Positions 1-64,000 of a DNA stretch of 64,000 bases are shown here, piece by piece. The DNA comes from a virus. Within the stretch, counting starts at the first letter, position 1. Every line of letters starts with the position of its first letter. A model generated the notes under the pieces. The model did not search any database, was not told where the DNA came from, and saw only the letters and a list, made by a program, of their open reading frames with translations. The stretch spans positions 43,590-107,589 of IMG/VR virus record IMGVR_UViG_3300009431_000980; one strand, given 5' to 3'. Both the position numbers and the translations under genes were made by a program.

Positions 1-2709
1 ACTCAGGCTGCCTAGGTTGCGTACTTCGTGCTCCCATCTTATCCCTTGCATTCCCATCTTAACCTTCAGCAGGTCCTTGGTGGTTATAGCATTTGTCTTG
101 GCCAGATCATCAAATGCCACGAGGATATCATCTACAATATTTTTAACCGTATCACCGGCGTGGGGAGTATCTAGTTGCCTGGCCGCCCCCAGGGTATCCG
201 CCTCACGTAGTATAGCTCTTTCGGCCAGGAACCTTTTGGCTTTTACAGTTGCTGTCTCTCCAACCCCTCCCTCTGAGACATACTTATGAAAACCGCCCAT
301 CTCAGGCATCCTATCTGTCAACTCATCTATGATCTGCTTAAGATTTCTCCCGAGTCTACTATCAGCGGATGCAGTCTCATCAATTTTAAGTATCTCCCTC
401 ACAAGACGCAGAGGTTCTGGTAAGCCGTCCTCCACAATCTTCTCATCAATGATATCCTTAATCTTGAATTCTGTCTTAACGCCCCATAGTTTTATGGTAT
501 CTCCCTCATAAGCTTTACGTAATATACGACTCAGTATATCATCCCTTGTGAGCAGCTTACTTGCTTCTGTGCGCGCCTTCCTGTAGGCGGCGTCCAAATA
601 CTGAATCTGATAGCTTGCCTTCTGCCCGCCGGAGGCGGCAAGGTCCTTCATCTTGTAGATACCGCTGGCTACCCTGGCAGGAAGACCCTCCGGATGAAAT
701 ATAGTCCACACCCTTGAATCACCGCGCATATGGTGTAGAGCAAGTTCCCACACAGATGGATAAAACTTTCCTCCCCCAAACAAGTCAAACTTGTTATGCA
801 GCCACTTTCTAATTGTTGGGGTTATACCCCCACCCTTAAATCTTTCATTAAGTGCATTCTTATCAAGCGGAGGCCACATACTCTCCCGCATAGCATAGAC
901 ACTCATCATCTTCGTGCTATCGGTACTGGAGACAAGACTCATATTCCTTGCCACCACTTCCAGCCCAGTTCCACCACTTGCATCACCACCATATACATCA
1001 GCCCAGACTGTGTAGCCGCTCTTCCTATCCTTTATTGCTAGTACCTGAGTAAATTGCTTTGCGCTTGGGTCTGTTGGGGTAGGATATACCTCTACACCAT
1101 ACAACCGTTGAATAGCCTTGGTCGGTACACGTCCATGCTCCAGGCGAACTATACTGGGCATACCGTAACTAGCTACAGCACGTCCGCCAAAGATGCTAAC
1201 CAGATCAATCTTACCGAGGGGTGTGTTAAAGGTGAGGCGCTTAGAGGCATAGTGTAGGGACCTGCCAATTATGTCCTTAAAGGTAAAACCGGAGAGGTTA
1301 CGAACTTCCTTAGTCACGGGATCGAAGAAGAGTCTGGAATCTACAATGAGGTCGTCAAAGGAACGTTTCCCACCCTCAGAATATCCACCCTTGACTAATT
1401 TTCTAACCTGGTTTCCCGCATCACCAAATTCCCTAGCCGATTGAATTCCCTTGTAAATTACTCTGAAGATGCGTTTCCACTCCTCGGATTGCCCAATCCC
1501 CTTGAGATGGCGCATCCGAAGGCTCTCCAACCCCGATAACCTGGCCACCAGAGGCATCTTGCGCTCAAACAGATGCCTGGACATTTCCCTCATACCTCCA
1601 TACTCAACGCCAAACCCTTTCTTGAATATGTGTATAGGAGATGACTTTGCAGCATCAGGATCAAATAAGCGAGTTAACTCTGCCCCAGTCCTGGTATAGT
1701 CAGTGGATAAGGCCCGCTTCAGGTCACTCTTAGCCTTAGCCTTGAAGCGTCTATAATCCTTAAAGAGACGGCGTGTGTTCTCGGTTATATACTCATTAGC
1801 AGTAGCCCCTGTGCGCCGATACCCACTGATAGTTTTATAACTACGCTCGGCAAATCTCTTAGTCTGGTTATTGGCATCTGTCTTACCTCCCACAAAATGA
1901 CTGAAGGCACGTACCGAAGCGAGTGTGCTGGTAATGAGATTTACGACTGGGGAATCTAGATTGTCTTTGGCGTAACGGCGGGCGTTGGTAATTATCTCCG
2001 GAAGGCTTCGGAGGGGTTGACTCTTAAAAACAGCATTTGATGTAGCCCTTTTAGCCGCACCAACCAGGCCGAAGCCCAGGCGAGCACCCAGGTCTATTGT
2101 CAGGAATCCTGGAAGCCACCTGGCAAAGTTGACAGCGTGTCCCGGTATATTCCACCAGGCAGGGCCTTGATGAGCATCCCTCTGGTGTGCACCCCAACCC
2201 AAACGTCCGAGCATCTGCTCCCCAACATAGAAGGTAGGGGCCACAAAAGCCATTTCCCGCCCGTAGTGAGCAGCAAGGCCCCGTCCAAGTTCTATTCTCT
2301 GACCCCTGGGGAAACTACGGTAGGTTCCAACCTTCTGTAGTATACTCTTATTCTTAGTTGAGGTCCTAAAGGATTTGATTATAGGAGATTCCTCAGCCGC
2401 ATAACGTATGTCCGCTAATGCTTTACCACCAGGCATACCTGCCTTGGAGGCAAAATGGGAGAAGCTACCTCCCTTGTCCTGTGCGTAAATAGCTGCTGTC
2501 TTATAGCGCTTAAGAACCTCTGTGGCTGGTTTCTTTATACCAGCCAGCCGTTTCAAGGCAGCTGCTTTACCGGCCGTAAATCCGAATCTGGCCAGGGTGA
2601 GGCCTATACCCCAGCCTACAAGGGCAAGGCCTAAACCAGCAAGCTGTTTCAGCGCCCCACCACCTTCCTGTGGCTGTAGTTCTTCGAATGTCTCTCTCTG
2701 ATCCGGCAT
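1..2709 (-). CDS. Large virion protein in tape-measure position (partial)
   Basis: The frame starts at the ATG at 2707-2709 and stays open to base 1, giving 903 codons, so the C-terminus lies outside the window. The protein is basic. It has a hydrophobic N-terminal stretch (about residues 20-50) and many Arg/Lys-rich helices, but no obvious long coiled coil. It begins 4 nt after the second chaperone-like gene, the usual place of the tape measure gene in myophages. A tape measure or tail-lumen protein is therefore inferred from position only. It does not look like a classical heptad-rich tape measure, so another large internal virion protein remains possible. Confidence 0.55.
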   Translation of the reverse strand, partial: MPDQRETFEELQPQEGGGALKQLAGLGLALVGWGIGLTLARFGFTAGKAAALKRLAGIKKPATEVLKRYKTAAIYAQDKGGSFSHFASKAGMPGGKALADIRYAAEESPIIKSFRTSTKNKSILQKVGTYRSFPRGQRIELGRGLAAHYGREMAFVAPTFYVGEQMLGRLGWGAHQRDAHQGPAWWNIPGHAVNFARWLPGFLTIDLGARLGFGLVGAAKRATSNAVFKSQPLRSLPEIITNARRYAKDNLDSPVVNLITSTLASVRAFSHFVGGKTDANNQTKRFAERSYKTISGYRRTGATANEYITENTRRLFKDYRRFKAKAKSDLKRALSTDYTRTGAELTRLFDPDAAKSSPIHIFKKGFGVEYGGMREMSRHLFERKMPLVARLSGLESLRMRHLKGIGQSEEWKRIFRVIYKGIQSAREFGDAGNQVRKLVKGGYSEGGKRSFDDLIVDSRLFFDPVTKEVRNLSGFTFKDIIGRSLHYASKRLTFNTPLGKIDLVSIFGGRAVASYGMPSIVRLEHGRVPTKAIQRLYGVEVYPTPTDPSAKQFTQVLAIKDRKSGYTVWADVYGGDASGGTGLEVVARNMSLVSSTDSTKMMSVYAMRESMWPPLDKNALNERFKGGGITPTIRKWLHNKFDLFGGGKFYPSVWELALHHMRGDSRVWTIFHPEGLPARVASGIYKMKDLAASGGQKASYQIQYLDAAYRKARTEASKLLTRDDILSRILRKAYEGDTIKLWGVKTEFKIKDIIDEKIVEDGLPEPLRLVREILKIDETASADSRLGRNLKQIIDELTDRMPEMGGFHKYVSEGGVGETATVKAKRFLAERAILREADTLGAARQLDTPHAGDTVKNIVDDILVAFDDLAKTNAITTKDLLKVKMGMQGIRWEHEVRNLGSLS

Positions 2710-2713
2710 TAGA

Positions 2714-3313
2714 TTATTTCTTCTTACGCTGCTTTGATATCTCCTCTCTTAGGGCACGCGTTGACTCCGCTATTTGCTTACCCTTATTTTGTGCTGCCAT
2801 CTCTCCAGTCTTTGTTAGAGGCATAGCCTTAAGACCACTGGAATCCTTAAAGATGGGTTGCTTAGTGATTTGCTCTACGAGGGCACCAAGTTTAATAAGT
2901 CTCTCAGCCGGCTCATTAAGTAGGGATATAATATCAGAGCCTGGATATATACTGCCGATGGCAAGGGCCAGACCTATGAGGAAATTGTCTTCCACTACCT
3001 TTGCGGCCCACTCCCTAGCCTCTATCACGCTAGGCCCTATGGTCTCTTCAGTAAAGATGGAGGCTTCAAGTATAAGGGAGGACATAGTTGTTGTTGTACC
3101 AGCCAGTTTGAATTGTGAAACATCGGATCCTAACAGGCCCATCGAACATATAACACTATCCCAGTCGACACTGGGATTGTGGTCCATCAATTCCTTGAGG
3201 GCTGTAAACTCCCACGCCGTAAGACTGCGATAGTAGCAGGTAATACCCTCCAGAACAATCTGATGGATGGTGCCCCAACGTTGCTTCCAACTGGTTATTT
3301 CCTTATAAGACAT
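2714..3313 (-). CDS. Tail assembly chaperone-like protein 2
   Basis: 199 residues. The N-terminus (EITSWKQRWG, then YYRSLTAWEF) follows the same pattern as the gene at 3453-3875: a helix ending in a K-x-x-W/Y-G turn, a short strand, then an aromatic-R-x-L strand. This pattern is typical of phage tail assembly chaperones. The C-terminus is very basic (KQRKKK). It sits between tube-like genes and the tape-measure-position gene, as expected. Usually the second chaperone is made by frameshifting from the first; here they are separate, 139 nt apart. The assignment rests on motif resemblance and order. Confidence 0.5.
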   Translation of the reverse strand: MSYKEITSWKQRWGTIHQIVLEGITCYYRSLTAWEFTALKELMDHNPSVDWDSVICSMGLLGSDVSQFKLAGTTTTMSSLILEASIFTEETIGPSVIEAREWAAKVVEDNFLIGLALAIGSIYPGSDIISLLNEPAERLIKLGALVEQITKQPIFKDSSGLKAMPLTKTGEMAAQNKGKQIAESTRALREEISKQRKKK

Positions 3314-3452
3314 GTGTAAGTATTACTCCATTAAAGGCGTACCTCACCACCTCCTATGAGTCATTCTATTTCGAGGTGTCTGCTCACAGATTAGTGATGG
3401 CATGAAACCATCCTACAGGCCAAAACAGCGGCCCGTTATGGGTGTGGGGAGG

Positions 3453-3875
3453 TTATAGCTTGATGGGTTGGGTTAAGCGAATGAAGCCCGAGAACTGAAG
3501 CATATCTGTTGATAGGGTGGGTACCACTCCGGCCCCTACAGCATCCCAGTCGATCTCCTTAGGATTAGGCCAGACAAGGAGAGTTTCCACGGTAATCATC
3601 TCTGAATCATCGCCCTCCAGGGCGCCGCTCTCCACCAGCTTCATATGCTCACCCCTGAGCATAAGGCGGTAGATATAGATATTGCCAGCAACTTCAGTTA
3701 GTTGTAGATCACCATATTTCTCCTTGAGGGTATTTATTTCAGCTCGGCTGGGCCCCTTAGGACCGTAAGGATAGGAATCATCTCCCTCAAATAAATCCTC
3801 GGGGGATATTACTTCCTCTGGGAGCATTACTTCTTCCGTTACTTCTTCTTCTTGCTGTTGTTGTTCTTCAATCAT
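3453..3875 (-). CDS. Tail assembly chaperone-like protein 1
   Basis: 140 residues. A very acidic, Gln/Glu-rich N-terminus (residues 1-35) precedes a compact domain beginning EINTLKEKYGD and continuing to the strand IYIYRLMLRGEH, resembling small phage tail assembly chaperones. The start is preceded by GGAGG. A copy of the recurrent ACATAACTA element lies about 55 nt upstream, suggesting its own promoter. The chaperone role is inferred from the motif and the tube/tape-measure neighbourhood. Confidence 0.5.
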   Translation of the reverse strand: MIEEQQQQEEEVTEEVMLPEEVISPEDLFEGDDSYPYGPKGPSRAEINTLKEKYGDLQLTEVAGNIYIYRLMLRGEHMKLVESGALEGDDSEMITVETLLVWPNPKEIDWDAVGAGVVPTLSTDMLQFSGFIRLTQPIKL

Positions 3876-3928
3876 TTATGGTTTATCCTCCATATATGTA
3901 TGTTATGAGTTTAATTCTGTTTGTAGTT

Positions 3929-3939
3929 TAGTTATGTCC
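3929..3939 (-). promoter_or_regulatory. Putative promoter element, GGACATAACTA
   Basis: On the minus strand this reads GGACATAACTA, one base different from the TGACATAACTA found at 12252, 21910 and 51588. It lies in the short gap between two genes, about 55 nt before the start at 3875. The function is inferred only from recurrence and position. Confidence 0.35.
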
Positions 3940-3941
3940 GG

Positions 3942-5045
3942 CTATGATTGGACAAGGTGGGCAAATAAGTGATTAAGTATTTCTACTTTAGTCGTCCTAT
4001 TATGGAGTAAGTCGTCTATATCATCGGAGTTTATATACATAATCTCCCCCAGCTGATTACTTATGACCCCCAATGATTCCTCCTGCGAATCTTTAAACAC
4101 AACAAAATCAGGGAATCTAGTATTTCCCTTTATGATCACCATCGGACCATCCCGAGTACCCCATATCCACATACCATTTCCAAAGATAGGATAGAATTCA
4201 TAGAAACTTTCGGCGGCCTCTTTACTACTAAATGGGCCAATGTAGGAGGAAGTCCCCTCCGGCGAAATGGATGCCTCTACAGCCTGTTTAATTTGAAAAG
4301 CCCAGCGGGGCTTCACCCTAGAGCCCACCGTTATCCGGAAATCGCCTCCTCTTGTCTCAACCCCACATGAAGGCCGACAACATACCAAATCTCCAGCCTT
4401 CACTGTATAGTCAGTTATATAACTAGTAAGTAAAGGTGAGTTGCGTGTTATACTACTATAGGGTATGTAAAACCGATCGTGGGTTGATATAGAACCTACA
4501 ATAAGTTGGTAGGCTTCTGCTTTAATTTTATCTACAAATACATCTAAAGGTATATCTTCCGGGGGTGGAACACCACCTAAAGAATCTTCTCCCACGCTCG
4601 TTTCATCCTCAGGAATAGCAATAGGTGGACGCGCAGTAGTCTTGGCCCGGAAGTCTTTAGCTATGAAGTCAACGGCCTCTATAATTGGATTCCCGGTTGG
4701 TGTGGCCCCATGGGAGAGGGTGGAGAAGTGTACATCCTCAAAGATATATTGGGCGAGGTGCAAGTCCACCCCATGCCAATATCTGAGGGTAAGTTCAAAC
4801 GTTATCTCCTCCTCAAGAAGCTCCAGTTGATCTGCTTCCTTAAAGTTAATCATCATCTGGCCTTGAATCAGCTTTTCACCAACAGCTACGGCATCAAAAG
4901 TCTTGGAGCGGTAGCCATAGAGTGGCATCTTAACTACAGAGGCATTGAATTGGAAGGAGGCTACATCTAATTCAAATAATGTAAGCCGCCGGCTACCTTT
5001 TTTACTGGCCACCCAAGCTGTAGCTTGTGTTCCGCTATAGTACAT
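3942..5045 (-). CDS. Tail-tube-like structural protein with C-terminal extension
   Basis: 367 residues. The N-terminal 150 residues have tube-like strand pairs (VKMPLYGYRSKTFDAVAVG, then LIQGQMMINF) resembling phage tail tube and tube-initiator proteins. A Pro-rich linker follows (about 140-170). The C-terminal part contains SSKEAAESFYEFYPIFG, somewhat like a SPOR repeat. The start ATG overlaps the previous stop (TAATG), implying translational coupling. It is the third tube-like gene in a row and may form a specialised part of the tail. Exact role unknown. Confidence 0.45.
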   Translation of the reverse strand: MYYSGTQATAWVASKKGSRRLTLFELDVASFQFNASVVKMPLYGYRSKTFDAVAVGEKLIQGQMMINFKEADQLELLEEEITFELTLRYWHGVDLHLAQYIFEDVHFSTLSHGATPTGNPIIEAVDFIAKDFRAKTTARPPIAIPEDETSVGEDSLGGVPPPEDIPLDVFVDKIKAEAYQLIVGSISTHDRFYIPYSSITRNSPLLTSYITDYTVKAGDLVCCRPSCGVETRGGDFRITVGSRVKPRWAFQIKQAVEASISPEGTSSYIGPFSSKEAAESFYEFYPIFGNGMWIWGTRDGPMVIIKGNTRFPDFVVFKDSQEESLGVISNQLGEIMYINSDDIDDLLHNRTTKVEILNHLFAHLVQS

Positions 5046-5953
5046 TAACCATCATCTCCATTTTCAGGTTCAGGTGGTGGTGGTGTATAGTGTTGATATG
5101 TATGGGTTGTATCGTAGTGTGGATTTCCATGGGCGTCATAGTATACAAGATCCTTCTTATCAAGACTCTCTCCCCAAGGATCAAAATCAAGTAGACCTGC
5201 TGCCTTCATCATACGAACAAAGTCTTTATTTGATGGACCTAAGACGTTGAACATCTCTTCACCTGTTGTTAAGGAAAAGTACACCTTCCACTTATCCTTA
5301 TCTTCTCCACTCATTATTTTCCCAACATTTATTCTTATTCCTTTACCCCTTAACTCAGCAGCAAACTGGTTGGCTTCCTCTTTACTATTAAAGATTTCAT
5401 GGTGTTGTTTGTCTATACCTTGCCGCATAAGCTCATCCCACTTCTCGTTAATATCATCTCCTGGGTACATAAGGTCAATATCCTCTGCTACATATTGCAT
5501 GGTCGTTTCTAGGTAAGCCTCATCCGTACCCAGCACCATTCCCTCGTCCACAATCTCAATGCCAAAGAGATTCATAAAGGCTGACAGCCCATTCTCATTG
5601 ACAAAGGTAAAGCCCATATGGAAAGGGGGGAGCTGATCTGTCATGATGGAGTGAACAGGCGATTCCTCGCCAGGGGCCGTTCTAATTAGTTCCCAGAGAG
5701 CTGCCTTATTAAAGTTTATCCACACCATACTGCCGGCGATTGTGCGGGGGCCTCTGGTGTAGCCTTGGGAGTACACCCGCCCGAGTCGACGGACGGGTGC
5801 CTTCTCCCTGTGTATAGAGTAACTTACGGTGTTTAGGTTTGTCATAGCAATAGCTCCGGGTATATCTGGTCCCCGTAGGGTAGCAATAATATCTACCCCG
5901 GAGAAGGTTTGCCCCGATTCTAAACTACCAAACTGAAATGGTCCGTAAGGCAT
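5045..5953 (-). CDS. Tail-tube-like structural protein with C-terminal extension
   Basis: 302 residues. The segment SGVDIIATLRG to IEIVDEGMVLG parallels the spliced tube protein upstream: GSDIKAVFG with SGVDIIATL, KRGIAGSL with PRTIAGSMVW, SDQIPPFDITLV with TDQLPPFHMGFTF. It therefore looks like a diverged paralogue of the tail tube protein. Residues from about 185 form an extra domain (SKEEANQFAAELRGKGIR), weakly SPOR-like. It begins 7 nt after the last tube exon. Likely a second tube or tube-cap protein. Confidence 0.55.
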   Translation of the reverse strand: MPYGPFQFGSLESGQTFSGVDIIATLRGPDIPGAIAMTNLNTVSYSIHREKAPVRRLGRVYSQGYTRGPRTIAGSMVWINFNKAALWELIRTAPGEESPVHSIMTDQLPPFHMGFTFVNENGLSAFMNLFGIEIVDEGMVLGTDEAYLETTMQYVAEDIDLMYPGDDINEKWDELMRQGIDKQHHEIFNSKEEANQFAAELRGKGIRINVGKIMSGEDKDKWKVYFSLTTGEEMFNVLGPSNKDFVRMMKAAGLLDFDPWGESLDKKDLVYYDAHGNPHYDTTHTYQHYTPPPPEPENGDDG

Positions 5954-5959
5954 CTTTAT

Positions 5960-8900
5960 TTATATTGTCCATACACGCTTGTCTACTGACTTTCTATTGT
6001 AATCCAACTATCGTACCTGAAATATCATCGATATCTAGTTTGTCCGCGTCGGATTCAACTGGTTTCCACCATGTTACTTGCTGCTTCTCTTGTTCAAGAG
6101 AATGGACTATCTCTTCTACCTCTTTCTGAGGTAGCCGTGCGTTTAGAAGGGAAATGAATTCCTTTTCTCGAATAGTATGTCCTTGATCGGATAGATAACT
6201 AATGTATCTGTTATACTTCCTGCGAAGAAAGAGGTCACCCTTATCCCTATACATTATTGCCATTAGGAATATAGATGCAGATTTCCTATACCAGACATTC
6301 CATGTATTGGTGCCTTTCTTATTACGAAGACGACCCATTGGAAAGCCATAATACCTCTTTAACTTTGCTTGAATCCATCGAAGGAAATTGTATGAACCTG
6401 ATGTGAAACTAAGCATAGGAGCTCGGCCCTTAGCATTAATACTGAAGGATCCATCTCCATCAAAGTAACCACGTAGGAAGTGAGAGAAGAACTTCTTAGG
6501 GACAGGAAGCTTACCAAGGACAAGAGACTTACGAAACGGAACCTTAAGCTTCATCAGTCTTTTGGCTATGTAGTTGCTAACAAACCTCAGATGATATGTA
6601 CCATCACTGTTACTATAAACACGCTCTGGTACGCCCAACAAATTGGCTAATCGCCTAATGTGGTCTTCATCATTTAGCGTTATATCAATAACCATTATAC
6701 CACTATCCTTACGCTTCATTATACACCCATCAGCAACGATCAGGCCATAAACATAAGCCATCTCCTCACTCCAATGGTCAAAGAAGTCTACCTTTAAGCC
6801 CCATGCACGTCCGCGTCCCATTACTTTCAGGCCCTCTCGGTTTGCCTTACTCACAATCTGACGTCTGGGACGATCCGGTAATAGTTCATCAATACGCGGA
6901 TTCCAGCTATAGTTCTCGTGAAGGATCTCAACTTCTTTGTTAGTCCATAGTTTCATACTATTCAGTCTCTACAGGGCTTGTCAGACTCCCGGCAGTAACC
7001 GGGACGAAACACCCCTCGGGATTCCCCAGTAAGGGTTCCCCGATTAAGCACGGTTTAATGTGACCCAGCCCGTCTTGGGTAAAGCCACAAACGTCATTTG
7101 TGCATTTACTCCTACTCTTTCGGTAGGTATGGACTATCTCATCATCCCACATAAAGTGGGAGCCAGGCGTATTATCCGGCTGACAAAGCACTCCGGATCC
7201 ATCCATAGTGGATGAGTCTCTGCAGGGCGTGAACCCCTCAGGATTAGCATATCCCGTAGGACTTAGCCTCCCCTGATATAAGCCTGGTTTAGGCATCTCA
7301 ATTACTCGAGAAGAGAGGCAGTTGTGTCGCCTCTTGGACATTGTCATCACGACTTGTTATCATAAGGCCGTTTAAACCTTATCTCTCCAACTTTCATTGG
7401 AGTCCGGACTATATCATCACCCACGTGGGGTGCTGGGCGCTCTTGGCTTGAATCATTATTGTCAGAGATCATTCGGACTTTGTACAACATTGATGGTATT
7501 ATAAATGGCTTGACGATCTCAATAAACTTCTTTGCCTCTTTTGTACCACAGCGAATCCTGTACTTTCCTTTTCCCTTGACTATTGTAAAGCGTATTCCAT
7601 GGACATCACGAAAATAGTCCACTATTACTTGGTTTTCATCCCAGCTTACATATGTGCTGGTACATAACTCCCAAGCGTGAACCTTTCCGTTGCGGCGTTT
7701 AGTATACAAACTACCATCATCCATATGCCATATTGCGATACCTTGTGGAGTAAGCATATCAAGGATTCTACGGGTAACAACCTTTTCCCCATCCTTGTAC
7801 AACCAATCTCTAAGCACCTTAAAGTACTTATTTGTCTTGCTACACTTCACACCTGGGTATCCATTATTGTTATACTCAACGATTCTAGGTTTCTTGCCAC
7901 CTAAAGCAGAATGGAGGAGCTCGGTTTTATGCTCTAGATATGCTTTCTGCTTCACTGAGTGACATAGCCTAAGTACGTAGGATTTGGTATTCCACCGTTT
8001 GTCTGTACTGACACCTATGTAACCATCTCCTATACACATACCTAAGAGTATGCTACGTTTGTCTTTATTCATTTTCGTTACACACTTTGGTGAACTATTA
8101 TTATATGATTCAAGCTAGTCTCTACACCTTCCGTACTATCTAAGCCCAGTACGGCTTGGCTCGGAGTTACCTTATGCAATAGCACTTAGGCTTCCTCCGA
8201 ATTCACCCAGTTTGTCAATCCCAATCTCTTGGGAAAGCGGCTGATTGTCAACCGACACACCAGTTCCCTCTGAAATGAGGTGAACTCCATGTATTCGCAT
8301 TGTTGTCGCTGACCCAAACTCGTTAACCTGTATTGTTACCATAGCGGCTCTTTATCCGCTACTTCTTCAGGTTTCCCTGAAGCACAGACTATATCATCAC
8401 CCCGAAGGGGTGCCGGGAGCTCGTGCATCTCGTTATTGTTGGGACTCAGAGATGTAGTCGTTGCACCTTCCACGCTATCAAAGCCCAGCGTGGCTTGGCT
8501 CAGTGTTGCCATATCCCAGATTTGACTGGTACTTAGGGATCCACTGAATTCACCCGGTGTTTCACTCAGAATCGCTTCTGAGAGCGGCTGTTCAATAAGA
8601 GATTCAGATACTAACTGTTCTTTATCGTATTTAAGATTACTCATCTCTTATTTAGGTTTACCGACGAGTGTAATATCGAACGGTGGAATCTGGTCACTAT
8701 ATGATGGAGACTCCAGGGTGTAGTCACTACCTACATCTGAGGCATCGCCTAAAGCACGAGAAACACCCGCCGACCCTGCCCAATCATCTGGTTTGGCTAC
8801 ATAGCGAGCACTCCGCATGATGTCGTGTAGGGCTTGGCGGTCAAACATGGTCAATATAAGTGCTGAATTATCAATAACTTACGTTATCTTCTATTCCTGG

Positions 8901-11900
8901 ACTATATCTTCTTGAACTTGTGTGCCAGTGTCATAGACTCGGTAATTGTATGATACTTCTGGTATATCAATTACATCATCACCTATAACACCCGCATATT
9001 TGTTGTACTTAGTCAGTAAGCATAGAATATCTGGATGGCCCTCATACATTCTCTTCAAGATCTCGAGAGAAGTAGCCTTACGATACCGCAGATCCCAGAC
9101 CTTGTTTCTTTTCCTGGGCCTTAGTCTGCCACCTGGGAGATCCCAATAACGACTGATTCGGGCCTCGATTGATTTAAGAAACTGCCTCGATCCACCAGTA
9201 AATGTGATACTTGGTGTGGTGTTATTGGATATCTGAAGACAACCATCTCCATCAAAGTAGCCCCTCAAGAAGTGAGCGAAGAACTTCTTAGGTACGGATA
9301 CTTTCTTGAGTTGTGTTGATTTACGCTCAGACAAGCCAAGCTCCTTCAATCTCTCTACCATATACTTACTGGTAAACATTACCCTATACATCGGATGTAT
9401 CATATTCAGGTACCCGCCCTGAGGTAAGGCATTAAGCCCTTGCTGTCCATAAATATACCCTCTTGAGATACCCAACTCATCACATACTAGTTCTAGTATG
9501 TATGGGTCACTTTGGGCAAATGTGATCTTATAAACACTAACCCCATCAACCCGGGTTGGTGGTGCATATATGTTTCCATCCGCTGTGAAGAATCCTAGGA
9601 TGTATGTCATGTTAGGGGTCCAATGATCAAAATAGTCAGCCCTTAGAGTATCTATCCTACCTCGCCCATCTCTCTTCAGGCCTATATTATTAGCCTTCTT
9701 TATTACCTGATGTGCAGACCTGTTAGGAAGTAACATAGCTGTCCTTGGATTCCAGGAGTAATTATCTCTCAGGATCTCAGTTTCTTCTTGTGTCCAGTTC
9801 ATATTCTATTAGTTCAAGTCCGGCGTTTCATGGGCGGATAAATCCATCCCATGATCCCACGGCTGTGGGATAGTCTCTACAGGGCTCGTCATACCCCAGG
9901 AGTTTCACCTGGGAGACACCTGGTTTTATCCAAGTGCGTACCTTATAATGCATAGAAGGAACCTCACTTACGTAGTGAGTGATAATACTAAAGAACCTGT
10001 CATGTGATTCCTTGCGTATGTAAACACGATTATCACTCCAGACATTGATCTTAATCCCATAAACGTGATCCATGTATTTTGCTACACGAAGCATATCTTC
10101 TTCGCAGAAAGCATACGCGGATATAACTACTGCCTCCTCAACATCGTAGCTACCATCATCCATGAACCAGGTAGCTATCGATAAAGGTGACAGCAGTTCA
10201 GTTAAGTCAATGTCACGTGGAATTCGTTTAACAGCTCCATTGTAGAAGCTGGTATGTATAGAAGTAAGCTCGGTACAGGCTAGTGACTGAAGTTTTACTA
10301 GGTTTCTTTTCTCATCATTCCAAATACTCGATGGAAGTCCAAGTATAGACTGTTTCCACTGTATATAATCTGAGTGACGATTAGAGTGTGTTACTGAAAA
10401 TCTATAATTCACACACTCTGGATCCTTAAATAAGGATCCGTCTCCTAGCAAAGTCCCATACAGTACTCTGACCCCGTCTCTAGTAATAGGACAGGATCTG
10501 TACTTCTTCCACTTTCCACTAGACATTTATGTTAGTTCCTATTGTTTGCATCACAGGTACGGATACCCCTCGGTATTAGCCTCTCGGCGTTCACCGATAT
10601 AAGCCGGATTTAAGCAGAGCCAATTCATCTCAACCCTGCGATTCCGCGTTTCAGTAATTCTCCATGGTTTCCCATGGGCCTGGACTGTTCCTTCAGCTGT
10701 TTGACCCTTGGAGGCCCAGCTGGCTAGCGTGCAGTCTCTACCGCCTCTGCATCCCGGTAACCAAGTCCCCGGGACCGTCTTTGCATCGAGATTGCCTTGG
10801 CGCCTCACGGCCCTGTAGGTTTCCTCGAACGAGCTAGCTTTTACAAGGGCAAACATCTATTTACCCTTCGAGTAACTCACGGCATCTGATTTCAATTCAT
10901 CCTAACCTTTCGGTAGGTATGGACTATCTCTTGCTGTCTAAATATAGTTAGTTGGCAGTCTGGCCGACTCGAGAGCCACCTTGAATGATCCGAAGTGGCG
11001 TATGGCCAGGGTTGGACTTATGCAATCCTCAGTGTAGTGATACTTTACGGCTGGGAAACCATCCCACGGCCCAGTCTGTTCATAGAACTCTTGTAGGTCG
11101 AGGACTATTAGCTTCCGCTTCTCACCTGAGGACAGCCTAGCGTTCAGCCGCCTATGAAAGTTGGATGGTGTCTCACTACGATCAAAGACTCCATCCCAGC
11201 CCATAGGCTTCTTGCGTTCCATACTTGGTACATCCTCGACTAGACTGAGGAGCCTCTTGGAGGCTTCCCTGTTAAGATGAAGGTAGTACCGCCTAATAGC
11301 GTGTCCTGGTTTGCGCTTGATGGCAGCCTCAATGTTCCACCGGTCTCTAAGCCATCCCTGGAGGCGTTTGACGTCCTCAAGGGTGAAACTATCGGTGCTG
11401 ATCTCTATTATCTGACGGTGAACATGATAGGTGCCATCATCATAGTACCAGGAAGTCAGTGTCGAGGAGTCAAAGTCATCCAGATAGTCCGGTATTATCT
11501 TCTGGCCATCTGGGTACCATATCTGCCGTAGATCGGACAGTTCAGTAGACGTATTGGTGTAAATTCGATAAACAGGACCACAGTCCGCCTCATGTCCTTT
11601 AATGCCCAACGTGCGTGCCTCTTTATATACCCACTTCACATCAAAGTCCTGACTCATGATTGTTGCCTTCCACTCAAGGTAGGACTTGTCATCTTCTTTG
11701 TGATCTTCCTCATAACGACTATTATGCCAGCGTGTGTATCCATCACTGGCGGTATGATATTGGCACTTGCTCAAGTAACCGTCACCCAACAGACTACCAT
11801 TCAATAGCTGATGTGTTTGATCGTTCATTTAGACAGCTCCTGCGTATTGCTTCCGTTACCCTGTATTAGGGTCTTTCTCAACGGAGCCTGATCATTGCTG

Positions 11901-12169
11901 ATCAAGTCTCTACGGCTGCCACATAATGGGCTTGCCTCGGGATTGCCATAGGCCCACTGGCCCTTAGATTTCCCCGATATTAGCAGGAAAGGGCAAATCA
12001 TCTATTTACCCATCACAAACACCGGCCTCACCTCACGGTTTACCGAGAGTGAAAGGCCTTGCAGATTGCCTATCTCCACATTTCCGAATACCGCTTTGAT
12101 GTCCGAACCAGAGAAGGTCGTAAATGTCTTAGCAACATCGTTTGTACTTACATCAAACACATTACTCAT
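5960..12169 (-). CDS. Tail tube protein, eight exons split by seven group I introns
   Basis: I reconstruct one 549-nt coding sequence (182 residues plus stop) from eight minus-strand exons: 12008-12169, 10863-10892, 10633-10651, 8660-8862, 8251-8327, 7329-7349, 7083-7101 and 5960-5977. All junctions keep frame. The joined product matches the tube-protein pattern: GSDIKAVFGNVEIGNL, FVMG, SYSKG+KRGIAG+SLILTMFDRQAL, PPFDITLVG+VNEFGSATTMRIHG, EGTGVSV+DDNVQEA+QMTFVA+RVWTI. Each intron carries R/S core segments (GTAGAGACT, ATAGTCC). Most 5' exons end in U, paired to G in an internal guide, and the introns end in G. Translation without splicing stops after residue 55. AAGGAG precedes the start. The exon 6/7 border is uncertain by 1 nt but the product is the same. 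Confidence 0.82.
5978..7082 (-). mobile_element. Group I intron 7 of the tail tube gene, with endonuclease ORF
   Basis: 1105 nt between exons 7 and 8. The exon end GTGGCT pairs with the guide GGTCAC about 17 nt into the intron, with a terminal U-G pair. CTGTAGAGACTGAAT is the R-like core segment near 6960-6975. The last intron base is G, before CGTGTATGGACAATATAA. The endonuclease ORF lies after the R segment, between the two sides of P7 or in P8. The 5' part resembles introns 3 and 6 (AAACC, GCTTAAT, GAGGGGT). Confidence 0.75.
5994..6956 (-). CDS. LAGLIDADG homing endonuclease in intron 7
   Basis: 320 residues with two LAGLIDADG motifs, YVYGLIVADGCI (about 69-80) and HFLRGYFDGDGSF (about 163-175), so it should act as a single-chain enzyme. 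The N-terminal W-T-x-x-E helix region (residues 4-45, ending in a G-R-G-R segment) looks like a small helical DNA-binding module. It is a clear paralogue of the ORF at 8891-9802. The last codons run into the 3' part of the intron core. Expected role: cutting the intronless tube allele to spread intron 7. Confidence 0.85.
   Translation of the reverse strand: MKLWTNKEVEILHENYSWNPRIDELLPDRPRRQIVSKANREGLKVMGRGRAWGLKVDFFDHWSEEMAYVYGLIVADGCIMKRKDSGIMVIDITLNDEDHIRRLANLLGVPERVYSNSDGTYHLRFVSNYIAKRLMKLKVPFRKSLVLGKLPVPKKFFSHFLRGYFDGDGSFSINAKGRAPMLSFTSGSYNFLRWIQAKLKRYYGFPMGRLRNKKGTNTWNVWYRKSASIFLMAIMYRDKGDLFLRRKYNRYISYLSDQGHTIREKEFISLLNARLPQKEVEEIVHSLEQEKQQVTWWKPVESDADKLDIDDISGTIVGLQ
7102..7328 (-). mobile_element. 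Group I intron 6 of the tail tube gene, ORF-less
   Basis: 227 nt without a protein gene. CTGCAGAGACTCATCC (R-like) and GATGAGATAGTCC (S-like) define P7, followed by ATACCTACCGAAAG, nearly identical to the 3' end of intron 1. Exon 6 ends AGAGGC and pairs perfectly with GCCTCT ten bases in, which puts a C-G pair instead of U-G at the splice site. With an intron-terminal G the border shifts by one base, without changing the protein. Confidence 0.65.
7347..8072 (-). CDS. LAGLIDADG homing endonuclease in intron 5
   Basis: 241 residues. LGMCIGDGYI (about 9-18) and IAIWHMDDGSL (about 112-122) are the two catalytic-helix motifs of the intron-encoded LAGLIDADG family. The last ~35 residues are encoded by the ribozyme 3' core (the GATGATATAGTCC segment). 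The ORF ends at the final intron base and takes its TGA stop from the first bases of exon 6. Paralogues: ORFs at 9828 and 10938. Confidence 0.85.
   Translation of the reverse strand: MNKDKRSILLGMCIGDGYIGVSTDKRWNTKSYVLRLCHSVKQKAYLEHKTELLHSALGGKKPRIVEYNNNGYPGVKCSKTNKYFKVLRDWLYKDGEKVVTRRILDMLTPQGIAIWHMDDGSLYTKRRNGKVHAWELCTSTYVSWDENQVIVDYFRDVHGIRFTIVKGKGKYRIRCGTKEAKKFIEIVKPFIIPSMLYKVRMISDNNDSSQERPAPHVGDDIVRTPMKVGEIRFKRPYDNKS
7350..8250 (-). mobile_element. Group I intron 5 of the tail tube gene, with endonuclease ORF
   Basis: 901 nt. Exon 5 ends GTGTCGGT; CGGT pairs with GCCG in CAATCAGCCGCT near the 5' end. R-like GGTGTAGAGACTAGC and S-like GATGATATAGTCC are present. The last base is G (AAGTCG before exon 6). 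The 5' 150 nt closely follow intron 4 (CAGCCGCT, GGGTGAATTC, CCTAAGT, GAGCCAAGCC, CTGGGCTT), so the two are siblings. Confidence 0.78.
8251..8659 (-). mobile_element. Group I intron 4 (8328-8659) with exon 5 (8251-8327)
   Basis: The intron covers 8328-8659 (332 nt). Exon 4 ends GTCGGT, the same hexamer as the end of exon 5; the guide CAGCCGCT lies about 80 nt in. GATGATATAGTC is the S-like segment, and the intron ends CAATACAG. It has no endonuclease. A 102-codon frame (8336-8644) crosses the RNA core and I do not regard it as a real gene. Exon 5 encodes VNEFGSATTMRIHGVHLIS and the following EGTGVS. Confidence 0.72.
8660..8862 (-). other. Tail tube exon 4 (largest exon)
   Basis: 203 nt encoding the second half of the tube core (LILTMFDRQALHDIM to PPFDITLVG). 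It is phased by the single T left from exon 3. It is the longest internal exon and the anchor from which the other junctions were derived. Confidence 0.85.
8891..9802 (-). CDS. LAGLIDADG homing endonuclease B in intron 3
   Basis: 303 residues. Motifs YILGFFTADGNI (about 67-78) and HFLRGYFDGDGCL (about 177-189). The N-terminus (W-T-x-E-E-T, NYSWNPRT, GRGR) matches the ORF at 5994-6956 closely, so the two are duplicated copies. The final residues EDIVQE are encoded by the intron S segment AAGATATAGTCC, so coding and ribozyme core overlap. Confidence 0.85.
   Translation of the reverse strand: MNWTQEETEILRDNYSWNPRTAMLLPNRSAHQVIKKANNIGLKRDGRGRIDTLRADYFDHWTPNMTYILGFFTADGNIYAPPTRVDGVSVYKITFAQSDPYILELVCDELGISRGYIYGQQGLNALPQGGYLNMIHPMYRVMFTSKYMVERLKELGLSERKSTQLKKVSVPKKFFAHFLRGYFDGDGCLQISNNTTPSITFTGGSRQFLKSIEARISRYWDLPGGRLRPRKRNKVWDLRYRKATSLEILKRMYEGHPDILCLLTKYNKYAGVIGDDVIDIPEVSYNYRVYDTGTQVQEDIVQE
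9828..10526 (-). CDS. LAGLIDADG homing endonuclease A in intron 3
   Basis: 232 residues. Motifs VLYGTLLGDGSL (about 21-32) and IATWFMDDGSY (about 116-126), matching the intron-encoded LAGLIDADG family of the intron 1 and 5 ORFs. The C-terminal ~35 residues are translated from the ribozyme R-side core (CTGTAGAGACTATCC), and the frame ends just before the second ORF at 9802. Which of the two enzymes mobilises the intron is unknown. Confidence 0.8.
   Translation of the reverse strand: MSSGKWKKYRSCPITRDGVRVLYGTLLGDGSLFKDPECVNYRFSVTHSNRHSDYIQWKQSILGLPSSIWNDEKRNLVKLQSLACTELTSIHTSFYNGAVKRIPRDIDLTELLSPLSIATWFMDDGSYDVEEAVVISAYAFCEEDMLRVAKYMDHVYGIKINVWSDNRVYIRKESHDRFFSIITHYVSEVPSMHYKVRTWIKPGVSQVKLLGYDEPCRDYPTAVGSWDGFIRP
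10633..10892 (-). mobile_element. Group I intron 2 (10652-10862) with micro-exons 2 and 3
   Basis: Exon 2 (10863-10892, 30 nt) encodes KSDAVSYSKG. Exon 3 (10633-10651, 19 nt) encodes KRGIAG plus one base. The 211-nt intron between them has the P1 hairpin AAGGGT / GCCCTT with a terminal U-G, P-Q-like GGCAATCTCGATGCAAAG, R-like GGTAGAGACTGCACG and S-like GGAACAGTCC, and ends ATTACTG. It has no ORF and is close to a minimal group I ribozyme. Confidence 0.75.
10893..12007 (-). mobile_element. Group I intron 1 of the tail tube gene, with endonuclease ORF
   Basis: 1115 nt. Exon 1 ends GATGGGT; GGGT pairs with GCCC 13 nt inside (terminal U-G). GGCAATCCCGAGGCAAG, CCGTAGAGACTT (R-like) and AGAGATAGTCC (S-like) are core segments, then ATACCTACCGAAAGG and a terminal G. 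The first 17 nt match the start of intron 2, so these two share ancestry. Confidence 0.78.
10938..11828 (-). CDS. LAGLIDADG homing endonuclease in intron 1
   Basis: 296 residues. LLNGSLLGDGYL (about 8-19) and LTSWYYDDGTYH (about 124-135) are the catalytic-helix motifs. Beyond the usual ~210-residue core is an extra C-terminal segment of about 75 residues (HRRLNARLSSGEKRKLIVL onward) not present in the intron 3 and 5 enzymes. The gene lies between the R and S core segments of the intron. Confidence 0.85.
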   Translation of the reverse strand: MNDQTHQLLNGSLLGDGYLSKCQYHTASDGYTRWHNSRYEEDHKEDDKSYLEWKATIMSQDFDVKWVYKEARTLGIKGHEADCGPVYRIYTNTSTELSDLRQIWYPDGQKIIPDYLDDFDSSTLTSWYYDDGTYHVHRQIIEISTDSFTLEDVKRLQGWLRDRWNIEAAIKRKPGHAIRRYYLHLNREASKRLLSLVEDVPSMERKKPMGWDGVFDRSETPSNFHRRLNARLSSGEKRKLIVLDLQEFYEQTGPWDGFPAVKYHYTEDCISPTLAIRHFGSFKVALESARLPTNYI

Positions 12170-12251
12170 TGTATTTACATCTCCTTGTTTCAGAAGTTAA
12201 TGGCCCTCAGCTCTATGCAGTATTAACTGCCGGCCCTTGAGCTCTTGTAAT

Positions 12252-12262
12252 TAGTTATGTCA
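12252..12262 (-). promoter_or_regulatory. Putative promoter element, TGACATAACTA
   Basis: Minus-strand TGACATAACTA, about 85 nt upstream of the tail tube start and directly downstream of a terminator hairpin. The terminator / element / gene arrangement suggests a new transcription start for the tube operon. Confidence 0.4.
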
Positions 12263-12290
12263 CAGAGCGGTAATACCCCTTTAATAAGCA

Positions 12291-12315
12291 AAGGCCCCCA
12301 GGTTATAGGGGCCTT
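12291..12315 (-). terminator. Intergenic terminator hairpin after the sheath gene
   Basis: Inverted repeat AAGGCCCC / GGGGCCTT with a loop of about eight bases, 60-85 nt after the sheath stop. Only a short T run follows on the minus strand, so termination may be partial. Confidence 0.6.
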
Positions 12316-12373
12316 CTGATTTGAGTTAGTTTCTTCTGGACCAGACTAGCTCTAGATCAGTCCATCTTGTACC

Positions 12374-15031
12374 TTACGCCAGAGTCGAGGCGTCAGCCTT
12401 AAGTACAACTGTAACCTTTATCTGACGGATTTCAAACACAGGTACCAATGTCAGTGGGATTTCGATGATGCCAACAACCTTCTGTGCCGGAGAAGACTTG
12501 ATCTTAAAGGAATACGCGGAAAGTGACTTTGGTACTCGCTGATTAAGTCTACTTCGGAGAGTAGTCTCCAGTGCCTGTAGTGTAGGCAAATTAGAGACAT
12601 GTCCGAGGAATGGTTCGGCAACAGCGCGAACATCTTTCATAACAGCAGCCACGATGCTGGAGGTTGTCCAGCGTTCGTAATCAGATCCAGGTTCAGCAAG
12701 GGACGGTCCATCAACGAGCCGCGCCCTGTAACCATCGATCCTGGCCCCTATTATTCTCATGTCGCTTAGTGCATCAAGTTGACTACGGCCATCAGCTACT
12801 TTACTAGAGTAACGATAACGAAGACCCTGTGTACCTGTTAAGGAGCTAAGATAAGGGGCTTCTTCTGGCTCTAGAATTGCCAGGTGACCAGCAACTATTG
12901 CTTCGCCCGTAGTTGTATAACGGGAGCCTTTAGCTATAACGATAGGTTCTAGATCAATAGCCATCATATATTTGGAGTCGAAGTTAGCCAGAAAGTTAGC
13001 CGCACGAAGATTATCACTGTAATCAACTACAGTTAGTTTGGACACACGACTGGCAACATCTTTCCTGCTGATGGTATTATTGATACCAGTACCTACTATG
13101 GGTTTGAAACCCATAATACCACGGGCATCTCCATTATAACCGGAGAGAAACTCATCCATAAGCTCATGGAATCCTGCGTTCACCTCTTCTGGAGCGCCTG
13201 TTAGTACATTGTAACCACCTTTTGTGGAGTCAATATATGCACCAGGTGTGATTAAGAGGTCAAAATCAAATGCATCCAGATTATCATAGGCCTCCTTTAG
13301 CTCACTGTAGAGAGTACTATCCGATAAACCAGTACCGGAGGTACCACCTAGAAGAGATTGAGAGCTACTTAAACTGAATTCATCCTGAGCGTATATAACA
13401 TCAAAGCCGATAGTACTATCGCTAGTTCCAAGAGCACCGCCCCCAGGACCTGGTTGTATACCTACACCAGTAATACTAAATTTGCCGGCCTCAGCATCTT
13501 CTAGAGATATTGTGGAGCCGAGCTCATAGTATTGTACCCTGGCGTAACGAACTGCCAAGTTATGTGGTAGGGCTTTACCAAAGATGATTTCCTGACCTCG
13601 CACAAAGTAATCCAGGAAGGAAGATGAAGACTCCTCAACCCCGGCCAGGGTTGACTTCTCATTGAACACTCCAATACATGAATCGAAAGAGATTCTAATC
13701 TCCATTCCGTCATACCTGTCCGGTGTACTGCTTGGGAACGTAAGTGTCGCTTGATCGTTTGCCCAACTAAGGGCCCAGGCTGTGTCGCCTAGATTGGCGG
13801 CCTGCCACGCATTAGGTCCTGCAGAGGGATCCTTCCACTCAACTTTGATAGGATAAGTACCAGAGGAACTTTCTTCCCCTGCTACTGTCCATCTAGTTAA
13901 GCCTTGGAATTCTGCTCCAAGATTGCTTGCAGTGTAACCAGCACCATAATTTTTAGCCGTAGTATAGGCTGATGCTGTACCACTTAAATTACTTGAAGTA
14001 TCGGCATCGGCAATAGCAAGGGGAGCATCGAAGGTAATACTACCAACATCAAGATCAAGTATACCAATGCCCTGATTCCGGACTTTGAAATACCCTTCTG
14101 AAGTTATGGCCAAATCATCCGGGGTTTGAGCTAGCTCGCCTAATGTCCCGTTCTCATCAATAACATTGAGAAGGGTATCAAAACGAGTATCACTCCGGCC
14201 CGCCAGAGGTAGATGTACTGTCGTAGCCTGAGAACTTCCGCCCTCAAGAACCTCGATACCACCATCAGTAATAGCATACACCTTTGACACTCTTACAATT
14301 GGTCTATGAACTTCGTCTATGGTAGTGGTACTCGATGACCCGTCCAGGTAAAGAGTGTCTGCATTTAGATCGCCACTACCGGCCCCATTAAGGGTGATAG
14401 TGGTTTTACTATTTGAGGAAGACACAAAAGCGTCGCCGCTTTTAGCAAATACCTCAAACGTAGCAATCATCTCAGGAACCGATGCAACCAAAATACCATT
14501 CAGATTACTATCAGCATTGATGGCATTTGCCAGTTCAACGACGTTATGCGCATCTACGCCTCCCGCGTTGGAATTTGTCCAGTTATATTTGAAGGTTGAC
14601 CAAATACCAGATACGGGGTTGTATATCTTGATAGCATCATTAGAACTATCCTCGGTGATAACGATGTCATTATATCGACTACCGTGGTAAAGAGCCTCAA
14701 GCTTTAGAGCTACTTCTGAGTTATTATTCTCAATCTCAAGATCAGCCCTCGAAGCAACCAGACCACCTACACGCACACCAGAGATGTACGGAGTTCTACC
14801 GCTATCCATCTGGGCTTGCCATGCCTCATTCATGGCGCGGAGAAGAGTTCCTCTATTGAAGGTACCAAAAATGCTCTCAGCGTGATCCAGATCTCGGATC
14901 GTCACCGATGTATACATTGGCCCATCTACAGCTGTACCTATAATGGTAATATGTTTACTACGATTACCACTACCCTCGGCCCGTTCCAGATTTCCATCTG
15001 TCAAAACACTTGTGATTTTAGGAAGTGCCAT
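12374..15031 (-). CDS. Tail sheath protein
   Basis: 885 residues, long for a sheath protein. The N-terminus (ITIIGTAVDGPMYTSVTIRD, then FGTFNRGTLLRAMNEAW) is the standard contractile-sheath opening. The C-terminal ~200 residues (ARLVDGPSLAEPGSDYERW to FEIRQIKVTVVL) carry the conserved sheath core that forms the interlocking mesh. The extra length lies in the variable middle. AGGAGT precedes the ATG by 10 nt. The tube gene follows downstream, as usual. Sheath contraction drives DNA delivery. Confidence 0.88.
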   Translation of the reverse strand: MALPKITSVLTDGNLERAEGSGNRSKHITIIGTAVDGPMYTSVTIRDLDHAESIFGTFNRGTLLRAMNEAWQAQMDSGRTPYISGVRVGGLVASRADLEIENNNSEVALKLEALYHGSRYNDIVITEDSSNDAIKIYNPVSGIWSTFKYNWTNSNAGGVDAHNVVELANAINADSNLNGILVASVPEMIATFEVFAKSGDAFVSSSNSKTTITLNGAGSGDLNADTLYLDGSSSTTTIDEVHRPIVRVSKVYAITDGGIEVLEGGSSQATTVHLPLAGRSDTRFDTLLNVIDENGTLGELAQTPDDLAITSEGYFKVRNQGIGILDLDVGSITFDAPLAIADADTSSNLSGTASAYTTAKNYGAGYTASNLGAEFQGLTRWTVAGEESSSGTYPIKVEWKDPSAGPNAWQAANLGDTAWALSWANDQATLTFPSSTPDRYDGMEIRISFDSCIGVFNEKSTLAGVEESSSSFLDYFVRGQEIIFGKALPHNLAVRYARVQYYELGSTISLEDAEAGKFSITGVGIQPGPGGGALGTSDSTIGFDVIYAQDEFSLSSSQSLLGGTSGTGLSDSTLYSELKEAYDNLDAFDFDLLITPGAYIDSTKGGYNVLTGAPEEVNAGFHELMDEFLSGYNGDARGIMGFKPIVGTGINNTISRKDVASRVSKLTVVDYSDNLRAANFLANFDSKYMMAIDLEPIVIAKGSRYTTTGEAIVAGHLAILEPEEAPYLSSLTGTQGLRYRYSSKVADGRSQLDALSDMRIIGARIDGYRARLVDGPSLAEPGSDYERWTTSSIVAAVMKDVRAVAEPFLGHVSNLPTLQALETTLRSRLNQRVPKSLSAYSFKIKSSPAQKVVGIIEIPLTLVPVFEIRQIKVTVVLKADASTLA

Positions 15032-15150
15032 TCTATTTCTTACTCCTGCTGTGAGAGTAATAAATCAGCTCATATATTGACGCACATACTGATGAACAAC
15101 AAGGTTGTATCATCACATTGACACTTACATCACTCAAAACAGGACGGTGT

Positions 15151-15176
15151 GATAATGATGATAATGATGATGATAA
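15151..15176. repeat. Short GATAAT/GATGAT simple repeat
   Basis: A trinucleotide-like tract of GATAATGATGATAATGATG type in the 185-nt gap before the sheath gene. No gene is visible in the gap. It may be a replication-slippage tract. Confidence 0.6.
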
Positions 15177-15216
15177 CATTTGTATGATCTAAATCACAGC
15201 CCTATGGAAAACGATA

Positions 15217-15894
15217 TTAGGTATCATTTCCATGGCCCATGATATTAGTAAGTGTATCCTTAGCTTCTATATCCACTTTGATCTCTTGGATCGTGCTTGT
15301 CAATATGGCTGTGTAGTCCTCCAGGAGTACATAATACTCCAGGGACCTTGTTTGAAGCGTATTGTTTATCTTCAACAATTCGCTATCTCTCGACCGTTCA
15401 TAAAGATATACCTGCTGTGAACCAAACAGGCGTGAAAAGTTATTCATGAAATCTGATTGAAACCACTGAGTTACTTGTTCCGACTCGCTTGCGGTTTTGG
15501 CCCATACAACAAACCGTAGGAAACAATCAAGGAATTGCCCGGTAATTTGATAATACTTACCATCAACATGTACCTCAGAGCGAAGACGGGGCTTTATTTC
15601 CCTTGTTCCAATGCTTGGAGATTTTGATGGACTCCCACCTAATTTCGTAGGGGCCATAGTTTGCACTTCCCAGGTAATAGCCGTCTCAAATTTGGTTTCA
15701 TCATAATTTATAATATAATCCGGGTACGCCGGCTCAAAATGTAGGGCAGGTGCAATCATCTTGAGTGTCCTTCGCATACCCGAGATGAAGGAGTATAGAC
15801 TAACCCCAGTTGGGATAGAACTACCATCCACAGTAAGACAAACCAACGTAGGTTCTTGGGATATGTCTTCGTTGTACAGTCTTATCTTACTCAT
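15217..15894 (-). CDS. Probable tail completion / terminator-like protein
   Basis: 225 residues, soluble, no membrane segment. Contains FLDCFLRFVVWAKTASESEQ then WFQSDFMNNFSRLFG, a pattern seen in small neck or tail-terminator proteins of SPO1-like phages. It lies between the head-closure candidate and the sheath, as expected for a tail terminator. Inference is by position and pattern only. Confidence 0.4.
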   Translation of the reverse strand: MSKIRLYNEDISQEPTLVCLTVDGSSIPTGVSLYSFISGMRRTLKMIAPALHFEPAYPDYIINYDETKFETAITWEVQTMAPTKLGGSPSKSPSIGTREIKPRLRSEVHVDGKYYQITGQFLDCFLRFVVWAKTASESEQVTQWFQSDFMNNFSRLFGSQQVYLYERSRDSELLKINNTLQTRSLEYYVLLEDYTAILTSTIQEIKVDIEAKDTLTNIMGHGNDT

Positions 15895-15899
15895 ATGTT

Positions 15900-16373
15900 T
15901 TAGTAATCCTTCAACTCCGGCTTCACAATGAGGCGATAATAGACCACATGGCCCCCAATACCACGTTTGGTGTCAAGCTCATCAATACGATATGCCTCCC
16001 GGTGGGGGTAAGACATTACTACACCAGGAGTAAGCTTATTACTGTCACCATCATAATCGATCTCTATTACTACATCACCTCTCTTTGGTCGTACCTCAGC
16101 ACCACAATATATTTTACTTTCATCTTCTATAAGCCCGGCAATAGCGCGTACACTGGCCGAGTCGTGTCTAATTTTGATTGGTTCATCCACATAAGTCCAG
16201 CGTGGGCCACTTACACCCTCACCAGTAGTTTCATCTACGTAAGTAGATTTCCTGGTTAGGTCATACCGGCGGTAAATAACCCAATGACCAAAGTCCTCCA
16301 GAAACACGTCAAAGTCTCTTCCTATACTATCAGATAGGGAAGACTCCCCTCCAAATATTTGTGAGCTACTCAT
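15900..16373 (-). CDS. Probable head closure / neck protein
   Basis: 157 residues, mostly beta. The middle (KIYCGAEVRPKRGDVVIEID, then MSYPHREAYRIDELD) resembles the small barrel of phage head-closure proteins. It starts 5 nt after the upstream stop and ends 5 nt before the next start, so these neck genes form one operon. Role inferred from position. Confidence 0.4.
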   Translation of the reverse strand: MSSSQIFGGESSLSDSIGRDFDVFLEDFGHWVIYRRYDLTRKSTYVDETTGEGVSGPRWTYVDEPIKIRHDSASVRAIAGLIEDESKIYCGAEVRPKRGDVVIEIDYDGDSNKLTPGVVMSYPHREAYRIDELDTKRGIGGHVVYYRLIVKPELKDY

Positions 16374-16378
16374 GTATA

Positions 16379-17734
16379 TTATCTCTTCTGCTCTTTGATT
16401 CCACGACTAAAATTGTTGCTGCCGCTCCTAGAGTATAGGTCCTCTGGCCCATAGTCCTCAGAGTATCTTCCTATTGTACCATAACTGCCGCCTTTACTCG
16501 CTTCTGCCCAAACAGGACCAGATATTGGCCTGGTGCCTATGTCTCCCCTGGCTAATTTACCAGCAAGGATGTTTGTAAGAAGATCCAACTGCCGCAGATC
16601 TTCTGCTAAGGTATCTGAATCAGTTCTGGTTTGTATACGAATATCCCCTAGAGCTTTTGAAGCTCCTCCGGAACCTCCGGGGTCACGAAGAATAATCTGT
16701 ACCAAATCACGCTGGGCCCTGGCAAGAACATATTCCTTAGCATAGTAGGGGACCGTACTGGGCCAGGTATGGTTATTACCGGTCCATATATCCTTTGCTA
16801 TTCGACTAATCTTATAGAGTAAAACTGATAAGGTATAGTCATTAAACTTACCCGTTGCAGGTCCCATAGCCAGACGTAATTCCTCTACCGGGGCGTATTG
16901 GGGTACCATTTCTGAAAGAAAGGATACCTCGGGAGTAAATCTGTTGGTAGGAATGAAAACATCCACCTCATAAGTAAAATTTGGGTCGGTAACAAAGGTA
17001 CACGGTATCATACCATCTGATATAGCCCCAGAACTAGCTACCACAATAGAACTTTCCTCTATCTCGGTTTCATCATCATAAAGCACTAATCTAATAGCCA
17101 CATCCTCAGACAAATCGCCGGATGAGGTAATAATAATATAATCCCCACTTACAACAGACTGAGAATACTTCTGCCAATAACTATCACCCATTGGATATCC
17201 AAGGGGATGATAAGCCTTAATAGAGGCGGCTGTATCGGAAGGAACAGGTCCTGTGAGTGCTATTCTCAAACTCGGAGAGAGAACACCTATACTATCATCG
17301 AGCGGCTCTGAAGAAACTATATAGAGTTCATCTCCCGTAGGTTGGGTTGTTGGGTCAACACCGAATGGAATGGAATCCTCTTGATCCTCACTATCCTCAT
17401 ATAAGCCGGTTGTAAAGCTCCATGAGATGGTAGGAGATATAAGTTCTTGCTGCCCGGCTGAGATAATTCCATGTGGCCCACCCATAACGATAGCTGTATA
17501 GCGTGTATTGCCTGCTAAATTATCGTTGGGAGTATAGCGTACTGTATTGTTGCCAACTAAAGTAACCGTGCCCTCAATAGGTGTTAGGGTGTTGGCTTTT
17601 ACAAAACTGAAGCTGAGGGAAGTTACGCTGGAGGCAAGTACAGCCGCATTGAATGTGGCTTCCACTGTTGTATCAAGTAATACATCAGTGGCATTAAATG
17701 ATGGAGATATTGACGTAACATCAAAGGTGGTCAT
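16379..17734 (-). CDS. Ig-like domain neck protein / head-tail adaptor candidate
   Basis: 451 residues. Residues 1-112 form a bacterial Ig-like domain (SISPSFNATDVLLDTTVEAT to ISWSFTTG). A second beta domain follows (about 130-255). The helical C-terminal third (EELRLAMGPATGKFNDYTLS and on) resembles head-tail connector adaptor helices. The fusion suggests a connector with a surface-exposed decoration. Domain calls come from sequence pattern only. Confidence 0.5.
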   Translation of the reverse strand: MTTFDVTSISPSFNATDVLLDTTVEATFNAAVLASSVTSLSFSFVKANTLTPIEGTVTLVGNNTVRYTPNDNLAGNTRYTAIVMGGPHGIISAGQQELISPTISWSFTTGLYEDSEDQEDSIPFGVDPTTQPTGDELYIVSSEPLDDSIGVLSPSLRIALTGPVPSDTAASIKAYHPLGYPMGDSYWQKYSQSVVSGDYIIITSSGDLSEDVAIRLVLYDDETEIEESSIVVASSGAISDGMIPCTFVTDPNFTYEVDVFIPTNRFTPEVSFLSEMVPQYAPVEELRLAMGPATGKFNDYTLSVLLYKISRIAKDIWTGNNHTWPSTVPYYAKEYVLARAQRDLVQIILRDPGGSGGASKALGDIRIQTRTDSDTLAEDLRQLDLLTNILAGKLARGDIGTRPISGPVWAEASKGGSYGTIGRYSEDYGPEDLYSRSGSNNFSRGIKEQKR

Positions 17735-17744
17735 TTACACAGTC

Positions 17745-18425
17745 TTAAAGAGCAAACCTTACGGGTTTGCTATCCCTGGTAATGGGTTCATCATCCCTCT
17801 CCTGCACCACCCGAGTAATGCCGGAGGAAAGGCCCATACTCACCAGAATTTGTTTGATTGTATCGAGTACACTGTCACGGGGATGTAATACGCGGTTGTA
17901 CCCGTGCTTTTCAATGTCCATAGCTTCACGAAGAAAAGCTTCTGCATTCTCCTTTGACATAGAGGCAGTTATTTTAGGTAGCTCCTTTGTAAGTTCTATA
18001 ACTGTCTTCTGCAATATCTGATAGGCCTTTGAGTTTTGGTCTCCATAAGTTAATGTACCTTTAGCAATGCTAGGATTCCTTGGAGTCCGTTTATTTGCCT
18101 TAACATCATCCTTATCCAACTCGGTCCAAACAAGTTTATCCTTTCGGCGTCCTTTAGATCCCGCTACCTTGTTCTTATCAGCCCACTTCTTATAACTATT
18201 CGCTACCTTTAATATCCCCATACCAATGGCCTTCTTAACTATATCCACAGCCTCACCAGGAATATCCTCAGTCCTGGCCCACCAGGACTCCTCCTCCTCG
18301 GGATTAAACCAATTCAACTGAAACTTAGTTGTTGGATCCTGCCACATCATCTGATTGGTTAGAATAACGTATTTCTTACTAAATTCCTTTTTGGTGGTAT
18401 TCTTTTGTTCTTTGTCAGTACTCAT
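17745..18425 (-). CDS. Unknown virion-region protein
   Basis: 226 residues, Lys-rich with many charged helices; contains TNQMMWQDPTTKFQLNWFNP. Not recognised. It is the first gene after the capsid terminator and before the Ig-like neck protein, with a 10-nt gap to the latter. A minor capsid or connector-associated role is likely from context. Confidence 0.55.
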   Translation of the reverse strand: MSTDKEQKNTTKKEFSKKYVILTNQMMWQDPTTKFQLNWFNPEEEESWWARTEDIPGEAVDIVKKAIGMGILKVANSYKKWADKNKVAGSKGRRKDKLVWTELDKDDVKANKRTPRNPSIAKGTLTYGDQNSKAYQILQKTVIELTKELPKITASMSKENAEAFLREAMDIEKHGYNRVLHPRDSVLDTIKQILVSMGLSSGITRVVQERDDEPITRDSKPVRFAL

Positions 18426-18474
18426 ATAGGTATTGATTCCTCCACTGTTTTAGTCCATATACATATACACAGAT

Positions 18475-18506
18475 GATAGCGGCGGGGTTATTGCCCCACC
18501 ACTATC
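18475..18506 (-). terminator. Terminator after major capsid gene
   Basis: Strong inverted repeat: GATAGYGGYGGGG-type arms with a five-base loop, 36-67 nt after the capsid stop. It is a good candidate to insulate high capsid transcription from the neck genes. Confidence 0.65.
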
Positions 18507-18541
18507 TGATTGTGTGTATATATGCTAATGTGCTATCTGTA

Positions 18542-19885
18542 CTAGTCTACAATAGCTGAGCTATGGTTAAGGGCTGATAACACCTGTTGATTAACATTGT
18601 CAAAGACATAGTTCTTCTCAATAACAACATCGCGAGCAACGGCAATACCCTTACCCTGTTCAAACAGACCCATACCCCAACGTTCCTTTATCTTCATAGC
18701 CCGAATATCGCGTTCCGGATCGTTCCACTCATCAATGGAAGGTTCTTCCTTACTGAGTAAAAGACCGCAGCGTGAACTGTCAGCCATAATGATATCGGCT
18801 ACATGTTTAGTTGCAGAGCCTACAGTAGCTGTCTTATATGTTACGTGTGGCGATACAATCACCCTAAGAGGTGACGGGAGATAGCTTGGAGCAATCTGAA
18901 ATGTGGCCCCTAAAGGATTAAGGGACGTTACAAATGGATTGTTACCAGCTACACGATTATCGTCACCACCCGTTGAGCTGTCGAATCCACGGCCCGTGGC
19001 AGTTGTCCGAGCACCCAGACCGGCAAAGCCGGTTCCAAATGCTTTGGAATAGCTTCCGCCAGGGAGTCTGTTGGTTGCCAGTGTAGCACCTTTAAAAATG
19101 ATCTCACGAGTTTCTGGATCCGTCATAAAGACCTTCCAGGATAATGGATTCATCAATAAGGTGTCAGGCGCAAAACCTCGTAGATAGAGATAGGCATACA
19201 TCTCAAAAATATCATCTACCGTCATGGAGCCATTCTGTGCGCCATCTATACCGCGGCCGGAACAAGAACCTATATCCGCTGTGGATGGAGAGGAATTATC
19301 AAATACATCAATACCCATATCATTTACGAGTTTGATACCATATTCCTCCTTATGTCTTGCAAGAGCTCGGCCAGCCATACGAAGCCAGAGACCGAAAACA
19401 TCAAAGAGATTGTCTTCTATAACTTCTTCAGTAACACGCATCTTCAAGCCATGCTTGGAGATACCTACCTGGATCATGTGACCCTCACCAAAGTTAAATT
19501 CAACCTCTTCATATTCCCCGCCTTCTGGAACCTCAGCCGCATGAAACGCACCTAGTGAGCCAATCTCAACCTGTCGCCCAGGTCCTTCATACCGAATATC
19601 GGTAAACAGATTTGGCACAACAACGAGCTCAGGCTCAATAGCATCTCTAACTACACGGGAAATTGAGGTTTCAATGAACCTTGTTAGGTCCTTACTAGTA
19701 ACCGTGTCAGCAATCTCCGGAATACTCTTTAACTCCTCAGGGATGGAAAAGAGATCATTAAAACCGAGCTGGACAATGGTTTTATCCTCTTTTGGAAGAC
19801 CAACCACGCCATTATTCGTGAAGACATTGTAGACAAGATCATTAAGGATCTGTTCGCCAGTACGGTTTGTACTTAGTATCTTCAT
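18542..19885 (-). CDS. Major capsid protein (HK97-like)
   Basis: 447 residues. Pattern of an HK97-fold capsid: an N-terminal arm, then RQVEIGSLGAFHAAEVPEGG and HMIQVGISKHGLKMRVTEE (E-loop/P-domain region), GRALARHKEEYGIKLVND (spine helix), and an A-domain region with PDTLLMNPLSWKVFMTD. The C-terminal KIKERWGMGLFEQGKGIAVA is typical of capsid proteins of SPO1-like phages. GAGGAG precedes the ATG. Flanked by hairpins on both sides, consistent with separate high-level expression. Confidence 0.8.
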   Translation of the reverse strand: MKILSTNRTGEQILNDLVYNVFTNNGVVGLPKEDKTIVQLGFNDLFSIPEELKSIPEIADTVTSKDLTRFIETSISRVVRDAIEPELVVVPNLFTDIRYEGPGRQVEIGSLGAFHAAEVPEGGEYEEVEFNFGEGHMIQVGISKHGLKMRVTEEVIEDNLFDVFGLWLRMAGRALARHKEEYGIKLVNDMGIDVFDNSSPSTADIGSCSGRGIDGAQNGSMTVDDIFEMYAYLYLRGFAPDTLLMNPLSWKVFMTDPETREIIFKGATLATNRLPGGSYSKAFGTGFAGLGARTTATGRGFDSSTGGDDNRVAGNNPFVTSLNPLGATFQIAPSYLPSPLRVIVSPHVTYKTATVGSATKHVADIIMADSSRCGLLLSKEEPSIDEWNDPERDIRAMKIKERWGMGLFEQGKGIAVARDVVIEKNYVFDNVNQQVLSALNHSSAIVD

Positions 19886-19958
19886 ATTATTTATTGCACT
19901 CCTCAGATATTAAGCGTGCAAATGATTTGGCCTCTAAGGACCTGGGGAGACAGAAGGT

Positions 19959-19982
19959 CTCCGGTCCTGTTAAGAACCGGAG
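19959..19982 (-). terminator. Hairpin upstream of the capsid gene
   Basis: CTCCGGT / ACCGGAG inverted repeat with a ten-base loop, between the 381-residue gene and the capsid start. It could be a partial terminator or an mRNA-stabilising 5' hairpin. Confidence 0.5.
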
Positions 19983-20008
19983 CCTTGGTAGTCTTATTGT
20001 ATCTATTA

Positions 20009-21154
20009 CTAACGCAGAGATATCTGTATATGGGCATAACCTATGGCACCCGCCTGGATTGCATCTCGAATATAGATTGCCTTATCCTTATCGGAGGGCC
20101 AAGTAATGCCACAACCCGTGAAGATTTTATCAGCGAAGTCATACAGGTTCTCAGGTACGCCGGCTGTTTTGGTACCGGTCTGGAACTGGTCCCAGTATGT
20201 GTCAACCGTCTCAAGGAGATCCTTGGGATGGCGTGTATCAATACCAATCAAGCGACCTACAGTCTGTGTGTTACGGCTTTCAGCCAAACTGGCCCCTTGC
20301 ATAGCAAAGTTACCGAAGACATCGGACTTCACAAGGGAACCTGCCAGGCCATGACCTGTTTGCGAGGTATTAAAGGTTAGGAAGGAGTAGTATTTCTCAA
20401 CCGCTTCATAACCACCAGCAGCTTCAGCAATAGCTAACGGTGCATCATTAGCACCCGAAAGATTTGTGAAACTATTTGCTGATACCTCAGAAAGGGCCTC
20501 GAGTTCATATACATCAACAAATGGAAGCTTGATGACGTGTTCTGCGAGGACGCCATAGTTTTTCCACAGCTCGTAATTCAAATGAGCACCACGAATATCC
20601 TGGTAAACATCATACATAGCAATACCAATGGGCATATTTGCTGGAAGGGTATATCCCTCAGCCGCTGCCACAGGTGAGCCAGTATTTACCACGGAAGGTA
20701 CATTAGCGCTGACATCATCAGCATCATAAGTTACTTCGAATACAGCACCACCGTTAGCTGGGACCATAAGGCCCAGGATATTACGGCTGATGCCATAGTA
20801 ACTTGTATCTGCCCCAAGAGATAGTGCAGTTGAACCGTCAAGTTCAGAGGCATAGCCAGTCTGGATATCACCAGAGGCATGACCTATCTCTAGATGTTCG
20901 CTGGATGGTTCATTAATTGAATTAGTTGCCATAACAGCTGATACGATCCGGCCCTTTGGAATTACCACCCACTGCTCCGTGGTAACATCCTGGAACTTTA
21001 CAGGAAGATACCGTAGAGGTATGAGAGGAAGAGCCGGGCGGATACCATCGGAGACCTCAATATTAGGCCTGATTTTGGATTCCAGATACTTACTGGAGAC
21101 AGGCTTAATAGGTCTCTTACGTCCGCTCTGTGCAGAGAATGTGAGTTTAGCCAT
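20009..21154 (-). CDS. Structural protein next to capsid (decoration/head protein candidate)
   Basis: 381 residues, no membrane segment; rich in Ala/Gly/Ser/Thr, as in virion surface proteins. The N-terminus is basic ([20 protein letters not shown]). It lies between the scaffold-like gene and the major capsid gene, where SPO1-like phages carry an abundant head protein. I do not recognise a specific family; a head decoration or minor capsid role is inferred. Confidence 0.5.
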   Translation of the reverse strand: MAKLTFSAQSGRKRPIKPVSSKYLESKIRPNIEVSDGIRPALPLIPLRYLPVKFQDVTTEQWVVIPKGRIVSAVMATNSINEPSSEHLEIGHASGDIQTGYASELDGSTALSLGADTSYYGISRNILGLMVPANGGAVFEVTYDADDVSANVPSVVNTGSPVAAAEGYTLPANMPIGIAMYDVYQDIRGAHLNYELWKNYGVLAEHVIKLPFVDVYELEALSEVSANSFTNLSGANDAPLAIAEAAGGYEAVEKYYSFLTFNTSQTGHGLAGSLVKSDVFGNFAMQGASLAESRNTQTVGRLIGIDTRHPKDLLETVDTYWDQFQTGTKTAGVPENLYDFADKIFTGCGITWPSDKDKAIYIRDAIQAGAIGYAHIQISLR

Positions 21155-21177
21155 TTTAGTATAGCAACTCCATTTAC

Positions 21178-21885
21178 TTAATTATTCTTTCCAATGGATT
21201 TGAAGGCTACTTTGAGAACATCACCAAGTGATGATATTGTCACTGCCTTCTCATCTCCATCAGAACCCTCGGAGGGGTTTCTCTGACCGCTCTCTGTAAC
21301 GACTTCGCCGTCAAGAGATTCGGCCGGAACATTGCTAAACGAAGCAATGTACTCGCCCTGGAGTTCGGAGAGTGTCTCTTTCAATTCCTCTTCGGAACTA
21401 CTTGATAGCTCTTCCCGATATTTCTCCTGGGATCCTGCTTCATCATTAAAATCAATGACGTCTTTACGTAGTATGGTTGATAGGAAGACGATACTGTCCA
21501 CAACAAGCGCATGGTACTCCTGGGCGGAAGTATTCTTCTCATCCCTGAGTACTTGCAACTCATTCTCAAACCCGGCCTTTATATCAGCCGACTCTTCTCG
21601 ATGAGTTATCTCACTGTTTTGTACAGCCTCGTCAACCTTCTGTCTAAGGTGCTCCTGAACCTCATCCAAGGCCAGAATTTCCTCAAGGTTCATAGTCATG
21701 GACATTTTGTCTCCTATTTGAGTCAGTGCCTGCAGAAATATATCTACCACTTCCTCAGAGTAGCCGCTATATGCGACCACCTTCTTAATTCGGTCGAGTT
21801 TGTCTAGGGGAATATGATAGAGTATCTCTGTGAGGCTCTGTAACGTGTTACTACTTATTGATGGATAGTTATCATTTATCATCAT
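21178..21885 (-). CDS. Scaffold-like protein
   Basis: 235 residues, acidic, largely helical with predicted coiled coil (about 60-125 and 150-185) and a Ser/Glu-rich tail. It sits between capsid protease and capsid genes, the standard scaffold position. Composition and position support a scaffolding role; no diagnostic motif was found. Confidence 0.5.
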   Translation of the reverse strand: MMINDNYPSISSNTLQSLTEILYHIPLDKLDRIKKVVAYSGYSEEVVDIFLQALTQIGDKMSMTMNLEEILALDEVQEHLRQKVDEAVQNSEITHREESADIKAGFENELQVLRDEKNTSAQEYHALVVDSIVFLSTILRKDVIDFNDEAGSQEKYREELSSSSEEELKETLSELQGEYIASFSNVPAESLDGEVVTESGQRNPSEGSDGDEKAVTISSLGDVLKVAFKSIGKNN

Positions 21886-21909
21886 TTTATGCAGTTGTCC
21901 TGCTATATA

Positions 21910-21920
21910 TAGTTATGTCA
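21910..21920 (-). promoter_or_regulatory. Putative promoter element, TGACATAACTA
   Basis: Minus-strand TGACATAACTA followed by TATATAG, 25 nt before the scaffold start. Two imperfect hairpins (about 21935-21955 and 21970-21996) lie between it and the protease stop. Confidence 0.42.
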
Positions 21921-22090
21921 CTCCAATTCTTACGGGCCTTTAAACAAGCCCTGAGAAGGAAGTAACTATTTCAAGTCTGTTTGAATAGACTCAACGGCCC
22001 TTATTTGGTACGTACTATAATCATTCTGTACCATTATAATTCATCTTTAGTATGTGTATGTGTGTGGATAGGTTAATTCTGCTGTACTGC

Positions 22091-23872
22091 TTACCCGCTT
22101 ATGAGGGTTTCAACTAGAGCTAGAAGATCATAGACCTCTAGGTCTTTAGTGGTAATACCACACTTCAGCTTCTTGTTCTGAGATAATAAACACTTACGTA
22201 TTTTTGCCTTGGAACCAGGCCCTTTGTACTTAGCCAAAAGCTGTAATCCGCTGCGCACATTTTGGCATCTATAAGCCGGGAAGCTTTTACGACCTTTCCT
22301 CGGATCCTGAGGGCCACAAAATTTCTTTCCTGCCTTACTAGCGGACTTCTTAGTCTTTTCAGAGAGTTTATCTTTAGCCTCTGTCACAATATCCCATGTC
22401 TCCTCATCTAACCACTGATCCTCGGTCAGAAGATCACCCAACTTATGAGTGTGGGCCTTTGTATCACCATCGGCTGTGGAAGGTAGGATGCGGTTGCCAA
22501 CGACTTCATGGTTATGGGCGACAACATATTCAGTGTCTCCGTTTTCCGCTTCGTTGAGGTCAACAACGTGACGGTGCTTCCTGGCCCCCTTAATGTTGGG
22601 GAAGTCTGTGGTATATCGTTCGTATAGTTCCCACGGGCATTTCTTCTTAGGAACCTTCAGATCCTCGGTAATACTGTGGTTATGTGCCTTTTCTTCACCT
22701 CTGCTTACTGCATCAGATATTTTACTGTTCACAACATCATGGGAATGGCTCAGAACCCAATCTGTGCGACCATTGCCTACCTCATTAAGACGGACAACAT
22801 GATTATGAGCCACTTTACCCTTCTGTCCAACTTTGTTTGTTAGCTTACGAGATTTGGATAGGGCTTCATCTTCCAGCTTCTCCAATTCGTCCATTAACCA
22901 GTCAAGGACCTTAAGATCGTCTTCTGTCCACTCTTCATCATCATCATCATCTTGCCCCTCCTGGGCAAAATGTTCTTCCTGGGCCAGATTGGCCCCCTCG
23001 GGGACAGTAGTGGAGATCGGGGTCACAACACTGTCGGGCCTTAATACCAAACCACCAAGCTCAGCATAACGTGATATATCTCCCTCGATTGCTTCCCAGA
23101 GGGATTTATTAACGATCATATCCTCATCTGGCTTCTCCCGAAAGAGAGTAATTATACCTGAATCAGGTAAAACAACCTGGGTATCAAACACCCAAATACC
23201 TGTGTGCCGAACCTGGTCCTGTTGAGCTGGGGCTGGTTGCTCAGAGTCAGCAAATTGCCAACTCACTACCCGGGCCGCGTGTGTATCAGATTGATCTGCC
23301 GGCGCATTAACAAATGACATCTCCTTATACTGCATCGGACCAATCTTCCAATAAGCAAGCTTTTTCTCAGCGGATTCCTCATCCTCATATACCTGACCCC
23401 TGTTGTGGCCACAGAACTTTCCACCCTTAAGCATATTCACGCCACAAACAGAGCATTCCACAAAGTCTACAGGCTTACCCGCCGTAGAGACGGTTTCATA
23501 ACGGCTATCCATTATTTTAGCCTTAGCATCTTCATCTGTGATGCGAGCATCAAGTTGAATGAACCCACCACGGGCATCCTTTAGGAAGCGAGCATCTTGT
23601 ACACGGCCCATAGGATCCTCGGCCGAAGAAAATAAACCACCGCCTAAATTATGATGTCGTAGGATTGGCTTCTTGTAGGGAGTTGTCCATGTATGGTAGG
23701 ATTCCTTCATAGAATCAGGATCATAGTAATAGAAGTTACTATTAACATATCCTGAGTGTGTAGCATCAATAGTTGTAAGTAAGGCCGCCTTGGGAATGGT
23801 GGTGAATACATAATCCTTATTAGCTTTTTTAGCATCAACCTCAATAGTATCGATAAGTAATTTGTTGTTCAT
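22091..23872 (-). CDS. Capsid maturation protease with His-rich repeats
   Basis: 593 residues. The N-terminal ~200 residues resemble phage prohead proteases: KPILRHHN (candidate catalytic His, about 68-75), DPMGRV, then DSRYETVSTAGKP with the candidate Ser at about 131, and a zinc-like CSVC...FCGH insert (about 141-155). An acidic Asp/Glu stretch follows. Two copies of a histidine-rich repeat (HVVxLNExxNGxT, then HxHxVV, then KAHxH) span about residues 350-490. The Cys/Lys-rich tail is unlike a protease. The repeats and tail may be cleaved or act as an internal scaffold. Confidence 0.68.
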   Translation of the reverse strand: MNNKLLIDTIEVDAKKANKDYVFTTIPKAALLTTIDATHSGYVNSNFYYYDPDSMKESYHTWTTPYKKPILRHHNLGGGLFSSAEDPMGRVQDARFLKDARGGFIQLDARITDEDAKAKIMDSRYETVSTAGKPVDFVECSVCGVNMLKGGKFCGHNRGQVYEDEESAEKKLAYWKIGPMQYKEMSFVNAPADQSDTHAARVVSWQFADSEQPAPAQQDQVRHTGIWVFDTQVVLPDSGIITLFREKPDEDMIVNKSLWEAIEGDISRYAELGGLVLRPDSVVTPISTTVPEGANLAQEEHFAQEGQDDDDDEEWTEDDLKVLDWLMDELEKLEDEALSKSRKLTNKVGQKGKVAHNHVVRLNEVGNGRTDWVLSHSHDVVNSKISDAVSRGEEKAHNHSITEDLKVPKKKCPWELYERYTTDFPNIKGARKHRHVVDLNEAENGDTEYVVAHNHEVVGNRILPSTADGDTKAHTHKLGDLLTEDQWLDEETWDIVTEAKDKLSEKTKKSASKAGKKFCGPQDPRKGRKSFPAYRCQNVRSGLQLLAKYKGPGSKAKIRKCLLSQNKKLKCGITTKDLEVYDLLALVETLISG

Positions 23873-23885
23873 TTATATACCTGTA

Positions 23886-24254
23886 TTATTTCTCTGCCTC
23901 AACACTCTCGGGTGTTTTGATGTCTGCCTCATTACTATTTACAATCGCTCCGCAACGAGGACATCTAATTTCCAGCTCTGTGCCAGGTAATATCCTAGCC
24001 AGAAGCTTGTTACAAACAGTTTCGGCGCCCCAATGAACGCTCTTCTTCTTGTCAATGGCATAGCAACGAAACTCTTCCATACTGTCAGTTACAATAACAT
24101 TACCACGGTAATTGAGCGCATTACAGCCGTGGTGATGGCATTTAATTTCAAAGGCGTACGGTTCATTACTTGGTTTCTCAATATACCGGCAGAGCATACG
24201 ACCACAACTCGGCGGGCATTTGAACTCTATAAATTCTTTCTTCTCTTCAATCAT
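23886..24254 (-). CDS. Small zinc-ribbon (Com-like) protein
   Basis: 122 residues with two zinc ribbons: CPPSCGRMLC to CHHHGCNALN (about 13-48) and CNKLLARILPGTELEIRCPRC (about 81-101). The second closely follows the pattern of Mu Com-like translational regulators (C-x-K-L-L-A ... IxCPRC). It lies between portal and protease. It may bind nucleic acid; target unknown. Confidence 0.6.
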   Translation of the reverse strand: MIEEKKEFIEFKCPPSCGRMLCRYIEKPSNEPYAFEIKCHHHGCNALNYRGNVIVTDSMEEFRCYAIDKKKSVHWGAETVCNKLLARILPGTELEIRCPRCGAIVNSNEADIKTPESVEAEK

Positions 24255-24256
24255 TT

Positions 24257-26011
24257 CTAATACTCTTCGGTTAGGTGAGGTTCTAGGGTTTGAAATACTA
24301 AATTCACAACATGGGAGGGCATAATACCATTATGCCTTAAAGCCTCACGTAGATGGGTTACCAAATGATCTCGCATTTCTGTATAATCATTAAGTATGGG
24401 TGAGGTAGTAATGGTATGAATAATGGCTTTCTCCTCCTCATACTGAGCAACATCCTCCCAAAGGCTCATATACTCCTCCTTAGTAATTCGCGGCTTGACC
24501 AAACTCTTACCATACTGATTTTCCGGCTGAGCTTTGTTGCTAGCGCTATTTTCCCCGGGGGATAGGAGGTTAGCCTTTGCCTGGGCCAATGGTATTTGCA
24601 CCAGGTGTAAATACATAAGCTTCTGTTCCTCTTCCGATACAATATCCCGGCCCAGCTCCTTACGCAGCTCATCCTGGGTGATACCATTAGTCAGATAAAG
24701 ATTTAGGGAATGAGCTTCGCGCCTAATCTTCTCCTCCAGATCAATTTCCGGTACATGCAGCCGCACCATGTCCTCAATTCCTAGAGTCTCGGGTGTGTAA
24801 CCGGCCTCGAAGAGAAGCTCCTTAATCATTTCCTCTTCAATAGTTTTCTTGATGATCTGCTGAAATTTGACTGTGGTGTACTGCATCTCCGCCGATAGAA
24901 CCTGTGCAGTTGCTTTCGATGAACTTTCGCCTCTCCCCATACCAACATCACTCATACCCAGGCCCGTTAGAATACGCTGGCGCCAATATTCCAAATAAGG
25001 CTCCAGCTCGAGTACACTATCATTCCGGGATATATTAGCTATCTCAGCCCTGCTGGAGGTGACAAGAACAGCGTCATGGGGGAGAGTATCAATCAGATCA
25101 GCAAGCGCATCAAGCTCAGGTTGGGTACCGGGTTTGTCCTTTTCCCCGACCTTGCCATGGTAACGGGGAATAGCAAATTTAATAGCCTGCAAAAGACTTA
25201 GCTCCTCCGTCTCACGAAGGGCTTTGATATCGGGTATCACTGGTACAGCCATGGGCATAGCAAAGAAATATTTACTGGGAGTAGCCGTACGATCCTGGAA
25301 ATGAATAACATTATAAGGGGGCCACTCCTTAGCTGTCTCCTTGGAGACATGAAAGAAGGAGGATTGCTCCATACCCGCTATTACTTGCTTCCAACGATAT
25401 ACATTACCAAAACGATCCCCATCAAACCACATAGAAGTGGGATCGACCACACGATAACCAGCAACAGGGACACGAAGTTTATTGTCAAAGGTTACCCTCT
25501 TTCGACCTCCGGAGGCTTTCATGTTACGTTGTTTAATGACGAAGGCGTTTGCATATACCACGAGGGAATAACTTATCTCCTGAAAAAGCTCCATAGTTGT
25601 CTTGCCTGTTACCTGAGCAATTTGTTCAAAACGCCTACGGATATACTTTGTAGTCTTGGGATTTTGACCTACGAACTCGAAGCCATTCTTCCATATCTGC
25701 TCCACATATTTCTCAATGGCCCTACGAAGTATGGATTCTGTCTGAACAGCATTCTGTACCTGTACAAGATCCCACTCGCTTGCCTCAAAAGATCCCCTGG
25801 TAGCAAACCCTGCCGCCCTTAGTACTGTGGAACGTAACTTCTGCAGAACACTGCTTATGCTTACAGATCTCCCCTTGGGTGTGGGAGTATCGGTAAGTTG
25901 TGTATGAGCACTGACATTATCTTCCTCAATCTGGTGTATTCTTTCTACCACACTAACTTCCCTGGGCCGCCACACCTGCCAGAAATATCTTCTCTCTTTT
26001 ATTGCTGCCAT
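24257..26011 (-). CDS. Portal protein
   Basis: 584 residues. Typical portal features: an N-terminal stem (residues 100-130, ILRRAIEKYVEQIWKNGFEF), a wing/clip region (VAGYRVVDPTSMWF), YNVIHFQDRTATPSKYFFAM, the helix near TGLGMSDVGMGRGESSS, and a C-terminal helical crown. It ends just before the zinc-ribbon gene and follows the gene at 26013. It forms the dodecameric DNA entry ring at a capsid vertex. Confidence 0.8.
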   Translation of the reverse strand: MAAIKERRYFWQVWRPREVSVVERIHQIEEDNVSAHTQLTDTPTPKGRSVSISSVLQKLRSTVLRAAGFATRGSFEASEWDLVQVQNAVQTESILRRAIEKYVEQIWKNGFEFVGQNPKTTKYIRRRFEQIAQVTGKTTMELFQEISYSLVVYANAFVIKQRNMKASGGRKRVTFDNKLRVPVAGYRVVDPTSMWFDGDRFGNVYRWKQVIAGMEQSSFFHVSKETAKEWPPYNVIHFQDRTATPSKYFFAMPMAVPVIPDIKALRETEELSLLQAIKFAIPRYHGKVGEKDKPGTQPELDALADLIDTLPHDAVLVTSSRAEIANISRNDSVLELEPYLEYWRQRILTGLGMSDVGMGRGESSSKATAQVLSAEMQYTTVKFQQIIKKTIEEEMIKELLFEAGYTPETLGIEDMVRLHVPEIDLEEKIRREAHSLNLYLTNGITQDELRKELGRDIVSEEEQKLMYLHLVQIPLAQAKANLLSPGENSASNKAQPENQYGKSLVKPRITKEEYMSLWEDVAQYEEEKAIIHTITTSPILNDYTEMRDHLVTHLREALRHNGIMPSHVVNLVFQTLEPHLTEEY

Positions 26012-26012
26012 A

Positions 26013-27773
26013 TTATTTGTAAACCTTCATATCTTCTAAAGCTTCATATACTTCCCGCAACTCGGCGGATGTTAGGCCCTTTGCACAATCACCAGATACG
26101 CGAGATCTGTAGACGGCATCCCGTGCTGTAGCCGGATCTACCCCCAGCCGCGCAATCATAAACCTTTCCAATTCCGCATCAGTTGGCCCCGATATAAGCA
26201 AATCATTAAGGGTTGGTGCCGTTTCCCCCGTTGAAGGCACTCCAAGAGCCGTAGAGGTTGTTGACGGGGACATAATATTGCGTAACGCAGAATCAAGTTC
26301 ATCTAGATCCTCAAAACCATCACGCATTGGGTTATCTATATAAGTTCCTGCATCTCCACCACCTCTATCTAAACCACCTCTATCTAAACCACCTCTATCT
26401 AAACCACCTGTATCGTCTCCTGCACTTATATTATCATCAGCAGGGATCTCTTCCTTAGTTGTGTCATACATGTCATCTAGGATATCTTCCACGCATAACT
26501 CAGCCCTATATCCTGCATCTATTAAGGCATCCATCAATTGAATAAGAATGGTTAAATACTCAATGACCATTGTTTCCTTGATATCCTCCTGTATTTCTCC
26601 CCCTAACAACTTAGACATACGGGCCTCTGTTTGACGTCGATAACTGATGAGCTGCGCAAGAATACCTTCTCGACCAAAAAGTTTAGAAAGTGCGAGCTGG
26701 ATCAAAGAGAGAAATGGCATACACGATTGTATCTTATACTTTTTCAACATCTTCATAGCCCAGGCGTATATAGATCTCTTAAGTATTCCACATAACACCT
26801 GAAGTGTCCCAAATGTGGCCATAATCAGACTGTCCACCATAATCTTGAAGATGTTCATCGTTAACATCTTAATGCTAAAGTCCTTTTTCTCCGAGATCGC
26901 AAGAGTAAGAATTAACCGAACGCTGCATAATACTGTCCTTACCTCACGCATGGCCTTCCTAACATCTTCATCCAATACTCCGGCCTCCAGAGCCTTCTCC
27001 AACTCTGTTCGTTCAATTTTATCCCAAGCAGCAAGTTGGCGTATAAGACAGCAGACAAACATAACTGGCTCAGTATCCATATGCTCCAGCGATCTTACAG
27101 CGCCTTCAAGAAGGTCTACGGTTTCCTCAAAGACACGTCCGATGACGCCATAGCCAGCATCCTCTATATTTGTTAAGTTTCCTCCAAAACCCTTATGAAA
27201 ATTCGCTATTGGTGTGCCTCTTGGCACACTTAAGGGGGAAGGTATATCAACACCCTTATTCTCATAGAATTCTTTAAGCCAGCTACTCTGAACCCCTCCC
27301 CCCTCAAGGGTTAATTCAATAATTGCGCCTCCACTCACAAACTTCGACTTAACAAACTCAGGTAACCTATCAGAAATACGAGTCTCTCCCTCCACGAAAC
27401 CCACCCTATTATGACCCTCATTAGCCTTCCACTCTTCCTCCATGGCAGTGGCAGAGAAGTCCTTTACACTTATCTTGGTGTTCCCAAGATTGATAGGTTT
27501 GGAGAGCTTAGCAACACCAGTCTCTTTAGAAAAGCCCCAATCCTCACGTAATGTGTCACTGTATGACGCAAGATCATCAAGACGGGTTGTCAGCCAGGTA
27601 TTAATCCTACTCGCGACTGGATTCGGTTCCCCACTACTGGGCCCATGCGTACGCCCTGTCATCTCCTCCTGTAAACCACTAAGCTGGTTCTCCAGAGACC
27701 CTGAAAACTCACTCACAGCAAGATTCCCCAGATCCTCGGCCGCCTTGGCCGCCTTGTCAAAATCATCCGGCAT
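26013..27773 (-). CDS. Unknown structural-cluster protein with GGLDR repeats
   Basis: 586 residues. Helical, with hydrophobic segments around 290-370 (ILTLAISEKKDF..., MVDSLIMATFGTLQVLCGIL) that could cross or bind membranes. A low-complexity linker has three GGLDR copies encoded by a 15-bp tandem repeat. The start overlaps the terminase stop (TAATG) and it precedes the portal gene. Layout resembles the gene at 46026-47300 (acidic Gly/Asp linker and short C-terminal helical domain). Function unknown. Confidence 0.55.
   Translation of the reverse strand: MPDDFDKAAKAAEDLGNLAVSEFSGSLENQLSGLQEEMTGRTHGPSSGEPNPVASRINTWLTTRLDDLASYSDTLREDWGFSKETGVAKLSKPINLGNTKISVKDFSATAMEEEWKANEGHNRVGFVEGETRISDRLPEFVKSKFVSGGAIIELTLEGGGVQSSWLKEFYENKGVDIPSPLSVPRGTPIANFHKGFGGNLTNIEDAGYGVIGRVFEETVDLLEGAVRSLEHMDTEPVMFVCCLIRQLAAWDKIERTELEKALEAGVLDEDVRKAMREVRTVLCSVRLILTLAISEKKDFSIKMLTMNIFKIMVDSLIMATFGTLQVLCGILKRSIYAWAMKMLKKYKIQSCMPFLSLIQLALSKLFGREGILAQLISYRRQTEARMSKLLGGEIQEDIKETMVIEYLTILIQLMDALIDAGYRAELCVEDILDDMYDTTKEEIPADDNISAGDDTGGLDRGGLDRGGLDRGGGDAGTYIDNPMRDGFEDLDELDSALRNIMSPSTTSTALGVPSTGETAPTLNDLLISGPTDAELERFMIARLGVDPATARDAVYRSRVSGDCAKGLTSAELREVYEALEDMKVYK
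26360..26415. repeat. 15-bp tandem repeat (GGLDR codons)
   Basis: The plus-strand unit ACCACCTCTATCTAA occurs at least three times in a row, with degenerate flanking copies. It encodes GGLDR on the minus strand, inside the gene at 26013-27773. Likely slippage-prone linker expansion. Confidence 0.75.
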
Positions 27774-30055
27774 TATATATCTGTTCTCCTTGGAGTGTGG
27801 TGTCTATCTCCCCGGGACCCACGACGTTTGGGGAGAAGCGGATCCCCCTTATCTTCCCGCTCCGGCGGTTCACCTTTCTTAGGCCAATGCCCATAATGAT
27901 TGACTGTATACTCGCCTGCTTGAAATACCTCTGGGTCCAAAGATGTCTTCTTACTACTTACAGGACTAAGTACATTACGTCTGGCTATTGCATGGGGAAT
28001 GAGAGTAGAATCTTCTACCCCTGCACTTTCCATAGCATAATCCCAGGCCATGAAATCATCATGATTAGTGAGGTAAGCATGAACAGCTAACATCCAACTA
28101 TCTAAGACATGATCGTTTCCTTTGGAATAAACCTCCCCCCGGGCCCCTACACGTTCCACAGTATAAGCACGCATCTGGCCCACAAGTCGTTTCTCGTTAA
28201 GTTCTATTGGGTTGCCCAAGACATCAACAGCAGGAATAATAATTCTACCACCCTCCAAAACTCGAACTCCATTACGAACAAGGAAATTCTTAGTCCGCAC
28301 CTTACTGGTACTATTGGTAGTTGGATCAATAACCTCACTAGAGCCGCCAAAATCAACTACCTCCATCCTATCCAGCATCCTGGTAAGGCCGGTACACCTC
28401 ATACCGGTAGGAGAGATACCCCTCTGTATGGATAATCGTAAGAGCTCCCAATTGGTATGCCCGTGGCCATGATCAAAACAGGCATAGTCAATCCTGTACT
28501 TATGTAGAAGAGATAGGATAAAATCAACTGCCACTACGTTGGTATATTCCAGGGCATCAACCCTATCTGCCTTGAAGAGGCGAAGAACCTTTCCCACTTT
28601 CTTAGGTTCTCCGATAAGGCCAGACCTGTACGGGACCATTTCCACCGGCTTATTAACATGCTCCAGGATAACTACATGTACCCCAGTGGCGGCCTCATTC
28701 CAGTCAACCCCCATGGTATAATAGTTCTCCGGATTAAATTGTAGGTCAGGATAGTCATAAACAAATAGAGCCGGCTCAATAAACTTGTTCCGGAAGACGC
28801 CTTCAGTCGCATCACTAAAGAGGGCACAATACTCCCTATTGTATTGACTCTCATCCGCGATGGAACGGGCTAGTGCTTCCTGTTCCGTAGTCCATTCCGG
28901 GCTAGATGAGCTGGGGATGTGATGTTCGTGGAAGTCAAACCTGGGATCGTCCTTGTTGCGACTCAGGTTAAAGAAGAAACCCCGACGGCCGGAGGGTGTA
29001 GAAGAAAATATTACCTGCGTATCCTTGTGGGAGGTAGATATGGGCCAGATATCCTCAATGATTATATTCTCCGGTATATAGTCACCCTCATCAATAATAA
29101 GGTCGTGCGCAGAGTTATGTACAAGGAAACCTCCATTAGCTACTCCAGATATGCGAAAACCCCCTAACTCTTCTGGGGGTGGTGTCATAACAATGAAGTT
29201 GTGTTCCTCTTCCACAGTAAGGTCATAAGTCCTCTCCTCCCCCATCTCCTCAACATTATATGCTCGGCTCCAATTAAGTCCACCATTTATATCTACCACC
29301 CCCACAAAGTGAGACATATTCTGGTCAGTTTTCCAAGTCTTGATATCCTCTAATTCTATAAAACCCTTTCCAAAGATAAAGATCTTGTGCTCAGCAGTAG
29401 CCTTTAGAATCCGACTGGAGGTGGTATTTAGTTGATAGATAAGCTTCTTACCATTATCGTGTATAGCCGTCACCTTTCTAGTCACCATACAAAGATCATC
29501 CAGGTCATAGGAACGAACCCGTTCACCAGCTTTAATTTCCTCAACTGATTTCCAAGATCCGCCTGCCATCCATACCTTTGTTCCTGCGGGGAGACATTTA
29601 CCGCGAACTGAGGAATTACCAACATTACCGATAATACTGGAACCATTCTCAAACCAAATCTCGTGTGGTTTCTTCCGAACATTCTTAATGGAGTCCTTTA
29701 TCTTTGGGGCGTCATATATCATATTACCCATTAGGTTAAATATGATATCCAGCTGGTTCTCGTAGGCGGCTACAACCAAAACCTGACGATAATTATGAGT
29801 GAAGGCTTTCCAAATCGCCTCAATAGCTAAGGTTACGGATTTTCCAACGCGCCTTCCTAGTCGCAGAAGACGATGCTGGTGTTGGTCCCTAAGAATAGTC
29901 CTCTGATAAGGCCGTAAGACGAGAGGCTCAGTTGGATCGGCTGGATTACGGAGGTAAGATTCAGCAAAGAGCGTAGGGTCTATAATGGTCTGGGCCTCCA
30001 GGAATTCGTCTGGAGAGAAACTACCTAGGCTGGATTGATCTTTTCGGTCCGACAT
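27773..30055 (-). CDS. Terminase large subunit, interrupted by an intein
   Basis: 760 residues including a 161-residue intein. The ATPase has Walker A LGRRVGKS (about 66-73) and Walker B DLIIDEGDY (about 318-326). The nuclease domain shows GVDWNEAATG, a DYACFDHGH motif, and a final Asp in GNDHVLDSWMLA. It packages DNA through the portal. The intein (residues 154-314) sits between Walker A and B, giving a mature protein of about 599 residues, normal for a large terminase. It overlaps the upstream gene by 31 nt. Confidence 0.85.
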   Translation of the reverse strand: MSDRKDQSSLGSFSPDEFLEAQTIIDPTLFAESYLRNPADPTEPLVLRPYQRTILRDQHQHRLLRLGRRVGKSVTLAIEAIWKAFTHNYRQVLVVAAYENQLDIIFNLMGNMIYDAPKIKDSIKNVRKKPHEIWFENGSSIIGNVGNSSVRGKCLPAGTKVWMAGGSWKSVEEIKAGERVRSYDLDDLCMVTRKVTAIHDNGKKLIYQLNTTSSRILKATAEHKIFIFGKGFIELEDIKTWKTDQNMSHFVGVVDINGGLNWSRAYNVEEMGEERTYDLTVEEEHNFIVMTPPPEELGGFRISGVANGGFLVHNSAHDLIIDEGDYIPENIIIEDIWPISTSHKDTQVIFSSTPSGRRGFFFNLSRNKDDPRFDFHEHHIPSSSSPEWTTEQEALARSIADESQYNREYCALFSDATEGVFRNKFIEPALFVYDYPDLQFNPENYYTMGVDWNEAATGVHVVILEHVNKPVEMVPYRSGLIGEPKKVGKVLRLFKADRVDALEYTNVVAVDFILSLLHKYRIDYACFDHGHGHTNWELLRLSIQRGISPTGMRCTGLTRMLDRMEVVDFGGSSEVIDPTTNSTSKVRTKNFLVRNGVRVLEGGRIIIPAVDVLGNPIELNEKRLVGQMRAYTVERVGARGEVYSKGNDHVLDSWMLAVHAYLTNHDDFMAWDYAMESAGVEDSTLIPHAIARRNVLSPVSSKKTSLDPEVFQAGEYTVNHYGHWPKKGEPPEREDKGDPLLPKRRGSRGDRHHTPRRTDI
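29114..29596 (-). mobile_element. Mini-intein in the terminase ATPase domain
   Basis: Starts at Cys154 (block A CLPAGTKVWMAGG), continues with block B-like ILKATAEHKIFIF and block F-like RTYDLTVEEEHNFIV, and ends GGFLVHN before extein Ser315. The joined extein reads SVRGK-SAHDLIIDE, a normal terminase sequence. No LAGLIDADG or HNH domain is present, so it is a splicing-only mini-intein. Confidence 0.85.
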
Positions 30056-30816
30056 ATGAAGCTCTTATCAATGAAATTACCAATTTGGGTGCGGACCTCA
30101 ACAAGGGTCTCATATATATCACGATCAACTATCCTATAGCGGTTTATACAACAAGTAACTACAGAATCATCAATATTACTTGTACGGATTAATAAATTTG
30201 GTGATGGCCACCAACCTCCTCTGTTGTTGGTGTTTTCATCAGGCCTCTTATGTAAATTAGCGCCAGGTATACCAACCTCATAAATCCTGCTTTTACCCCG
30301 GCTGGTTGTTTTGTAGGAGCCAGTCCTCGTAAATAAGCTAAATAATCGCTGCTGACTCTCATAATCAATCCTTCTTATAAAGGCAGTTCTCTTACTTTTG
30401 GAGAATGCGTTAAATAAGGCCCCCAGAAAACGATTAAGGGATGCTTCATTTAATTTACCAAGGTAGGAAGGAATTGTGATAGTACCACGCTCGCCCATAT
30501 GCGGACTACGACGTGACAGCTCAACCAGAGAGGCAACAAAGGCATCCACCCACTCCTGACCACGCTCATCCCTCCCATAGTTATTAATTCTGTTAATGAG
30601 ATAGGGATATATTTTTAACCATCGACATCTTTTATATTGCCTAACATGCTCGGCGAAGGATATCCACCCCTTGGCCCCTAAGAGTTCTGTCTCCTCCCCA
30701 CATAAGATACTGCGGCCATTTGAGCTCACAAGACCACAAAGTCGAGCGGATGAACCCTCTTCCACAGGATAAATCTCTATCATTTGCTTTCGCGGAGAAG
30801 AAACCAACCAACCCAA
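30025..30816 (-). CDS. Unknown protein, Hint/intein-like N-terminus; start uncertain
   Basis: 263 residues from a TTG at 30816; an ATG occurs at 30783. The region around 40-60 (SSNGRSILCGEETELLG) resembles block B of Hint (intein/hedgehog) domains. The same frame is open back to 30975 and reads plausibly (IVLADGSFHKAGDLIG, a Hint block A-like strand), but has no ATG, GTG or TTG there. Translation may begin at an unusual codon near 30951 (AGGAGG lies 7 nt before an ATC) or by +1 shifting from bS21. Function not recognised; it overlaps the terminase start. Confidence 0.5.
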   Translation of the reverse strand: MGWLVSSPRKQMIEIYPVEEGSSARLCGLVSSNGRSILCGEETELLGAKGWISFAEHVRQYKRCRWLKIYPYLINRINNYGRDERGQEWVDAFVASLVELSRRSPHMGERGTITIPSYLGKLNEASLNRFLGALFNAFSKSKRTAFIRRIDYESQQRLFSLFTRTGSYKTTSRGKSRIYEVGIPGANLHKRPDENTNNRGGWWPSPNLLIRTSNIDDSVVTCCINRYRIVDRDIYETLVEVRTQIGNFIDKSFICRTEKINPA

Positions 30817-30919
30817 ACCCTCAACAGGACCACAACCAATTAAGTCGCCGGCCTTGTGAAAAGAACCGTCGGCGAGTACAATCTCCTGCGCGGCCGAGAT
30901 TAACAGCCTTTCACCTTCC

Positions 30920-31099
30920 CTACCTTTTTCGTCTTTTGGTGCTGTTACGATCCCTGTGCCTCCTAGCTGATGGCTTCAAATAATAGCGGTGATCAAGAAC
31001 ATCTCTAATGATATTAGCTTTATCTACTTTCCTCCTGAATCTACGGAGGGCTTTAATTATGTCTCTTTCTTCCTGTCCCTTAACCTCAACAATTACCAT
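30920..31099 (-). CDS. rpsU: Ribosomal protein bS21 homologue
   Basis: 59 residues. ALRRFRRKVDKANIIRDVLD followed by RRYYLKP-like HRYYLKPSARRHR and a basic tail matches bacterial bS21 (core ALRRFKR, then F/YxKP). The start has AGGAGG 5 nt upstream. bS21 sits next to the anti-Shine-Dalgarno end of 16S rRNA and affects initiation. Phage copies are known from environmental phages and may exchange into host ribosomes. Its 3' end overlaps the open frame leading into the gene at 30025. Confidence 0.85.
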   Translation of the reverse strand: MVIVEVKGQEERDIIKALRRFRRKVDKANIIRDVLDHRYYLKPSARRHRDRNSTKRRKR

Positions 31100-31107
31100 A
31101 TGTCCTC

Positions 31108-32244
31108 CTATCTATGATAGAACTGTGCTTCATTTCCTAGGAAGCGATTACTGGGCTGTACCTTCGCCTGATAGATGGCCTGAACCGCACGTTGTCTCTC
31201 TGTGGCAGCTCCGGGGGTCATGAAGGCCCCTGGAAGTCTGCCTGTACTGATCTCCAAGGAGCGGAACTCATCCAGCAGGGTAAGGGCTGAGGCTGCAACG
31301 CCTCCGGCCTCTCTTATCATGGCGGAGCCCAATGGCTTAAGGGCTAACCAGGCCAGGCTGGCCCAACTCCATGCGGCGAATCCTCTTAGAGCAAGTCCGG
31401 CAGCCTTACCTGCAAAACCTTTGCCCAATTTTATAGCTAAGGTACTTGCCTTTTTACTGGATGCACTAACAATGGCCCTGTATGTACCACCCTCCTCAAC
31501 AATTCGTGCCCCTTTAAGTACATCATCCGCGTCAAATCCCTCTCCCGCGGCCCGGAGTATCTTTCTCACAACGCCCTTAGGAGCCTCACGGTCGCCAATC
31601 ATTGAAACTAACTTACGCCTAGCCGGTCCCCTAACCAATTTGTCTTTATCCATGTGTCTTGTAATCTTGGCCGCTGTTTTAGCGCCCCACTTCCTACTGC
31701 CCCTTTTAGCATCCTTCTTTACCCATCTAACTTCCCCCTTAAATATATTCTTCCTATAACCCAGGTCTGTCTCTAATGCATCATCAATTAAGTCCGCGAC
31801 GCTTCCGAGAGAGACTACAGACCGCCCCGGGTCAACTATACCTGCCAGGCCCAAGGAACGTGCATGCTGTAGAGCTACTCTAGCATTATCACCTAATAGG
31901 GAACCTGCCAGGGGAGTACGTGCCACACCCTCAACTGCTGAAAGAATTATATTACCGGCGCTGAGGTAGCGACTGGGCCCAGTTACTCCTGTGAGAAGGG
32001 TCTTATAGCCCCACATCCCGCCAAACTTGAACTGACTTAACCCTGCCCCGCTCGGGCCTAGCCCTTGGAATGGGTTAACTAACATACCCATCCGGAGGGA
32101 CTCAAGCGGATTTACAAAGAGAACTGAGAGGGGGTTAAAACCAGCGGCAACATCAGTAGCAATACCACCCGCACCGGCCGCCGCAGCACCTATCAGTGCC
32201 GGGTTGGTCCAACTGGCGTTGGTTGCCTGTTTAATTGAGGGCAT
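31108..32244 (-). CDS. Basic Gly/Ala-rich probable internal virion protein
   Basis: 378 residues with several Ala/Gly-rich hydrophobic stretches (residues 15-35, about 285-320) among Arg/Lys-rich helices. No signal peptide. Together with the genes at 32532 and 33255 it forms a cluster of membrane-seeking proteins, suggestive of internal or ejection proteins. Not recognised; function inferred from composition only. Confidence 0.55.
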   Translation of the reverse strand: MPSIKQATNASWTNPALIGAAAAGAGGIATDVAAGFNPLSVLFVNPLESLRMGMLVNPFQGLGPSGAGLSQFKFGGMWGYKTLLTGVTGPSRYLSAGNIILSAVEGVARTPLAGSLLGDNARVALQHARSLGLAGIVDPGRSVVSLGSVADLIDDALETDLGYRKNIFKGEVRWVKKDAKRGSRKWGAKTAAKITRHMDKDKLVRGPARRKLVSMIGDREAPKGVVRKILRAAGEGFDADDVLKGARIVEEGGTYRAIVSASSKKASTLAIKLGKGFAGKAAGLALRGFAAWSWASLAWLALKPLGSAMIREAGGVAASALTLLDEFRSLEISTGRLPGAFMTPGAATERQRAVQAIYQAKVQPSNRFLGNEAQFYHR

Positions 32245-32288
32245 TAAATTTACCTAGAAAATCTATTATGTCTTTAGCCTCTACTTCA

Positions 32289-32429
32289 TTAGGGGGGAGA
32301 CTCTACACCATCCTGGCTACTCAGATTTGGACAACACTCATGTACAATGTATAGATCAGGCTTTATCTGACTACCTTTTTCAAGGATAATGACAACTTCG
32401 CCACGCTCTGCACACCTTACCTTTTTCAT
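32289..32429 (-). CDS. Small unknown protein (46 aa)
   Basis: ATG overlaps the stop of the upstream mini-gene (ATGA). 46 residues with Cys at 6 and a C-C pair (VHECCPN), possibly metal-binding. Supported by tight coupling and the lack of any other gene in the gap. Confidence 0.4.
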   Translation of the reverse strand: MKKVRCAERGEVVIILEKGSQIKPDLYIVHECCPNLSSQDGVESPP

Positions 32430-32530
32430 GACTTCTTGCCTCTTTTCACATTTGGCTTCTTAGCCTTGCCCACCTTCTTTATAGGCCTGGAAGGTGCTCG
32501 CCTAGGGATATCTCTTCTGAATAGTGGCAT
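32426..32530 (-). CDS. Small basic protein (34 aa)
   Basis: 34 residues with 16 Arg/Lys (PLFRRDIPRRAPSR, KKVGKAKK). Begins 2 nt after the stop of the glycine-zipper gene, which suggests coupling. Possibly nucleic-acid binding or virion-packaged; not recognised. Confidence 0.4.
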   Translation of the reverse strand: MPLFRRDIPRRAPSRPIKKVGKAKKPNVKRGKKS

Positions 32531-32531
32531 A

Positions 32532-33248
32532 TTACAACATACTCCGGTTTCTTACTCTGTGGGAGGCTAGTGCTAAATTGCCGCTGGCCCCTAGGTGTCC
32601 AGGGTACATCCTACCACCTGGCCGTTTCATCCAGGTACGATATCCTTGACCGCCGCCAACTTTTGTTCTGTCTGTCATAGTGTTATTAAGGCCGTGATAG
32701 GTACGGACAACATCATTAACAGCCTTAGACATACCAAGGACCAACTTGCTCCCCTGGTAGCCACCTGCGGCGGCGCCTATAAGACCGCCAATAACAGCTG
32801 ACCAGCCCCTCGTCCCTTTGCCAAAGAACAGTCCCGCCGCGGCACCTATTACACCGCCGGTAACAGCCCCTGCCCTAGTGCCTTTTCTCAGTAACGCGGC
32901 ATCCTTACTAGATGTCATGTAAGAAGCAGATTGCTTTATTGCATCCCAGGGGGATATGGGTTTCATGTATATACCGAAGCCTGAGGCCTCTGCCGGACTC
33001 TTACCCCAAATACCAAACCACGGCCGGTTGGCTAGGGTATTTTCCATACCACTGCCCAGGTCCATACCGTAACGGCCATAGTATGAGGTGTCCGTCATAT
33101 AACCTATGCCTGCAGCAATACCCACACCTCCGAGGCCAAGCATTACAGCAGCGGATGCATTTGAGGCATTTGGGCCTGACAGGAACCGGCCGGCATTCTC
33201 AACTACCTTCGAAGCCTTAACTCCCTGTATCATAGCTTTTAAAGACAT
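32532..33248 (-). CDS. Glycine-zipper membrane-active protein
   Basis: 238 residues. Three glycine-zipper segments: VMLGLGGVGIAAGIGY (about 35-50), AGAVTGGVIGAAAGLFFG (about 127-144), SAVIGGLIGAAAGGYQG (about 150-166). Glycine zippers pack in membranes and occur in phage internal proteins that assist DNA passage. Ends in a basic tail. The role is inferred. Confidence 0.55.
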   Translation of the reverse strand: MSLKAMIQGVKASKVVENAGRFLSGPNASNASAAVMLGLGGVGIAAGIGYMTDTSYYGRYGMDLGSGMENTLANRPWFGIWGKSPAEASGFGIYMKPISPWDAIKQSASYMTSSKDAALLRKGTRAGAVTGGVIGAAAGLFFGKGTRGWSAVIGGLIGAAAGGYQGSKLVLGMSKAVNDVVRTYHGLNNTMTDRTKVGGGQGYRTWMKRPGGRMYPGHLGASGNLALASHRVRNRSML

Positions 33249-33254
33249 CCCGCT

Positions 33255-33878
33255 TTACCTAAATACCTTTCCAACAACGGACGGGTGTTTACCACCTTGT
33301 AGAACCTGTGTACTTATATTAAATCTCCCGCCGGTCTTGTTTAACCAGTTAATAAACTTTCCCTTCTTAACGGCGAACCCGCCTACATATCTTCCCAGCA
33401 GTCCACCCGCCATGCCATAGGCTAACATACGCGGCATTGATGTATCATCCCTGTCATAAGCCCCACTCATACCTATTGCAGCACCCACAAATGTGCCTGC
33501 CCCGGAGTAGTTGTACTTAGATGTTGATGCCATCAGCTCTCGCATGAAATTCTTTGTACCGCCTAACGTATCACCTAAGATACCGCTCAGTTCTGCGGTA
33601 AATGCCTGGGGAGAAGCACGCTGGGCATGCAACGAGGAGCCTCTTGTCAGTCTAGTCGAGATGGACTCGGTCACGGCTATGGAGCTCTTGATCGCCCCGC
33701 CGCCAGTCTCGCCCCTTATGGATGCCTCTATCACATCCCCGACCTTAAGCGATCCTTCTTGATAAAGCCTCCTTGTGAATTCTTCCCGCGTCCTCGCGTA
33801 TAAGCCTGTCCTGCTACTAGCTGCTTTCTTAAGTAGGCCCCTGCTCACAGCTGCTTTCTTAAATAGATTAAGTGGCAT
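33255..33878 (-). CDS. Glycine-rich companion of the glycine-zipper protein
   Basis: 207 residues. The middle part (FVGAAIGMSGAYDRDD, MPRMLAYGMAGGLLGRYVGG; about 128-166) is glycine-zipper-like and parallels the next gene, including a Tyr/Asp-rich link. The N-terminus is basic, with two SRGLLKKAA-like copies. Overlaps the upstream gene by 11 nt. Probably a related internal virion protein. Confidence 0.5.
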   Translation of the reverse strand: MPLNLFKKAAVSRGLLKKAASSRTGLYARTREEFTRRLYQEGSLKVGDVIEASIRGETGGGAIKSSIAVTESISTRLTRGSSLHAQRASPQAFTAELSGILGDTLGGTKNFMRELMASTSKYNYSGAGTFVGAAIGMSGAYDRDDTSMPRMLAYGMAGGLLGRYVGGFAVKKGKFINWLNKTGGRFNISTQVLQGGKHPSVVGKVFR

Positions 33879-34644
33879 TTTCTCTTTCTTCCTCTATATC
33901 TTCAAACTTGGCCTCTTGTGCCTGCCTTTGAATAGCTTCTTCCATTTGCTTTCTCATAGCTGCTGCCTTCTGACTTTCATCCTCCGGGGTAGCTACCTTG
34001 AACTTAAGTCGCATCTCCCGGGTAGCTACAAACTCCTTCCGGAGCTTTTCCTTCTTCCGTTGGGCCCTCTCCTTGTTAGATAGGGCGGGGGACATGTCAT
34101 CCTGCCAGATTGGAATTCCAGTAGCCTGGTCAATACCTATCGACCTGGGGATCATGTCATTATCAAGGGCAAGATACTTCTGAGCCCTATGTTCCTGGAT
34201 AAGGGCATCAACATACTCCTGAACCATATTAATCTCAAGATATGATTCCGTATCAACATCCAGGTCACGTATTAGTTGTGGCACGACTGCTCGAACTACC
34301 TCTACCTCTTCTGGACAGGGGTGCCCCATAGGTGCGATGCCTATTTTGTAGTAGGCACAAACATCAGCAAAGTCACAATCCTCCCCACCACAATTAAGAG
34401 GGACGGTACGAACCATACCAAAAGCAGTATCCTGTTGATACTGTACCAGATGAAGTAATTGGGCCCCGGTTATAATAAGAGAATCATGTGCCTCCTCGGG
34501 GTAGGAGGAGAGGAGCCTCTTCACCTCCGGGAAATCATCTGCATAATCAGCAACAAGAATCTCATCCTCCGGCCCTATCTTCTTTGCCAGGGCCTTAGTT
34601 GGACCATGGGGAATAAGCTTTTCTTCCTTCTTCTCTCCAGTCAT
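33868..34644 (-). CDS. Cys-cluster protein, possible terminase-associated or packaging factor
   Basis: 258 residues. A four-Cys cluster (NCGGEDCDFADVCAYY, then GHPCPEE; about 84-113) resembles the C-x4-C-x5-C ... PxGxxCPxE pattern of phage proteins encoded near terminases. The C-terminal half is a long charged helix (KERAQRKKEKLRKEF onward). Could be a small-terminase equivalent, but this is a guess. Confidence 0.4.
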   Translation of the reverse strand: MTGEKKEEKLIPHGPTKALAKKIGPEDEILVADYADDFPEVKRLLSSYPEEAHDSLIITGAQLLHLVQYQQDTAFGMVRTVPLNCGGEDCDFADVCAYYKIGIAPMGHPCPEEVEVVRAVVPQLIRDLDVDTESYLEINMVQEYVDALIQEHRAQKYLALDNDMIPRSIGIDQATGIPIWQDDMSPALSNKERAQRKKEKLRKEFVATREMRLKFKVATPEDESQKAAAMRKQMEEAIQRQAQEAKFEDIEEERENAT

Positions 34645-34911
34645 TTAAGTACTATTGGAACTAGAATAGTAATGGAAGTTGTTGGCCGTACCTGTTGTTG
34701 CTTTATCCCATTCTGATGTTGGTGTTGATGTACCGTCATAAATCCATTTAATATTGATATTAGGATCTTGTACATAAACACCTACATCATCAAACATACG
34801 CTCCTCCTCAGCCAAATGCCCTTCCTCTTCTGTGGCTGCCTTGGACTCTTTTGGCCGCTCAATACCCATAATACGGGCTATAGTACCCCTGGGAATATTA
34901 TATTCCTTCAT
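34645..34911 (-). CDS. Small unknown protein
   Basis: 88 residues. Starts with IPRGTIARIMGIERPKES, possibly a helix-turn-helix-like segment; the middle is acidic. Ends directly at the next gene's start region. Not recognised. Confidence 0.4.
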   Translation of the reverse strand: MKEYNIPRGTIARIMGIERPKESKAATEEEGHLAEEERMFDDVGVYVQDPNINIKWIYDGTSTPTSEWDKATTGTANNFHYYSSSNST

Positions 34912-35024
34912 TAGATATTACTCTCCTTTATATATTCTCCCGTTGTAAGAGAATTTTGAGTTATCGTCTATGCGAATAATTTCGATCAAACCTTTGAGTG
35001 ATTATATCTTTCAACTCGTCGGTC

Positions 35025-35990
35025 TTAGTCACCATAATACTGATTCCCATACCAGAAGCCGGACTTACTATCAATCCGGACTATCTGTATCTTCGGAAAC
35101 TCCTTATCTGGACTAACCTCTAGGGTTGCGAATGCCTTCTGCCAGTTTGGAGTCCCAGTAATATAGTCGGCATATTCCTCCTGCATAGTTACGTGCCCAA
35201 CCTCATGCCATTCAATCGTACTATCCTCGGTAGTCTCATAATATGAACCGACGCGGTGAGTATGGCCGGAGAAGCCGCTCTTATGATAGAGGTAGGCATG
35301 GGCTTTAGCCGAATAAGCAGAGAACTTTGAGTAGGCCTGGCCACCATGTACAAACTTGAAACCTGCCAACTCAAATCCGTCCGGGTGGATAATCATACTG
35401 TTATAAACATCAGGGGAATGAAACTTGATCATATCCTCCCAGTTGGAGGGTATGGCGCCTAATAACTCAGGTACCCTTCGTCGGAGCCGCGCGAACAATC
35501 TCTTCTCATGATTCCCGATTACATAGTGAACACGGGCCCCATTAGCGGCTTGTAGCCATAGTTTCAACTCGTCTATGCCTTCCTCAAACTCCGTCATGAA
35601 GGCCTTAATGCGTCTCGGATCCTTATCGAATCTCGAGATGGACGCACAATCAAAGACATCTCCTATAAAGACGATATCAGTGCATTCAAGATCCGGAATT
35701 AGTAATCTCATACCACCCAAAACCTTACGATCTTGAAAAGGAATGTGGATATCAGGAACTATCAGGACGCGATAAGTACCATCCCTAACAGTGGCCTTCG
35801 TCCGGTAACGGTAAACACCTCGGAGGCTCTCCTCCGAAATAGTCTCCACATCCAGATTCTCCTCCACAAAGATGGCATTAAAAGCTCTTACAACCCGGGG
35901 CCATCCCCACTCCTTCTCCAGATGATCACTGATCCATTGAATATGCTCCTCACTATACTTGAAATTACTTCTACTCTTAGTATCAGTCAT
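35025..35990 (-). CDS. Calcineurin-like metallophosphoesterase
   Basis: 321 residues from the ATG at 35990, chosen because AGAGG sits just upstream and the upstream gene stops at 35992; an earlier in-frame ATG would overlap it. Motifs in order: PDIHIPF (D-x-H), FIGDVFD (G-D), YVIGNHEKR (G-N-H-E), a VHGG motif and SGHTHR (G-H-x-H), the complete two-metal site. The N-terminal ~65 residues look like a small helical DNA-binding part (EEHIQWISDHLEKEW). Substrate unknown; possibly nucleic acid. Confidence 0.8.
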   Translation of the reverse strand: MTDTKSRSNFKYSEEHIQWISDHLEKEWGWPRVVRAFNAIFVEENLDVETISEESLRGVYRYRTKATVRDGTYRVLIVPDIHIPFQDRKVLGGMRLLIPDLECTDIVFIGDVFDCASISRFDKDPRRIKAFMTEFEEGIDELKLWLQAANGARVHYVIGNHEKRLFARLRRRVPELLGAIPSNWEDMIKFHSPDVYNSMIIHPDGFELAGFKFVHGGQAYSKFSAYSAKAHAYLYHKSGFSGHTHRVGSYYETTEDSTIEWHEVGHVTMQEEYADYITGTPNWQKAFATLEVSPDKEFPKIQIVRIDSKSGFWYGNQYYGD

Positions 35991-35991
35991 T

Positions 35992-37446
35992 TTACCTCTT
36001 TTGGTTACTGTGCATATCTTGGGAAGACAGTGGAGTAATACCATCCAGGGAAATGGTGTCAACTAGAGCCACCCAACTAGGAGTGATACTCCCCTTCCAA
36101 TTAAACCCCTTTACCATAAAACGTCTGCCGGCCTTAGATACTTCTATTCTCTCTTTCCTGGGCATATCATAAATACGCTTTAGAGTCTTTACGGCATCAT
36201 CTATATCAGGAACTGCCCTACCCAGGTTAGTTACAGGTTCCTGTATAACTTCTATAGGTCGAATAAGCTGTAATACTTCCCCGCCCCAGGAGGGTGGGGC
36301 TGAATAATCAAGTGCGGTGGTAGGAACACCGGCGGAAAGGCTTTCAGCCAGGGTCAGGGCAAATCCTTCTGCAGATGACATATGCAGGCTCACATCAGCC
36401 ATATTGTATACCTTATTAAGTTCCTTATCATCTGGCCCTGTTCCAACCTTCACCTGTGGATTAACCATAACCCAATCATAAGCATCGTAGATACGAATAA
36501 GCTCATCCATATTCCACCCTACATCCTTGTAAGGCATATGTAGTAGGAGTCGAACTTTGTCCTTGTCTTCCAACCCCTCATCCTTAAATTGCCTTATCGT
36601 TCGAAATAGGAAGGGAATACTCTTCCGGGACATATTTCGGCCCACATAAAGTACTAGAAAATCATCATCTAAATTGGTTACGCGATCCCATATACCAGAT
36701 CCAGAGGAACGACCAATCTCTATAAAGCCAGGGGTATTTCCTGAACGGATGCGGGTTCTTTGTGTACTACTCAAAGGATGAAAACAATCCGTATCCACAC
36801 CATGTAAAATGGTTTTACAGGCTACTCCACCATCATCAACCATCTTATCGACTTCTTCCGCGGCCCAGTTACACATAGTAACTGGGTAATCCACATCAAG
36901 GTAAAGTTGCCTCCAATCAAGACGGTGACCATTCTTGATGGTGTAACGAGGTAATGGAGCACCATCAACGGCAGCATACATAACATGTTTGAAGGAGCCC
37001 CTAAAGATACACCCCTCAATACTGGCACACATCCATTGATCCCCTATGGATATAACGATCTCCGGTTGAAAAATAGATACTACCAGATCTATGCTCATCT
37101 GACCATATATATCACCAGACAAACGTTGGCCGTGGGGACAATATGGAAAGTCTTTACCCACCGCCTGCGGATAACCTGTCTCCTTATCAACCTGCAGATA
37201 AGAGACTTTCATATCTCTGTATACCTCACTGATGTAGTCCCCTCGTCCGCAACACTTCTTATGATCCTTGTAAGTGGTAAATGTTTGCCAGGGACGATGT
37301 AATAAATTCTCGCTCCTGTGGAACCAGGCTAACTGGGCTACCTCATGACCTGCTTTGTGCAAGGCCTGCATTATATCTGTGGCTACACGACTATACCCTG
37401 TACGTATGTTGGTAGAATCAGAAGATATTAAGACGCGCCTACTCAC
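35992..37446 (-). CDS. Glycosyltransferase family 4-like
   Basis: 484 residues of GT-B type. LLHGVDTDCFHP (hinge H-G-V-D), LVLYVGRNMSRKSIPFLFRT (nucleotide-sugar domain start) and SSAEGFALTLAESLSAGVPT (the E-x7-E donor motif) are present. Overlaps the next gene by 8 nt. It belongs to a cluster of four glycosyltransferases likely decorating virion proteins, DNA or host surface; the sugar is not predictable. Confidence 0.78.
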   Translation of the reverse strand: MSRRVLISSDSTNIRTGYSRVATDIMQALHKAGHEVAQLAWFHRSENLLHRPWQTFTTYKDHKKCCGRGDYISEVYRDMKVSYLQVDKETGYPQAVGKDFPYCPHGQRLSGDIYGQMSIDLVVSIFQPEIVISIGDQWMCASIEGCIFRGSFKHVMYAAVDGAPLPRYTIKNGHRLDWRQLYLDVDYPVTMCNWAAEEVDKMVDDGGVACKTILHGVDTDCFHPLSSTQRTRIRSGNTPGFIEIGRSSGSGIWDRVTNLDDDFLVLYVGRNMSRKSIPFLFRTIRQFKDEGLEDKDKVRLLLHMPYKDVGWNMDELIRIYDAYDWVMVNPQVKVGTGPDDKELNKVYNMADVSLHMSSAEGFALTLAESLSAGVPTTALDYSAPPSWGGEVLQLIRPIEVIQEPVTNLGRAVPDIDDAVKTLKRIYDMPRKERIEVSKAGRRFMVKGFNWKGSITPSWVALVDTISLDGITPLSSQDMHSNQKR

Positions 37447-37681
37447 TTAGTATTCTCTCCACAACATCAGGGTGATGAATGCGAATCGCATTACAGATGG
37501 CGAGGACATACTCACAATCACTACCCATAATAGGCACTACCCGCCGGAAGGATATCCAGGCAGGAAGTCTTGCCAAGTACTTTGGAGGAGGAGTACTCCT
37601 CTCGTAATAAATCAGTAAACGCTTTAATATATCCCTTGCTATATCCTTCTCCTTTGTTTCTTCAGATAAAAGAAAACTCAT
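37439..37681 (-). CDS. Small unknown protein
   Basis: 80 residues from the ATG at 37681, with AAGGAGG 9 nt upstream; a TTG two codons earlier is too close to that site. Helical, charged N-terminus (SEETKEKDIARDILKRLL). Overlaps both neighbours. Not recognised. Confidence 0.5.
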   Translation of the reverse strand: MSFLLSEETKEKDIARDILKRLLIYYERSTPPPKYLARLPAWISFRRVVPIMGSDCEYVLAICNAIRIHHPDVVERILSE

Positions 37682-39095
37682 CCACAAATTCCTCCTTACA
37701 TGATAGAGTTTTTGTTAAAGGAAGTAAATAGATACCATAAAGTTTGTTATCGGTCTGTGCAACCCAGGCCACATACCCCAGACCAGTAAATTCTAGTAGG
37801 GCACTCAAAACACCAACAGAAACGCAACGCCTGTAACATCCAGCGGCGGTAATCAGCATATCCATAAGGGTGTCGTCCTCATCACTAAGCTGAACACCCA
37901 AACCATACAAATCCTGATCAATCGGCGTGTCCCCGAGGTTCAAGTAGACCTTCTTACTATGGGCTATGGAAACATCTGACAAAAGGCTACTACCGAGGCC
38001 AAACCATTCCTCTGGGGTAATATATTGTGAACCTACCCACCCTTCTTTTACAACGGTTTTGTCCTCTGTAAGAATGATATCAGCCTCCCCTGGTAACCCT
38101 ATAATTACCTCTTGTACATTGGGGAGTTTATGGCAAATAGATTCTAAAGGCTCAAGACCGTGCTGTAAATGAAGAATCACACTACCCCGACACCTTAGAA
38201 TGACAGCCAGTTTATATATGGCATGGTGAAGTGATCCCCCAATGGCTATAATAACCCTATCCTTAACTGGTCCCTTTCTTTTCTCTACTAACGCCGCCTT
38301 ATTCACCTTCCTACGACGGCTGGGGATGTTAAGGCGTTTGAAAACGCCTTCAGACTTTATCTTACTCACAGAAGAGGAACGGAGAGGAGATGGGAGAGAA
38401 GAGGAAGGGGATTGGACAATTACTTTTGTCTGCCTGCTACCTGCCATAATAAGCAGTATAGCCAACGGATCGATAATTAGAGACAATATCAATGCAACAC
38501 CTCGAGCTACATTGTCCTTCGTTGTGCCCAGGAGGGCCGCAATGTGGCGGTAGGGGCCAATGGAAAGTTCTATCTCCAATTCCTCCTCAGCCAGGTTATC
38601 TCTTACAATATACAAGCTGTCAAGTTGTTTGTATATCTTTTCCTGCTCCGGGGCAATGTCCTGCCATATTTGCCACCGGCGGGTAACATAATTCTCAGGG
38701 GTTCTATCTACCAGGGTTTGTAGGTCAGTGTCCCGGGCTTCCAACATTTCAATCTGCCGCTCCAAGCGCTCTACCTTACCCTCGGTCCTGGTTTGAACAG
38801 CGCGCTCTTTATTATAGGCCTCTGAGAGAAAGCCAAAATGCCCGACCCCGGCTATACCCATGAGGACCAGCATAATAATTAGGAGTGGTATTTTAAGTTT
38901 AGTTCTACGACCAAGGATGAGCCAGCCGGCGATGGTTATCTTGCCGACCTCCAGGGCTATGACCATGGCAACAATGGAATTGATGGCCCCAGAGAATAGG
39001 GCAATAAGACCATTTACCGTAAACCATGCTGAGATGGTGGCTACACCAAGCGCTACTAATAGTACAACTGTAAAGGATTGGAATCTAAGATGCAT
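37662..39095 (-). CDS. Membrane coiled-coil protein
   Basis: 477 residues. Three N-terminal membrane helices (about 8-30, 33-60 including IALEVGKITIAGWL, 68-88), then a coiled coil (RTEGKVERLERQIEMLEARD, about 100-180), and a fourth hydrophobic helix (VALILSLIIDPLAILLIMAG, about 202-221). The arrangement is that of a known but poorly understood phage inner-membrane protein family. The C-terminal 250 residues form a separate soluble domain (VIIAIGGSLHHAIYKLAVIL). Function unknown. Confidence 0.6.
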   Translation of the reverse strand: MHLRFQSFTVVLLVALGVATISAWFTVNGLIALFSGAINSIVAMVIALEVGKITIAGWLILGRRTKLKIPLLIIMLVLMGIAGVGHFGFLSEAYNKERAVQTRTEGKVERLERQIEMLEARDTDLQTLVDRTPENYVTRRWQIWQDIAPEQEKIYKQLDSLYIVRDNLAEEELEIELSIGPYRHIAALLGTTKDNVARGVALILSLIIDPLAILLIMAGSRQTKVIVQSPSSSLPSPLRSSSVSKIKSEGVFKRLNIPSRRRKVNKAALVEKRKGPVKDRVIIAIGGSLHHAIYKLAVILRCRGSVILHLQHGLEPLESICHKLPNVQEVIIGLPGEADIILTEDKTVVKEGWVGSQYITPEEWFGLGSSLLSDVSIAHSKKVYLNLGDTPIDQDLYGLGVQLSDEDDTLMDMLITAAGCYRRCVSVGVLSALLEFTGLGYVAWVAQTDNKLYGIYLLPLTKTLSCKEEFVDEFSFI

Positions 39096-39378
39096 CTTCT
39101 GTTGTCAGTTCCTTCATATCATATACTTCCACCTGAATATAGTAGGTATTCCCCAGGTGGTCAGTCTGTTGAATGTCTTCCGTCTTAACTACGGGGGCCG
39201 GGTCATCCCAGAAGTCACAGATCATTGTCTTTACTTCACTCCCACAGTAAGGACATGGCTCGGACTCTGCCTCTCCACTATACCAACCATCAAAGTCCCT
39301 GTGGCCAAAGCAATGATGAGGATTATCCTCGACAAGATGGCCCTGGGTACAGAAGTAAGTAGTTGCGGGTTTACCCAT
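39085..39378 (-). CDS. Small zinc-ribbon protein
   Basis: 97 residues. FCTQGH and CPYCGSEVKTMICDF supply Cys/His ligands for a zinc ribbon (about 9-54). The start lies 1 nt after the GDP-mannose dehydratase stop. Role unknown. Confidence 0.55.
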   Translation of the reverse strand: MGKPATTYFCTQGHLVEDNPHHCFGHRDFDGWYSGEAESEPCPYCGSEVKTMICDFWDDPAPVVKTEDIQQTDHLGNTYYIQVEVYDMKELTTEDAS

Positions 39379-39379
39379 C

Positions 39380-40369
39380 CTATGACTCCTTTACCGTCTT
39401 TCTAACCTCCGTCAACTGTTTTATGTCATTTTCCACCATTCCAGACACTAGCTCCTTGAAGGAGACGGTTGGCTCCCAGCCTAGTAGGAGCCTGGCTCGT
39501 GCGGCATCACCACACAGAACATTAACCTCGGCTGGTCTCATAAAGCGCGGGTCCTGCTTGACATACGGCTCCCAATCAGTTATGCCAACACACCTAAACG
39601 CCTCAGATAGGAAGTCCCTGATGGAGTGGTTTTCGCCTGTCGCTATGACAAAGTCCATCGGCTTCTCCTGTTGCAACATCATCCACGCCGCCATCATATA
39701 GTCCCGAGCATGCCCCCAGTCCCTCTTGGCGTCCAGATTACCAAGAGTAATGTAACTGTCTAGGCCAAGTGCTATTCTGGCCACTCCGTGTGTGATCTTA
39801 CGGGTGACAAACTCCAGACTCCGACGTGGTCCTTCGTGATTAAACAGTATTCCCGAGCAGTTGAACATATCATAACTCTCACGATAGTTAACCGTAATCC
39901 AGTGGGCGTAGAGTTTGGCTACACCATAGGGTGAGCGGGGGTAGAAGGGGGTATTCTCATTGGCTGGGTTCTCTACCATCCTGCCAAACATCTCTGAGGA
40001 GCTGGCCTGATAGAACTTCACCGGCTCTCCATACTCACGTACTGCCTCCAGGACCCGGAGGGCCCCAAGACCCGTGACATCACCTGTGTACTCGGGGGAG
40101 TTCCAGCTCTCCTTGACAAATGATTGGCTAGCCAATTGGAAAACTTCATCGGGTTCGGACTCCCGCACGGCGCGGTAGATGGAGTTTTGATCCGCCAGGT
40201 CGCCGGTCAGCCAGTTGATCTTATCTTCTATGTGGGCCACATTGTCCCGCCTCTTGCGGGACGCCCTGCGCTCCAGGCCGAAGACCTCGTACCTCTTCTC
40301 CAGTAGGATCTCAGCAAGATAACTGCCGTCCTGTCCCGTGATTCCCGTTATTAACGCTCTCTTCTTCAT
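39380..40369 (-). CDS. gmd: GDP-mannose 4,6-dehydratase
   Basis: 329 residues of the extended short-chain dehydrogenase family. ALITGITGQDGSYLAEILLE (G-x-x-G-x-x-G NAD(P) site, residues 4-23), QASSSEMFG (catalytic S/T), PRSPYGVAKLYAHW (Y-x3-K) and RDWGHARDYMMAAWMMLQQ are diagnostic. It converts GDP-D-mannose to GDP-4-keto-6-deoxymannose, precursor of GDP-rhamnose, fucose or related sugars. Stop and next ATG overlap. It feeds the adjacent glycosyltransferases. Confidence 0.92.
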   Translation of the reverse strand: MKKRALITGITGQDGSYLAEILLEKRYEVFGLERRASRKRRDNVAHIEDKINWLTGDLADQNSIYRAVRESEPDEVFQLASQSFVKESWNSPEYTGDVTGLGALRVLEAVREYGEPVKFYQASSSEMFGRMVENPANENTPFYPRSPYGVAKLYAHWITVNYRESYDMFNCSGILFNHEGPRRSLEFVTRKITHGVARIALGLDSYITLGNLDAKRDWGHARDYMMAAWMMLQQEKPMDFVIATGENHSIRDFLSEAFRCVGITDWEPYVKQDPRFMRPAEVNVLCGDAARARLLLGWEPTVSFKELVSGMVENDIKQLTEVRKTVKES

Positions 40370-41427
40370 TATCTCAAGTCCTCCATAAAGGTTTTGAGCT
40401 CCTCAAACTCCTGATCATAGTCGACCACTTTCCCAAAGCGATCATAGGCCCTCTGACACAGGGCCAGGTGTTCTTCTGGGTTGGTATTATAGTACTCAAG
40501 CTGGCTGGCCACCTCCTGCTCCGTGTACCTATCAAGGTCGATGCAGGTCTCCTGATCGGTAAGCAGCTGCTCGGCCAGCTTGCCTCTGTAATGATGCATA
40601 CGAGTAATAACAGGACGGCCAACGGCGTAGGCCTCGTGGATGTTATAACCAAACCCGTCCCCGCCTGGCTTGACATGCCAGATGAAGTCACTCTCCCGCA
40701 TCCGATCGGCAATCTCGGCCGTCTTGCAAATATTGCCCTCAGGCATTCCAGCGCCATAGGAGCGAAAAGTCCAATCTGGAAGCATGGCTGCGAAGCGGTT
40801 GCGAATATCCATCTCCTGCATGTAGTGAATGAAGCTCGATACAGTCGCTACGCCCTGTGGCGGCTCATAGTGGAACGTATCCAGCTCAAACTCCTGGTGA
40901 TAGAAGATTGCGTGCTTGGTAGTAGGGAAGGGAGAGGCGGATGACATGATATTCCGTACATCGGGATCGAAGGTCCAGGAATTGCTTATCTGGAAGATAT
41001 GCTTGGCCCTGGGCTGGTATAGCCTGATGAGTTCATTGAATGGCCTAATGTGGGCCGGTATTGAGGAGATGATGATATCAAACTCAGTTTCCTTGAACGC
41101 CTCCAGGGTGATGCCCCTATTCAGCTTATCCTTGGTAACATCCATGACATAGTAGATTCCATCACCCGAGGTTGTGTAGGACGCATTAACCCAGGCAGAC
41201 TTGTCCAAGGGTTGTCCGTGTACGTCTTTGTGGATAATGCTGTTATCCATACCTAGGTACTGCCGGGCCACATTGATGTGGGGATATACATGCCAGTACC
41301 CTTCGGTATACCACTCCATACCAATGGGCCTGAATACTTCTGCACCGAGTCGCTTCTCGAAGAGGAGCTGAAGGGAATAGAAAAGGTCAGCATGATGGAG
41401 ATCTACTAGTACTCTATTAGTTGCCAT
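40369..41427 (-). CDS. Glycosyltransferase (GT-B like)
   Basis: 352 residues. The C-terminal half has WHVKPGGDGFGYNIHEAYAV followed by GRPVI, the donor-binding G-F-G-x-N-x-H-E-A motif of GT-B enzymes. The N-terminal half (TNRVLVDLHHADLFYSLQLL) is a Rossmann-like acceptor domain. It follows gmd by overlap, so it may use a GDP-6-deoxy sugar. Confidence 0.65.
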   Translation of the reverse strand: MATNRVLVDLHHADLFYSLQLLFEKRLGAEVFRPIGMEWYTEGYWHVYPHINVARQYLGMDNSIIHKDVHGQPLDKSAWVNASYTTSGDGIYYVMDVTKDKLNRGITLEAFKETEFDIIISSIPAHIRPFNELIRLYQPRAKHIFQISNSWTFDPDVRNIMSSASPFPTTKHAIFYHQEFELDTFHYEPPQGVATVSSFIHYMQEMDIRNRFAAMLPDWTFRSYGAGMPEGNICKTAEIADRMRESDFIWHVKPGGDGFGYNIHEAYAVGRPVITRMHHYRGKLAEQLLTDQETCIDLDRYTEQEVASQLEYYNTNPEEHLALCQRAYDRFGKVVDYDQEFEELKTFMEDLR

Positions 41428-42007
41428 AGTATTTCAGGTTCATATCCACTGGTTTCTCAAACTTGGCCGGTAATGTCAAATCTAAATGCTTGAACAGCTG
41501 ACTTGTGGCGCTGTGGGGGTGAAGAACTAGCGACTCATATAATACCACGTGCCAAGCCACAGACTCGTGTTTGATCGCCTCTAAGGAACTGAGTACACTT
41601 CTGTGTATCCTTTCCAAAGCCTCATCAACTGACGCCGCCATACCCCTCCGGACCTGTGACTTCGCAGTTACCAGCCAATCTCTAAGGATAACCACAACCC
41701 ACACCTCAAACCCACGCCTCCTAAGGGCCTTTATCATTAGCCTTAAATCAGGCCACTCCTCACGCCCCCCATGGGGGAGGCTTCTCCGCCACACAAGCAG
41801 ATCCACACCATCAATATCAATACTGATACCCTCTTCCCCAACATCCTTAAGACTACCAGGGACCATAGAGAAATAAGAATCGAGCCTCTGATAATGCCCA
41901 CCGTCTCCTAAACAACCACACGCGATGAACAGCCTGGTTAGGAAGCGTGTACCGCTCGACTCAGGGCCCACAACTAAGAAGGCACGTTTTACTGCTTCTT
42001 GGTCCAT
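41417..42007 (-). CDS. Sulfotransferase-like P-loop protein
   Basis: 196 residues. LVVGPESSGTRFLTRLF (about 11-27) is the 5'-phosphosulfate-binding loop seen in sulfotransferases; VVILRDWLVTAKSQVRRG (about 105-122) corresponds to the R-x7-S 3'-phosphate-binding motif. In the glycan cassette it may sulfate a sugar. Overlaps both neighbours. Confidence 0.65.
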   Translation of the reverse strand: MDQEAVKRAFLVVGPESSGTRFLTRLFIACGCLGDGGHYQRLDSYFSMVPGSLKDVGEEGISIDIDGVDLLVWRRSLPHGGREEWPDLRLMIKALRRRGFEVWVVVILRDWLVTAKSQVRRGMAASVDEALERIHRSVLSSLEAIKHESVAWHVVLYESLVLHPHSATSQLFKHLDLTLPAKFEKPVDMNLKYYGN

Positions 42008-42684
42008 AGTGTCTGTTGATAGTCCAGAATCACCTCCCAGCCCCGATCCTTGAGATACTCCCGGGCCAGGCGGGGTTTACCGCCCCCGGGGAAGTTGTTG
42101 TCATCAATTAGGATTACACTCCTGTCGTGTAGCTTATCCCGGGCGGCAGTAAGTTCTCTTAGGCAGTGCTCCTGACAGGGTATGATTAAATCCCCGTGAC
42201 GCTCAACTATCTCCTCCTCCTCTAAACCATCCAGGGCCATTATAGCCTCAGTACTGTGGCGCCCACCATAGATATCAAGAAGTTCGAAGTAGGGATAGTC
42301 ATAGCTATCCAGATACAGGAGATCTATCGGCCCTCCAAAGTTCATCAGGAAGGCTACTGAGTCCTGGAGATAGAAACTAACCTGCTGATCCCCGACAATC
42401 CGCCGGGCTGTGTCCAGATGGGTCCTGTCGTTGTCTACACTATGTAGCTGGCCGCCGTGATGCCTAATTACCTCAGCAAAGAGCTGGGCGGAGCAACCGG
42501 CTCCCCAGTCATCCACCAGCCGCTGGCAGCCTGTCTCTACTATCGTCTCGCCCCCGCGCTGGTAGAAGAGGTTCAGGGCGGCCTTCATGGTAGGGAAGCG
42601 GTGATCCAGCTTATCGGCGTAGGCTCTGGTGAACCAGTCCTTGCGTACATACAGGAAGTCTGAGATATTGTTACTGCTGTTCAT
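41989..42684 (-). CDS. SAM-dependent methyltransferase-like
   Basis: 231 residues. TIVETGCQRLVDDWGAGCSA (motif I), LHSVDNDRTHL (acidic motif II), LLYLDSYDYPYF and SVILIDDNNF correspond to class I methyltransferase strands. May methylate a sugar in the same cassette. Confidence 0.6.
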   Translation of the reverse strand: MNSSNNISDFLYVRKDWFTRAYADKLDHRFPTMKAALNLFYQRGGETIVETGCQRLVDDWGAGCSAQLFAEVIRHHGGQLHSVDNDRTHLDTARRIVGDQQVSFYLQDSVAFLMNFGGPIDLLYLDSYDYPYFELLDIYGGRHSTEAIMALDGLEEEEIVERHGDLIIPCQEHCLRELTAARDKLHDRSVILIDDNNFPGGGKPRLAREYLKDRGWEVILDYQQTLWTKKQ

Positions 42685-42862
42685 TATTGTCCTCCGACAG
42701 TACCTCCTCCACGGCCTTCTCCAGGGGATGCTTCATCTGATCATCCAAATAGCAGCCCAGGTGGAGTCGGGGAGTAACCAGGTAGTCATACTCGGTGTGG
42801 TAGGTGGACTTGCCACACATATCACAAATCCATCCTACAGGCTCTTTAGAAACAGCTTCCAC
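42671..42862 (-). CDS. Small zinc-binding protein, GTG start
   Basis: 63 residues from a GTG. WICDMCGKST and a later HLGCYLDD provide zinc ligands. Overlaps both flanking genes (28 and 14 nt). Not recognised. Confidence 0.5.
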   Translation of the reverse strand: MEAVSKEPVGWICDMCGKSTYHTEYDYLVTPRLHLGCYLDDQMKHPLEKAVEEVLSEDNNEQQ

Positions 42863-43860
42863 TCTTCCTTGATCCTCCTCTTGTTAAATATCTCTATGGC
42901 TGATTTCCGGCCCTCCTCACCAATCTGGCGGGCCAGGTTGTGGTCCTGGAGTAGGTCAATACACCACTGCCGCAGTTGTTTGTGGTCATCTGAGCAGTAT
43001 CCATTAACTCCGCTCCTGATAAAGTCGGGGACCTCATAAAGGTTGTGATCAGGGAAGTGGGAAGCATTGCCATACTGGGGCCCGATAGCAACCACTGGAA
43101 TAGCTGTCATCCAAGCTTCCACGAAGTTCAGGGTATAGCTTGCGGGTGTTGTACCTGCAGCAAAATAGACCCTGTTGCCCTGCAGGGCTTCCTTCATCTC
43201 TTCAAAGGAGAGCTTGCCGCCGGAGAAGTCAACCTCCTCATTCCCGGGCCCATATAGAGTTCGGGGGAGGTCTCTGGTGACAGACTCAAAGAGGGTGAAG
43301 TTGCAGGCCTGGTCCCTCTGCTTCATACTCTGGGCGAAGGTTATCACCTGCTGCTTCTCACCTACGTAGCCGCCGAACTCATCCTGGTCCTTGTAGAAAC
43401 GGATGAGGGCATCCTCACCTATGTAGCCAGGTATGGTACGCTCCCGGGGGGAGTAGCGGACAATTCTCAACCCCTGGCGGCGGTAGGGGAGAAGCCTCTG
43501 CTCCACAGAGCTAACGGATTGACCAATGGTCCTCCAAACCACTGGCTTGTGGCCCATGGCCTCCCAGTTCTTGGCAACCCAATCTGGTATGTGCATGACA
43601 ATGACCACATCAAAGCGGTCGACAAACTCCCGGGTGAGGAGCTCCTTGTTGTCAACCCCCGGTCGGCCCAGGGCGTGCCAGGCCTCCACATCCTCGGGGT
43701 CGTAGGTGGGATCAGGAATATCGGGCCGGAGATGATTATCCCCTCTGTTTCTAGGCTCTACATATGCCCCCGGGGAGAAGACATTGTGGCCCAGTTCATG
43801 AAATAATCTCACCTCATCGAATTCGAGGATCTCGTGGCATGAGAGGTAAAGAAGCTTCAT
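42835..43860 (-). CDS. Glycosyltransferase-like protein
   Basis: 341 residues from the ATG at 43860 (AGGAG 4-8 nt upstream; the longer frame has no such site). MKLLYLSCHEILEFDEVRLF starts a Rossmann domain. LNFVEAWMTAIPVVAIGPQ and RSGVNGYCSDDHKQLRQW match the C-terminal donor-binding half of GT-B enzymes. First gene of the higher-GC glycan block. Confidence 0.62.
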   Translation of the reverse strand: MKLLYLSCHEILEFDEVRLFHELGHNVFSPGAYVEPRNRGDNHLRPDIPDPTYDPEDVEAWHALGRPGVDNKELLTREFVDRFDVVIVMHIPDWVAKNWEAMGHKPVVWRTIGQSVSSVEQRLLPYRRQGLRIVRYSPRERTIPGYIGEDALIRFYKDQDEFGGYVGEKQQVITFAQSMKQRDQACNFTLFESVTRDLPRTLYGPGNEEVDFSGGKLSFEEMKEALQGNRVYFAAGTTPASYTLNFVEAWMTAIPVVAIGPQYGNASHFPDHNLYEVPDFIRSGVNGYCSDDHKQLRQWCIDLLQDHNLARQIGEEGRKSAIEIFNKRRIKEEWKLFLKSL

Positions 43861-43862
43861 TC

Positions 43863-44123
43863 CTACTCCTCTATACCCAGGGCGTCTGCTGTTGACCATC
43901 CAAGTTTGGACACTCTGTGCTCTGTCAGGTCTTTTTCATACTCTATCAGATCAGGTGTAAAAGTCACCGTCAATTTAGGTTGCCCGCGCTGTCGCTCTTC
44001 GTATGGGGAAAACAAACTAGAATTGTGCTCCTTATATTCTACTGAAACAGTTACTATCCCCTCTACCTCAACTCCGTCTATAAAGAGCCTTTTACCGTCT
44101 TCTATTATGTCTACCTTAGACAT
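43863..44123 (-). CDS. Small unknown protein
   Basis: 86 residues from the ATG overlapping the previous stop (TAATG). N-terminal beta hairpin (VDIIEDGKRLFIDGVEVEG) and acidic tail. Not recognised. Confidence 0.5.
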   Translation of the reverse strand: MSKVDIIEDGKRLFIDGVEVEGIVTVSVEYKEHNSSLFSPYEERQRGQPKLTVTFTPDLIEYEKDLTEHRVSKLGWSTADALGIEE

Positions 44124-44506
44124 TAGAGCCACCCCTCTCCGGTCCAGATACGTTCCTTTTCATAGATCATCTGCTTCTCATACTCATGCCTCCTTGCACG
44201 TATCCAAGCTTCATCTACGGGTTGGAAGCAAAGGATAGAGCGCTTGATACGAAGTGGGTCATGATAGATATACTCTGATACTATTTGCCTTTCCGGATCG
44301 CCTACACCAATCAAATACCATTTTTGCCACTCACGGTCGAAGATTAATTGAAAGATAATCTCCTCCTCTTCCTTAAGAGCGCTCATTTCTGTATCGGTGC
44401 ACTCATACACGGTAGGGAAATAGGTATCCATCTCGTAGAATGATTTAGCTAAGACCATAATGGGTTTGGGAAGGCTATCAATGCGCTTAATCTGCTTCAC
44501 TGTCAT
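44123..44506 (-). CDS. Unknown protein
   Basis: 127 residues, charged, alpha/beta (IIFQLIFDREWQKWYLIGVG). Overlaps the ClpP-like gene by 20 nt and is coupled to the next gene. No recognised domain. Confidence 0.5.
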   Translation of the reverse strand: MTVKQIKRIDSLPKPIMVLAKSFYEMDTYFPTVYECTDTEMSALKEEEEIIFQLIFDREWQKWYLIGVGDPERQIVSEYIYHDPLRIKRSILCFQPVDEAWIRARRHEYEKQMIYEKERIWTGEGWL

Positions 44507-45053
44507 TCTCCACAGGATCAGTTATTGCCTGCCAGAATGGAAAGGAGGTAAGGATATTATGAACTATGCCTATCTCCTTAGCATCATCCGCAACAAAGAA
44601 TGATTCTGCTAGGGCTATAGTAGTAAACTCATCCTCCGGTATACCTAAACGCTCCGCCATTATCCTGGTGGAATGTTCAAACTGTCTCCTAGCAAAGCTT
44701 GCGACATCAAACATGGTGGTGGGAGTACTATCCACCTCATTCGACCACCGTGGGGGATGGAGAAGAAACACTGAATTAGGAAGGGCATAGCGTTCGCAAC
44801 CTCCTATGTAAGCACAAAAGGCAGAGCTGTATACAGTACCAATGGCATAGGTATGAATGGGTGCCTCCGCCAGGGTAAAGCAATCAAATAAGGCCATACC
44901 ATCATTAAAATGGCCTCCACCGGAATTAACCATAACTTTGATGGGAGCCTTTGAATCCTCCCGCAACATATCCTCCATATCCTTGATAGTCTCAAGAACC
45001 AGAGTCTCGTTTATCTCACCAATAAGTGCAATCGTCCTGTTCTTATCCTCCAA
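44487..45053 (-). CDS. ClpP-like serine protease, TTG start
   Basis: 188 residues from a TTG with AGGAGG 10 nt upstream. ClpP fold markers: VMVNSGGGHFNDGMALFD (oxyanion Gly-Gly), GTVYSSAFCAYIGG with the nucleophile Ser at about 76-77, HP in VFLLHPPRW (catalytic His about 98), and FFVADDAKEIGIV (Asp about 154). It is distant from the capsid protease gene, so its substrate is unclear: capsid assembly or host proteins are possible. Confidence 0.78.
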   Translation of the reverse strand: MEDKNRTIALIGEINETLVLETIKDMEDMLREDSKAPIKVMVNSGGGHFNDGMALFDCFTLAEAPIHTYAIGTVYSSAFCAYIGGCERYALPNSVFLLHPPRWSNEVDSTPTTMFDVASFARRQFEHSTRIMAERLGIPEDEFTTIALAESFFVADDAKEIGIVHNILTSFPFWQAITDPVENDSEAD

Positions 45054-45090
45054 TAGTTATATCCTCCTATATATATATTATGCGTGGGTA

Positions 45091-45113
45091 TGTGTGTATT
45101 TATGTTACACACA
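45091..45113. promoter_or_regulatory. Near-palindrome in gap before the ClpP-like gene
   Basis: TGTGTGTA / TACACACA arms around seven bases in an 85-nt gap. It could be an operator or a hairpin. No other support. Confidence 0.25.
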
Positions 45114-45138
45114 CATATGTTCTGGTGCCGGGTTGTTA

Positions 45139-45396
45139 CTATTCAACCACGACGGTCTCAATATAATTAATCTGACCTATGTACTTGGTGCTTATATAAG
45201 AATCTGTAACAATATTATCAGAATAATCCACAAAGGGGACACGGCTCACATGGGTATGGACATTAATGATGGAGAGCAAATCATCTCCAATACCCACCCG
45301 AAGATCTTCTAGTTCGGCGTTTATAGCACCTTCCAACTCGGCCATAGTGTCTTCGGAGATGAGTTTCACCCTCTGTATCTCATAAGTACTAGCCAT
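45139..45396 (-). CDS. Small unknown protein
   Basis: 85 residues; N-terminal helix (SEDTMAELEGAINAELEDL) then beta strands with HTHVSRVPFVDYS. Overlaps the upstream gene by 8 nt. Small tail-accessory or unknown role. Confidence 0.45.
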   Translation of the reverse strand: MASTYEIQRVKLISEDTMAELEGAINAELEDLRVGIGDDLLSIINVHTHVSRVPFVDYSDNIVTDSYISTKYIGQINYIETVVVE

Positions 45397-45754
45397 GTTG
45401 TAAATTCCTTATTAAATCAGCCTCAACAATATTATCTCCCTCGAAGGCGAAGAGTGTATCCATATTACTGTATTCACACATAACACCCTCTAACCTCAGG
45501 AGTAACCCGCCTCCCTTGCCAAAAACCGGGAACCCATTAACACGAGATACATAAGGCTCCAAACCCTTTGTGGCGTTCCGTACCTCACATACCCAGGAGT
45601 GATTGAAGCTGATACTGATATTCTCAGGTTCCTCTCGCAGGAGGTTAATTAACCAATTCTCTATCATAGAACTCCTCTTCTCCTTCTCCTTTTCCTCTTC
45701 CTCTCTTCTAACCCAAATAACATTTCCATCACTTCCCCATTTGAAGATAACCAT
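45389..45754 (-). CDS. Unknown protein; start uncertain
   Basis: 121 residues, or about 92 from the internal ATG before IENWLINLLREE. The first part is Glu/Lys-rich. Beta-rich end (LLRLEGVMCEYSN). Not recognised. Confidence 0.42.
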   Translation of the reverse strand: MVIFKWGSDGNVIWVRREEEEKEKEKRSSMIENWLINLLREEPENISISFNHSWVCEVRNATKGLEPYVSRVNGFPVFGKGGGLLLRLEGVMCEYSNMDTLFAFEGDNIVEADLIRNLQHG

Positions 45755-45801
45755 ATACCTCCTCTCTTCTACTATCTAGGTTCATCAATCACCTCTTAGT
45801 G

Positions 45802-46044
45802 TCACTCATATTCCCACTTCTCTTGTACTATCTCCTCTCCCTCTACCCACTCAACCACGACCGCGGTCTGCATTCGGTAAAGACGTCCACAATCACAAGA
45901 GGTACTAATGTAATTATAAAGCTCCAATGGCTTTCCACAACCTATGCAGCTAATTGAGGCACTCTGTTCGTTTATAGTAAATTCTTCTTCCTCCAGGAGC
46001 CATTCCTCTGAACCTTCTATAATCTTCATCTCAAATTTCTCCAC
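45802..46044 (-). CDS. Small zinc-ribbon protein
   Basis: 80 residues. ISCIGCGKPL and TSCDCGRLYR give a four-Cys zinc ribbon (about 33-57). Overlaps the upstream gene by 19 nt. Role unknown. Confidence 0.5.
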   Translation of the reverse strand: MEKFEMKIIEGSEEWLLEEEEFTINEQSASISCIGCGKPLELYNYISTSCDCGRLYRMQTAVVVEWVEGEEIVQEKWEYE

Positions 46045-47300
46045 GCCTGGGCATTACGGTTAAAATATCTGTTTCTATAACGCTTACGTGTGTGAGTCCC
46101 TTCCTCAAGAGTATCCACCAGGGGCTGAAGGTCTTCTTCGCTGGAGGGGACTTCCATAATCGCATTAAACTTTTCCGCCTCCAGGAGATCACGTATACGC
46201 TGGACTGTGGTATAGAGAGGGAGTGCACTTACCCGTCCCTCGACAGGAGGAGATTCATCACCACCGGGTGTATCTGCACCACCATCGCCCCCATCAGAAC
46301 CGCCAAGTGTGTCAACGCCTGCAGGGATATTTATATTGGCCTGATTCTCTATTGCACCGGCGGCGGAGCGGTTAACGAAGTCAAGAACTGTCTTGGCGGC
46401 GGTTAGACATTCTACCCCTGACCAAAATTCATCTCCGGTATGATCCATATCATCAAAACCCTCGTAGTCCAATCCAGTATCCTCAGTATCTTCCAGGTCA
46501 GAACAGTCACCACTAATTTCACATAATATCTCGGCCCTCTTTCTCTTCAGCTTCTTAATGAATTTCTTTACCTTCTTACCAATACCAGCAGGAATCTTTG
46601 TTAACTTAAGTTTCTTACAGAAATAAATGATGAAGCCGTAGACAAAATAGAGAAGGAGCTTCCAGAGAAGAGTCATTATATCCAGGAGGGCAGACTGCTG
46701 CATCTCCTCAATTACCACATCAATGGGGGCCAATTCGGCATCATCCCCCTCATTAATGTAACTCATTTCCTCCATCTCCTGGCAATTTGCTGGTTTACCT
46801 TGTGGCTTAGGAATAAGTGGCTGTCCATACTCATCCTGTTGAGCAAAGATATAGTTCACAGGATCAACTCCGTAGGTATGGAGCATAGCATCCATGGAAA
46901 GCGTGAGGGCCCTTTTGTATGTTGTAAAATCCACAACACCGGTTGTATAATCAGATTCATAGGGGCGGGTACCCAGGGGAGCCGGGCCTTTACTCCGGTT
47001 AAGTATATCAACTGCCTGGGACAGTCTAGGCCGCTCTGTTGGATTAAAGGTAAACCTCAAGTCCTCCAGCATTTCTTCAAGACGTTCTTCAATATCATCC
47101 AACTTCTCCTCGGTCCTGATAAGTTTATTCAGCCGGCGTCTACGTCTCTGCTTAACACCATCTACCCTTGACTCACGCCTAGCCTCGATATCATCCTCGG
47201 CGCGTATACCGCCATCCCCTGATATAGGTCTCCTGCGGAACTCAATATCGGGTTTATACTTAAGTACTCTACGTTTTTCTGTTGGTGTGTCTCCGGCCAT
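46026..47300 (-). CDS. Unknown protein with hydrophobic helix
   Basis: 424 residues. Arg-rich N-terminus (about 45-60), coiled coil (about 60-85), a long hydrophobic helix (LLDIMTLLWKLLLYFVYGFI, about 205-224) followed by a Lys-rich stretch, then an acidic Gly/Asp linker and a C-terminal helical domain. Overall layout resembles the gene at 26013-27773. Function unknown. Confidence 0.5.
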   Translation of the reverse strand: MAGDTPTEKRRVLKYKPDIEFRRRPISGDGGIRAEDDIEARRESRVDGVKQRRRRRLNKLIRTEEKLDDIEERLEEMLEDLRFTFNPTERPRLSQAVDILNRSKGPAPLGTRPYESDYTTGVVDFTTYKRALTLSMDAMLHTYGVDPVNYIFAQQDEYGQPLIPKPQGKPANCQEMEEMSYINEGDDAELAPIDVVIEEMQQSALLDIMTLLWKLLLYFVYGFIIYFCKKLKLTKIPAGIGKKVKKFIKKLKRKRAEILCEISGDCSDLEDTEDTGLDYEGFDDMDHTGDEFWSGVECLTAAKTVLDFVNRSAAGAIENQANINIPAGVDTLGGSDGGDGGADTPGGDESPPVEGRVSALPLYTTVQRIRDLLEAEKFNAIMEVPSSEEDLQPLVDTLEEGTHTRKRYRNRYFNRNAQAWRNLR

Positions 47301-47799
47301 GACCTCTTTTTCTCTTATTAGTGGTAGTACCAGTCTTTCTCTTTCTCTCTTCTGTTCCCTTCCCCTCCTCCTTCTTTTTCTTCTTCTCCTTCCTCTCTGT
47401 CTGTTTACGGTAACAATATTTATCCAATAACCTTACCAAACTTCGTTCGGCTCTTTTGTTTGGGAGTTCTATAATATCATACCACAGAGGTACAGCCCCA
47501 GAACCATTCAGTTGTGGGTTATTCTCTGGATGGGGATGGGCAAGGGAGTAACAATCAACGGTTAACCAACTCATATCACTTACTTCCACGTATCGACGAA
47601 GGAGCTTAGGTATAAACTCGCCCTCGTCCAACAACATATCAAATGAGGATCCTGTGAGAACCAGGTTAAATTCCTCGTAGTCATTTTTAATCCAGACAGA
47701 TAGTTGGTCAATGAGATAATCAAGGGCATACATACCCTGGTAATGATTTACCGTGTAGATATAGAGAGGATCCTCGGCTACGTGCTTAACTATGATCAT
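47269..47799 (-). CDS. Unknown protein with very basic tail
   Basis: 176 residues. The first 130 are folded (HYQGMYALDYLIDQLSVW); the last 45 are almost all Lys/Arg/Glu, encoded by an A/G-rich tract. The tail overlaps the start of the next gene by 32 nt. Not recognised. Confidence 0.45.
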   Translation of the reverse strand: MIIVKHVAEDPLYIYTVNHYQGMYALDYLIDQLSVWIKNDYEEFNLVLTGSSFDMLLDEGEFIPKLLRRYVEVSDMSWLTVDCYSLAHPHPENNPQLNGSGAVPLWYDIIELPNKRAERSLVRLLDKYCYRKQTERKEKKKKKEEGKGTEERKRKTGTTTNKRKRGHGRRHTNRKT

Positions 47800-47837
47800 A
47801 GTATCTTTAGCTGGTCTCCTATTTTGGTGATAATAAT

Positions 47838-47861
47838 GGTGGTGGTGGTGGTGATGGTGGT
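47838..47861. repeat. GGT/GAT simple repeat
   Basis: A run of GGT triplets with one GAT in the 96-nt gap between two genes. No coding evidence. Similar in kind to the GATAAT tract at 15151. Confidence 0.6.
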
Positions 47862-47895
47862 GGTAAGTACGACGTCGTGTGTGACGTGATCTAGG

Positions 47896-48258
47896 CTAAG
47901 CGTTTCGCCTTACGTTCTTACGTCGCTTAATGGTATAGTGCCTCTTACAAAGGCCCTTGGCATGATGGGGTTCATCACACCCATGCTCACTACAATTACC
48001 ACCGACCCCTTTATTAGGGGGAGGTTTGGTTGGGCCCTTGCGCCTTACCTTACTATATTCAAAACCTGCAGCCTCCACAGCCTCCATCCACGAGCCAAAA
48101 TAACGTACAGCGGCTTTCCAGAGGGCATTGTTATTCTTCTTTACCCAGGTGGAGTAAACCTCCTCCAGCTGCTGTATCTCTCGTATTATACGTGGTTTAT
48201 TCCACCGCCTACGAGAATATCCAAAGATTCTAACCGCTTTTCTTCTTCCTCTTCTCAT
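47896..48258 (-). CDS. DNA-binding-like protein with zinc knuckle
   Basis: 120 residues. The N-terminus (KPRIIREIQQLEEVYSTWVK to WMEAVEAAGFEYSKVRR) follows the homing-endonuclease-associated repeat pattern (I-x-x-L, then FGSWxEAxxAAG). The C-terminus has CSEHGCDEPHHAKGLCKRHY, a Cys/His zinc motif common in phage HNH-related proteins. No HNH catalytic residues are visible. Possibly a DNA-binding remnant of a homing enzyme or a regulator. Confidence 0.6.
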   Translation of the reverse strand: MRRGRRKAVRIFGYSRRRWNKPRIIREIQQLEEVYSTWVKKNNNALWKAAVRYFGSWMEAVEAAGFEYSKVRRKGPTKPPPNKGVGGNCSEHGCDEPHHAKGLCKRHYTIKRRKNVRRNA

Positions 48259-49376
48259 GTCTTAGGTATGTCACGAAGGCGGCCCTGTATTAGTTCGCCA
48301 ATGGTTGTGGAATTATACTGCTTCATATCTTTCTGTCCGGCCCTTCCCTTTTCCTGACACAGGGCAGGTTCTTCCAGGGCCCGACGAAGTAATTTGGAGG
48401 CATGCTTAAGATCAGGGTACCCCCAACTCATTAAGAATGGATTGTATATGGTATTTCGATTGGAACTAGTAACTGGACCAATTTTAATAGTATCTACCAG
48501 GAAACTATTCTCCTCATTCTGGTATTCCAGGGAACCGCCCCAGTTATTAGAAAGAACTGGTACACCAGCAGCCAGGCTCTGAGAGTGGCCAAGGCCCCAT
48601 CCCTCTGAGTAAGCAAGTGAGGTGAAGACACGAGCCTGTTGGTGTAGCCAGATAATATCCTGTTGCGGTAGGTTCTCCCCAAGGATTATAACAGGCGGGT
48701 ATTGTTCCTTAGGAACTGCCTTTTTGATCCGAGCAATTGTATCAGCTGGTAACTCGGCCCCGTGAGTACCAAGGTGTGTACGACATACCAGAAGAGTATT
48801 ATCCTGCGCGGAAAAGGTTTCGTAGTAGGTAGTAAGAAGGCCATCAGGGTTCTTTCGCTGGTCCCAGGTGCCTATGAACAGGAAAAGCACCTTCCCCTCA
48901 AAGTCCTGAGGATTCAGGGCAATAGGCTCAGCAGCAGATTGGAGGGGTTCTGCCTTAACAATATGAGGTATCTTGGTAATTGGGATACGAACGCCAGAAT
49001 TACGGAAGGAGGTAACGTTAAACTCAGAAGGAACCCACACCTCCTGGAAATAACTATTAAGAATCTGTACCCATAAAGATGGAATAACATTAGCCTCGAA
49101 GACGGTATAACAGATATTATACTTGTCCTCCACAGGTTTGGCAACATCTGGCTGTTTATGATGAATAATTGTGTCACAAACCCTCATTTCCTCCGACCTG
49201 GATAGCAATTCCCTGATCAACTGCTCATCATCTCCTTCGTAAGTACCCTTCTGTCTGTATTCGGTCCAGAGAGAAAGGTTTATATCCACCCCCGCCTCGT
49301 GTATGGCCCTTATATACCCCAGAGCGGCTGATCCATACCCTGTAGGAGAGAGAGGAGCTATATACCCTACCCTCAT
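48255..49376 (-). CDS. Glycosyltransferase family 4-like
   Basis: 373 residues. N-terminal RVGYIAPLSPTGYGSAALGY is a GT-B acceptor domain; VLFLFIGTWDQRKNPDGLLT starts the donor domain and SEGWGLGHSQSLAAGVPVLS is the donor-binding motif with E-G and a second polar residue. Overlaps both neighbours by 4 nt. Fourth glycosyltransferase of the window. Confidence 0.75.
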   Translation of the reverse strand: MRVGYIAPLSPTGYGSAALGYIRAIHEAGVDINLSLWTEYRQKGTYEGDDEQLIRELLSRSEEMRVCDTIIHHKQPDVAKPVEDKYNICYTVFEANVIPSLWVQILNSYFQEVWVPSEFNVTSFRNSGVRIPITKIPHIVKAEPLQSAAEPIALNPQDFEGKVLFLFIGTWDQRKNPDGLLTTYYETFSAQDNTLLVCRTHLGTHGAELPADTIARIKKAVPKEQYPPVIILGENLPQQDIIWLHQQARVFTSLAYSEGWGLGHSQSLAAGVPVLSNNWGGSLEYQNEENSFLVDTIKIGPVTSSNRNTIYNPFLMSWGYPDLKHASKLLRRALEEPALCQEKGRAGQKDMKQYNSTTIGELIQGRLRDIPKT

Positions 49377-50218
49377 CCGTCTAAAATATCCACCAAGCTT
49401 TTTGGTTCTGCTACGTTTTCATCCTCTCGGCCCTCCACACTTCCCAGGGCAAGATAATTCTTACCTCCCCGACACATATCCCAATAACCACAGAATCGTG
49501 AACAGCAGGCCCAGGAGTCTGGCAGGGCAGGTGTAAATACCCCTTTGGATATATTCTCCGCCACGGACCTAATAGTAAACTCCATCCACTCCAGGTCCTT
49601 CTTTGTACGCCGGCTAGTCACCATTCGGACCTTACCCTCAGGGTAACGGGGAGTTGGTTTTATGATACAGTTCAGGCCCACATCCTTCTTACCGGTGGCG
49701 TAAGAATAGTAGGAGAGCTGTAAATCATTATCAGCCTGCCCCTGGGAACGAACCTTGCCAACAAACTTGTGATCGATAACAGACTTCTCCGTTATCAAAT
49801 CTGTGTAACCGAGCATTTCCACCCCGTCTACTGCCAGAGAGAGTTCTCTCTCCACACCATCCTCCACAGGCTGGAGGCCGGGGGCAATCTCACGCTGGTG
49901 TAGAGATATAGCCCGTATGCCCTTGTCCTTAATTATCCCGGGCCTCTGGCCCTCCCAGTCCTCCACCTCCACAGACTTAACATCAAACTGGTCGGAGAAT
50001 TCGTCCAGAATCTGCTGAGTAGGTAGGTCAATCTTGGTCTCAATCTTCTGGAAGAAGTTTTTCTCCAGGGCTTTATGGCCTGAGGAGCCAAAGACCAGCG
50101 CCACGGAGGGTGGGCTGATAATACCCTTGACGTAGCGGAAATGATATCTTAGTCCGCAAGTCATAAATGTTTGGACCTGCGAGATGCTCAGATAACCCTT
50201 CGGTAGTTGTAGTGCCAT
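49373..50218 (-). CDS. Cas4/RecB-like PD-(D/E)XK nuclease
   Basis: 281 residues from the ATG at 50218 (the upstream gene stops at 50220). LSISQVQTFMTCGLRYHFRYVKG starts the fold. MLGYTDLITEKSVIDHKFVGK carries the catalytic D...DxK. A Cys near residue 20 plus C-C...C...C near the end (WACCSRFCGYWDMC) are positioned like the Fe-S cysteines of Cas4/AddB-type nucleases. Likely acts in phage recombination or end processing. Confidence 0.75.
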   Translation of the reverse strand: MALQLPKGYLSISQVQTFMTCGLRYHFRYVKGIISPPSVALVFGSSGHKALEKNFFQKIETKIDLPTQQILDEFSDQFDVKSVEVEDWEGQRPGIIKDKGIRAISLHQREIAPGLQPVEDGVERELSLAVDGVEMLGYTDLITEKSVIDHKFVGKVRSQGQADNDLQLSYYSYATGKKDVGLNCIIKPTPRYPEGKVRMVTSRRTKKDLEWMEFTIRSVAENISKGVFTPALPDSWACCSRFCGYWDMCRGGKNYLALGSVEGREDENVAEPKSLVDILDG

Positions 50219-50219
50219 C

Positions 50220-50510
50220 CTAATATCCCTCCACAATTTTATCCGTAGCCTTGCTCTTTTCCCAGGTTACGGGCCTATCCTCAAAAGGATTAAATCCGTG
50301 TACATGCGCGAAAAGAACCAGACCACCGAGAGTTTCCTGGTAGTAATCTAGTTCTCCTGGATCGGTAATACGTTTTATGGTGCCGTCGGAGTAACGGTGT
50401 TCTACGTAGGTAAGCTTTTCAACGGGGTAATCAGTATCATCAGTATCAGATTCCGTATTGTATGCTCTGGCGGCTATTTCAGCACCCTCCCTTTCTTCTT
50501 CTCCTCTCAT
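50220..50510 (-). CDS. Small unknown protein
   Basis: 96 residues, acidic; YVEHRYSDGTIKRITDPGEL is a beta hairpin. Coupled to the nuclease gene. Not recognised. Confidence 0.45.
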   Translation of the reverse strand: MRGEEEREGAEIAARAYNTESDTDDTDYPVEKLTYVEHRYSDGTIKRITDPGELDYYQETLGGLVLFAHVHGFNPFEDRPVTWEKSKATDKIVEGY

Positions 50511-50560
50511 AGATTATTGATATACCTCCTTCACTTGTATATGGGTGTTGTGTCCTCTAA

Positions 50561-50845
50561 CTAGTCATACATTTCCTTGGGTGGTGGGGCATCCGGCCAT
50601 TTTGAAAAGGCCTCGCCCAACTTCATCTTCATTTCTGCAATATCAACGAAGTCATTATCACCTTCTTCACCCAGAATCCACCGTAAGCCCGCGGTATAAC
50701 CCTCCAGAAGGGCTTCTTGTAGGAGAATGGCTCCTACCTGGTGTTTACTTTTCTTGGTAGTCTCCAATACTTTATCCTGTAATTTGCAGAGAAATTTATT
50801 GAGGGAGGCTAAACGGTTGGTTGTTTCTACTTTTGAACGCATCAT
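50561..50845 (-). CDS. Small unknown helical protein
   Basis: 94 residues, helical (LASLNKFLCKLQDKVLETTK). A conserved 17-bp repeat (50861-50877) ends 16 nt before its ATG. Not recognised. Confidence 0.45.
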   Translation of the reverse strand: MMRSKVETTNRLASLNKFLCKLQDKVLETTKKSKHQVGAILLQEALLEGYTAGLRWILGEEGDNDFVDIAEMKMKLGEAFSKWPDAPPPKEMYD

Positions 50846-50860
50846 AATTTACAACAATAA

Positions 50861-50884
50861 TAGGCGCAAACCTAACCTTTTCTT
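50861..50884 (-). repeat. 17-bp direct repeat, copy 1
   Basis: TAGGCGCAAACCTAACC followed by YTTTCTT; identical 17-base copy at 52797. Lies just upstream of the gene at 50561-50845. The following 200 nt (50885-51080) hold no gene but are G-rich on the plus strand. Confidence 0.7.
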
Positions 50885-51080
50885 CACTTTTATTTATTAT
50901 TAGTTACCAAGCACCAAAACCCCTCGGGTGGGGGGAGGGTTGTATGTTTTGGAGGGTGCAGGGAGGGACGGTGAAAGGAGGGGAAAGACCGCCCGCACCC
51001 TGCGTTGTGTTGGAGGACACCCACCGTATAATATGTTGGGAGAGGGGAAGGGACTTAGGAATCTTTTCTCCACTACTCTC

Positions 51081-51344
51081 CTACTTAAATAATTTCCAAA
51101 TACCGATGCCAAGGGCTACGAGGCCAGCTAGTGCTGAACCGATCTTACCGAGAAAGTTAAATTTCACCCGAAAGTGGGAGTTCCTCGCCACATCCCCATT
51201 CAGTTCCTTCAGGTGCTCCTCAATCTTATCCAGTCTCTCATTATTATCCTGGGTTGCGTACCACATAACCTCTCTATACTCTGACACCTTGATTTTGCCA
51301 TCCGCCCGGCGAGGTATTGATCTTTGTATACCCTTATCCGTCAT
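51081..51344 (-). CDS. Holin-like small membrane protein
   Basis: 87 residues from the ATG at 51344, preferred over the longer frame because it overlaps the upstream stop. Helix with NNERLDKIEEHLKELNGDVA then a C-terminal membrane segment GKIGSALAGLVALGIGIWKL and a positive end. The layout is that of hemolysin/holin-type (XhlA-like) accessory proteins. No endolysin is visible beside it. Confidence 0.5.
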   Translation of the reverse strand: MTDKGIQRSIPRRADGKIKVSEYREVMWYATQDNNERLDKIEEHLKELNGDVARNSHFRVKFNFLGKIGSALAGLVALGIGIWKLFK

Positions 51345-51549
51345 CTTTCTCCATCTCTTCCTCATAAAATTCATCCATCCAAATATATCCCTTCTTCTTC
51401 TTTTCCTCCTGCCTATTCCAATACACGGTTCCTTTATTTCCCGAGTCGAAGACGAACCACCCGGTTGCACATCCTATACAGAGGGATAGCAGTACCACCA
51501 CCACTGTGGCTGCTCTCATAATTTTAGTTATCTTCTTCTTCATCTTCAT
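51334..51549 (-). CDS. Small membrane protein, possible spanin/lysis component
   Basis: 71 residues. N-terminal membrane anchor AATVVVVLLSLCIGCATGWF after a Lys-rich start, with a Cys pair that only weakly resembles a lipobox, then a charged tail. Coupled to the holin-like gene, so a lysis role is plausible. Confidence 0.4.
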   Translation of the reverse strand: MKMKKKITKIMRAATVVVVLLSLCIGCATGWFVFDSGNKGTVYWNRQEEKKKKGYIWMDEFYEEEMEKDDG

Positions 51550-51587
51550 CTCAGGGGGGCTAGGGGTTTATCCCTTCTTAGTCACCT

Positions 51588-51598
51588 TAGTTATGTCA
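51588..51598 (-). promoter_or_regulatory. Putative promoter element, TGACATAACTA
   Basis: Exact TGACATAACTA on the minus strand, 39 nt before the start of the small membrane protein gene. Same sequence as 12252-12262 and 21910-21920. Confidence 0.42.
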
Positions 51599-51707
51599 TA
51601 TACCCTGCTAAACAAGCTCGGCCCCTGACTTCTTGTCTACCTCTGACTCTCTGTCCGCCTCTCTGGATTATTATCTGGCCCCTGAATTATTGCCCCAGGC
51701 CCCTCTA

Positions 51708-52446
51708 TTATATAAGGAGCGGAGGAGGAGGAGGGTCATCTAACAATGCTATGACATGGGAGAGGGCCAGGGGAGTGTAGTTCCAATTCTCCACAGAAAC
51801 ATTTATCAGGGGGTGCTTAAGTATGATACTGGGGGAATTCTCCTTCTGCTGGCGGTCCCACTGTAACATCTTAGTCCCCGGCCCCTTTAGTTTCCAGGTA
51901 TTGTGGGCATGACCAACGGCGGCCGGGAATTTGTTGGTAACTGTAGCTGGATAGTGATGCAGCTCCAGGAAGGTAGTCTCCTGAATCGGTTCGGTGGTAT
52001 GCCAGGTTGGCCCTCCCTCATTCTGTTGATTGAGGAAGAGACGGCTATGCACCTCCGCGAAGCCGGCGGCCTCCATGGCCTTAGTCTTCCTATCGTGATT
52101 CCCTTTGAGAAGGATAACCCTGGCCCCGTGTAACTTCTCCAGGATATATTTACAGAGGGAGGGGCCGCGGTTAAGGGTAAAGTCCCCCAGGTAGTAGACA
52201 AGGTCCTCAGGGCCCACGACAGAGTTCCAGCGCTCAATCATCATCTTCTCAGCGGCGGTCATCTCCTCCCTGGTAATATTCTCCGGATCCTCCACCAGTT
52301 CGGGTCGGGTATACTTCAGGACATTCTTATGGCGGAAGTTAATGATGGTCGGAGGTAAGCCAGATGCTCTCATCTGTCATCCCACCCGACCGAGGGGCAT
52401 TATCTCCTTTCATATTGTCATATCTCTTAATTAACTCCACAAGCAT
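51708..52446 (-). pseudogene. Metallophosphoesterase gene split by a frameshift
   Basis: The main frame (from about 52339 down to 51708) contains FRHKNVLKYTRPE, YYLGDFTL, LLKGNHDRK, LHHYP and VGHAHN, the metal-binding motifs of a YfcE-like phosphoesterase. The first motif is missing there, but the adjacent frame encodes IWLTSDHH (D-x-H) and stops at TAA (52339-52341) exactly where the main frame takes over. A +1 shift joins them. In-frame ATGs for the first part are at 52446, 52412 and 52380. Either a real frameshift mutation, a sequencing error, or programmed shifting. Confidence 0.6.
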
Positions 52447-52637
52447 TTATCCTATTCATCTGCTATTTACTCCTTCTCTCTTTCTCTCTTTTAATAACTC
52501 AATTAGGGCTGCTAACATAGCTAGGGCCCAGATATATATGATTCTCCCGCATTTGAAAGCTTTCCGACAGATCGTAACCTGCCGGGGTTCCCGGGACTTA
52601 CCTCGCCTTGCCAGGGGGTGGGCAAGCCTTCGGGTGG

Positions 52638-52713
52638 TGGAGCCGATGGGAGGAATCGAACCCCCGACCCGCTGATTACAAATCAACTGCTCTACCAGTT
52701 GAGCTACATCAGC
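52638..52713 (-). tRNA. tRNA-Thr (anticodon UGU)
   Basis: Complete 76-nt cloverleaf including encoded CCA. Acceptor GCTGATG / CATCGGC, anticodon arm GTTGA-TTTGTAA-TCAGC with anticodon TGT, T arm with loop TTCGATT. It is the only complete tRNA I could find. An overlapping open frame on the same strand is rejected. Confidence 0.9.
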
Positions 52714-53156
52714 TTCTTGGTAATGTGGTGATGGTGGACTTAACACACATACACAGAGGGGGGGGGAGGGGGAGACCTCCTAATTTAAGCATTTATTAGG
52801 CGCAAACCTAACCCTTTCTTTGGGGCCTAGCCCTTTTCTTCCCCTGTTATTTTAGATATGTCATCTGGACGCTATTACCAGGGAGGGGTAGGGCCCCTGT
52901 TGTATATATATATGGAACTAGGTTGGCGTGTTGGTAGGAACTAGGCTGGGCGTTGGGGGGGGGAAGGGACGCTATTGCTGGGGGAGGGAAGGGACGCTAT
53001 TGCTGGGGGAGAAATTTTAGGTGTACGGTGGGTGTGGTAAAGATACTATATTGTATCAAAGGAGAGTTTGGGTTCCATGCCCGACCCCTCTACATAAGCC
53101 CTATGGGAAGGGGGCTTGGAAAATACCTTCCCTTTAACTCTTAATATGGAGGCTAT
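52714..53156. promoter_or_regulatory. Divergent intergenic region with repeats
   Basis: No gene is visible in these 443 nt between the minus and plus arms. It holds G-runs (52757-52773, 52954-52967), a second 17-bp repeat copy (52797-52813), TGACATATCTA (minus, 52853-52863), two copies of a GGAACTAGGYTGG-type repeat (52914-52956), and two perfect plus one degenerate copy of GGGACGCTATTGCTGGGGGA. Probably contains promoters for both arms and perhaps a replication origin. Confidence 0.55.
52967..53014. repeat. 24-bp tandem repeat in divergent region
   Basis: Two adjacent copies of GAAGGGACGCTATTGCTGGG plus GGAG; a degenerate third copy begins near 52866 (GGACGCTATTACCAGGGAGG). G-runs in the unit could form quadruplexes. 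Iteron-like or regulatory. Confidence 0.7.
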
Positions 53157-53345
53157 ATGCCAGAAGTATTAAATGATGCTGAACTGCGAAAAGATGCATC
53201 TTCTTCTAGAAAGAAAGCAGATGAATTAGAACATCGCTGCAAATCATGTGATCCTCGCAAAATAGAGGGTTATATATACCTTGCTAAGATGTATCGTAGA
53301 TCAGCTCAGAATATCGAAGATTACTTGTTTAATAAGAATAAGTAA
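53157..53345 (+). CDS. Small unknown protein, first plus-arm gene
   Basis: 62 residues, helical and charged, with one C-x-x-C (HRCKSCDPRK). GGAGG is close upstream. Not recognised. Confidence 0.5.
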   Translation: MPEVLNDAELRKDASSSRKKADELEHRCKSCDPRKIEGYIYLAKMYRRSAQNIEDYLFNKNK

Positions 53346-53353
53346 TCTGGACC

Positions 53354-53397
53354 GCTCAGTGCCTGCGAAAGGGTAACAGGTTTCGAGACCTGGCTGA
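53354..53397 (+). ncRNA. tRNA-minihelix-like RNA element 1
   Basis: Outer stem GCTCAG / CTGAGC encloses a T-arm-like hairpin CAGGT-TTCGAG-ACCTG; a competing hairpin CCTG / CAGG lies 5'. It resembles an acceptor stem plus T arm with the D and anticodon arms replaced by 17 nt. It is in the leader before the gene at 53576. Confidence 0.35.
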
Positions 53398-53575
53398 GCT
53401 CAATTGTACCCTTCATTTCTGTACATAGGAAGGAAGGAATAGCAAGTAAGAAGAGTACAAGGCAACAACTACGTTGCACTAGTCTCGGAGTGATCCGAGT
53501 AAATAAAGGCCCCAAGCCTTACGGGCCATTGAAAAGATAGTGAGGCATCATGATTAAGAAAGGAAAGGAGTTGTT

Positions 53576-53995
53576 ATGAAAGCAACTCTTATGGCCACCT
53601 TCATGGCCACCTTCATGGCCGCCTTCTTGGTGGCCCAGGAAGTCACCACGCTTCGCTACACCAGCGTAGTGTGGGACGACCTTAAGCACGATGGTGTATA
53701 TACATACACTGTCGTGCTGGGGGTGCCCACGGAATATAACCCGTGGGTGAAAAAGTACACTACCCCCTCGGCAGAAATAGTGTACTTCCAGGCCTCAGCC
53801 CAGTCGAGGTCAATGATCTTGGTCCAGCACAAGGCCAAGCTCAGGGCCAGAGTCAATGCCACGAGGGGTATTGGCATAGTGGCCCCAGGATCCTGGGAAA
53901 AGGAAGTCCCTGCTGCTAGGACAGGGACTTCCACCAAAGTCATTATAGGCGCCGCTGTAGCGGTGGCTATAATGGTTTTGGTCCTGGCACACTAG
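53576..53995 (+). CDS. Secreted/membrane-anchored unknown protein
   Basis: 139 residues. The N-terminal signal-like segment contains repeated MATF units (ATLMATFMATFMAAFLVAQ), then a beta domain, and a C-terminal membrane helix (KVIIGAAVAVAIMVLVLAH). Likely exported and anchored at both ends or tail-anchored. AGGAG precedes the start, and several leader hairpins (53487-53502, 53508-53525) precede the gene. Not recognised. Confidence 0.55.
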   Translation: MKATLMATFMATFMAAFLVAQEVTTLRYTSVVWDDLKHDGVYTYTVVLGVPTEYNPWVKKYTTPSAEIVYFQASAQSRSMILVQHKAKLRARVNATRGIGIVAPGSWEKEVPAARTGTSTKVIIGAAVAVAIMVLVLAH

Positions 53996-54105
53996 CCAGG
54001 CCAGAGTCCTAGGAAAGACAACCCGTCACCTGGGTTATCCAATACGGCTGGCAAAGCGACCAGTTGAGGATTAAAGTGGTGAGCCATTGAGGGAAGCAGA
54101 GCCCT

Positions 54106-54152
54106 CGAGACCTCGAATGGTTGTAGTGAAGTTCGATTCTTCGCCGAGGTCC
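54106..54152 (+). ncRNA. tRNA-minihelix-like RNA element 2
   Basis: A seven-pair acceptor-like stem GACCTCG / CGAGGTC encloses GTGAAG-TTCGATT-CTTCGC, which has the exact seven-base T-loop pattern TTCRANY. Only about ten bases replace the D and anticodon arms. It is not a complete tRNA; it may be a tRNA mimic or remnant. Confidence 0.4.
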
Positions 54153-54230
54153 TATGATGAGGAAAGCCTCATCAGAGAGATAAGCCCCCCTTTTCCCCAC
54201 ACAACAAGGGGAAGGGGGTGAAAACACAAA

Positions 54231-54271
54231 AGCCCCGATGCAGGAACAAGGATGCTGCCTGAGTCGGGGCT
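54231..54271 (+). terminator. Terminator-like hairpin
   Basis: Eight-pair AGCCCCGA / TCGGGGCT stem with a large loop containing a second small stem, 44 nt before the start at 54315. May act as an attenuator. Confidence 0.5.
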
Positions 54272-54314
54272 CACTCAATAAAGAGCGTCCATAATATAAG
54301 AAGGAGGCTGCGTC

Positions 54315-54974
54315 ATGGTCATGAATGCAACTCTAAATATCCAGGGAGCCCGTGCCCTGGTGAAAGAAGCACGGGAAACACAAGTCCGGGCTGAGCAACA
54401 GGCCCAGTCCCGGAAGGCTGAGGCCAAGTGGGCTGCCAAGAAGGCGGCCATGGAGGTCAAGGCTGGAGTAAGAAAGGACTTAAGGGAGGAATCTCTTAAG
54501 TCCGACAAAAAGGCGGCAAAGGCCATCATGGTCTGCGCCGAAGAGGCCCTTCAGGAAAGGAGGGCGGCCATCAAGGCCAGTTATCAAATGGAGTCCTTGC
54601 TTGGCCAACTGGAGGAAGCTAAGAGCCTTAGCTCCAGGGCCAGGCGGGACTGGGAAGAGGCTCTAGGGCTCCAGGAAGAGCTCAAGGGACTCAGCCACGC
54701 GGCCGAAGACTGGGACGCCATGTGTGCCCTGGTTGGTGTGTGTGGAGCCCAGGCCAACGCTGCTCAGCAGGAACTGAGGACAGCTATGGAGACGTCCTAT
54801 CAATTCCTGCTTACGGCCACCACAGGGGAGCGAAAGGCTCTTCGGTCGGCCAAGAGCAAGTTCTTCAAGGCCAGGCAGGTCCTGAAGAACTATAGGGCCT
54901 TTGAGCAGCCAGTGGTCACAGCTGCCACATTCAGGCCCTTTGAGGGTTTGGATAAGGCACTAGAAAGGAGGTAA
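54315..54974 (+). CDS. Ala-rich coiled-coil protein
   Basis: 219 residues, almost entirely helical, very rich in Ala, Lys, Glu, Arg (ALVKEARETQVRAEQQAQSR). AAGGAGG lies 7 nt before the ATG. It resembles a rod-like protein; no domain recognised. Codon use is more GC-rich than in the minus arm. Confidence 0.55.
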   Translation: MVMNATLNIQGARALVKEARETQVRAEQQAQSRKAEAKWAAKKAAMEVKAGVRKDLREESLKSDKKAAKAIMVCAEEALQERRAAIKASYQMESLLGQLEEAKSLSSRARRDWEEALGLQEELKGLSHAAEDWDAMCALVGVCGAQANAAQQELRTAMETSYQFLLTATTGERKALRSAKSKFFKARQVLKNYRAFEQPVVTAATFRPFEGLDKALERR

Positions 54975-54998
54975 ACGAAGGCGGGAGGAATCTTACAA

Positions 54999-55307
54999 AT
55001 TGCGACAGGGAGTCATACTGGTGAGCCAATCCTGGTTCGCCAGCCTACTTGTGACTCAGCTGCTATTGCAGCTACTGCAGCTGCTGTCGTGAGTAGTGGA
55101 ATAATGGTCACCTGGACTAATCCGGGTGGCTGGGCCGTGCTGGTCCATTTCTGGAAGGGGAATGGACCTCGCTACAGCTACAAGCTGGAGCGGGGCGCGG
55201 CTCTTAGAGTCATAGACTTGGCAAGATATCGTCCGGGCAAGGCCTGGAATCTTGCTAAGTCATATAACAGGAGCTCAATACCTAAACAGCTTGAGTTCTT
55301 TAAATAA
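54999..55307 (+). CDS. Small unknown protein, non-ATG start likely
   Basis: The frame is open from 54975. A clear site (GGGAGGA) ends 9-10 nt before an ATT at 54999, giving 102 residues; the alternatives GTG at 55089 and ATG at 55104 lack a binding site. The N-terminal part has an Ala-rich hydrophobic stretch (SAAIAATAAAVVSSGIMV). Not recognised. Confidence 0.4.
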   Translation: MATGSHTGEPILVRQPTCDSAAIAATAAAVVSSGIMVTWTNPGGWAVLVHFWKGNGPRYSYKLERGAALRVIDLARYRPGKAWNLAKSYNRSSIPKQLEFFK

Positions 55308-55319
55308 GGAGGTAACCCC

Positions 55320-55571
55320 ATGAGTGAAAGTAGACACGTGTGGGTACTTAGCGTACCCAAGGACGACCTCGACCAACAGTGGCTCGCTGCCATGGTGCAG
55401 GTCACTCGGGAAAGACGTTTCGGCGGGTCTCGTCATGAGACCATACCGGAGTATGAAGCAAGAAGGATACTCCGGACGCCGGATGAAGAAACAAAGGAGG
55501 AGGCTATCCTTCTCCTGGTCAGTATGGGAGTGGTCCGAAAGGACCCGTGCTGGCCAATGGTAGAAGCATAG
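55320..55571 (+). CDS. Small unknown protein
   Basis: 83 residues, preceded by AAGGAGG. Begins SESRHVWVLSVPKDDLDQQW. Soluble; not recognised. Part of a run of tightly spaced small genes, probably early. Confidence 0.5.
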   Translation: MSESRHVWVLSVPKDDLDQQWLAAMVQVTRERRFGGSRHETIPEYEARRILRTPDEETKEEAILLLVSMGVVRKDPCWPMVEA

Positions 55572-55583
55572 AAGGAGGAAGCT

Positions 55584-55775
55584 ATGAATAAAACAAAGCA
55601 AAACTCCCGCTTGGTGTACAGCACCGATCGGCGAGAGCTTCGCAAAAAGGACAGGATTATGGATAACCCTGTCCACATAAAGGAACGGGAGGCCAGGTTA
55701 TATAATTACCTGGTCTCTACCGGGAAAATGAACTCTCCCATTGACTGGGAGAAGTTTACACCAAGAGAGGAATAA
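55584..55775 (+). CDS. Small basic unknown protein
   Basis: 63 residues, preceded by GGAGGA. Charged, no hydrophobic segment. Ends directly before the next gene. Not recognised. Confidence 0.45.
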   Translation: MNKTKQNSRLVYSTDRRELRKKDRIMDNPVHIKEREARLYNYLVSTGKMNSPIDWEKFTPREE

Positions 55776-55776
55776 C

Positions 55777-56055
55777 ATGAATACACATAAAAGGTTGTAT
55801 GACCAGCTCCAGGAAGCTAGAGACAGAGTGTCTCGCCTGGAGTACAAACTCAAGGAGCTGGTGATCGAAGACCACGACCCACCTAAAACCACAATAATGG
55901 TGAAACCATCCATCCATCTTACAACACTGGAGGTTGTGATTGGGAGCCGCTGGGAGTGCCCGGACAGCCCGTTCGCTCACTGTGCCTACAATAGGTGGAA
56001 AGATAGAGCGCATGATGAGTGCCTCTATTGTGGGGAGCCTGAAGAGAGGAAGTAA
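55777..56055 (+). CDS. Small coiled-coil / zinc protein
   Basis: 92 residues from the ATG at 55777 (GAGAGGA 6 nt upstream). Helix YDQLQEARDRVSRLEYKLKE (residues 7-26), then a Cys-rich end (WECPDSPFAHC...CLYCG). Probably a zinc-binding DNA- or protein-binding factor. Confidence 0.48.
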   Translation: MNTHKRLYDQLQEARDRVSRLEYKLKELVIEDHDPPKTTIMVKPSIHLTTLEVVIGSRWECPDSPFAHCAYNRWKDRAHDECLYCGEPEERK

Positions 56056-56061
56056 CTAACA

Positions 56062-56084
56062 AGCCCCTGTTTGCGGCAGGGGCT
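56062..56084 (+). terminator. Terminator-like hairpin
   Basis: AGCCCCTG / CAGGGGCT stem with a seven-base loop, 7 nt after the previous stop. Not followed by a T run. Confidence 0.5.
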
Positions 56085-56097
56085 CAATATGGAGGAT

Positions 56098-56244
56098 ATG
56101 CCTATGCGTATAAACTCCACCCCAAATATACATAGGGGCGGATATATTTCCAAGTCCCTACAAGGAGGAGCGCCGACCGCGGTGTTCCAGAGCTTGTGGG
56201 TGAGCTTGGAGTTCACATTCTACATCATCCGGCTCTTGCAGTGA
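56098..56244 (+). CDS. Short unknown protein (48 aa)
   Basis: ATG with GGAGGAT directly upstream. The hydrophobic C-terminus (LWVSLEFTFYIIRLLQ) may insert in membranes. Short, so the call is weak. Confidence 0.3.
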   Translation: MPMRINSTPNIHRGGYISKSLQGGAPTAVFQSLWVSLEFTFYIIRLLQ

Positions 56245-56328
56245 TTGCTGCAATAAGTAGGAGGTGTAGACTGAAACGAGGAGGGCGCCCAGTAGTTTTG
56301 GCGCTCTTTTCACAATAGAGGAGGTATC

Positions 56329-59300
56329 ATGCGTAAACAACGTAGAAACTTCCGAGCCCGGGATTCAAAGATGGTTGACCGTCTGGTCAGCAATATCTTT
56401 GGCGACGTGGGTAAGGAAGTAATAAAGGAAGAAAAGGCCAAGGGAAACCTGTATTCAGGCCCGGTAACCTTTGGCCGCTTCGACGTTACCCCCCGGCGGG
56501 ATCTGTGGAATAATACCCACAGTGTGAAGATCCCTGTCGTCGATCTGCAAGGTAGACCACTCTACCTCAAGGATGCGGACGGCGAGATCATCACAAACCG
56601 TCGGGATGAGAGGTTAGCGGTCGAGGTCCCGAACTTCAACACATTTCTGGAGGCGGATATCGTGGCTGGAGTAACCAGCCTGGATGCCTTCAGGTTCGTG
56701 GACCTGACCGAGCTGCTGAGATCTAATAGCAGCAATCTGAACAAGTCTGTTCTCATCAAGCAGACCGTTCAGAAATGGGCCGGCCAGATCCTGAGCGCCA
56801 AGAAAGGCAATGCGGCGGACACACCCGTACGCCTCTTGGTCTGCACGGATCCGGAATATGTTGCCAGTCGCCGCAGGTTCTTCAGCTCCCCGCAGGACAT
56901 GGTTGCCTATGGCAAGGCGACCGTCACCTCTCACGAGGTGATTGTCGCGGGGAGCTTCAAGTTCCTCGTGGTAGCTGAGGGAGAGCTCGGCACCGCTGAT
57001 GGCCAGGGCAGGATGAGTATCCCACTCACTCGTGAGTCGGGCTACAATACCTGGGGCCAGAAGCAGTTCAGGCTCGAGTTCGAAGAGCTGGATCTACTGG
57101 CCGCCGGTAGCCTGCTGCCTAGTGTCCGTGGTGAGGATGTTGACTTAATCCTGCCGATCTCCATCTTCAAGGGAAGAAAGGAGATCCCGGTAGAAGTAGG
57201 TCGCACCTACAAATACCATGGACGCCTTGGCATCATGGCCGATGCGGCGAGCCGTGATCTCAAGATCAGGGACAACATCGAGGTTCAGCACTATTACAGG
57301 GATCTCGATTGGCCCATGGTCATGGAGAGGCTCGGCGAACTGCATGGGGCCCATAAGACACCTCGTGGCTACCTGGAGGTCGTGAATGACCTCGAAGAGC
57401 GCCAGGAGGACTTCATGGTCCACCACGCGGTCCTTAAGGCTGTCCTTGCTGGTGGCGAGGAGGCTTGCTATGTCGGTCAAACGCTGATGAAGCATCCTTG
57501 GATCGCCCGCAAGATATATAACCACCTTCTGGCTCAGTACGCAGATGCGGCCAGGTGCGCCAATCATCGCTTTGATGGCGCATACCTGGCATGTCTGGAG
57601 GCGCTACCTGACGATGTGGCATTTGTTCCCGGTGGGTCCGGGAATGAATGGGTCTTCAGGATCCCGATGTTGTCTGCGGGCAACTTCGCACGGCTGAAGA
57701 TCGTCGATGAGGATTATCTGTATAGCCTCATGAACGGCGACAAGGCCCACGATGCGGAGCTGACTGCGGCCATGAGGTGCCGGGGAAGCATCTTCACCAA
57801 CAGCACGGTGGCCAAGGTCATGAACAGTGACTTCGACTTCGACCCAATGTGCCGCTGCGGTGAGGATGATCCGCACCACGTCAAGCTCGACCTGGTGGCC
57901 GAGGACTGGCACGGGATGCCGGGTGCGTTCAAGCCCAAGGAGCGCACCAGGAGCCAGTGGCACAAGTTCGGTACCACTGATGCTGTCAGCGCCTTCCTCA
58001 ATGCACCGAACATCGGCGCGTTGACGCTGCTTCAGCACAACATCTTTCTGCGGAAGGATGATGCTAATGCAGTCAAGTTCCTGAAGGGACTTGGGCTGAC
58101 AGTCCAGAGTGCAGCCGAGCTCACTGGCCTGGCCACTACGTTCGCAGTGGCCGCTCACAAGTGGAGCGAAAGACTCCCCGAGAAGAAACAGGACACTGTG
58201 GATGAGCTCCTGAAGTTCTTCACGGGCAAGAGTCCGTTCCACAGGAGCGCCCTGGCCGAGATCCGTGCGGGTAATACGGACTGGGATGTTGAGCCTGATC
58301 ACTTCTTGAACAGGCTCGTCCTGAAGGTCCGTGATGCCTTGAAGGAGGACAACCTGGAAGCCATTCTGGACGGGTTCAATCCAGGAACGTTCTTCGGCTT
58401 CCTGGGGAGTCCCTCTGACTTGACCCTCAATGATGAGGTCATTGACATGGTGAAGGACTACAATGTCGCCATTGCCAAGGTCCTCACCAGCACCAAGGAG
58501 GGATCCTTGACCCGGGGCGAGTCCATCACGGTGGTGTGTGAAACCAACCGCTGCCATTGGGCCTACTTACGTGAGGCCATGGACCATAAGTCCTTCAAGG
58601 ACGCGGTTCGTATCCTGTGGAACGCAGGACACGAGGCTGCTGAGAGGTCCAAGAAGGGTTCCAAGGCGTCCGTGGTCTTCACGGCCGGAGTTGCTGATAT
58701 CATTGTTGACTGTCTCAACGATGAATACGGCGGCTTTGGGAGGGTGCCCCGTGATTATACAGTCCTAAGACCTGAGGAGCATCCCGCTCCTCGGGTCCGG
58801 CTGTATGGAGGCTGGAAAGGACATGCCAAGGATCTCGGCTATGATCCAAGAGAAATCGCCATGAAGCTACGTGACGATGAGGATGCGAAGGCTGCATTTG
58901 ATCTGTCCGTGGTTGAGTGGGGTAAAACCCTGGACAAGGTCGTCGGTAGGAAGGTTATCATCGGATATAGCTGTACTAAGAACGGTAAAAGCTATAAGAA
59001 GGCGATCTTCTACCAAAAGAAGATCCTTGGCGAAGTCCGGTCCACAGTTGTGGAGCCTGGTACGTATATCCTCAAGGGGTCAATGACGTTAACTGGCACC
59101 GTGCTGGTTATTCTGACTCCTGTATTCGAGGAGAATGGAACAACCACAGCCCGTCACCTGATGAAGGTGATTGGGTTGTGGCAAGATGTGCCAGGGGACA
59201 AGAGCAACGCCAGGAAGGCGGCTAAGACCATTGAAAAGGTCAAGGCCGCCAAGCACCTAGCGGGTGTAGAGATTAAGCCTGACGAACTTGGGCTTGGGCT

Positions 59301-59454
59301 TTACATCAAAGGTGTGAGGTGCTGCAAAGTTGTGTCTGGGAGCCCAAAGCGGACCAACCATGGACACAGCGTTGTAACTGGTAAAGTAAGGGTGGTAGAT
59401 ATTGTACAGGACGGGCAGCTATCTGCCTTCCTGACAGTGGACCACCACAAATAA
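56329..59454 (+). CDS. Large unknown protein, candidate divergent RNA polymerase
   Basis: 1041 residues; AGAGGAGG upstream. Residues 442-449 read VFRIPMLS and 498-507 MNSDFDFDPM. In RNA polymerase beta-prime the second double-psi barrel has R-x-P (R425-P427 in E. coli) and, downstream, NADFDGDQM with three metal-binding Asp (D460/462/464). Here R444-x-P446 and D501, D503, D505 keep the order, including Asn before and Met after. Single-chain phage polymerases related to YonO also use D-x-D-x-D, not always with Gly. I could not find a convincing partner-barrel lysine motif. Cys at 508, 510 (MCRCG) follow. Otherwise unrecognised; a chance match cannot be excluded. Confidence 0.4.
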   Translation: MRKQRRNFRARDSKMVDRLVSNIFGDVGKEVIKEEKAKGNLYSGPVTFGRFDVTPRRDLWNNTHSVKIPVVDLQGRPLYLKDADGEIITNRRDERLAVEVPNFNTFLEADIVAGVTSLDAFRFVDLTELLRSNSSNLNKSVLIKQTVQKWAGQILSAKKGNAADTPVRLLVCTDPEYVASRRRFFSSPQDMVAYGKATVTSHEVIVAGSFKFLVVAEGELGTADGQGRMSIPLTRESGYNTWGQKQFRLEFEELDLLAAGSLLPSVRGEDVDLILPISIFKGRKEIPVEVGRTYKYHGRLGIMADAASRDLKIRDNIEVQHYYRDLDWPMVMERLGELHGAHKTPRGYLEVVNDLEERQEDFMVHHAVLKAVLAGGEEACYVGQTLMKHPWIARKIYNHLLAQYADAARCANHRFDGAYLACLEALPDDVAFVPGGSGNEWVFRIPMLSAGNFARLKIVDEDYLYSLMNGDKAHDAELTAAMRCRGSIFTNSTVAKVMNSDFDFDPMCRCGEDDPHHVKLDLVAEDWHGMPGAFKPKERTRSQWHKFGTTDAVSAFLNAPNIGALTLLQHNIFLRKDDANAVKFLKGLGLTVQSAAELTGLATTFAVAAHKWSERLPEKKQDTVDELLKFFTGKSPFHRSALAEIRAGNTDWDVEPDHFLNRLVLKVRDALKEDNLEAILDGFNPGTFFGFLGSPSDLTLNDEVIDMVKDYNVAIAKVLTSTKEGSLTRGESITVVCETNRCHWAYLREAMDHKSFKDAVRILWNAGHEAAERSKKGSKASVVFTAGVADIIVDCLNDEYGGFGRVPRDYTVLRPEEHPAPRVRLYGGWKGHAKDLGYDPREIAMKLRDDEDAKAAFDLSVVEWGKTLDKVVGRKVIIGYSCTKNGKSYKKAIFYQKKILGEVRSTVVEPGTYILKGSMTLTGTVLVILTPVFEENGTTTARHLMKVIGLWQDVPGDKSNARKAAKTIEKVKAAKHLAGVEIKPDELGLGLYIKGVRCCKVVSGSPKRTNHGHSVVTGKVRVVDIVQDGQLSAFLTVDHHK

Positions 59455-59473
59455 CAAACATGACAAACAGAGA

Positions 59474-59505
59474 AGCAGGTTCTGTCTTAACAAGCAGAGC
59501 CTGCT
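59474..59505 (+). terminator. Terminator-like hairpin after the large gene
   Basis: AGCAGGTTCTG / CAGAGCCTGCT stem with a ten-base loop, 20 nt after the stop. Confidence 0.6.
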
Positions 59506-59527
59506 CTCATAACTAAAGGGGGAAAAA

Positions 59528-59893
59528 ATGAACAAGATAGTAGCCAGAAAGAAAGTCATCTACATGGAAATGCCCTCTGGTCACTATGCCAGGTCAGAGG
59601 GCAATCTAGAATGTACAATTGAGTATATTTACGAATTGCCAGGCAAAAACTGGCGATTCACTCAATTGAGGCATGAAGGGAGTATTCCAATTGAGTTGAA
59701 AAATGGCGAGTTGATTGGATTTGCAACTCGTCATTATTTCATAGTGGGTGATAAAATATACAATACAGAGGAGAAAGCAATGTGTGATCCTCTGTATCAC
59801 CCTTCGGATGTTGGAATTGTTCCGAAAGAGGAAATTGAAGAGGAAATCTCCAGACAATTATCATCAATAGAAGATGATTGTTATGGGGATTAA
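59528..59893 (+). CDS. Unknown protein
   Basis: 121 residues, beta-rich (VIYMEMPSGHYARSEGNLEC) with an acidic helical end. AT-richer than neighbouring genes. AGGGGGAA precedes the ATG. Not recognised. Confidence 0.5.
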   Translation: MNKIVARKKVIYMEMPSGHYARSEGNLECTIEYIYELPGKNWRFTQLRHEGSIPIELKNGELIGFATRHYFIVGDKIYNTEEKAMCDPLYHPSDVGIVPKEEIEEEISRQLSSIEDDCYGD

Positions 59894-60067
59894 AGTGATC
59901 CTTACAAAGAGGAAAGGAAATGATCTGCCATGGTAGGCAGCCTCCGCACCTCAACACCTCCGGCTGCCGCCTCCGCCGCTACCGCGGCAAGGAAAGGAGA
60001 AGGGGCCCTGCCGGGCCTAAGCCTGCCGGCCAAGAATAGGCAGGCACATAAATAAAGGAGATAAATA

Positions 60068-60502
60068 ATGAGCAACAAGAATAACAACAATAATATGCCA
60101 GTGGTAAATATGCCAGTGGTAACGCTGGCAAACGGGCTGAATGTAGCCAACTTCAGCTCGCCCCATGAGTTTAAGTTCACCTCCGGCGAGGTCCTTCCGG
60201 CGTGCTCTGCCGAGCGAGCCAAGGGACTCATGCTGGCACCGGAGGAGAAAGTGATGGAGGACCTCGGATGGCAGGGGTATGAGACAATCAACCTAGCCTT
60301 CCGGATGACCACCGCTGTCGGGGAAGCTCTGGAAGAGGCACTCCTGTTACCCGTGGACGTGGATATAGTCATCGTGCCTTTACCGGTGATGGTGGCCATT
60401 AAAGAGTCCACAGGCTGGTCACCAAGTACGAGTCCGTTCAGGACAATCCGGGTGGCTGACAGAGTGACTAAGGAGATACACCCGGACATATTCTGCTGGT
60501 AG
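60068..60502 (+). CDS. Unknown protein
   Basis: 144 residues. Asn-rich start (SNKNNNNNMPVVNMPVVTL), then VLPACSAERAKGLMLAPEEK. AAGGAG upstream. The preceding 174 nt (59894-60067) hold no gene but two GC-rich hairpins (GGCCCTGCCGGGCC near 60013 and GCCTGCC/GGCAGGC near 60020-60047). Not recognised. Confidence 0.48.
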   Translation: MSNKNNNNNMPVVNMPVVTLANGLNVANFSSPHEFKFTSGEVLPACSAERAKGLMLAPEEKVMEDLGWQGYETINLAFRMTTAVGEALEEALLLPVDVDIVIVPLPVMVAIKESTGWSPSTSPFRTIRVADRVTKEIHPDIFCW

Positions 60503-60531
60503 ATTCTACCGGCAGGGGAAGGAGAAGTAGA

Positions 60532-60579
60532 ATGAAGACGTTAACTATGCAGAAGTATACTATCAATGAAAAAGAATAA
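60532..60579 (+). CDS. Very short leader ORF (15 codons)
   Basis: AAGGAG 8 nt before an ATG; ends 14 nt inside the next gene. It may couple translation of the gene at 60566. Weak evidence. Confidence 0.25.
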   Translation: MKTLTMQKYTINEKE

Positions 60580-60766
60580 TTTTAAGAGTCATAATGGCAA
60601 ATATCATTTGCTCGGTCAAAAAGACGATGACAGAACATTCGTCCTGAAGGTAAATGACCTCTGGGATGAAGAGACCCAGGATATTAAAACCCTCTCCGAG
60701 GAGGAGTGGGATGAGTTTGTCGAGAAAATGAAGAAAAAAATGAGGGATAAACACACAAAGGAGTAG
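60566..60766 (+). CDS. Small unknown protein
   Basis: 66 residues, very charged, with a C-terminal helix EEEWDEFVEKMKKKM. Not recognised. Confidence 0.45.
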   Translation: MKKNNFKSHNGKYHLLGQKDDDRTFVLKVNDLWDEETQDIKTLSEEEWDEFVEKMKKKMRDKHTKE

Positions 60767-60770
60767 TAGT

Positions 60771-60980
60771 ATGAAAACTAAAACAAGTATGACAAGCAAG
60801 ACGGCCAAAAACAAGGCAGCCCTGATCTTGAAGAAGGCCAAGGGGATGAAGAAGAGGATCCCCTGGCTGAAGAAGGTCCTAAAACATGACAAGGTCATGA
60901 AGGTGCCTGTCAAGCTGGCTGTAATACAGCTGGCTAATAAAAGGTGGGCCGCCCACCTGAAAGAGGAGCTGGTCCAATGA
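60771..60980 (+). CDS. Small Lys-rich protein
   Basis: 69 residues, about a third Lys/Arg, helical ([20 protein letters not shown]). Its stop overlaps the deformylase ATG (ATGA). Possibly nucleic-acid binding. Confidence 0.48.
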
Positions 60981-61501
60981 ACATCATAACAAACCTGGAC
61001 CTGCTCAAAATCCCCTGCAAGGAGGTGGGGGAGGAAGTAGGTCACGAGATTGGTAAAAAGCTCCTGGAGAAGCTCCAAACCCATAAGGCAGGAGTCGGAC
61101 TGGCCGCGAATCAGGTAGGCCTCGACGCCTGCGTGATAGCAATGGCAGTCAAGGAACCTCTATACCTGATTAATCCCGTGATTACAGAGCGGGAGGAAGA
61201 GACCTATCTCCGGAAGGAGAGCTGTCTCTCACTCCCGGAGGTTAAGTTTATAACAACCTCCAGATCCCGGGGGGTTGTTGTGGAGGCTGACAATATTCCC
61301 GGGGCCCTATACTTCTACGCCGGGAAGGATAATCTATCACAGCTGGAGACCGCTTGCATCCAGCACGAAGTGGATCACATCAACGGGATAACAATATATG
61401 ACCGCCAAGCGAAAGGCAGCGCTTCCCACATGAAGGTGGGAAGGAATGAACCGTGCCCCTGCAATTCTGGGAGAAAGCACAAGAAATGCTGCGGCGTATA
61501 A
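60977..61501 (+). CDS. def: Peptide deformylase with C-terminal SEC-C motif
   Basis: 174 residues from the ATG at 60977 (overlap with the upstream stop). All three deformylase motifs are present: [10 protein letters not shown] (about 39-48), ESCLSLPE (about 79-86; usual EGCLS) and [10 protein letters not shown] (about 130-139), giving the metal ligands Cys and two His and the catalytic Glu. The last 25 residues ([19 protein letters not shown]) are a SEC-C zinc motif, not part of ordinary deformylases. Phage deformylases probably speed maturation of phage or photosystem-like proteins in the host; the SEC-C tail may bind ribosome or SecB-like partners. Confidence 0.9.
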
Positions 61502-61539
61502 CATAAAAACACATTTAGTTCATGGCACCTCCAACCCGA

Positions 61540-61577
61540 AGGGGGAAGTCGGCCCAGCCAGGTCGGCTCCCCCTTTT
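61540..61577 (+). terminator. Rho-independent terminator
   Basis: GGGGGAAGTCGG / CCGACC...TCCCCC long GC-rich stem followed by a run of six T (61574-61579), 38 nt after the deformylase stop. The best terminator in the window. Confidence 0.8.
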
Positions 61578-61607
61578 TTCTATTCATAAAACAAGAAAGG
61601 AGAAAAG

Positions 61608-61721
61608 ATGGAAATCATCATAGGAATAATCATAGGCATCTTTGTCTATAGATGGTATAAAAGCGTTTCCGGACACGAACTCCGGAAAAATATCCTCAAG
61701 AAGTTAGAGGAGGAAGAGTAA
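61608..61721 (+). CDS. Small membrane protein (37 aa)
   Basis: ATG with AAAGGAG upstream. Membrane segment EIIIGIIIGIFVYRW then a charged tail. Stop overlaps the next ATG. Confidence 0.5.
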   Translation: MEIIIGIIIGIFVYRWYKSVSGHELRKNILKKLEEEE

Positions 61722-61861
61722 TGGACCCATGGTTCGCCACAGGAGCCGGAATTGTTCTGGCCCTGACGGTTGTGATTATAGTCCGAAAGATCCTCCGAGC
61801 TATTACCCGCGCCGTCCGGCGGGTGTTAGGAGGAATAAGCAACTGGTTTGAACCAGAATGA
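61721..61861 (+). CDS. Small membrane protein (46 aa)
   Basis: One membrane helix (TGAGIVLALTVVIIVRKIL) followed by an Arg-rich amphipathic helix. Coupled to the upstream gene (TAATG). Possibly a holin or membrane regulator. Confidence 0.5.
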   Translation: MDPWFATGAGIVLALTVVIIVRKILRAITRAVRRVLGGISNWFEPE

Positions 61862-61877
61862 AGAAAGAGAGGCAGAA

Positions 61878-62024
61878 ATGAATAAACTGAAAATATATGG
61901 CTGTTTGTGGATGTCGCGGGTGATGCTGCGGGTATTCATCTTCCTGATGTGGCTGGCCATTGGAATTTCCATGGCATTCCCTCCACCTACAGAACTATAC
62001 AGGAGAAAATCCAATGATACCTGA
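61878..62024 (+). CDS. Small membrane protein (48 aa)
   Basis: GAGAGG upstream. Hydrophobic segment VMLRVFIFLMWLAIGISMAF, then a polar tail overlapping the next gene by 11 nt. Confidence 0.45.
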   Translation: MNKLKIYGCLWMSRVMLRVFIFLMWLAIGISMAFPPPTELYRRKSNDT

Positions 62025-62232
62025 ATCCGAATTGCCCGACCCCGACTACGTTGGGGAGAGAATAGAGAGATGGCAGGACGAGGCAGATAGCAGATTGATC
62101 CGGGCTACACCCACCACGGAACAGGAATGTAAGTCCTGTCCACACAATACACGCGGAAACAACTTCTGTGTCTGGCCAGGAGATGCCTGGCGACCAGAGG
62201 ATTGTCCTAAGAGAAGAAAGGAGACGCAATGA
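62014..62232 (+). CDS. Small zinc-binding protein
   Basis: 72 residues from the ATG at 62014 (AGGAG 8-12 nt upstream), preferred to an earlier in-frame ATG inside the neighbour. ECKSCPHNTRGNNFCVWPGD with a later Cys provides four zinc ligands. Confidence 0.5.
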   Translation: MIPESELPDPDYVGERIERWQDEADSRLIRATPTTEQECKSCPHNTRGNNFCVWPGDAWRPEDCPKRRKETQ

Positions 62233-62474
62233 AGGAAGAGAAAATGAAGGAGAGGAAGACCTCTTCCCTGAGGAAGAGCGTTGTCTACCTCCGTAGAGAG
62301 TTGGACAAGCTTGGGGGCCGGTCAGAACAGACCATCACCCTCAAAGAGGGGAAGGTGGTACTTGTGAGTAAGACCGATCCTGAGTTGATGAGGAATATAG
62401 AGAGGTCCAAGAGGTTCCTCACGATGGCCCTCAGGGTTGACAAGAAGAAGCTGAAGAAATTAGAGGAGGAATAA
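62229..62474 (+). CDS. Small basic helical protein
   Basis: 81 residues, Lys/Arg-rich with two helices (SLRKSVVYLRRELDKLGG). Overlaps both neighbours (ATGA, TAATG). Not recognised; possibly regulatory. Confidence 0.48.
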   Translation: MKEEKMKERKTSSLRKSVVYLRRELDKLGGRSEQTITLKEGKVVLVSKTDPELMRNIERSKRFLTMALRVDKKKLKKLEEE

Positions 62475-62833
62475 TGCACCTACAAGACCTAAATATTCAG
62501 GGGTCAGAGAGGTTCTACATCTTTCTGACGGATGAAGTAAAAGAGAAGAAGGGCGGCCGTCTCGTTCCAACAGGGAACAAGATACTTCTGCGAGTCCGCA
62601 CAGCCCTCCGGCTGGGCCTCCCCCAATTAGGAGGGGCCAGAAAGGTGGTCACCATCAGCGACCTATCCGTATCCTGTCCCTACAACAGGAATAGGGTAGG
62701 TAAAAGAGTGCTGGCGGCCCACCGACTTAGCCGTGAAGGCGGATTAGTCGAGGCTATGGCTATTAAGTCCTACCACGACAGAGTTCTGCAGAAGAGCCCT
62801 AATGCGATCCTGGAGCCCAGTCACAGGGCCTAG
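62474..62833 (+). CDS. Unknown protein
   Basis: 119 residues, alpha/beta, basic (GNKILLRVRTALRLGLPQLG). Coupled to the upstream gene by a TAATG overlap. Not recognised. Confidence 0.48.
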   Translation: MHLQDLNIQGSERFYIFLTDEVKEKKGGRLVPTGNKILLRVRTALRLGLPQLGGARKVVTISDLSVSCPYNRNRVGKRVLAAHRLSREGGLVEAMAIKSYHDRVLQKSPNAILEPSHRA

Positions 62834-62861
62834 GGTTAAACAAACAAAGGAGAAACACATA

Positions 62862-63392
62862 ATGATGGATAAGATCATATCCCTGTGTAAGAGCAGGCAC
62901 GGTAAGATAGTTCCTAATGACGAAGGATCCCTCTGCGAAGGAATAACCCGCGCCGGGAAACGGATGATCCTCTACGCCTTTACTAGTAGCGCCGCAAAGG
63001 CGGCCAACGCCCTGGTAACCCAGGGGGAGTTTAAAGGTGGTAAGGGAGAAAAGCTCCTCGAGACTAAGGAGACCTCCGTATACACCCGGGGGAAAGGCAT
63101 CCATACCCTCAACCTCCTGCACGTAGCAGGTGTGCCAGCTTTTGAAGTTGGCCCCATCTATGGAGTAACAGAAGCGTTCGAGGAAAAGGTGGCGACCGCC
63201 ATAAACAAGGCGAAGTCAGTGCAGAGACTAAGAAGCATAAGAACACACCTCTGTAATGTCCTGGGTATCACCGTAGCTCAGCTACACGCAGCGAAGAAGG
63301 ATGACCTCCCATTCTCAGAATCATCTGGAATGAGAGAGATAATCACACGGATCGACACCAAAATGGTGAATCAGTACAAGAAGATAAAATAA
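62862..63392 (+). CDS. Unknown protein
   Basis: 176 residues from the ATG at 62862 (AAAGGAG 10 nt upstream; a second ATG follows at once). Residues 5-110 are alpha/beta (KSRHGKIVPNDEGSLCEGIT), then a basic helical C-terminus. Not recognised. Confidence 0.5.
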   Translation: MMDKIISLCKSRHGKIVPNDEGSLCEGITRAGKRMILYAFTSSAAKAANALVTQGEFKGGKGEKLLETKETSVYTRGKGIHTLNLLHVAGVPAFEVGPIYGVTEAFEEKVATAINKAKSVQRLRSIRTHLCNVLGITVAQLHAAKKDDLPFSESSGMREIITRIDTKMVNQYKKIK

Positions 63393-63410
63393 CACAAGGA
63401 GAAAGACAAA

Positions 63411-63869
63411 ATGCCAGAACATACTAGCCTACAACAGGCCAAGGCGGCGGCAAAGGTAGCGGCAAAGCTAGCAGCATCAGGCTCTATACATCTCCTCCAG
63501 AGAGTGAGCAGCGGAGCTCTCAAAGCAGCCAAAAGGCTTACGGCCCCTGCAACTCTAGAGGACAAAGCGGCAAAGGCCGTCTCCATCCCGGAGAAGAGAG
63601 CTGTCACCAGCCAAAAGATCCAGATGACTGCCTATACCCTCGGGAGTAAGTATGTAGCAAGCCCAATGGCTTATGCCCTCAAGGGCAGCTACGGTCTCTT
63701 GAAAGGGTCCCTAGGCTTTAAGGATAGAGTCGCAAGCCAGATAGTAGCCCAGGCCCAGGAGAAGCCCGAAGAGATAGATGAAGACACTGCCCAGGAAGAA
63801 CCGACTGCCCAGAAAGAACCGACCACAACTAAGAAGCGTCTACTTAACTGGATCGGCGGACCTGTTTAA
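63411..63869 (+). CDS. Ala/Lys-rich unknown protein
   Basis: 152 residues. Ala-rich N-terminal helix (LQQAKAAAKVAAKLAASGSI), a middle with SKYVASPMAYALKGSYG, and an acidic Gln/Glu/Thr tail with two AQ-x-EPT repeats. Not recognised; composition recalls internal virion or nucleoid-like proteins. Confidence 0.48.
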   Translation: MPEHTSLQQAKAAAKVAAKLAASGSIHLLQRVSSGALKAAKRLTAPATLEDKAAKAVSIPEKRAVTSQKIQMTAYTLGSKYVASPMAYALKGSYGLLKGSLGFKDRVASQIVAQAQEKPEEIDEDTAQEEPTAQKEPTTTKKRLLNWIGGPV

Positions 63870-64000
63870 CCGGTTCAAACGCTCTTAACACATCAACAAC
63901 CCCGCCCGAGGCGGAGCCGAGGGCGGACACACACCCACTCCCCTTCCAATTATACCTCTTATACCATACAGAGGTATACCCCCCGCGCCGAGCGGAAGCG
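63870..64000. other. Non-coding end of window
   Basis: No gene start or stop seen. A GC-rich inverted repeat (CCGCCC / GGGCGG, 63902-63927) is a terminator candidate for the plus arm. The window cuts here. Confidence 0.4.

What the first reader, a model, noticed from the sequence alone, without database searches (positions are those of the whole stretch)
5960..12169. A 549-nt tail tube gene split by seven group I introns
Seen: eight exons that join in frame into a tube-like protein, seven intervening segments with R/S-like core motifs, guide pairing to the exon ends, and G at intron ends. 5.66 kb of the 6.21 kb locus is intron. Known: phage genes with up to about three group I introns (for example in Twort) are documented. 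Seven in one small, high-copy structural gene is far beyond what I know. Tube protein would depend on seven correct self-splicing events, so splicing could time or limit tail assembly.
Basis: partly seen in the sequence, partly recalled or inferred. Interest (0 to 1): 0.95.

Follow-up and report, generated by a model that had tools for sequence, protein, structure and literature searches.

The report
Phage tail-tube gene with seven introns
A 621-base phage gene for the inner tube of the tail is cut into eight pieces by seven self-splicing RNA elements, four of which carry genes for selfish DNA-cutting enzymes; phage genes with three or four such elements are known, but this is the densest case I could find.

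Summary
On the minus strand, eight exons (162, 30, 19, 203, 77, 20, 20, 90 nt) join into a clean 621-nt frame for a 206-aa tail-tube protein; seven group I introns (5,555 nt) separate them. The gene ends at 5994, not 5960. An intron-free relative (L111, 68-71% identical) aligns without a gap at all seven junctions. A second relative (L102) has no intron at site 1 but has introns at exactly sites 2, 3 and 4. All seven introns end in G, can form P3/P4/P7/P8/P9 and have guides for their exons. The P7 3' motif occurs exactly seven times in the window, once per intron. Five intact LAGLIDADG homing-endonuclease genes sit in four introns; intron 3 holds two. Neither record of this phage has an intact copy of the gene; two tube-like paralogs follow it, as in a relative. 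This is a known kind of element at extreme density: published phage genes I found have at most four. Splicing is inferred, not observed. Intron 6 has an unusual 5' splice site (G at -1). That splicing times tail assembly is untested.

The parts
12008..12169 (-). tail tube exon 1 (162 nt, MSNVFDV...RPVFVMG)
   Evidence: homology
10893..12007 (-). group I intron 1 (1115 nt; P7.1/P7.2 present; HEG in P8 loop)
   Evidence: P1 GGGU/GCCC, P10 AAAU/AUUU, P3/P4/P7/P8/P9 pairs; site is empty in L102 and L111
10938..11828 (-). HEG1, LAGLIDADG_2, 296 aa
   Evidence: PF03161 1.4e-23
10863..10892 (-). exon 2 (30 nt, KSDAVSYSKG)
10652..10862 (-). group I intron 2 (211 nt, no HEG, no P7.1/P7.2)
   Evidence: P1 6 bp + P10 4 bp, core pairs; intron at same site in L102
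10633..10651 (-). exon 3 (19 nt, KRGIAG + 1 nt)
8863..10632 (-). group I intron 3 (1770 nt) with two HEGs, one in the P6 loop and one in the P8 loop
   Evidence: core pairs; intron at same site in L102 scores 68.8 bits
9828..10526 (-). HEG3a, LAGLIDADG_2, 232 aa; its 3' end overlaps the P7 5' strand
   Evidence: PF03161 7.6e-29
8891..9802 (-). HEG3b, LAGLIDADG_3, 303 aa; its 3' end overlaps the P7 3' strand
   Evidence: PF14528 4.1e-10; 40% identical to HEG7
8660..8862 (-). exon 4 (203 nt)
8328..8659 (-). group I intron 4 (332 nt, no HEG)
   Evidence: RF00028 77.3 bits, over gathering; intron begins at same site in L102
8251..8327 (-). exon 5 (77 nt)
7350..8250 (-). group I intron 5 (901 nt), sister of intron 4
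   Evidence: RF00028 37.1 bits; similarity to intron 4 z=20.5; P1 CGGU/GCCG + P10 UGAU/AUCA
7347..8072 (-). HEG5, LAGLIDADG_2, 241 aa; its stop codon is the first three bases of exon 6
   Evidence: PF03161 2e-30; coordinates
7330..7349 (-). exon 6 (20 nt, completes V164, then DDNVQE + 1 nt)
7103..7329 (-). group I intron 6 (227 nt, no HEG); 5' splice site has G, not U, at -1
   Evidence: RF00028 40.3 bits; P1 AGAGG/CCUCU
7083..7102 (-). exon 7 (20 nt, completes A171, then QMTFVA)
6084..7082 (-). group I intron 7 (999 nt)
   Evidence: RF00028 29.5 bits over its 3' part; P1 6 bp + P10 4 bp
5994..6956 (-). HEG7, LAGLIDADG_3, 320 aa; reads in frame through the 3' splice site and exon 8, sharing the tube stop codon
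   Evidence: PF14528 2.7e-15
5994..6083 (-). exon 8 (90 nt) ending in the tube stop codon TAG

Best explanation
The tail-tube gene of a large contractile-tailed phage has been invaded at seven conserved sites by group I introns, spread by LAGLIDADG homing endonucleases. Inferred mechanism: a 6.2-kb pre-mRNA is processed by seven guanosine-initiated self-splicing reactions, each intron aligning its two exons by an internal guide (P1 with the upstream exon, P10 with the downstream exon), giving a 621-nt message for a 206-aa tube protein. The homing enzymes carry the introns into intron-free tube genes of co-infecting relatives, which keeps them; they are mobile parasites tolerated because splicing restores the gene. 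Shown here: exon homology and frame, empty and occupied alleles in relatives, intron cores, guides, terminal G, intact HEG reading frames. Inferred: splicing itself, endonuclease activity, mobility.
For: Joined exons make an uninterrupted 621-nt frame, gap-free at all seven junctions against intron-free homologs and the closest one, L111. L102 lacks intron 1 and has introns at the identical sites 2, 3 and 4, with guides matching its own, different exon sequence (AGAGGU/GCCUCU there, AAGGGU/GCCCUU here at site 2). RF00028 hits in four introns here and two in L102. Core pairings. Guide pairing combined p 3e-6 to 1e-4. Five LAGLIDADG genes above Pfam cut-offs. Two records, 99.95% identical over 22.7 kb with no difference inside the locus. 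No other copy of the gene. A fold model of L111 matches contractile tube proteins in the PDB.
Against: No RNA data. I1, I2 and I3 get no RF00028 hit of their own. Intron 6 breaks the near-universal U.G pair at the 5' splice site. P10 is weak at I3, I4 and I6. Introns 1 and 2 (partly 3), and introns 4 and 5, have interchangeable guides, so accurate splicing is not guaranteed. The fold model is of moderate confidence (pLDDT 69).
Confidence: 0.92

Rival explanations
1. The introns are a regulated switch: splicing, and its competition with HEG translation, delays or limits tube production, or makes a tube variant by exon skipping.
For: The reading frames of HEG3a, HEG3b, HEG5 and HEG7 run through core strands and HEG7 runs into exon 8, so a ribosome translating them would disrupt that intron's core; guides of I1 and I2 are interchangeable and skipping exon 2 (30 nt) stays in frame. 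Exon skipping is documented in Twort (PMC3073962) and in the SIOphi terminase (PMC11878797).
Against: No expression data; skipping any other single small exon breaks the frame; the intron set differs between relatives and L111 has none, so there is no conserved regulatory need.
Confidence: 0.12
2. The gene is a decaying pseudogene: introns piled up because a paralog has taken over as tube.
For: Two tube-like genes directly downstream.
Against: All eight exons are open, in frame and 68% identical to L111 over 200 residues with the family's conserved residues kept; relatives carry this gene together with the downstream paralog and KLEB27-3 has all three.
Confidence: 0.04
3. Assembly artefact or chimera.
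For: Metagenomic origin.
Against: Two records with differences elsewhere carry the identical locus; the relative L102 has introns at three of the same sites.
Confidence: 0.01
4. Most introns splice as proposed, but one or two (most likely intron 6) splice poorly, at a cryptic site, or only with a protein helper. Compatible with the best explanation for the rest.
For: G at -1 of the intron 6 5' splice site; no U-ending alternative keeps both the frame and the conserved residues (read).
Against: Its P1, core and terminal G are otherwise good: RF00028 40.3 bits, fold z -3.1.
Confidence: 0.2

Closest known systems
Twort phage gene with three group I introns (Landthaler and Shub 1999, as reported in PMC3073962)
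   Same: several similar group I introns in one phage gene; exon skipping seen there, possible here
   Different: three, not seven; here five LAGLIDADG genes and internal exons of 19-30 nt
crAss-like Zeta-group major capsid gene in five fragments (PMC7886860)
   Same: structural gene split by several group I introns, in phages also rich in inteins
   Different: four insertions; here seven in 621 coding bases
Bastillevirinae polymerase and terminase introns (PMC11878797); Jug phage nrdD in four fragments (PMC12363816)
   Same: core genes with up to three insertions, splicing shown by RNA for many introns
   Different: fewer introns per gene, different host genes
Tail tube gene gp026 of Bacillus phage vB_BauM_KLEB27-3
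   Same: same family and gene order: sheath, tube, tube-like, tube-like
   Different: no introns; about 41% identity

Membership tests
group I self-splicing intron | conserved core with P3, P4, P7, P8 | tested here: met
   all seven; RF00028 in four
group I self-splicing intron | Rfam RF00028 at or above its gathering score | tested here: inconclusive
   one of seven (I4); three more below it with E <= 2e-4; three no hit
group I self-splicing intron | intron ends in G | tested here: met
   seven of seven
group I self-splicing intron | U at the end of the 5' exon paired with G | tested here: inconclusive
   met in six; not met in intron 6, which has G paired with C
group I self-splicing intron | internal guide pairs with both exons (P1, P10) | tested here: met
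   combined p 3e-6 to 1e-4; weak alone at I3, I4 and I6
group I self-splicing intron | guanosine-dependent self-splicing | not testable with these tools
   needs RNA
group I subgroup IA | P7.1/P7.2 stems between P7 and P3' | tested here: inconclusive
   present in I1, I3, I6; P7.1 in I4; region holds an HEG in I5 and I7; absent in I2 (and sequence)
LAGLIDADG homing endonuclease | Pfam domain above cut-off with two acidic motifs in an open frame | tested here: met
   five proteins; motifs GDG/DDG or ADG/GDG read in the sequences
LAGLIDADG homing endonuclease | site-specific cleavage of the intron-free allele | not testable with these tools
   needs protein
phage tail tube | sequence family, position after sheath, tube fold | tested here: met
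   phrog_9206 1.4e-36 (labelled major head protein in PHROGs); synteny with annotated tube; Foldseek hits to contractile tubes for homolog L111
phage tail tube | Pfam Phage_tube_2 at its cut-off | tested here: not met
   19.1 bits against 27 for exons 1-5
phage tail tube | present in virions as the tube polymer | not testable with these tools
   needs proteomics

The most novel reading that the evidence does not exclude
The seven-intron array works as an RNA-level control of tail assembly: competition between splicing and translation of the endonucleases whose reading frames run through the intron cores (HEG7 even into exon 8) sets when tube protein appears, and interchangeable guides yield an in-frame tube variant lacking exon 2.
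Probability: 0.1. Interest if true: 0.85.

Novelty: new variant of a known kind. Interest (0 to 1): 0.66.

Why it matters
One intron per 89 coding bases, with internal exons of 19-30 nt, is the densest group I intron load in a phage gene I could find, in a gene that is probably essential and needed in quantity. With an intron-free relative (L111) and a partly invaded one (L102) it gives a natural series for watching intron invasion of one gene, and a test of how many self-splicing events a high-output transcript can bear. It also shows how gene callers lose such genes: the tube appears only as fragments.

Tried and rejected
Options for intron 6 with U at -1 were enumerated by hand: none keeps both frame and conserved residues. 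A twintron in intron 3 was considered because of its two HEGs; only one core was seen. Same-site introns in L102 were expected to be orthologs: L102's site-3 intron instead resembles introns 4 and 5 here (z 11.5, 8.7) more than intron 3 (2.9), and its site-2 intron appears to have P7.1/P7.2, absent in intron 2. Searches with sheath, tube 2 and HEG7 alone returned only the second record of the same phage; the aligned sheath query gave L102's contig, L111 and L112. The bacterial-genome scan gave one remote MAG contig. The last viral-contig scan used a pattern that was not taken from the data, an error of mine; it carries no information. A profile search of PDB sequences found nothing. My simple core descriptor picks a wrong P7 register in I2 and I5 and is weak evidence. 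Some helix strings were mis-registered (I4 P4, I5 P3 and P4) and were re-read from the sequence.

Full report
What is there. The window is positions 43590-107589 of a 107,589-bp virus record. On the minus strand, between the tail sheath gene (15031-12374) and a tube-like gene (5953-5045), eight short coding pieces alternate with seven longer segments. Using intron-free homologs as guide I placed the exons at 12169-12008, 10892-10863, 10651-10633, 8862-8660, 8327-8251, 7349-7330, 7102-7083 and 6083-5994. Joined, they give 621 nt with one start, one stop and 206 residues.

Protein evidence. Exons 1-5 joined hit phrog_9206 at 1.4e-36 and intact genes in many viral contigs, the best 80 at 42-56% identity. 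An alignment with six intron-free homologs has no gap at any junction. The closest intron-free gene, L111 (IMGVR_UViG_3300032524_000092), is 71% identical over the 185-residue match, 136 of 200 aligned residues overall, and continues without a gap across each of the seven junctions. Of 187 held loci with this gene (many redundant), only those from the two records of this phage and from one other contig are split. Bacillus phage KLEB27-3 has the gene annotated as tail tube in the order sheath, tube, tube-like, tube-like, the order seen here. A model of L111 (pLDDT 69, moderate) matches tubes of contractile injection systems, Hcp and phage tails in the PDB. PHROGs calls the family 'major head protein'; position and fold argue for tube.

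Intron evidence. All seven segments end in G and six follow a U. Rfam RF00028 finds I4 at 77.3 bits (over the gathering score), I6 at 40.3, I5 at 37.1 and I7 at 29.5 bits; in the rest of the record it finds nothing. Helices P3, P4, P7, P8 and P9 can be drawn in all seven (a few strings were off by a base and were re-read). The 3' P7 motif A[AT]G[AG]NA[TC]AGTC[CT] (N = A, G or T) occurs seven times on both strands of the window, once per intron, against 0.9 expected; it was written from these introns, so this shows specificity, not independent discovery. P1 plus P10 pairing with the ligated exons is better than for other positions of the same CDS, combined p 3e-6 to 1e-4, strong at I1, I2, I5 and I7, weak alone at I3, I4 and I6.

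Relatives as natural controls. L102 (IMGVR_UViG_3300002231_000721) is 85% identical in exon 1. Its gene has no intron at site 1 (VFVMGNPDAISYSRG is continuous) but has introns filling exactly sites 2 and 3 and one starting at site 4, where the contig ends inside a homing endonuclease of another family (HNH_repeat, PF18780). Its site-3 intron scores 68.8 bits, over the gathering score, and its site-2 intron 20.6. At site 2 the exon and the guide differ together: AAGGGU with GCCCUU here, AGAGGU with GCCUCU there, all pairs kept. So three insertion sites are seen occupied in a second phage, the first is seen empty there, and all seven are empty in L111. RF00028 finds no intron in the records of 13 other relatives, most of them fragments.

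Homing endonucleases. Five intact LAGLIDADG frames lie in four introns: HEG1 in I1 (P8 loop), HEG3a (P6 loop) and HEG3b (P8 loop) both in I3, HEG5 in I5 and HEG7 in I7 (P7.1/P7.2 region) (placement read from the sequence). HEG1, 3a and 5 are one family (23-26% identical), HEG3b and 7 another (40%). Distant relatives occur in many phages, including crAss-like ones. HEG5 uses the first bases of exon 6 as its stop codon and HEG7 reads in frame through exon 8 to the tube's own stop codon. Introns 4 and 5 are sisters (z 20.5) and share guide and target (CGGU); introns 1, 2 and 3 all sit after GGGU. L102's site-3 intron resembles introns 4 and 5 here, not intron 3. This suggests that introns have moved between sites of this gene and that sites were invaded more than once; it is an inference from short sequences.

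Copies and assembly. A second record of the same phage (IMGVR_UViG_3300009314_000003, 147,988 bp) is 99.95% identical over 22,655 bp, with all 11 differences in a 31-bp patch outside the locus. Neither record holds another copy of the tube gene, only the paralog at 40% and 28% identity over parts.

How it most likely works. Each intron aligns its exons by its guide and removes itself; the resulting message makes the tube. The endonucleases spread the introns among related phages through conserved codons of the gene. Splicing order, accuracy and any effect on timing are unknown. The guide matrix shows that introns 1 and 2 could use each other's 5' sites; skipping exon 2 would delete ten residues in frame. 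Intron 6 has G at -1 with a good P1 (AGAGG/CCUCU); this is rare for group I introns (general knowledge) and remains unexplained.

Novelty. Published cases found: three introns in a Twort gene (PMC3073962), up to three in Bastillevirinae genes (PMC11878797), a capsid gene in five fragments in a crAss-like phage (PMC7886860), nrdD in four fragments in Jug phages (PMC12363816). Seven in 621 nt exceeds these; the library lacks many subscription papers, so a higher number elsewhere cannot be excluded. The kind is known; the degree and layout are new.

Noticed in passing
G001:C1:63491-76669 (L193:1492-14670); its start lies at about window 2709, minus strand, and it runs off the window's left end: A 4392-aa tail ORF with five intein-like insertions by their N- and C-terminal motifs (four stretches by Pfam Intein_splicing) and a Cas4-like nuclease match (TIGR00372, below its cut-off)..
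   Followed up: partly
G001:C1:139783-143952 (L194:1784-5953, minus): Adenosylcobalamin-dependent ribonucleotide reductase with two intein-like insertions; the phage is heavily loaded with self-splicing elements..
   Followed up: partly
L103, about 18000-18327: Intein start in a tape-measure-like gene at a DPYC site similar to the DPFC site of the fifth intein of this phage.
   Followed up: no
window 7325-7335: Intron 6 5' splice site has G instead of U at -1.
   Followed up: partly
window 4754-4784: Eleven base differences between the two records of this phage, all within 31 bp of the third tube-like gene; the rest of the 22,655 bp compared is identical.
   Followed up: no
window about 12310-12285, minus strand: GC-rich hairpin between sheath and tube genes, terminator-like by eye but not found by the consensus scan.
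   Followed up: partly

Follow-up and report, generated by a model that had tools for sequence, protein, structure and literature searches.

Why a phage should carry its own copy of ribosomal protein bS21 among its head and packaging genes, and what this copy might do to the ribosomes of its host, are the questions raised by the 64,000-nucleotide stretch of viral DNA analysed here (the window). That bS21 is the ribosomal protein most often carried by phages, as the original prediction for this locus held, agrees with its reported share of 88% of viral ribosomal proteins (PMC6375957), yet its effect on the choice of mRNA is so far a published hypothesis (PMC9723584). The window phage offers a good test case: its early and late genes visibly differ in their Shine-Dalgarno arrangements, which gives a specific, testable prediction.

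Identity and translation signals of the bS21 gene

The 59-codon open reading frame predicted at 30920..31099 was found exactly there, on the minus strand, which the prediction had not specified; it begins with ATG, shows an in-frame coding signal and encodes the 59-residue protein MVIVEVKGQEERDIIKALRRFRRKVDKANIIRDVLDHRYYLKPSARRHRDRNSTKRRKR. The assignment to bS21, which had been left to be judged by a profile match, was borne out: Pfam PF01165 matched with 46 bits (cut-off 27, E 4.3e-12), covering positions 2-55 of the 55 in the profile, the NCBIfam equivalog TIGR00030 matched with 50.8 bits (cut-off 28.95), the PHROG match was PHROG 21469 (ribosomal protein S21), and bS21 chains from solved ribosomes were matched with a best E of 5.6e-6. 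The profile match is beyond chance; the curated Pfam and NCBIfam cut-offs were exceeded across the full domain, and the product is a short basic protein with both the A-L-R/K core and the Y-x-K-P motif.

A single bS21 gene is present on the 107,589-base record and likewise on a 147,988-base contig that also spans this region (the 148-kb contig). The bS21 stretch is identical in three contigs and so does not stem from an error of a single assembly. Being identical, the known copies also offer no variation in which selection on the gene, purifying selection included, could show, and this gives some room to the view that bS21 is merely carried along or decaying and serves no function at present; that view is nevertheless scarcely credible, given the intact reading frame, the strong and well-spaced Shine-Dalgarno sequence, the full-length profile match and the coding composition.

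The AGGAGG of the original prediction was located at 31104..31109 (minus strand), 4 nt before the bS21 ATG. It overlaps the TAG stop (31108-31110) of the gene directly upstream, and this overlap suggests translational coupling of the two genes. The upstream gene (31108..32244, minus strand, 378 aa) has a coding signal and is of unassigned function, with no Pfam or PHROG family match. An autoregulatory hairpin over the bS21 start was considered and rejected, the structure around the Shine-Dalgarno sequence being within chance expectation (no notable hairpin, fold z 0.26), and local sigma-70 promoters and terminators were dismissed as well, their count not exceeding that in shuffled sequences. 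Two more AGGAGG copies lie within the bS21 coding sequence, each made up of adjacent AGG AGG arginine codons, and probably reflect codon usage.

Location of bS21 in the late gene block

The order of genes on the minus strand is the 378-aa gene, bS21, an orphan ORF, terminase large subunit, portal, probable protease, capsid and tail sheath. The terminase large subunit (27773..30055, minus strand, 760 aa; phrog_2, E 4.9e-32; PF03237 and PF14890), the start of which at 30055 lies one gene downstream of bS21, is interrupted by a mini-intein at about 29110-29600, on the same strand, recognised by its TIGR01445/TIGR01443 intein ends. There follow, also on the minus strand, the portal protein (24257..26011; phrog_9232, E 3.2e-41), a probable head maturation protease (22091..23872; phrog_18299, E 3.3e-5), the major capsid protein (18542..19885; PF25209, 52.5 bits; phrog_3922) and the tail sheath protein (12374..15031; phrog_16991, E 5.3e-35), the last of which points to a contractile-tailed phage. 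The bS21 gene is within about ten genes of the terminase, portal, protease and capsid genes and, as judged from these annotations, belongs to the late genes of a phage with a contractile tail. The phage origin and late structural setting proposed at the outset are therefore upheld by terminase, portal, capsid and tail sheath genes that all share the strand of bS21.

Viral bS21 near head genes has already been published (PMC6375957, PMC9723584), with a core structural gene no more than ten genes from bS21 in 388 of 900 bS21 phages (Chen et al., PMC9723584). The freshwater-lake Bacteroidetes phages of Chen et al. (2022, PMC9723584) are contractile-tailed, as is the window phage, and have bS21 a few genes from terminase, prohead protease, portal and capsid, as in the window; their bS21, however, is opposite in strand to the structural genes, whereas in the window it is co-directional with them on the minus strand. 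A large tailed phage genome is likewise the setting of the bS21 described from Pelagibacter phage HTVC008M and from uncultivated viruses (Mizuno et al. 2019, PMC6375957). ClpP-type genes have been reported near phage bS21 (PMC9723584); the ClpP-like protease of the window phage is encoded at 44487-45053 (minus strand), distant from the head genes. The window bS21 extends a known class by one divergent lineage, its gene type and location having been described in many phages.

Proposed role of the phage bS21

The reading that we favour, with a probability of roughly 0.6, is by analogy that of a phage bS21 that is taken up into the 30S subunits of the host in the late phase of infection and tilts initiation towards phage late mRNAs. 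Translated, as its sequence context indicates, from its own strong AGGAGG inside the late head/packaging block, the phage homologue would join host 30S subunits at the late stage, and subunits carrying it would then favour the phage late mRNAs at initiation. Both steps are probable because bS21 is late-assembling, loosely held, exchangeable and located beside the anti-Shine-Dalgarno tail of 16S rRNA; exchangeability and a position near the anti-Shine-Dalgarno have been described, as has a bS21 homologue that alters gene expression in Francisella (PMC9578407). Viral bS21 has been reported to be co-transcribed with structural genes, and a preference for phage transcripts late in infection has been proposed (PMC9723584), a model that the window bS21 fits by sequence and position. 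The difference between late and early initiation signals in the window phage would allow such a selection of mRNAs. Two observations count against this reading, namely that the only viral bS21 tested in vitro, that of a Pelagibacter phage, was incorporated into E. coli ribosomes and left them almost inactive, with activity down to about 5% (PMC6375957), and that the late spacing shift described below is absent from four other bS21 phages.

An RNA-binding role outside the ribosome, for instance within an RNP or as a protein packaged into the virion, would find precedent in OLE RNA, mentioned in one report as an extra-ribosomal partner of bS21 (PMC12054373), and virion packaging has been raised as a possibility (PMC9723584). 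We nevertheless consider such a role improbable; no Rfam RNA of the OLE kind was found within the window, and nothing in the data points there.

Relatives of the window bS21 and the host of the phage

When a bS21 alignment was used to scan viral contigs, 340 relatives emerged, and 80 of them were retained. The nearest full-length viral match was L025, about 54% identical, higher identities being confined to short segments. In the tree, which has 71 columns, little resolution and the window protein on a long branch, the latter groups with L025, L028, L040, L044, L080, L094 and L099 at 97/79 support. This IMG/VR group (L044/L052 and L094/L099 included) shares with the window protein the core II-x-x-x-x-D-x-R-x-Y-x-KPS and differs from it in a mostly longer C-terminus. 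In the loci examined, bS21 is near portal or capsid genes, as in the window; when 14 neighbour proteins from the window were compared with the relatives' loci, no convincing homologue was found, with one weak phosphoesterase match (E 0.001). Related bS21 genes thus appear in head blocks that share no other recognisably related genes. A tblastn search of phage records gave a Salmonella-labelled record (35%) as its sole match, which places the window bS21 far from the bS21 of deposited phages.

The proposed inference of the host by bS21 alignment failed, as the genome scan returned only a Nitrospiraceae bS21 (32% identity over the full length) and a short partial Nonomuraea match. Terminase relatives, about 22-28% identical, came from mixed hosts and likewise gave no host assignment. 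A Bacteroidetes host seems unlikely, because strong Shine-Dalgarno sequences precede the early genes and because the aromatic residue by which the bS21 of that phylum hides the anti-Shine-Dalgarno tail is missing: at the equivalent of F. johnsoniae Tyr54, a position extrapolated from the alignment to the 7jil chain (query residues 1-47 against chain residues 1-45), the window protein has approximately R56, and no Y, F or W follows Y40. By contrast, the phages of Chen et al. (2022, PMC9723584) keep an aromatic residue at Tyr54; their complete genomes have a GC content of 31-34% against 46% for the window contig.

This divergence bears on the simpler idea that the phage merely tops up a loosely bound and possibly limiting protein, so that overall translation stays high in the late phase of infection without phage mRNA being favoured. 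The exchangeability of bS21 (PMC9578407) favours such a supply, and the window protein retains the bS21 core, with A17, L18, R23, K27, Y40, K42 and P43 common to the window, E. coli, B. subtilis and Nitrospiraceae proteins in the alignment. However, L41 stands where the EKP motif has a conserved E, the N-terminal region diverges too, and a protein serving plain supply would be expected to track the bacterial sequence more closely than the 32% of its best full-length bacterial match. Simple supply is accordingly a possible but rather unlikely explanation, and a phage bS21 that redirects initiation late in infection is preferred.

Initiation signals of early and late genes

Gene calls came from a simple script, and early or late status was assigned by strand and gene content: genes of the 148-kb contig counted as late if they lie on its plus strand past 31 kb, and as early if they lie on its minus strand. 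The best Shine-Dalgarno-like motifs of the late genes lie at an aligned spacing of 9-13 rather than 3-8 in a ratio of 23:14, against 5:23 for the early genes (Fisher p = 4e-4), the shift having been seen first and then tested on the same data. Among genes whose start is pinned down by a stop codon upstream in the same frame, the corresponding ratios were 9:9 and 1:13 (p = 0.02). Early genes of the window phage have strong Shine-Dalgarno sequences with a median aligned spacing of 7. In late genes (window 2714-34911, minus strand; loci L015-L022 of the 148-kb contig), the motifs stand 9-13 nt, as aligned, from the ATG behind AT-rich spacers, for example in the capsid gene.

The late-type shift was absent from four other bS21 phages, in which genes near bS21 showed 59 canonical and 5 long spacings, the phages compared all carrying bS21; no effect of bS21 is therefore established. 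Long spacing as a general feature of bS21 phages was ruled out by these four phages together with the 80 bS21 loci, where the spacing peaks at 4-7. The shift may be peculiar to this lineage, or its cause may lie elsewhere. It is very doubtful that the phage bS21 retunes ribosomes to weak, long-spaced (9-13 nt) late signals, with the early genes and bS21 itself keeping canonical signals for unmodified ribosomes; if this were true, a switch from early to late expression would be built into translation initiation.

The orphan reading frame downstream of bS21

The gap between bS21 and the terminase gene holds the frame that had been described as lacking a normal start codon, and this description proved accurate, since no ATG, GTG or TTG precedes the TTG at 30816 in this frame, which stops at 30025. 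A CTG start is the ordinary, likely explanation. The CTG at 30904-30906 is in frame, 4 nt past the candidate Shine-Dalgarno sequence AGGTGA (30911..30916, minus strand), and the aligned spacing of 7 equals the early-gene median. Coding-like composition begins at about the bS21 stop: the 33 codons that precede TTG 30816 beat stop-free shuffles (p = 0.001), and the part overlapping bS21 scores low. Because the coding signal starts where bS21 stops, the orphan ORF is probably a real gene, most likely starting at this CTG (30025..30906, minus strand, 293 aa) and overlapping the terminase start by 31 nt. A +1 frameshift at the end of bS21 (CGA AAA AGG TAG), fusing bS21 to the orphan ORF, is permitted by the sequence and is the weaker alternative, the CTG start with AGGTGA being the simpler reading.

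The orphan ORF has no recognisable relatives in Pfam, PHROG, NCBIfam or PDB, and its single-sequence AlphaFold model was unusable (pLDDT 38.8). By eye it resembles Hint blocks; a decayed intein/LAGLIDADG remnant was unsupported, the hhalign score against the eight inteins of this phage being 16.1, compared with up to 22.0 for shuffled copies and 81-82 for two of the phage's LAGLIDADG ORFs.

Other features of the phage

At 5994-12001 (minus strand), LAGLIDADG ORFs, five in all, alternate with short ORFs that resemble exons, and Rfam recognises one group I intron there (8365-8607); the region probably represents a gene, or more than one, interrupted by several introns. A 4393-aa ORF, running from window position 2709 off the left end (63491-76669 on the 148-kb contig), apparently contains five inteins, judged from intein profile pieces with boundaries set by eye. 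Outside the window, a 1390-aa ORF at 139783-143952 of the 148-kb contig, by eye a ribonucleotide reductase, has two inteins. GDP-mannose 4,6-dehydratase and two glycosyltransferases (39380-40369, 35992-37446 and 48255-49376, minus strand) form a possible sugar-modification set. A second translation-related protein of the phage, a peptide deformylase with a C-terminal SEC-C motif, is encoded at 60944-61501 on the plus strand.

Follow-up and report, generated by a model that had tools for sequence, protein, structure and literature searches.

A divergent phage homologue of single-chain two-barrel RNA polymerases with an altered active site and kin on cyanobacterial plasmids

The 64,000-nucleotide stretch of phage DNA analysed here (the window, from IMGVR_UViG_3300009431_000980) encodes a 1041-residue protein that, judged from its sequence, belongs to the single-subunit clade of two-barrel polymerases as a divergent member. 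This clade unites enzymes of phages, plasmids and RNA interference (PMC10770324). The homology to two-barrel polymerases is almost certainly real. We found that the protein is related to a family of cyanobacterial DFDGD proteins and to two further phage proteins, and that it has replaced two residues that are conserved in the active site of its relatives. As far as the tools used here show, three things would be new: the link between the phage protein and the cyanobacterial family, the additional two phage members, and an active site of this unusual kind.

The gene and its motifs

An earlier note on this DNA had proposed a divergent single-chain relative of the DPBB RNA polymerases, based on R444-x-P446 and the triad D501/D503/D505. 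The open reading frame and all of these residues are located where the note had placed them (Table 1), with the described spacing of 57 residues between R444 and D501, and D501-F-D503-F-D505 is the sole D-x-D-x-D of the protein. The gene is also present in a second record, IMGVR_UViG_3300009314_000003 (148 kb), with zero nucleotide differences.

Table 1. Position of the polymerase homologue gene and of its motifs in the window
Feature	Position	Strand	Basis
Gene, two-barrel polymerase homologue (1041 aa)	56329..59454	+	Clean ORF with ATG start; identical in second record
AGGAGG ribosome-binding site (Shine-Dalgarno), 4 nt before ATG	56319..56324	+	Sequence
Stretch (~residues 126-566) where homology to DFDGD polymerases of cyanobacteria and phages is detected	56704..58026	+	BLASTP, hhalign
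Q246-F-R248, partner-barrel (DPBB-B) motif, ~ QDE-1 Q736-x-R	57064..57072	+	Q and R invariant in 24 cyanobacterial and two phage relatives
A259-G260, KG lysine position (QDE-1 K743), Ala here (codon GCC)	57103..57108	+	K in 24/24 cyanobacterial rows and all other aligned sequences
S278-I-F-K281-G282, second partner-barrel lysine, ~ QDE-1 K767	57160..57174	+	Invariant in cyanobacterial and phage alignments
R444-I-P446, R-x-P ahead of the metal site	57658..57666	+	R and P invariant in cyanobacterial, phage and proven-polymerase alignments
D501-F-D503-F-D505, metal-binding triad, Phe504 for DFDGD glycine	57829..57843	+	Three Asp invariant; Gly in 24/24 relatives

By itself, the pair of R-x-P and D-x-D-x-D is weak evidence. 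An R-x-P located 25-80 residues ahead of a D-x-D-x-D was observed in 4.1% of 5000 shuffles of the window protein, and the same test with D-[FYL]-D-x-D (n=5000) gave 0.7%. A scan for the DFDFDPM pattern returned other matches that resemble portal proteins or are unrelated; its presence in portal-like proteins is a chance occurrence. The flanking N and M of N-x-D-F-D-x-D-x-M, which had been taken as conserved, are coincidental since relatives carry Q/G/A and I/L/V at these positions. What raises the observation above chance is the homology that sequence comparison detects over roughly residues 126-566.

Homology to cyanobacterial and phage proteins

Sequence searches of Pfam, PHROGs, NCBIfam and PDB with the window protein were uninformative. 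Pfam gave no match at E 10, so the RdRP domain (PF05183) was not detected, and tblastn against annotated phage records found none. The only lead came from a hypothetical Gloeothece plasmid protein, which tblastn matched with E = 1 over residues 257-456 and which has R-S-P...GDFDGD at the matching place.

We then compared the window protein to a family profile of 24 cyanobacterial DFDGD proteins from which it had been left out. The match is significant and spans both barrel blocks (hhalign E 1.4e-8, residues 168-508), with DFDFD placed on DFDGD. Its score of 84.2 compares with a mean of 19.7 for 200 shuffles (sd 3.3, maximum 32.8) and with 30.8 for the best other protein of the window. Pairwise BLASTP detected the cyanobacterial family member L074 (1e-8, residues 126-505) and the phage proteins L164 (2e-6, residues 243-536) and L162 (1e-4, residues 182-566), and these alignments continue through DFDFD. 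The proposed relationship to the DPBB RNA polymerases is thus borne out by both profile and pairwise homology to cyanobacterial and phage DFDGD proteins. Overall identity to the cyanobacterial relatives is about 20%.

The expectation of a new polymerase branch did not hold as such. The protein groups with the cyanobacterial plasmid family and the two other phage proteins, and in the tree it sits on a long branch of its own whose placement is not resolved.

Residues kept and lost in the active site

The DxDxD triad and the preceding R-x-P are present in the window protein. Residues that are invariant between it and the 24 cyanobacterial proteins include Q246, R248, G260, S278, F280, K281, G282, R444, P446, G486, D501, D503 and D505. 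In an unsupervised MAFFT alignment with gp64 and gp96 of P23-45, YonO, 1706 orf75 and Arthrobacter gp87, R248, G260, P264, R444, P446, D501, D503 and D505 line up. In the alignments, the Asp triad coincides with the aspartates of DFDGD and R444/P446 with the R-x-P, so the earlier note had picked the correct residues.

In QDE-1, the invariant residues of DPBB1 are Q736, K743 and K767 (PMC1750930). By motif order, these would correspond to Q246, Ala259 and K281 here. Of the lysines that had been expected in the partner barrel, K281 (the K767 equivalent) is therefore kept, whereas the KG lysine (the K743 equivalent) is Ala259. All 24 cyanobacterial proteins in the alignment have a lysine at position 259, as does every other sequence aligned. 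Because of this substitution, we describe the protein as a divergent homologue and not as a canonical member of the superfamily. Further changes affect columns that are otherwise fixed in the 24 relatives: the family R256 is Leu, the family G250 is Glu, and Phe504 takes the place of a glycine. The cyanobacterial family signature is KGT with D[FY]DGD, where the window protein reads AGS and DFDFD. In a wider set of 83 family ORFs, KG was found in 79 and DFDGD or DYDGD in 80, the rest being fragments or missed by the pattern. Ala259 and Phe504 are two departures unique within this comparison.

For Phe504 there is a precedent, as the earlier note had suggested. The crAss-like phage protein phi14:2 gp66 reads YRIP...GSDFDID and thus also has a bulky residue at the glycine position, although this is a comparison by motif only. 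As gp66 has DFDID, a bulky residue in place of the DFDGD glycine is tolerable and not fatal by itself. Work on PolD likewise found that the DFDGD motif is not strict (PMC4996933). No precedent for the loss of the KG lysine was found among the relatives compared. Furthermore, the AVDxxK block that the family has downstream is not detectable in the window protein. An 'AVAAHK' near residue 610 was considered as a candidate for this block and rejected, as a weight-matrix scan gave no support.

Comparison with known polymerases

The proven RNA polymerases YonO of SPbeta and gp64 and gp96 of P23-45 have VRL...KG or QVR...KG, R-x-P and DxDGD in the same block order as the window protein; however, they keep the KG lysine and the glycine, both of which it lacks. 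The cyanobacterial profile does not pick up YonO, whose score is at noise level, and the comparison of YonO with the window protein is a motif alignment only. The Asp triad of YonO is essential for RNA extension (PMC5467207).

Phage proteins annotated in RefSeq as RNA-dependent RNA polymerase, which match the Pfam RdRP domain weakly, are also picked up by the cyanobacterial profile. For instance, Lactococcus phage 1706 orf75 and Arthrobacter CapnMurica gp87 share the block order Q-x-R...KG...R-x-P...DFDGD and match the same family profile. Unlike the window protein, they have extra HTH domains and retain the KG lysine, and BLAST of 1706 orf75 against the window protein gave no match in the catalytic region. 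A similar arrangement at the metal site is found in phi14:2 gp66, with R-I-P followed by DFDxD and a bulky residue for Gly; this protein, compared by motif only, has 2180 aa versus 1041 aa here.

The cyanobacterial family and two further phage proteins

The cyanobacterial DFDGD family is large, and many members are plasmid-borne (e.g. WP_013334938 on plasmid Cy782202 of Gloeothece verrucosa). One member (P0002) matches 93 plasmid records, some perhaps through its C-terminal part alone, and relatives are encoded by at least 188 stretches of genome contigs. No Pfam or NCBIfam entry was found in the members scanned, and the family appears to merit a description of its own. That YonO-like proteins occur in cyanobacteria has been mentioned before (PMC5467207). 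The family shares with the window protein QFR, SxFKG, R-x-P, G486, DxDxD and an AYG-like N-terminal block, in order, and is its best profile match. It differs by KGT and DFDGD/DYDGD in 24/24 aligned members and by an often long C-terminal extension. The members (L004-L010, L074-L153) measure roughly 1000-2400 aa, and one of the long C-terminal extensions present in some of them matches phrog_9995. The cyanobacterial plasmid replication protein CyRepX (Slr6031) was considered as a relative and rejected, as it has no DFDGD and its profile score is at noise.

Scanning viral contigs for a motif like D-x-I-x-P-x-S-x-F-K-G, we found the two further phage proteins, L162 (IMGVR_UViG_3300025161_000007) and L164 (IMGVR_UViG_3300044673_000327). 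Like the window protein, they are single-chain; they have 750-890 aa with QFR...DLILPxSxFKG...RYP...D[FY]DGD. In contrast to it, they possess the KG lysine and the DFDGD glycine, and they come from different phages. In BLASTP, they match the cyanobacterial family much better than they match the window protein. Both are canonical relatives. The L162 gene (L162/L172) follows an SSB gene at a distance of about 80 nt; L164 (L164/L171) has DUF4326 and DUF7831/SLOG-like genes nearby. When viral contigs were scanned twice for close relatives of the window protein, the same phage alone was returned, plus a spurious 11-residue match (L012), and none of the viral relatives found exceeds about 25% identity.

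Genome context

The window phage is a myovirus. Its tail sheath, portal, terminase and head proteins are encoded on the minus strand, and the polymerase homologue is located on a plus-strand arm together with small ORFs and a peptide deformylase, which has a C-terminal SEC-C motif (60944-61501, +). In the sister record, a ribonucleotide reductase, a RecD2-like helicase and a clamp-loader-like ATPase are encoded on the same strand. A further RNA polymerase was not recognised there, and either record may be incomplete. Myoviruses with related portal genes (G005, G011, G012 and others) yielded no homologue by search or ORF motif scan; two R-x-P/DxDxD matches in these portal relatives score at noise and were rejected. 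The gene has a GC content of 55.5% and a GC3 of 68%, compared to 46% and 38-46% in sampled late genes. The higher GC would fit an acquisition; the neighbour at 54315-54974 is similar in GC.

The window contains exactly three copies of the element TGACATAACTA, where 0.03 are expected (12252-12262, 21910-21920 and 51588-51598, each on the minus strand), and the sister record contains two more (L042:11255 and 13685). Some copies are located just upstream of genes, and TGACATAACTA is likely a phage promoter element. A tie between it and the polymerase homologue is unsupported.

By eye, the terminase large subunit (27773-30055, -) has an intein-like insertion after GKCLPAGTKVW that ends at VHNS, and several homing-endonuclease-like proteins are clustered downstream of the tail sheath gene (5994-11828, -). 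In the sister record, the ribonucleotide reductase (L043:8786-12976) is split by two apparent inteins with homing endonuclease domains (Pfam).

Is the protein an active polymerase?

We think that the protein, whose active site is altered, probably still functions as a polymerase of the phage, most likely one that makes RNA. We favour an active enzyme because the protein retains the Asp triad, R-x-P, QFR and K281 at about 20% overall identity, which suggests selection on the active site. The protein would be a single-chain two-barrel polymerase of the phage, plasmid and RdRP clade, kin to the cyanobacterial plasmid DFDGD proteins, with DPBB-B at about residues 240-300 (QFR...AG...SIFKG) and DPBB-A at about 440-510 (R-I-P...DFDFD). 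We infer that the two barrels pack together and that D501/D503/D505 hold two Mg2+ ions, while K281, possibly with nearby basic residues, would do the work in which the KG lysine normally has a share. The protein may extend RNA on a DNA template, acting as a phage transcriptase that is expressed early. From the altered site (Ala259, Phe504), slower or specialised catalysis would be expected. The loss of the KG lysine, the undetected AVDxxK block and the portal-sharing myoviruses without a detectable homologue would argue against an active polymerase.

Since the KG lysine is lost, a repurposed inactive enzyme is a serious rival, although we consider it unlikely. A once-active polymerase that lost this lysine and the catalytic-loop glycine might survive as a two-barrel fold with crippled or no catalysis that has taken on a different role, such as binding nucleic acids, regulating the host polymerase or acting as a decoy. 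The long branch, the undetected AVDxxK block and the substitutions of K259 by Ala, R256 by Leu, G250 by Glu and G504 by Phe, all at columns otherwise fixed in the 24 relatives, are consistent with such a fate. However, the Asp triad, R-x-P, QFR and K281 are all kept, which is not expected of a dead enzyme, and the phage polymerase phi14:2 gp66, whose structure has been reported (PMC10770324), has Ile for the same glycine.

Still less likely is an active polymerase that serves replication, be it a primase, a primer-making RNA polymerase or another template-dependent two-barrel polymerase like PolD, which shows that the two-barrel fold is able to make DNA (PMC4996933). The position of the L162 gene behind an SSB gene, the plasmid location of the closest relatives and the ribonucleotide reductase, RecD2-like and clamp-loader-like genes that the sister record carries on the same strand point in this direction. 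Yet the proven single-chain phage members YonO, gp64 and gp96 are RNA polymerases for transcription (PMC5467207, PMC10770324), and a primase-like accessory domain was not detected in the window protein. A chance motif pair in an unrelated protein is very improbable: the pair does occur in 4% of shuffles and DFDFDPM in portal-like proteins, but the profile and pairwise matches lie far beyond the shuffles and include both barrel blocks in the correct order.

We thus return to a phage polymerase with an altered active site as the preferred reading. That the protein is a two-barrel polymerase, working or repurposed, that does without the KG lysine and has Phe in its catalytic loop is a more tentative proposal, slightly less likely than not. 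It could represent either a natural minimal active site for which a single partner-barrel lysine is enough, or a pseudo-polymerase of this fold in a phage.

The enzyme that transcribes all cells has its simplest relatives in the single-chain two-barrel RNA polymerases. The window protein, L162 and L164 connect phage polymerases to a large and essentially unannotated family of cyanobacterial plasmid proteins. Furthermore, with the natural loss of one partner-barrel lysine and of the catalytic-loop glycine, it becomes directly testable which parts of this ancient active site are indispensable.
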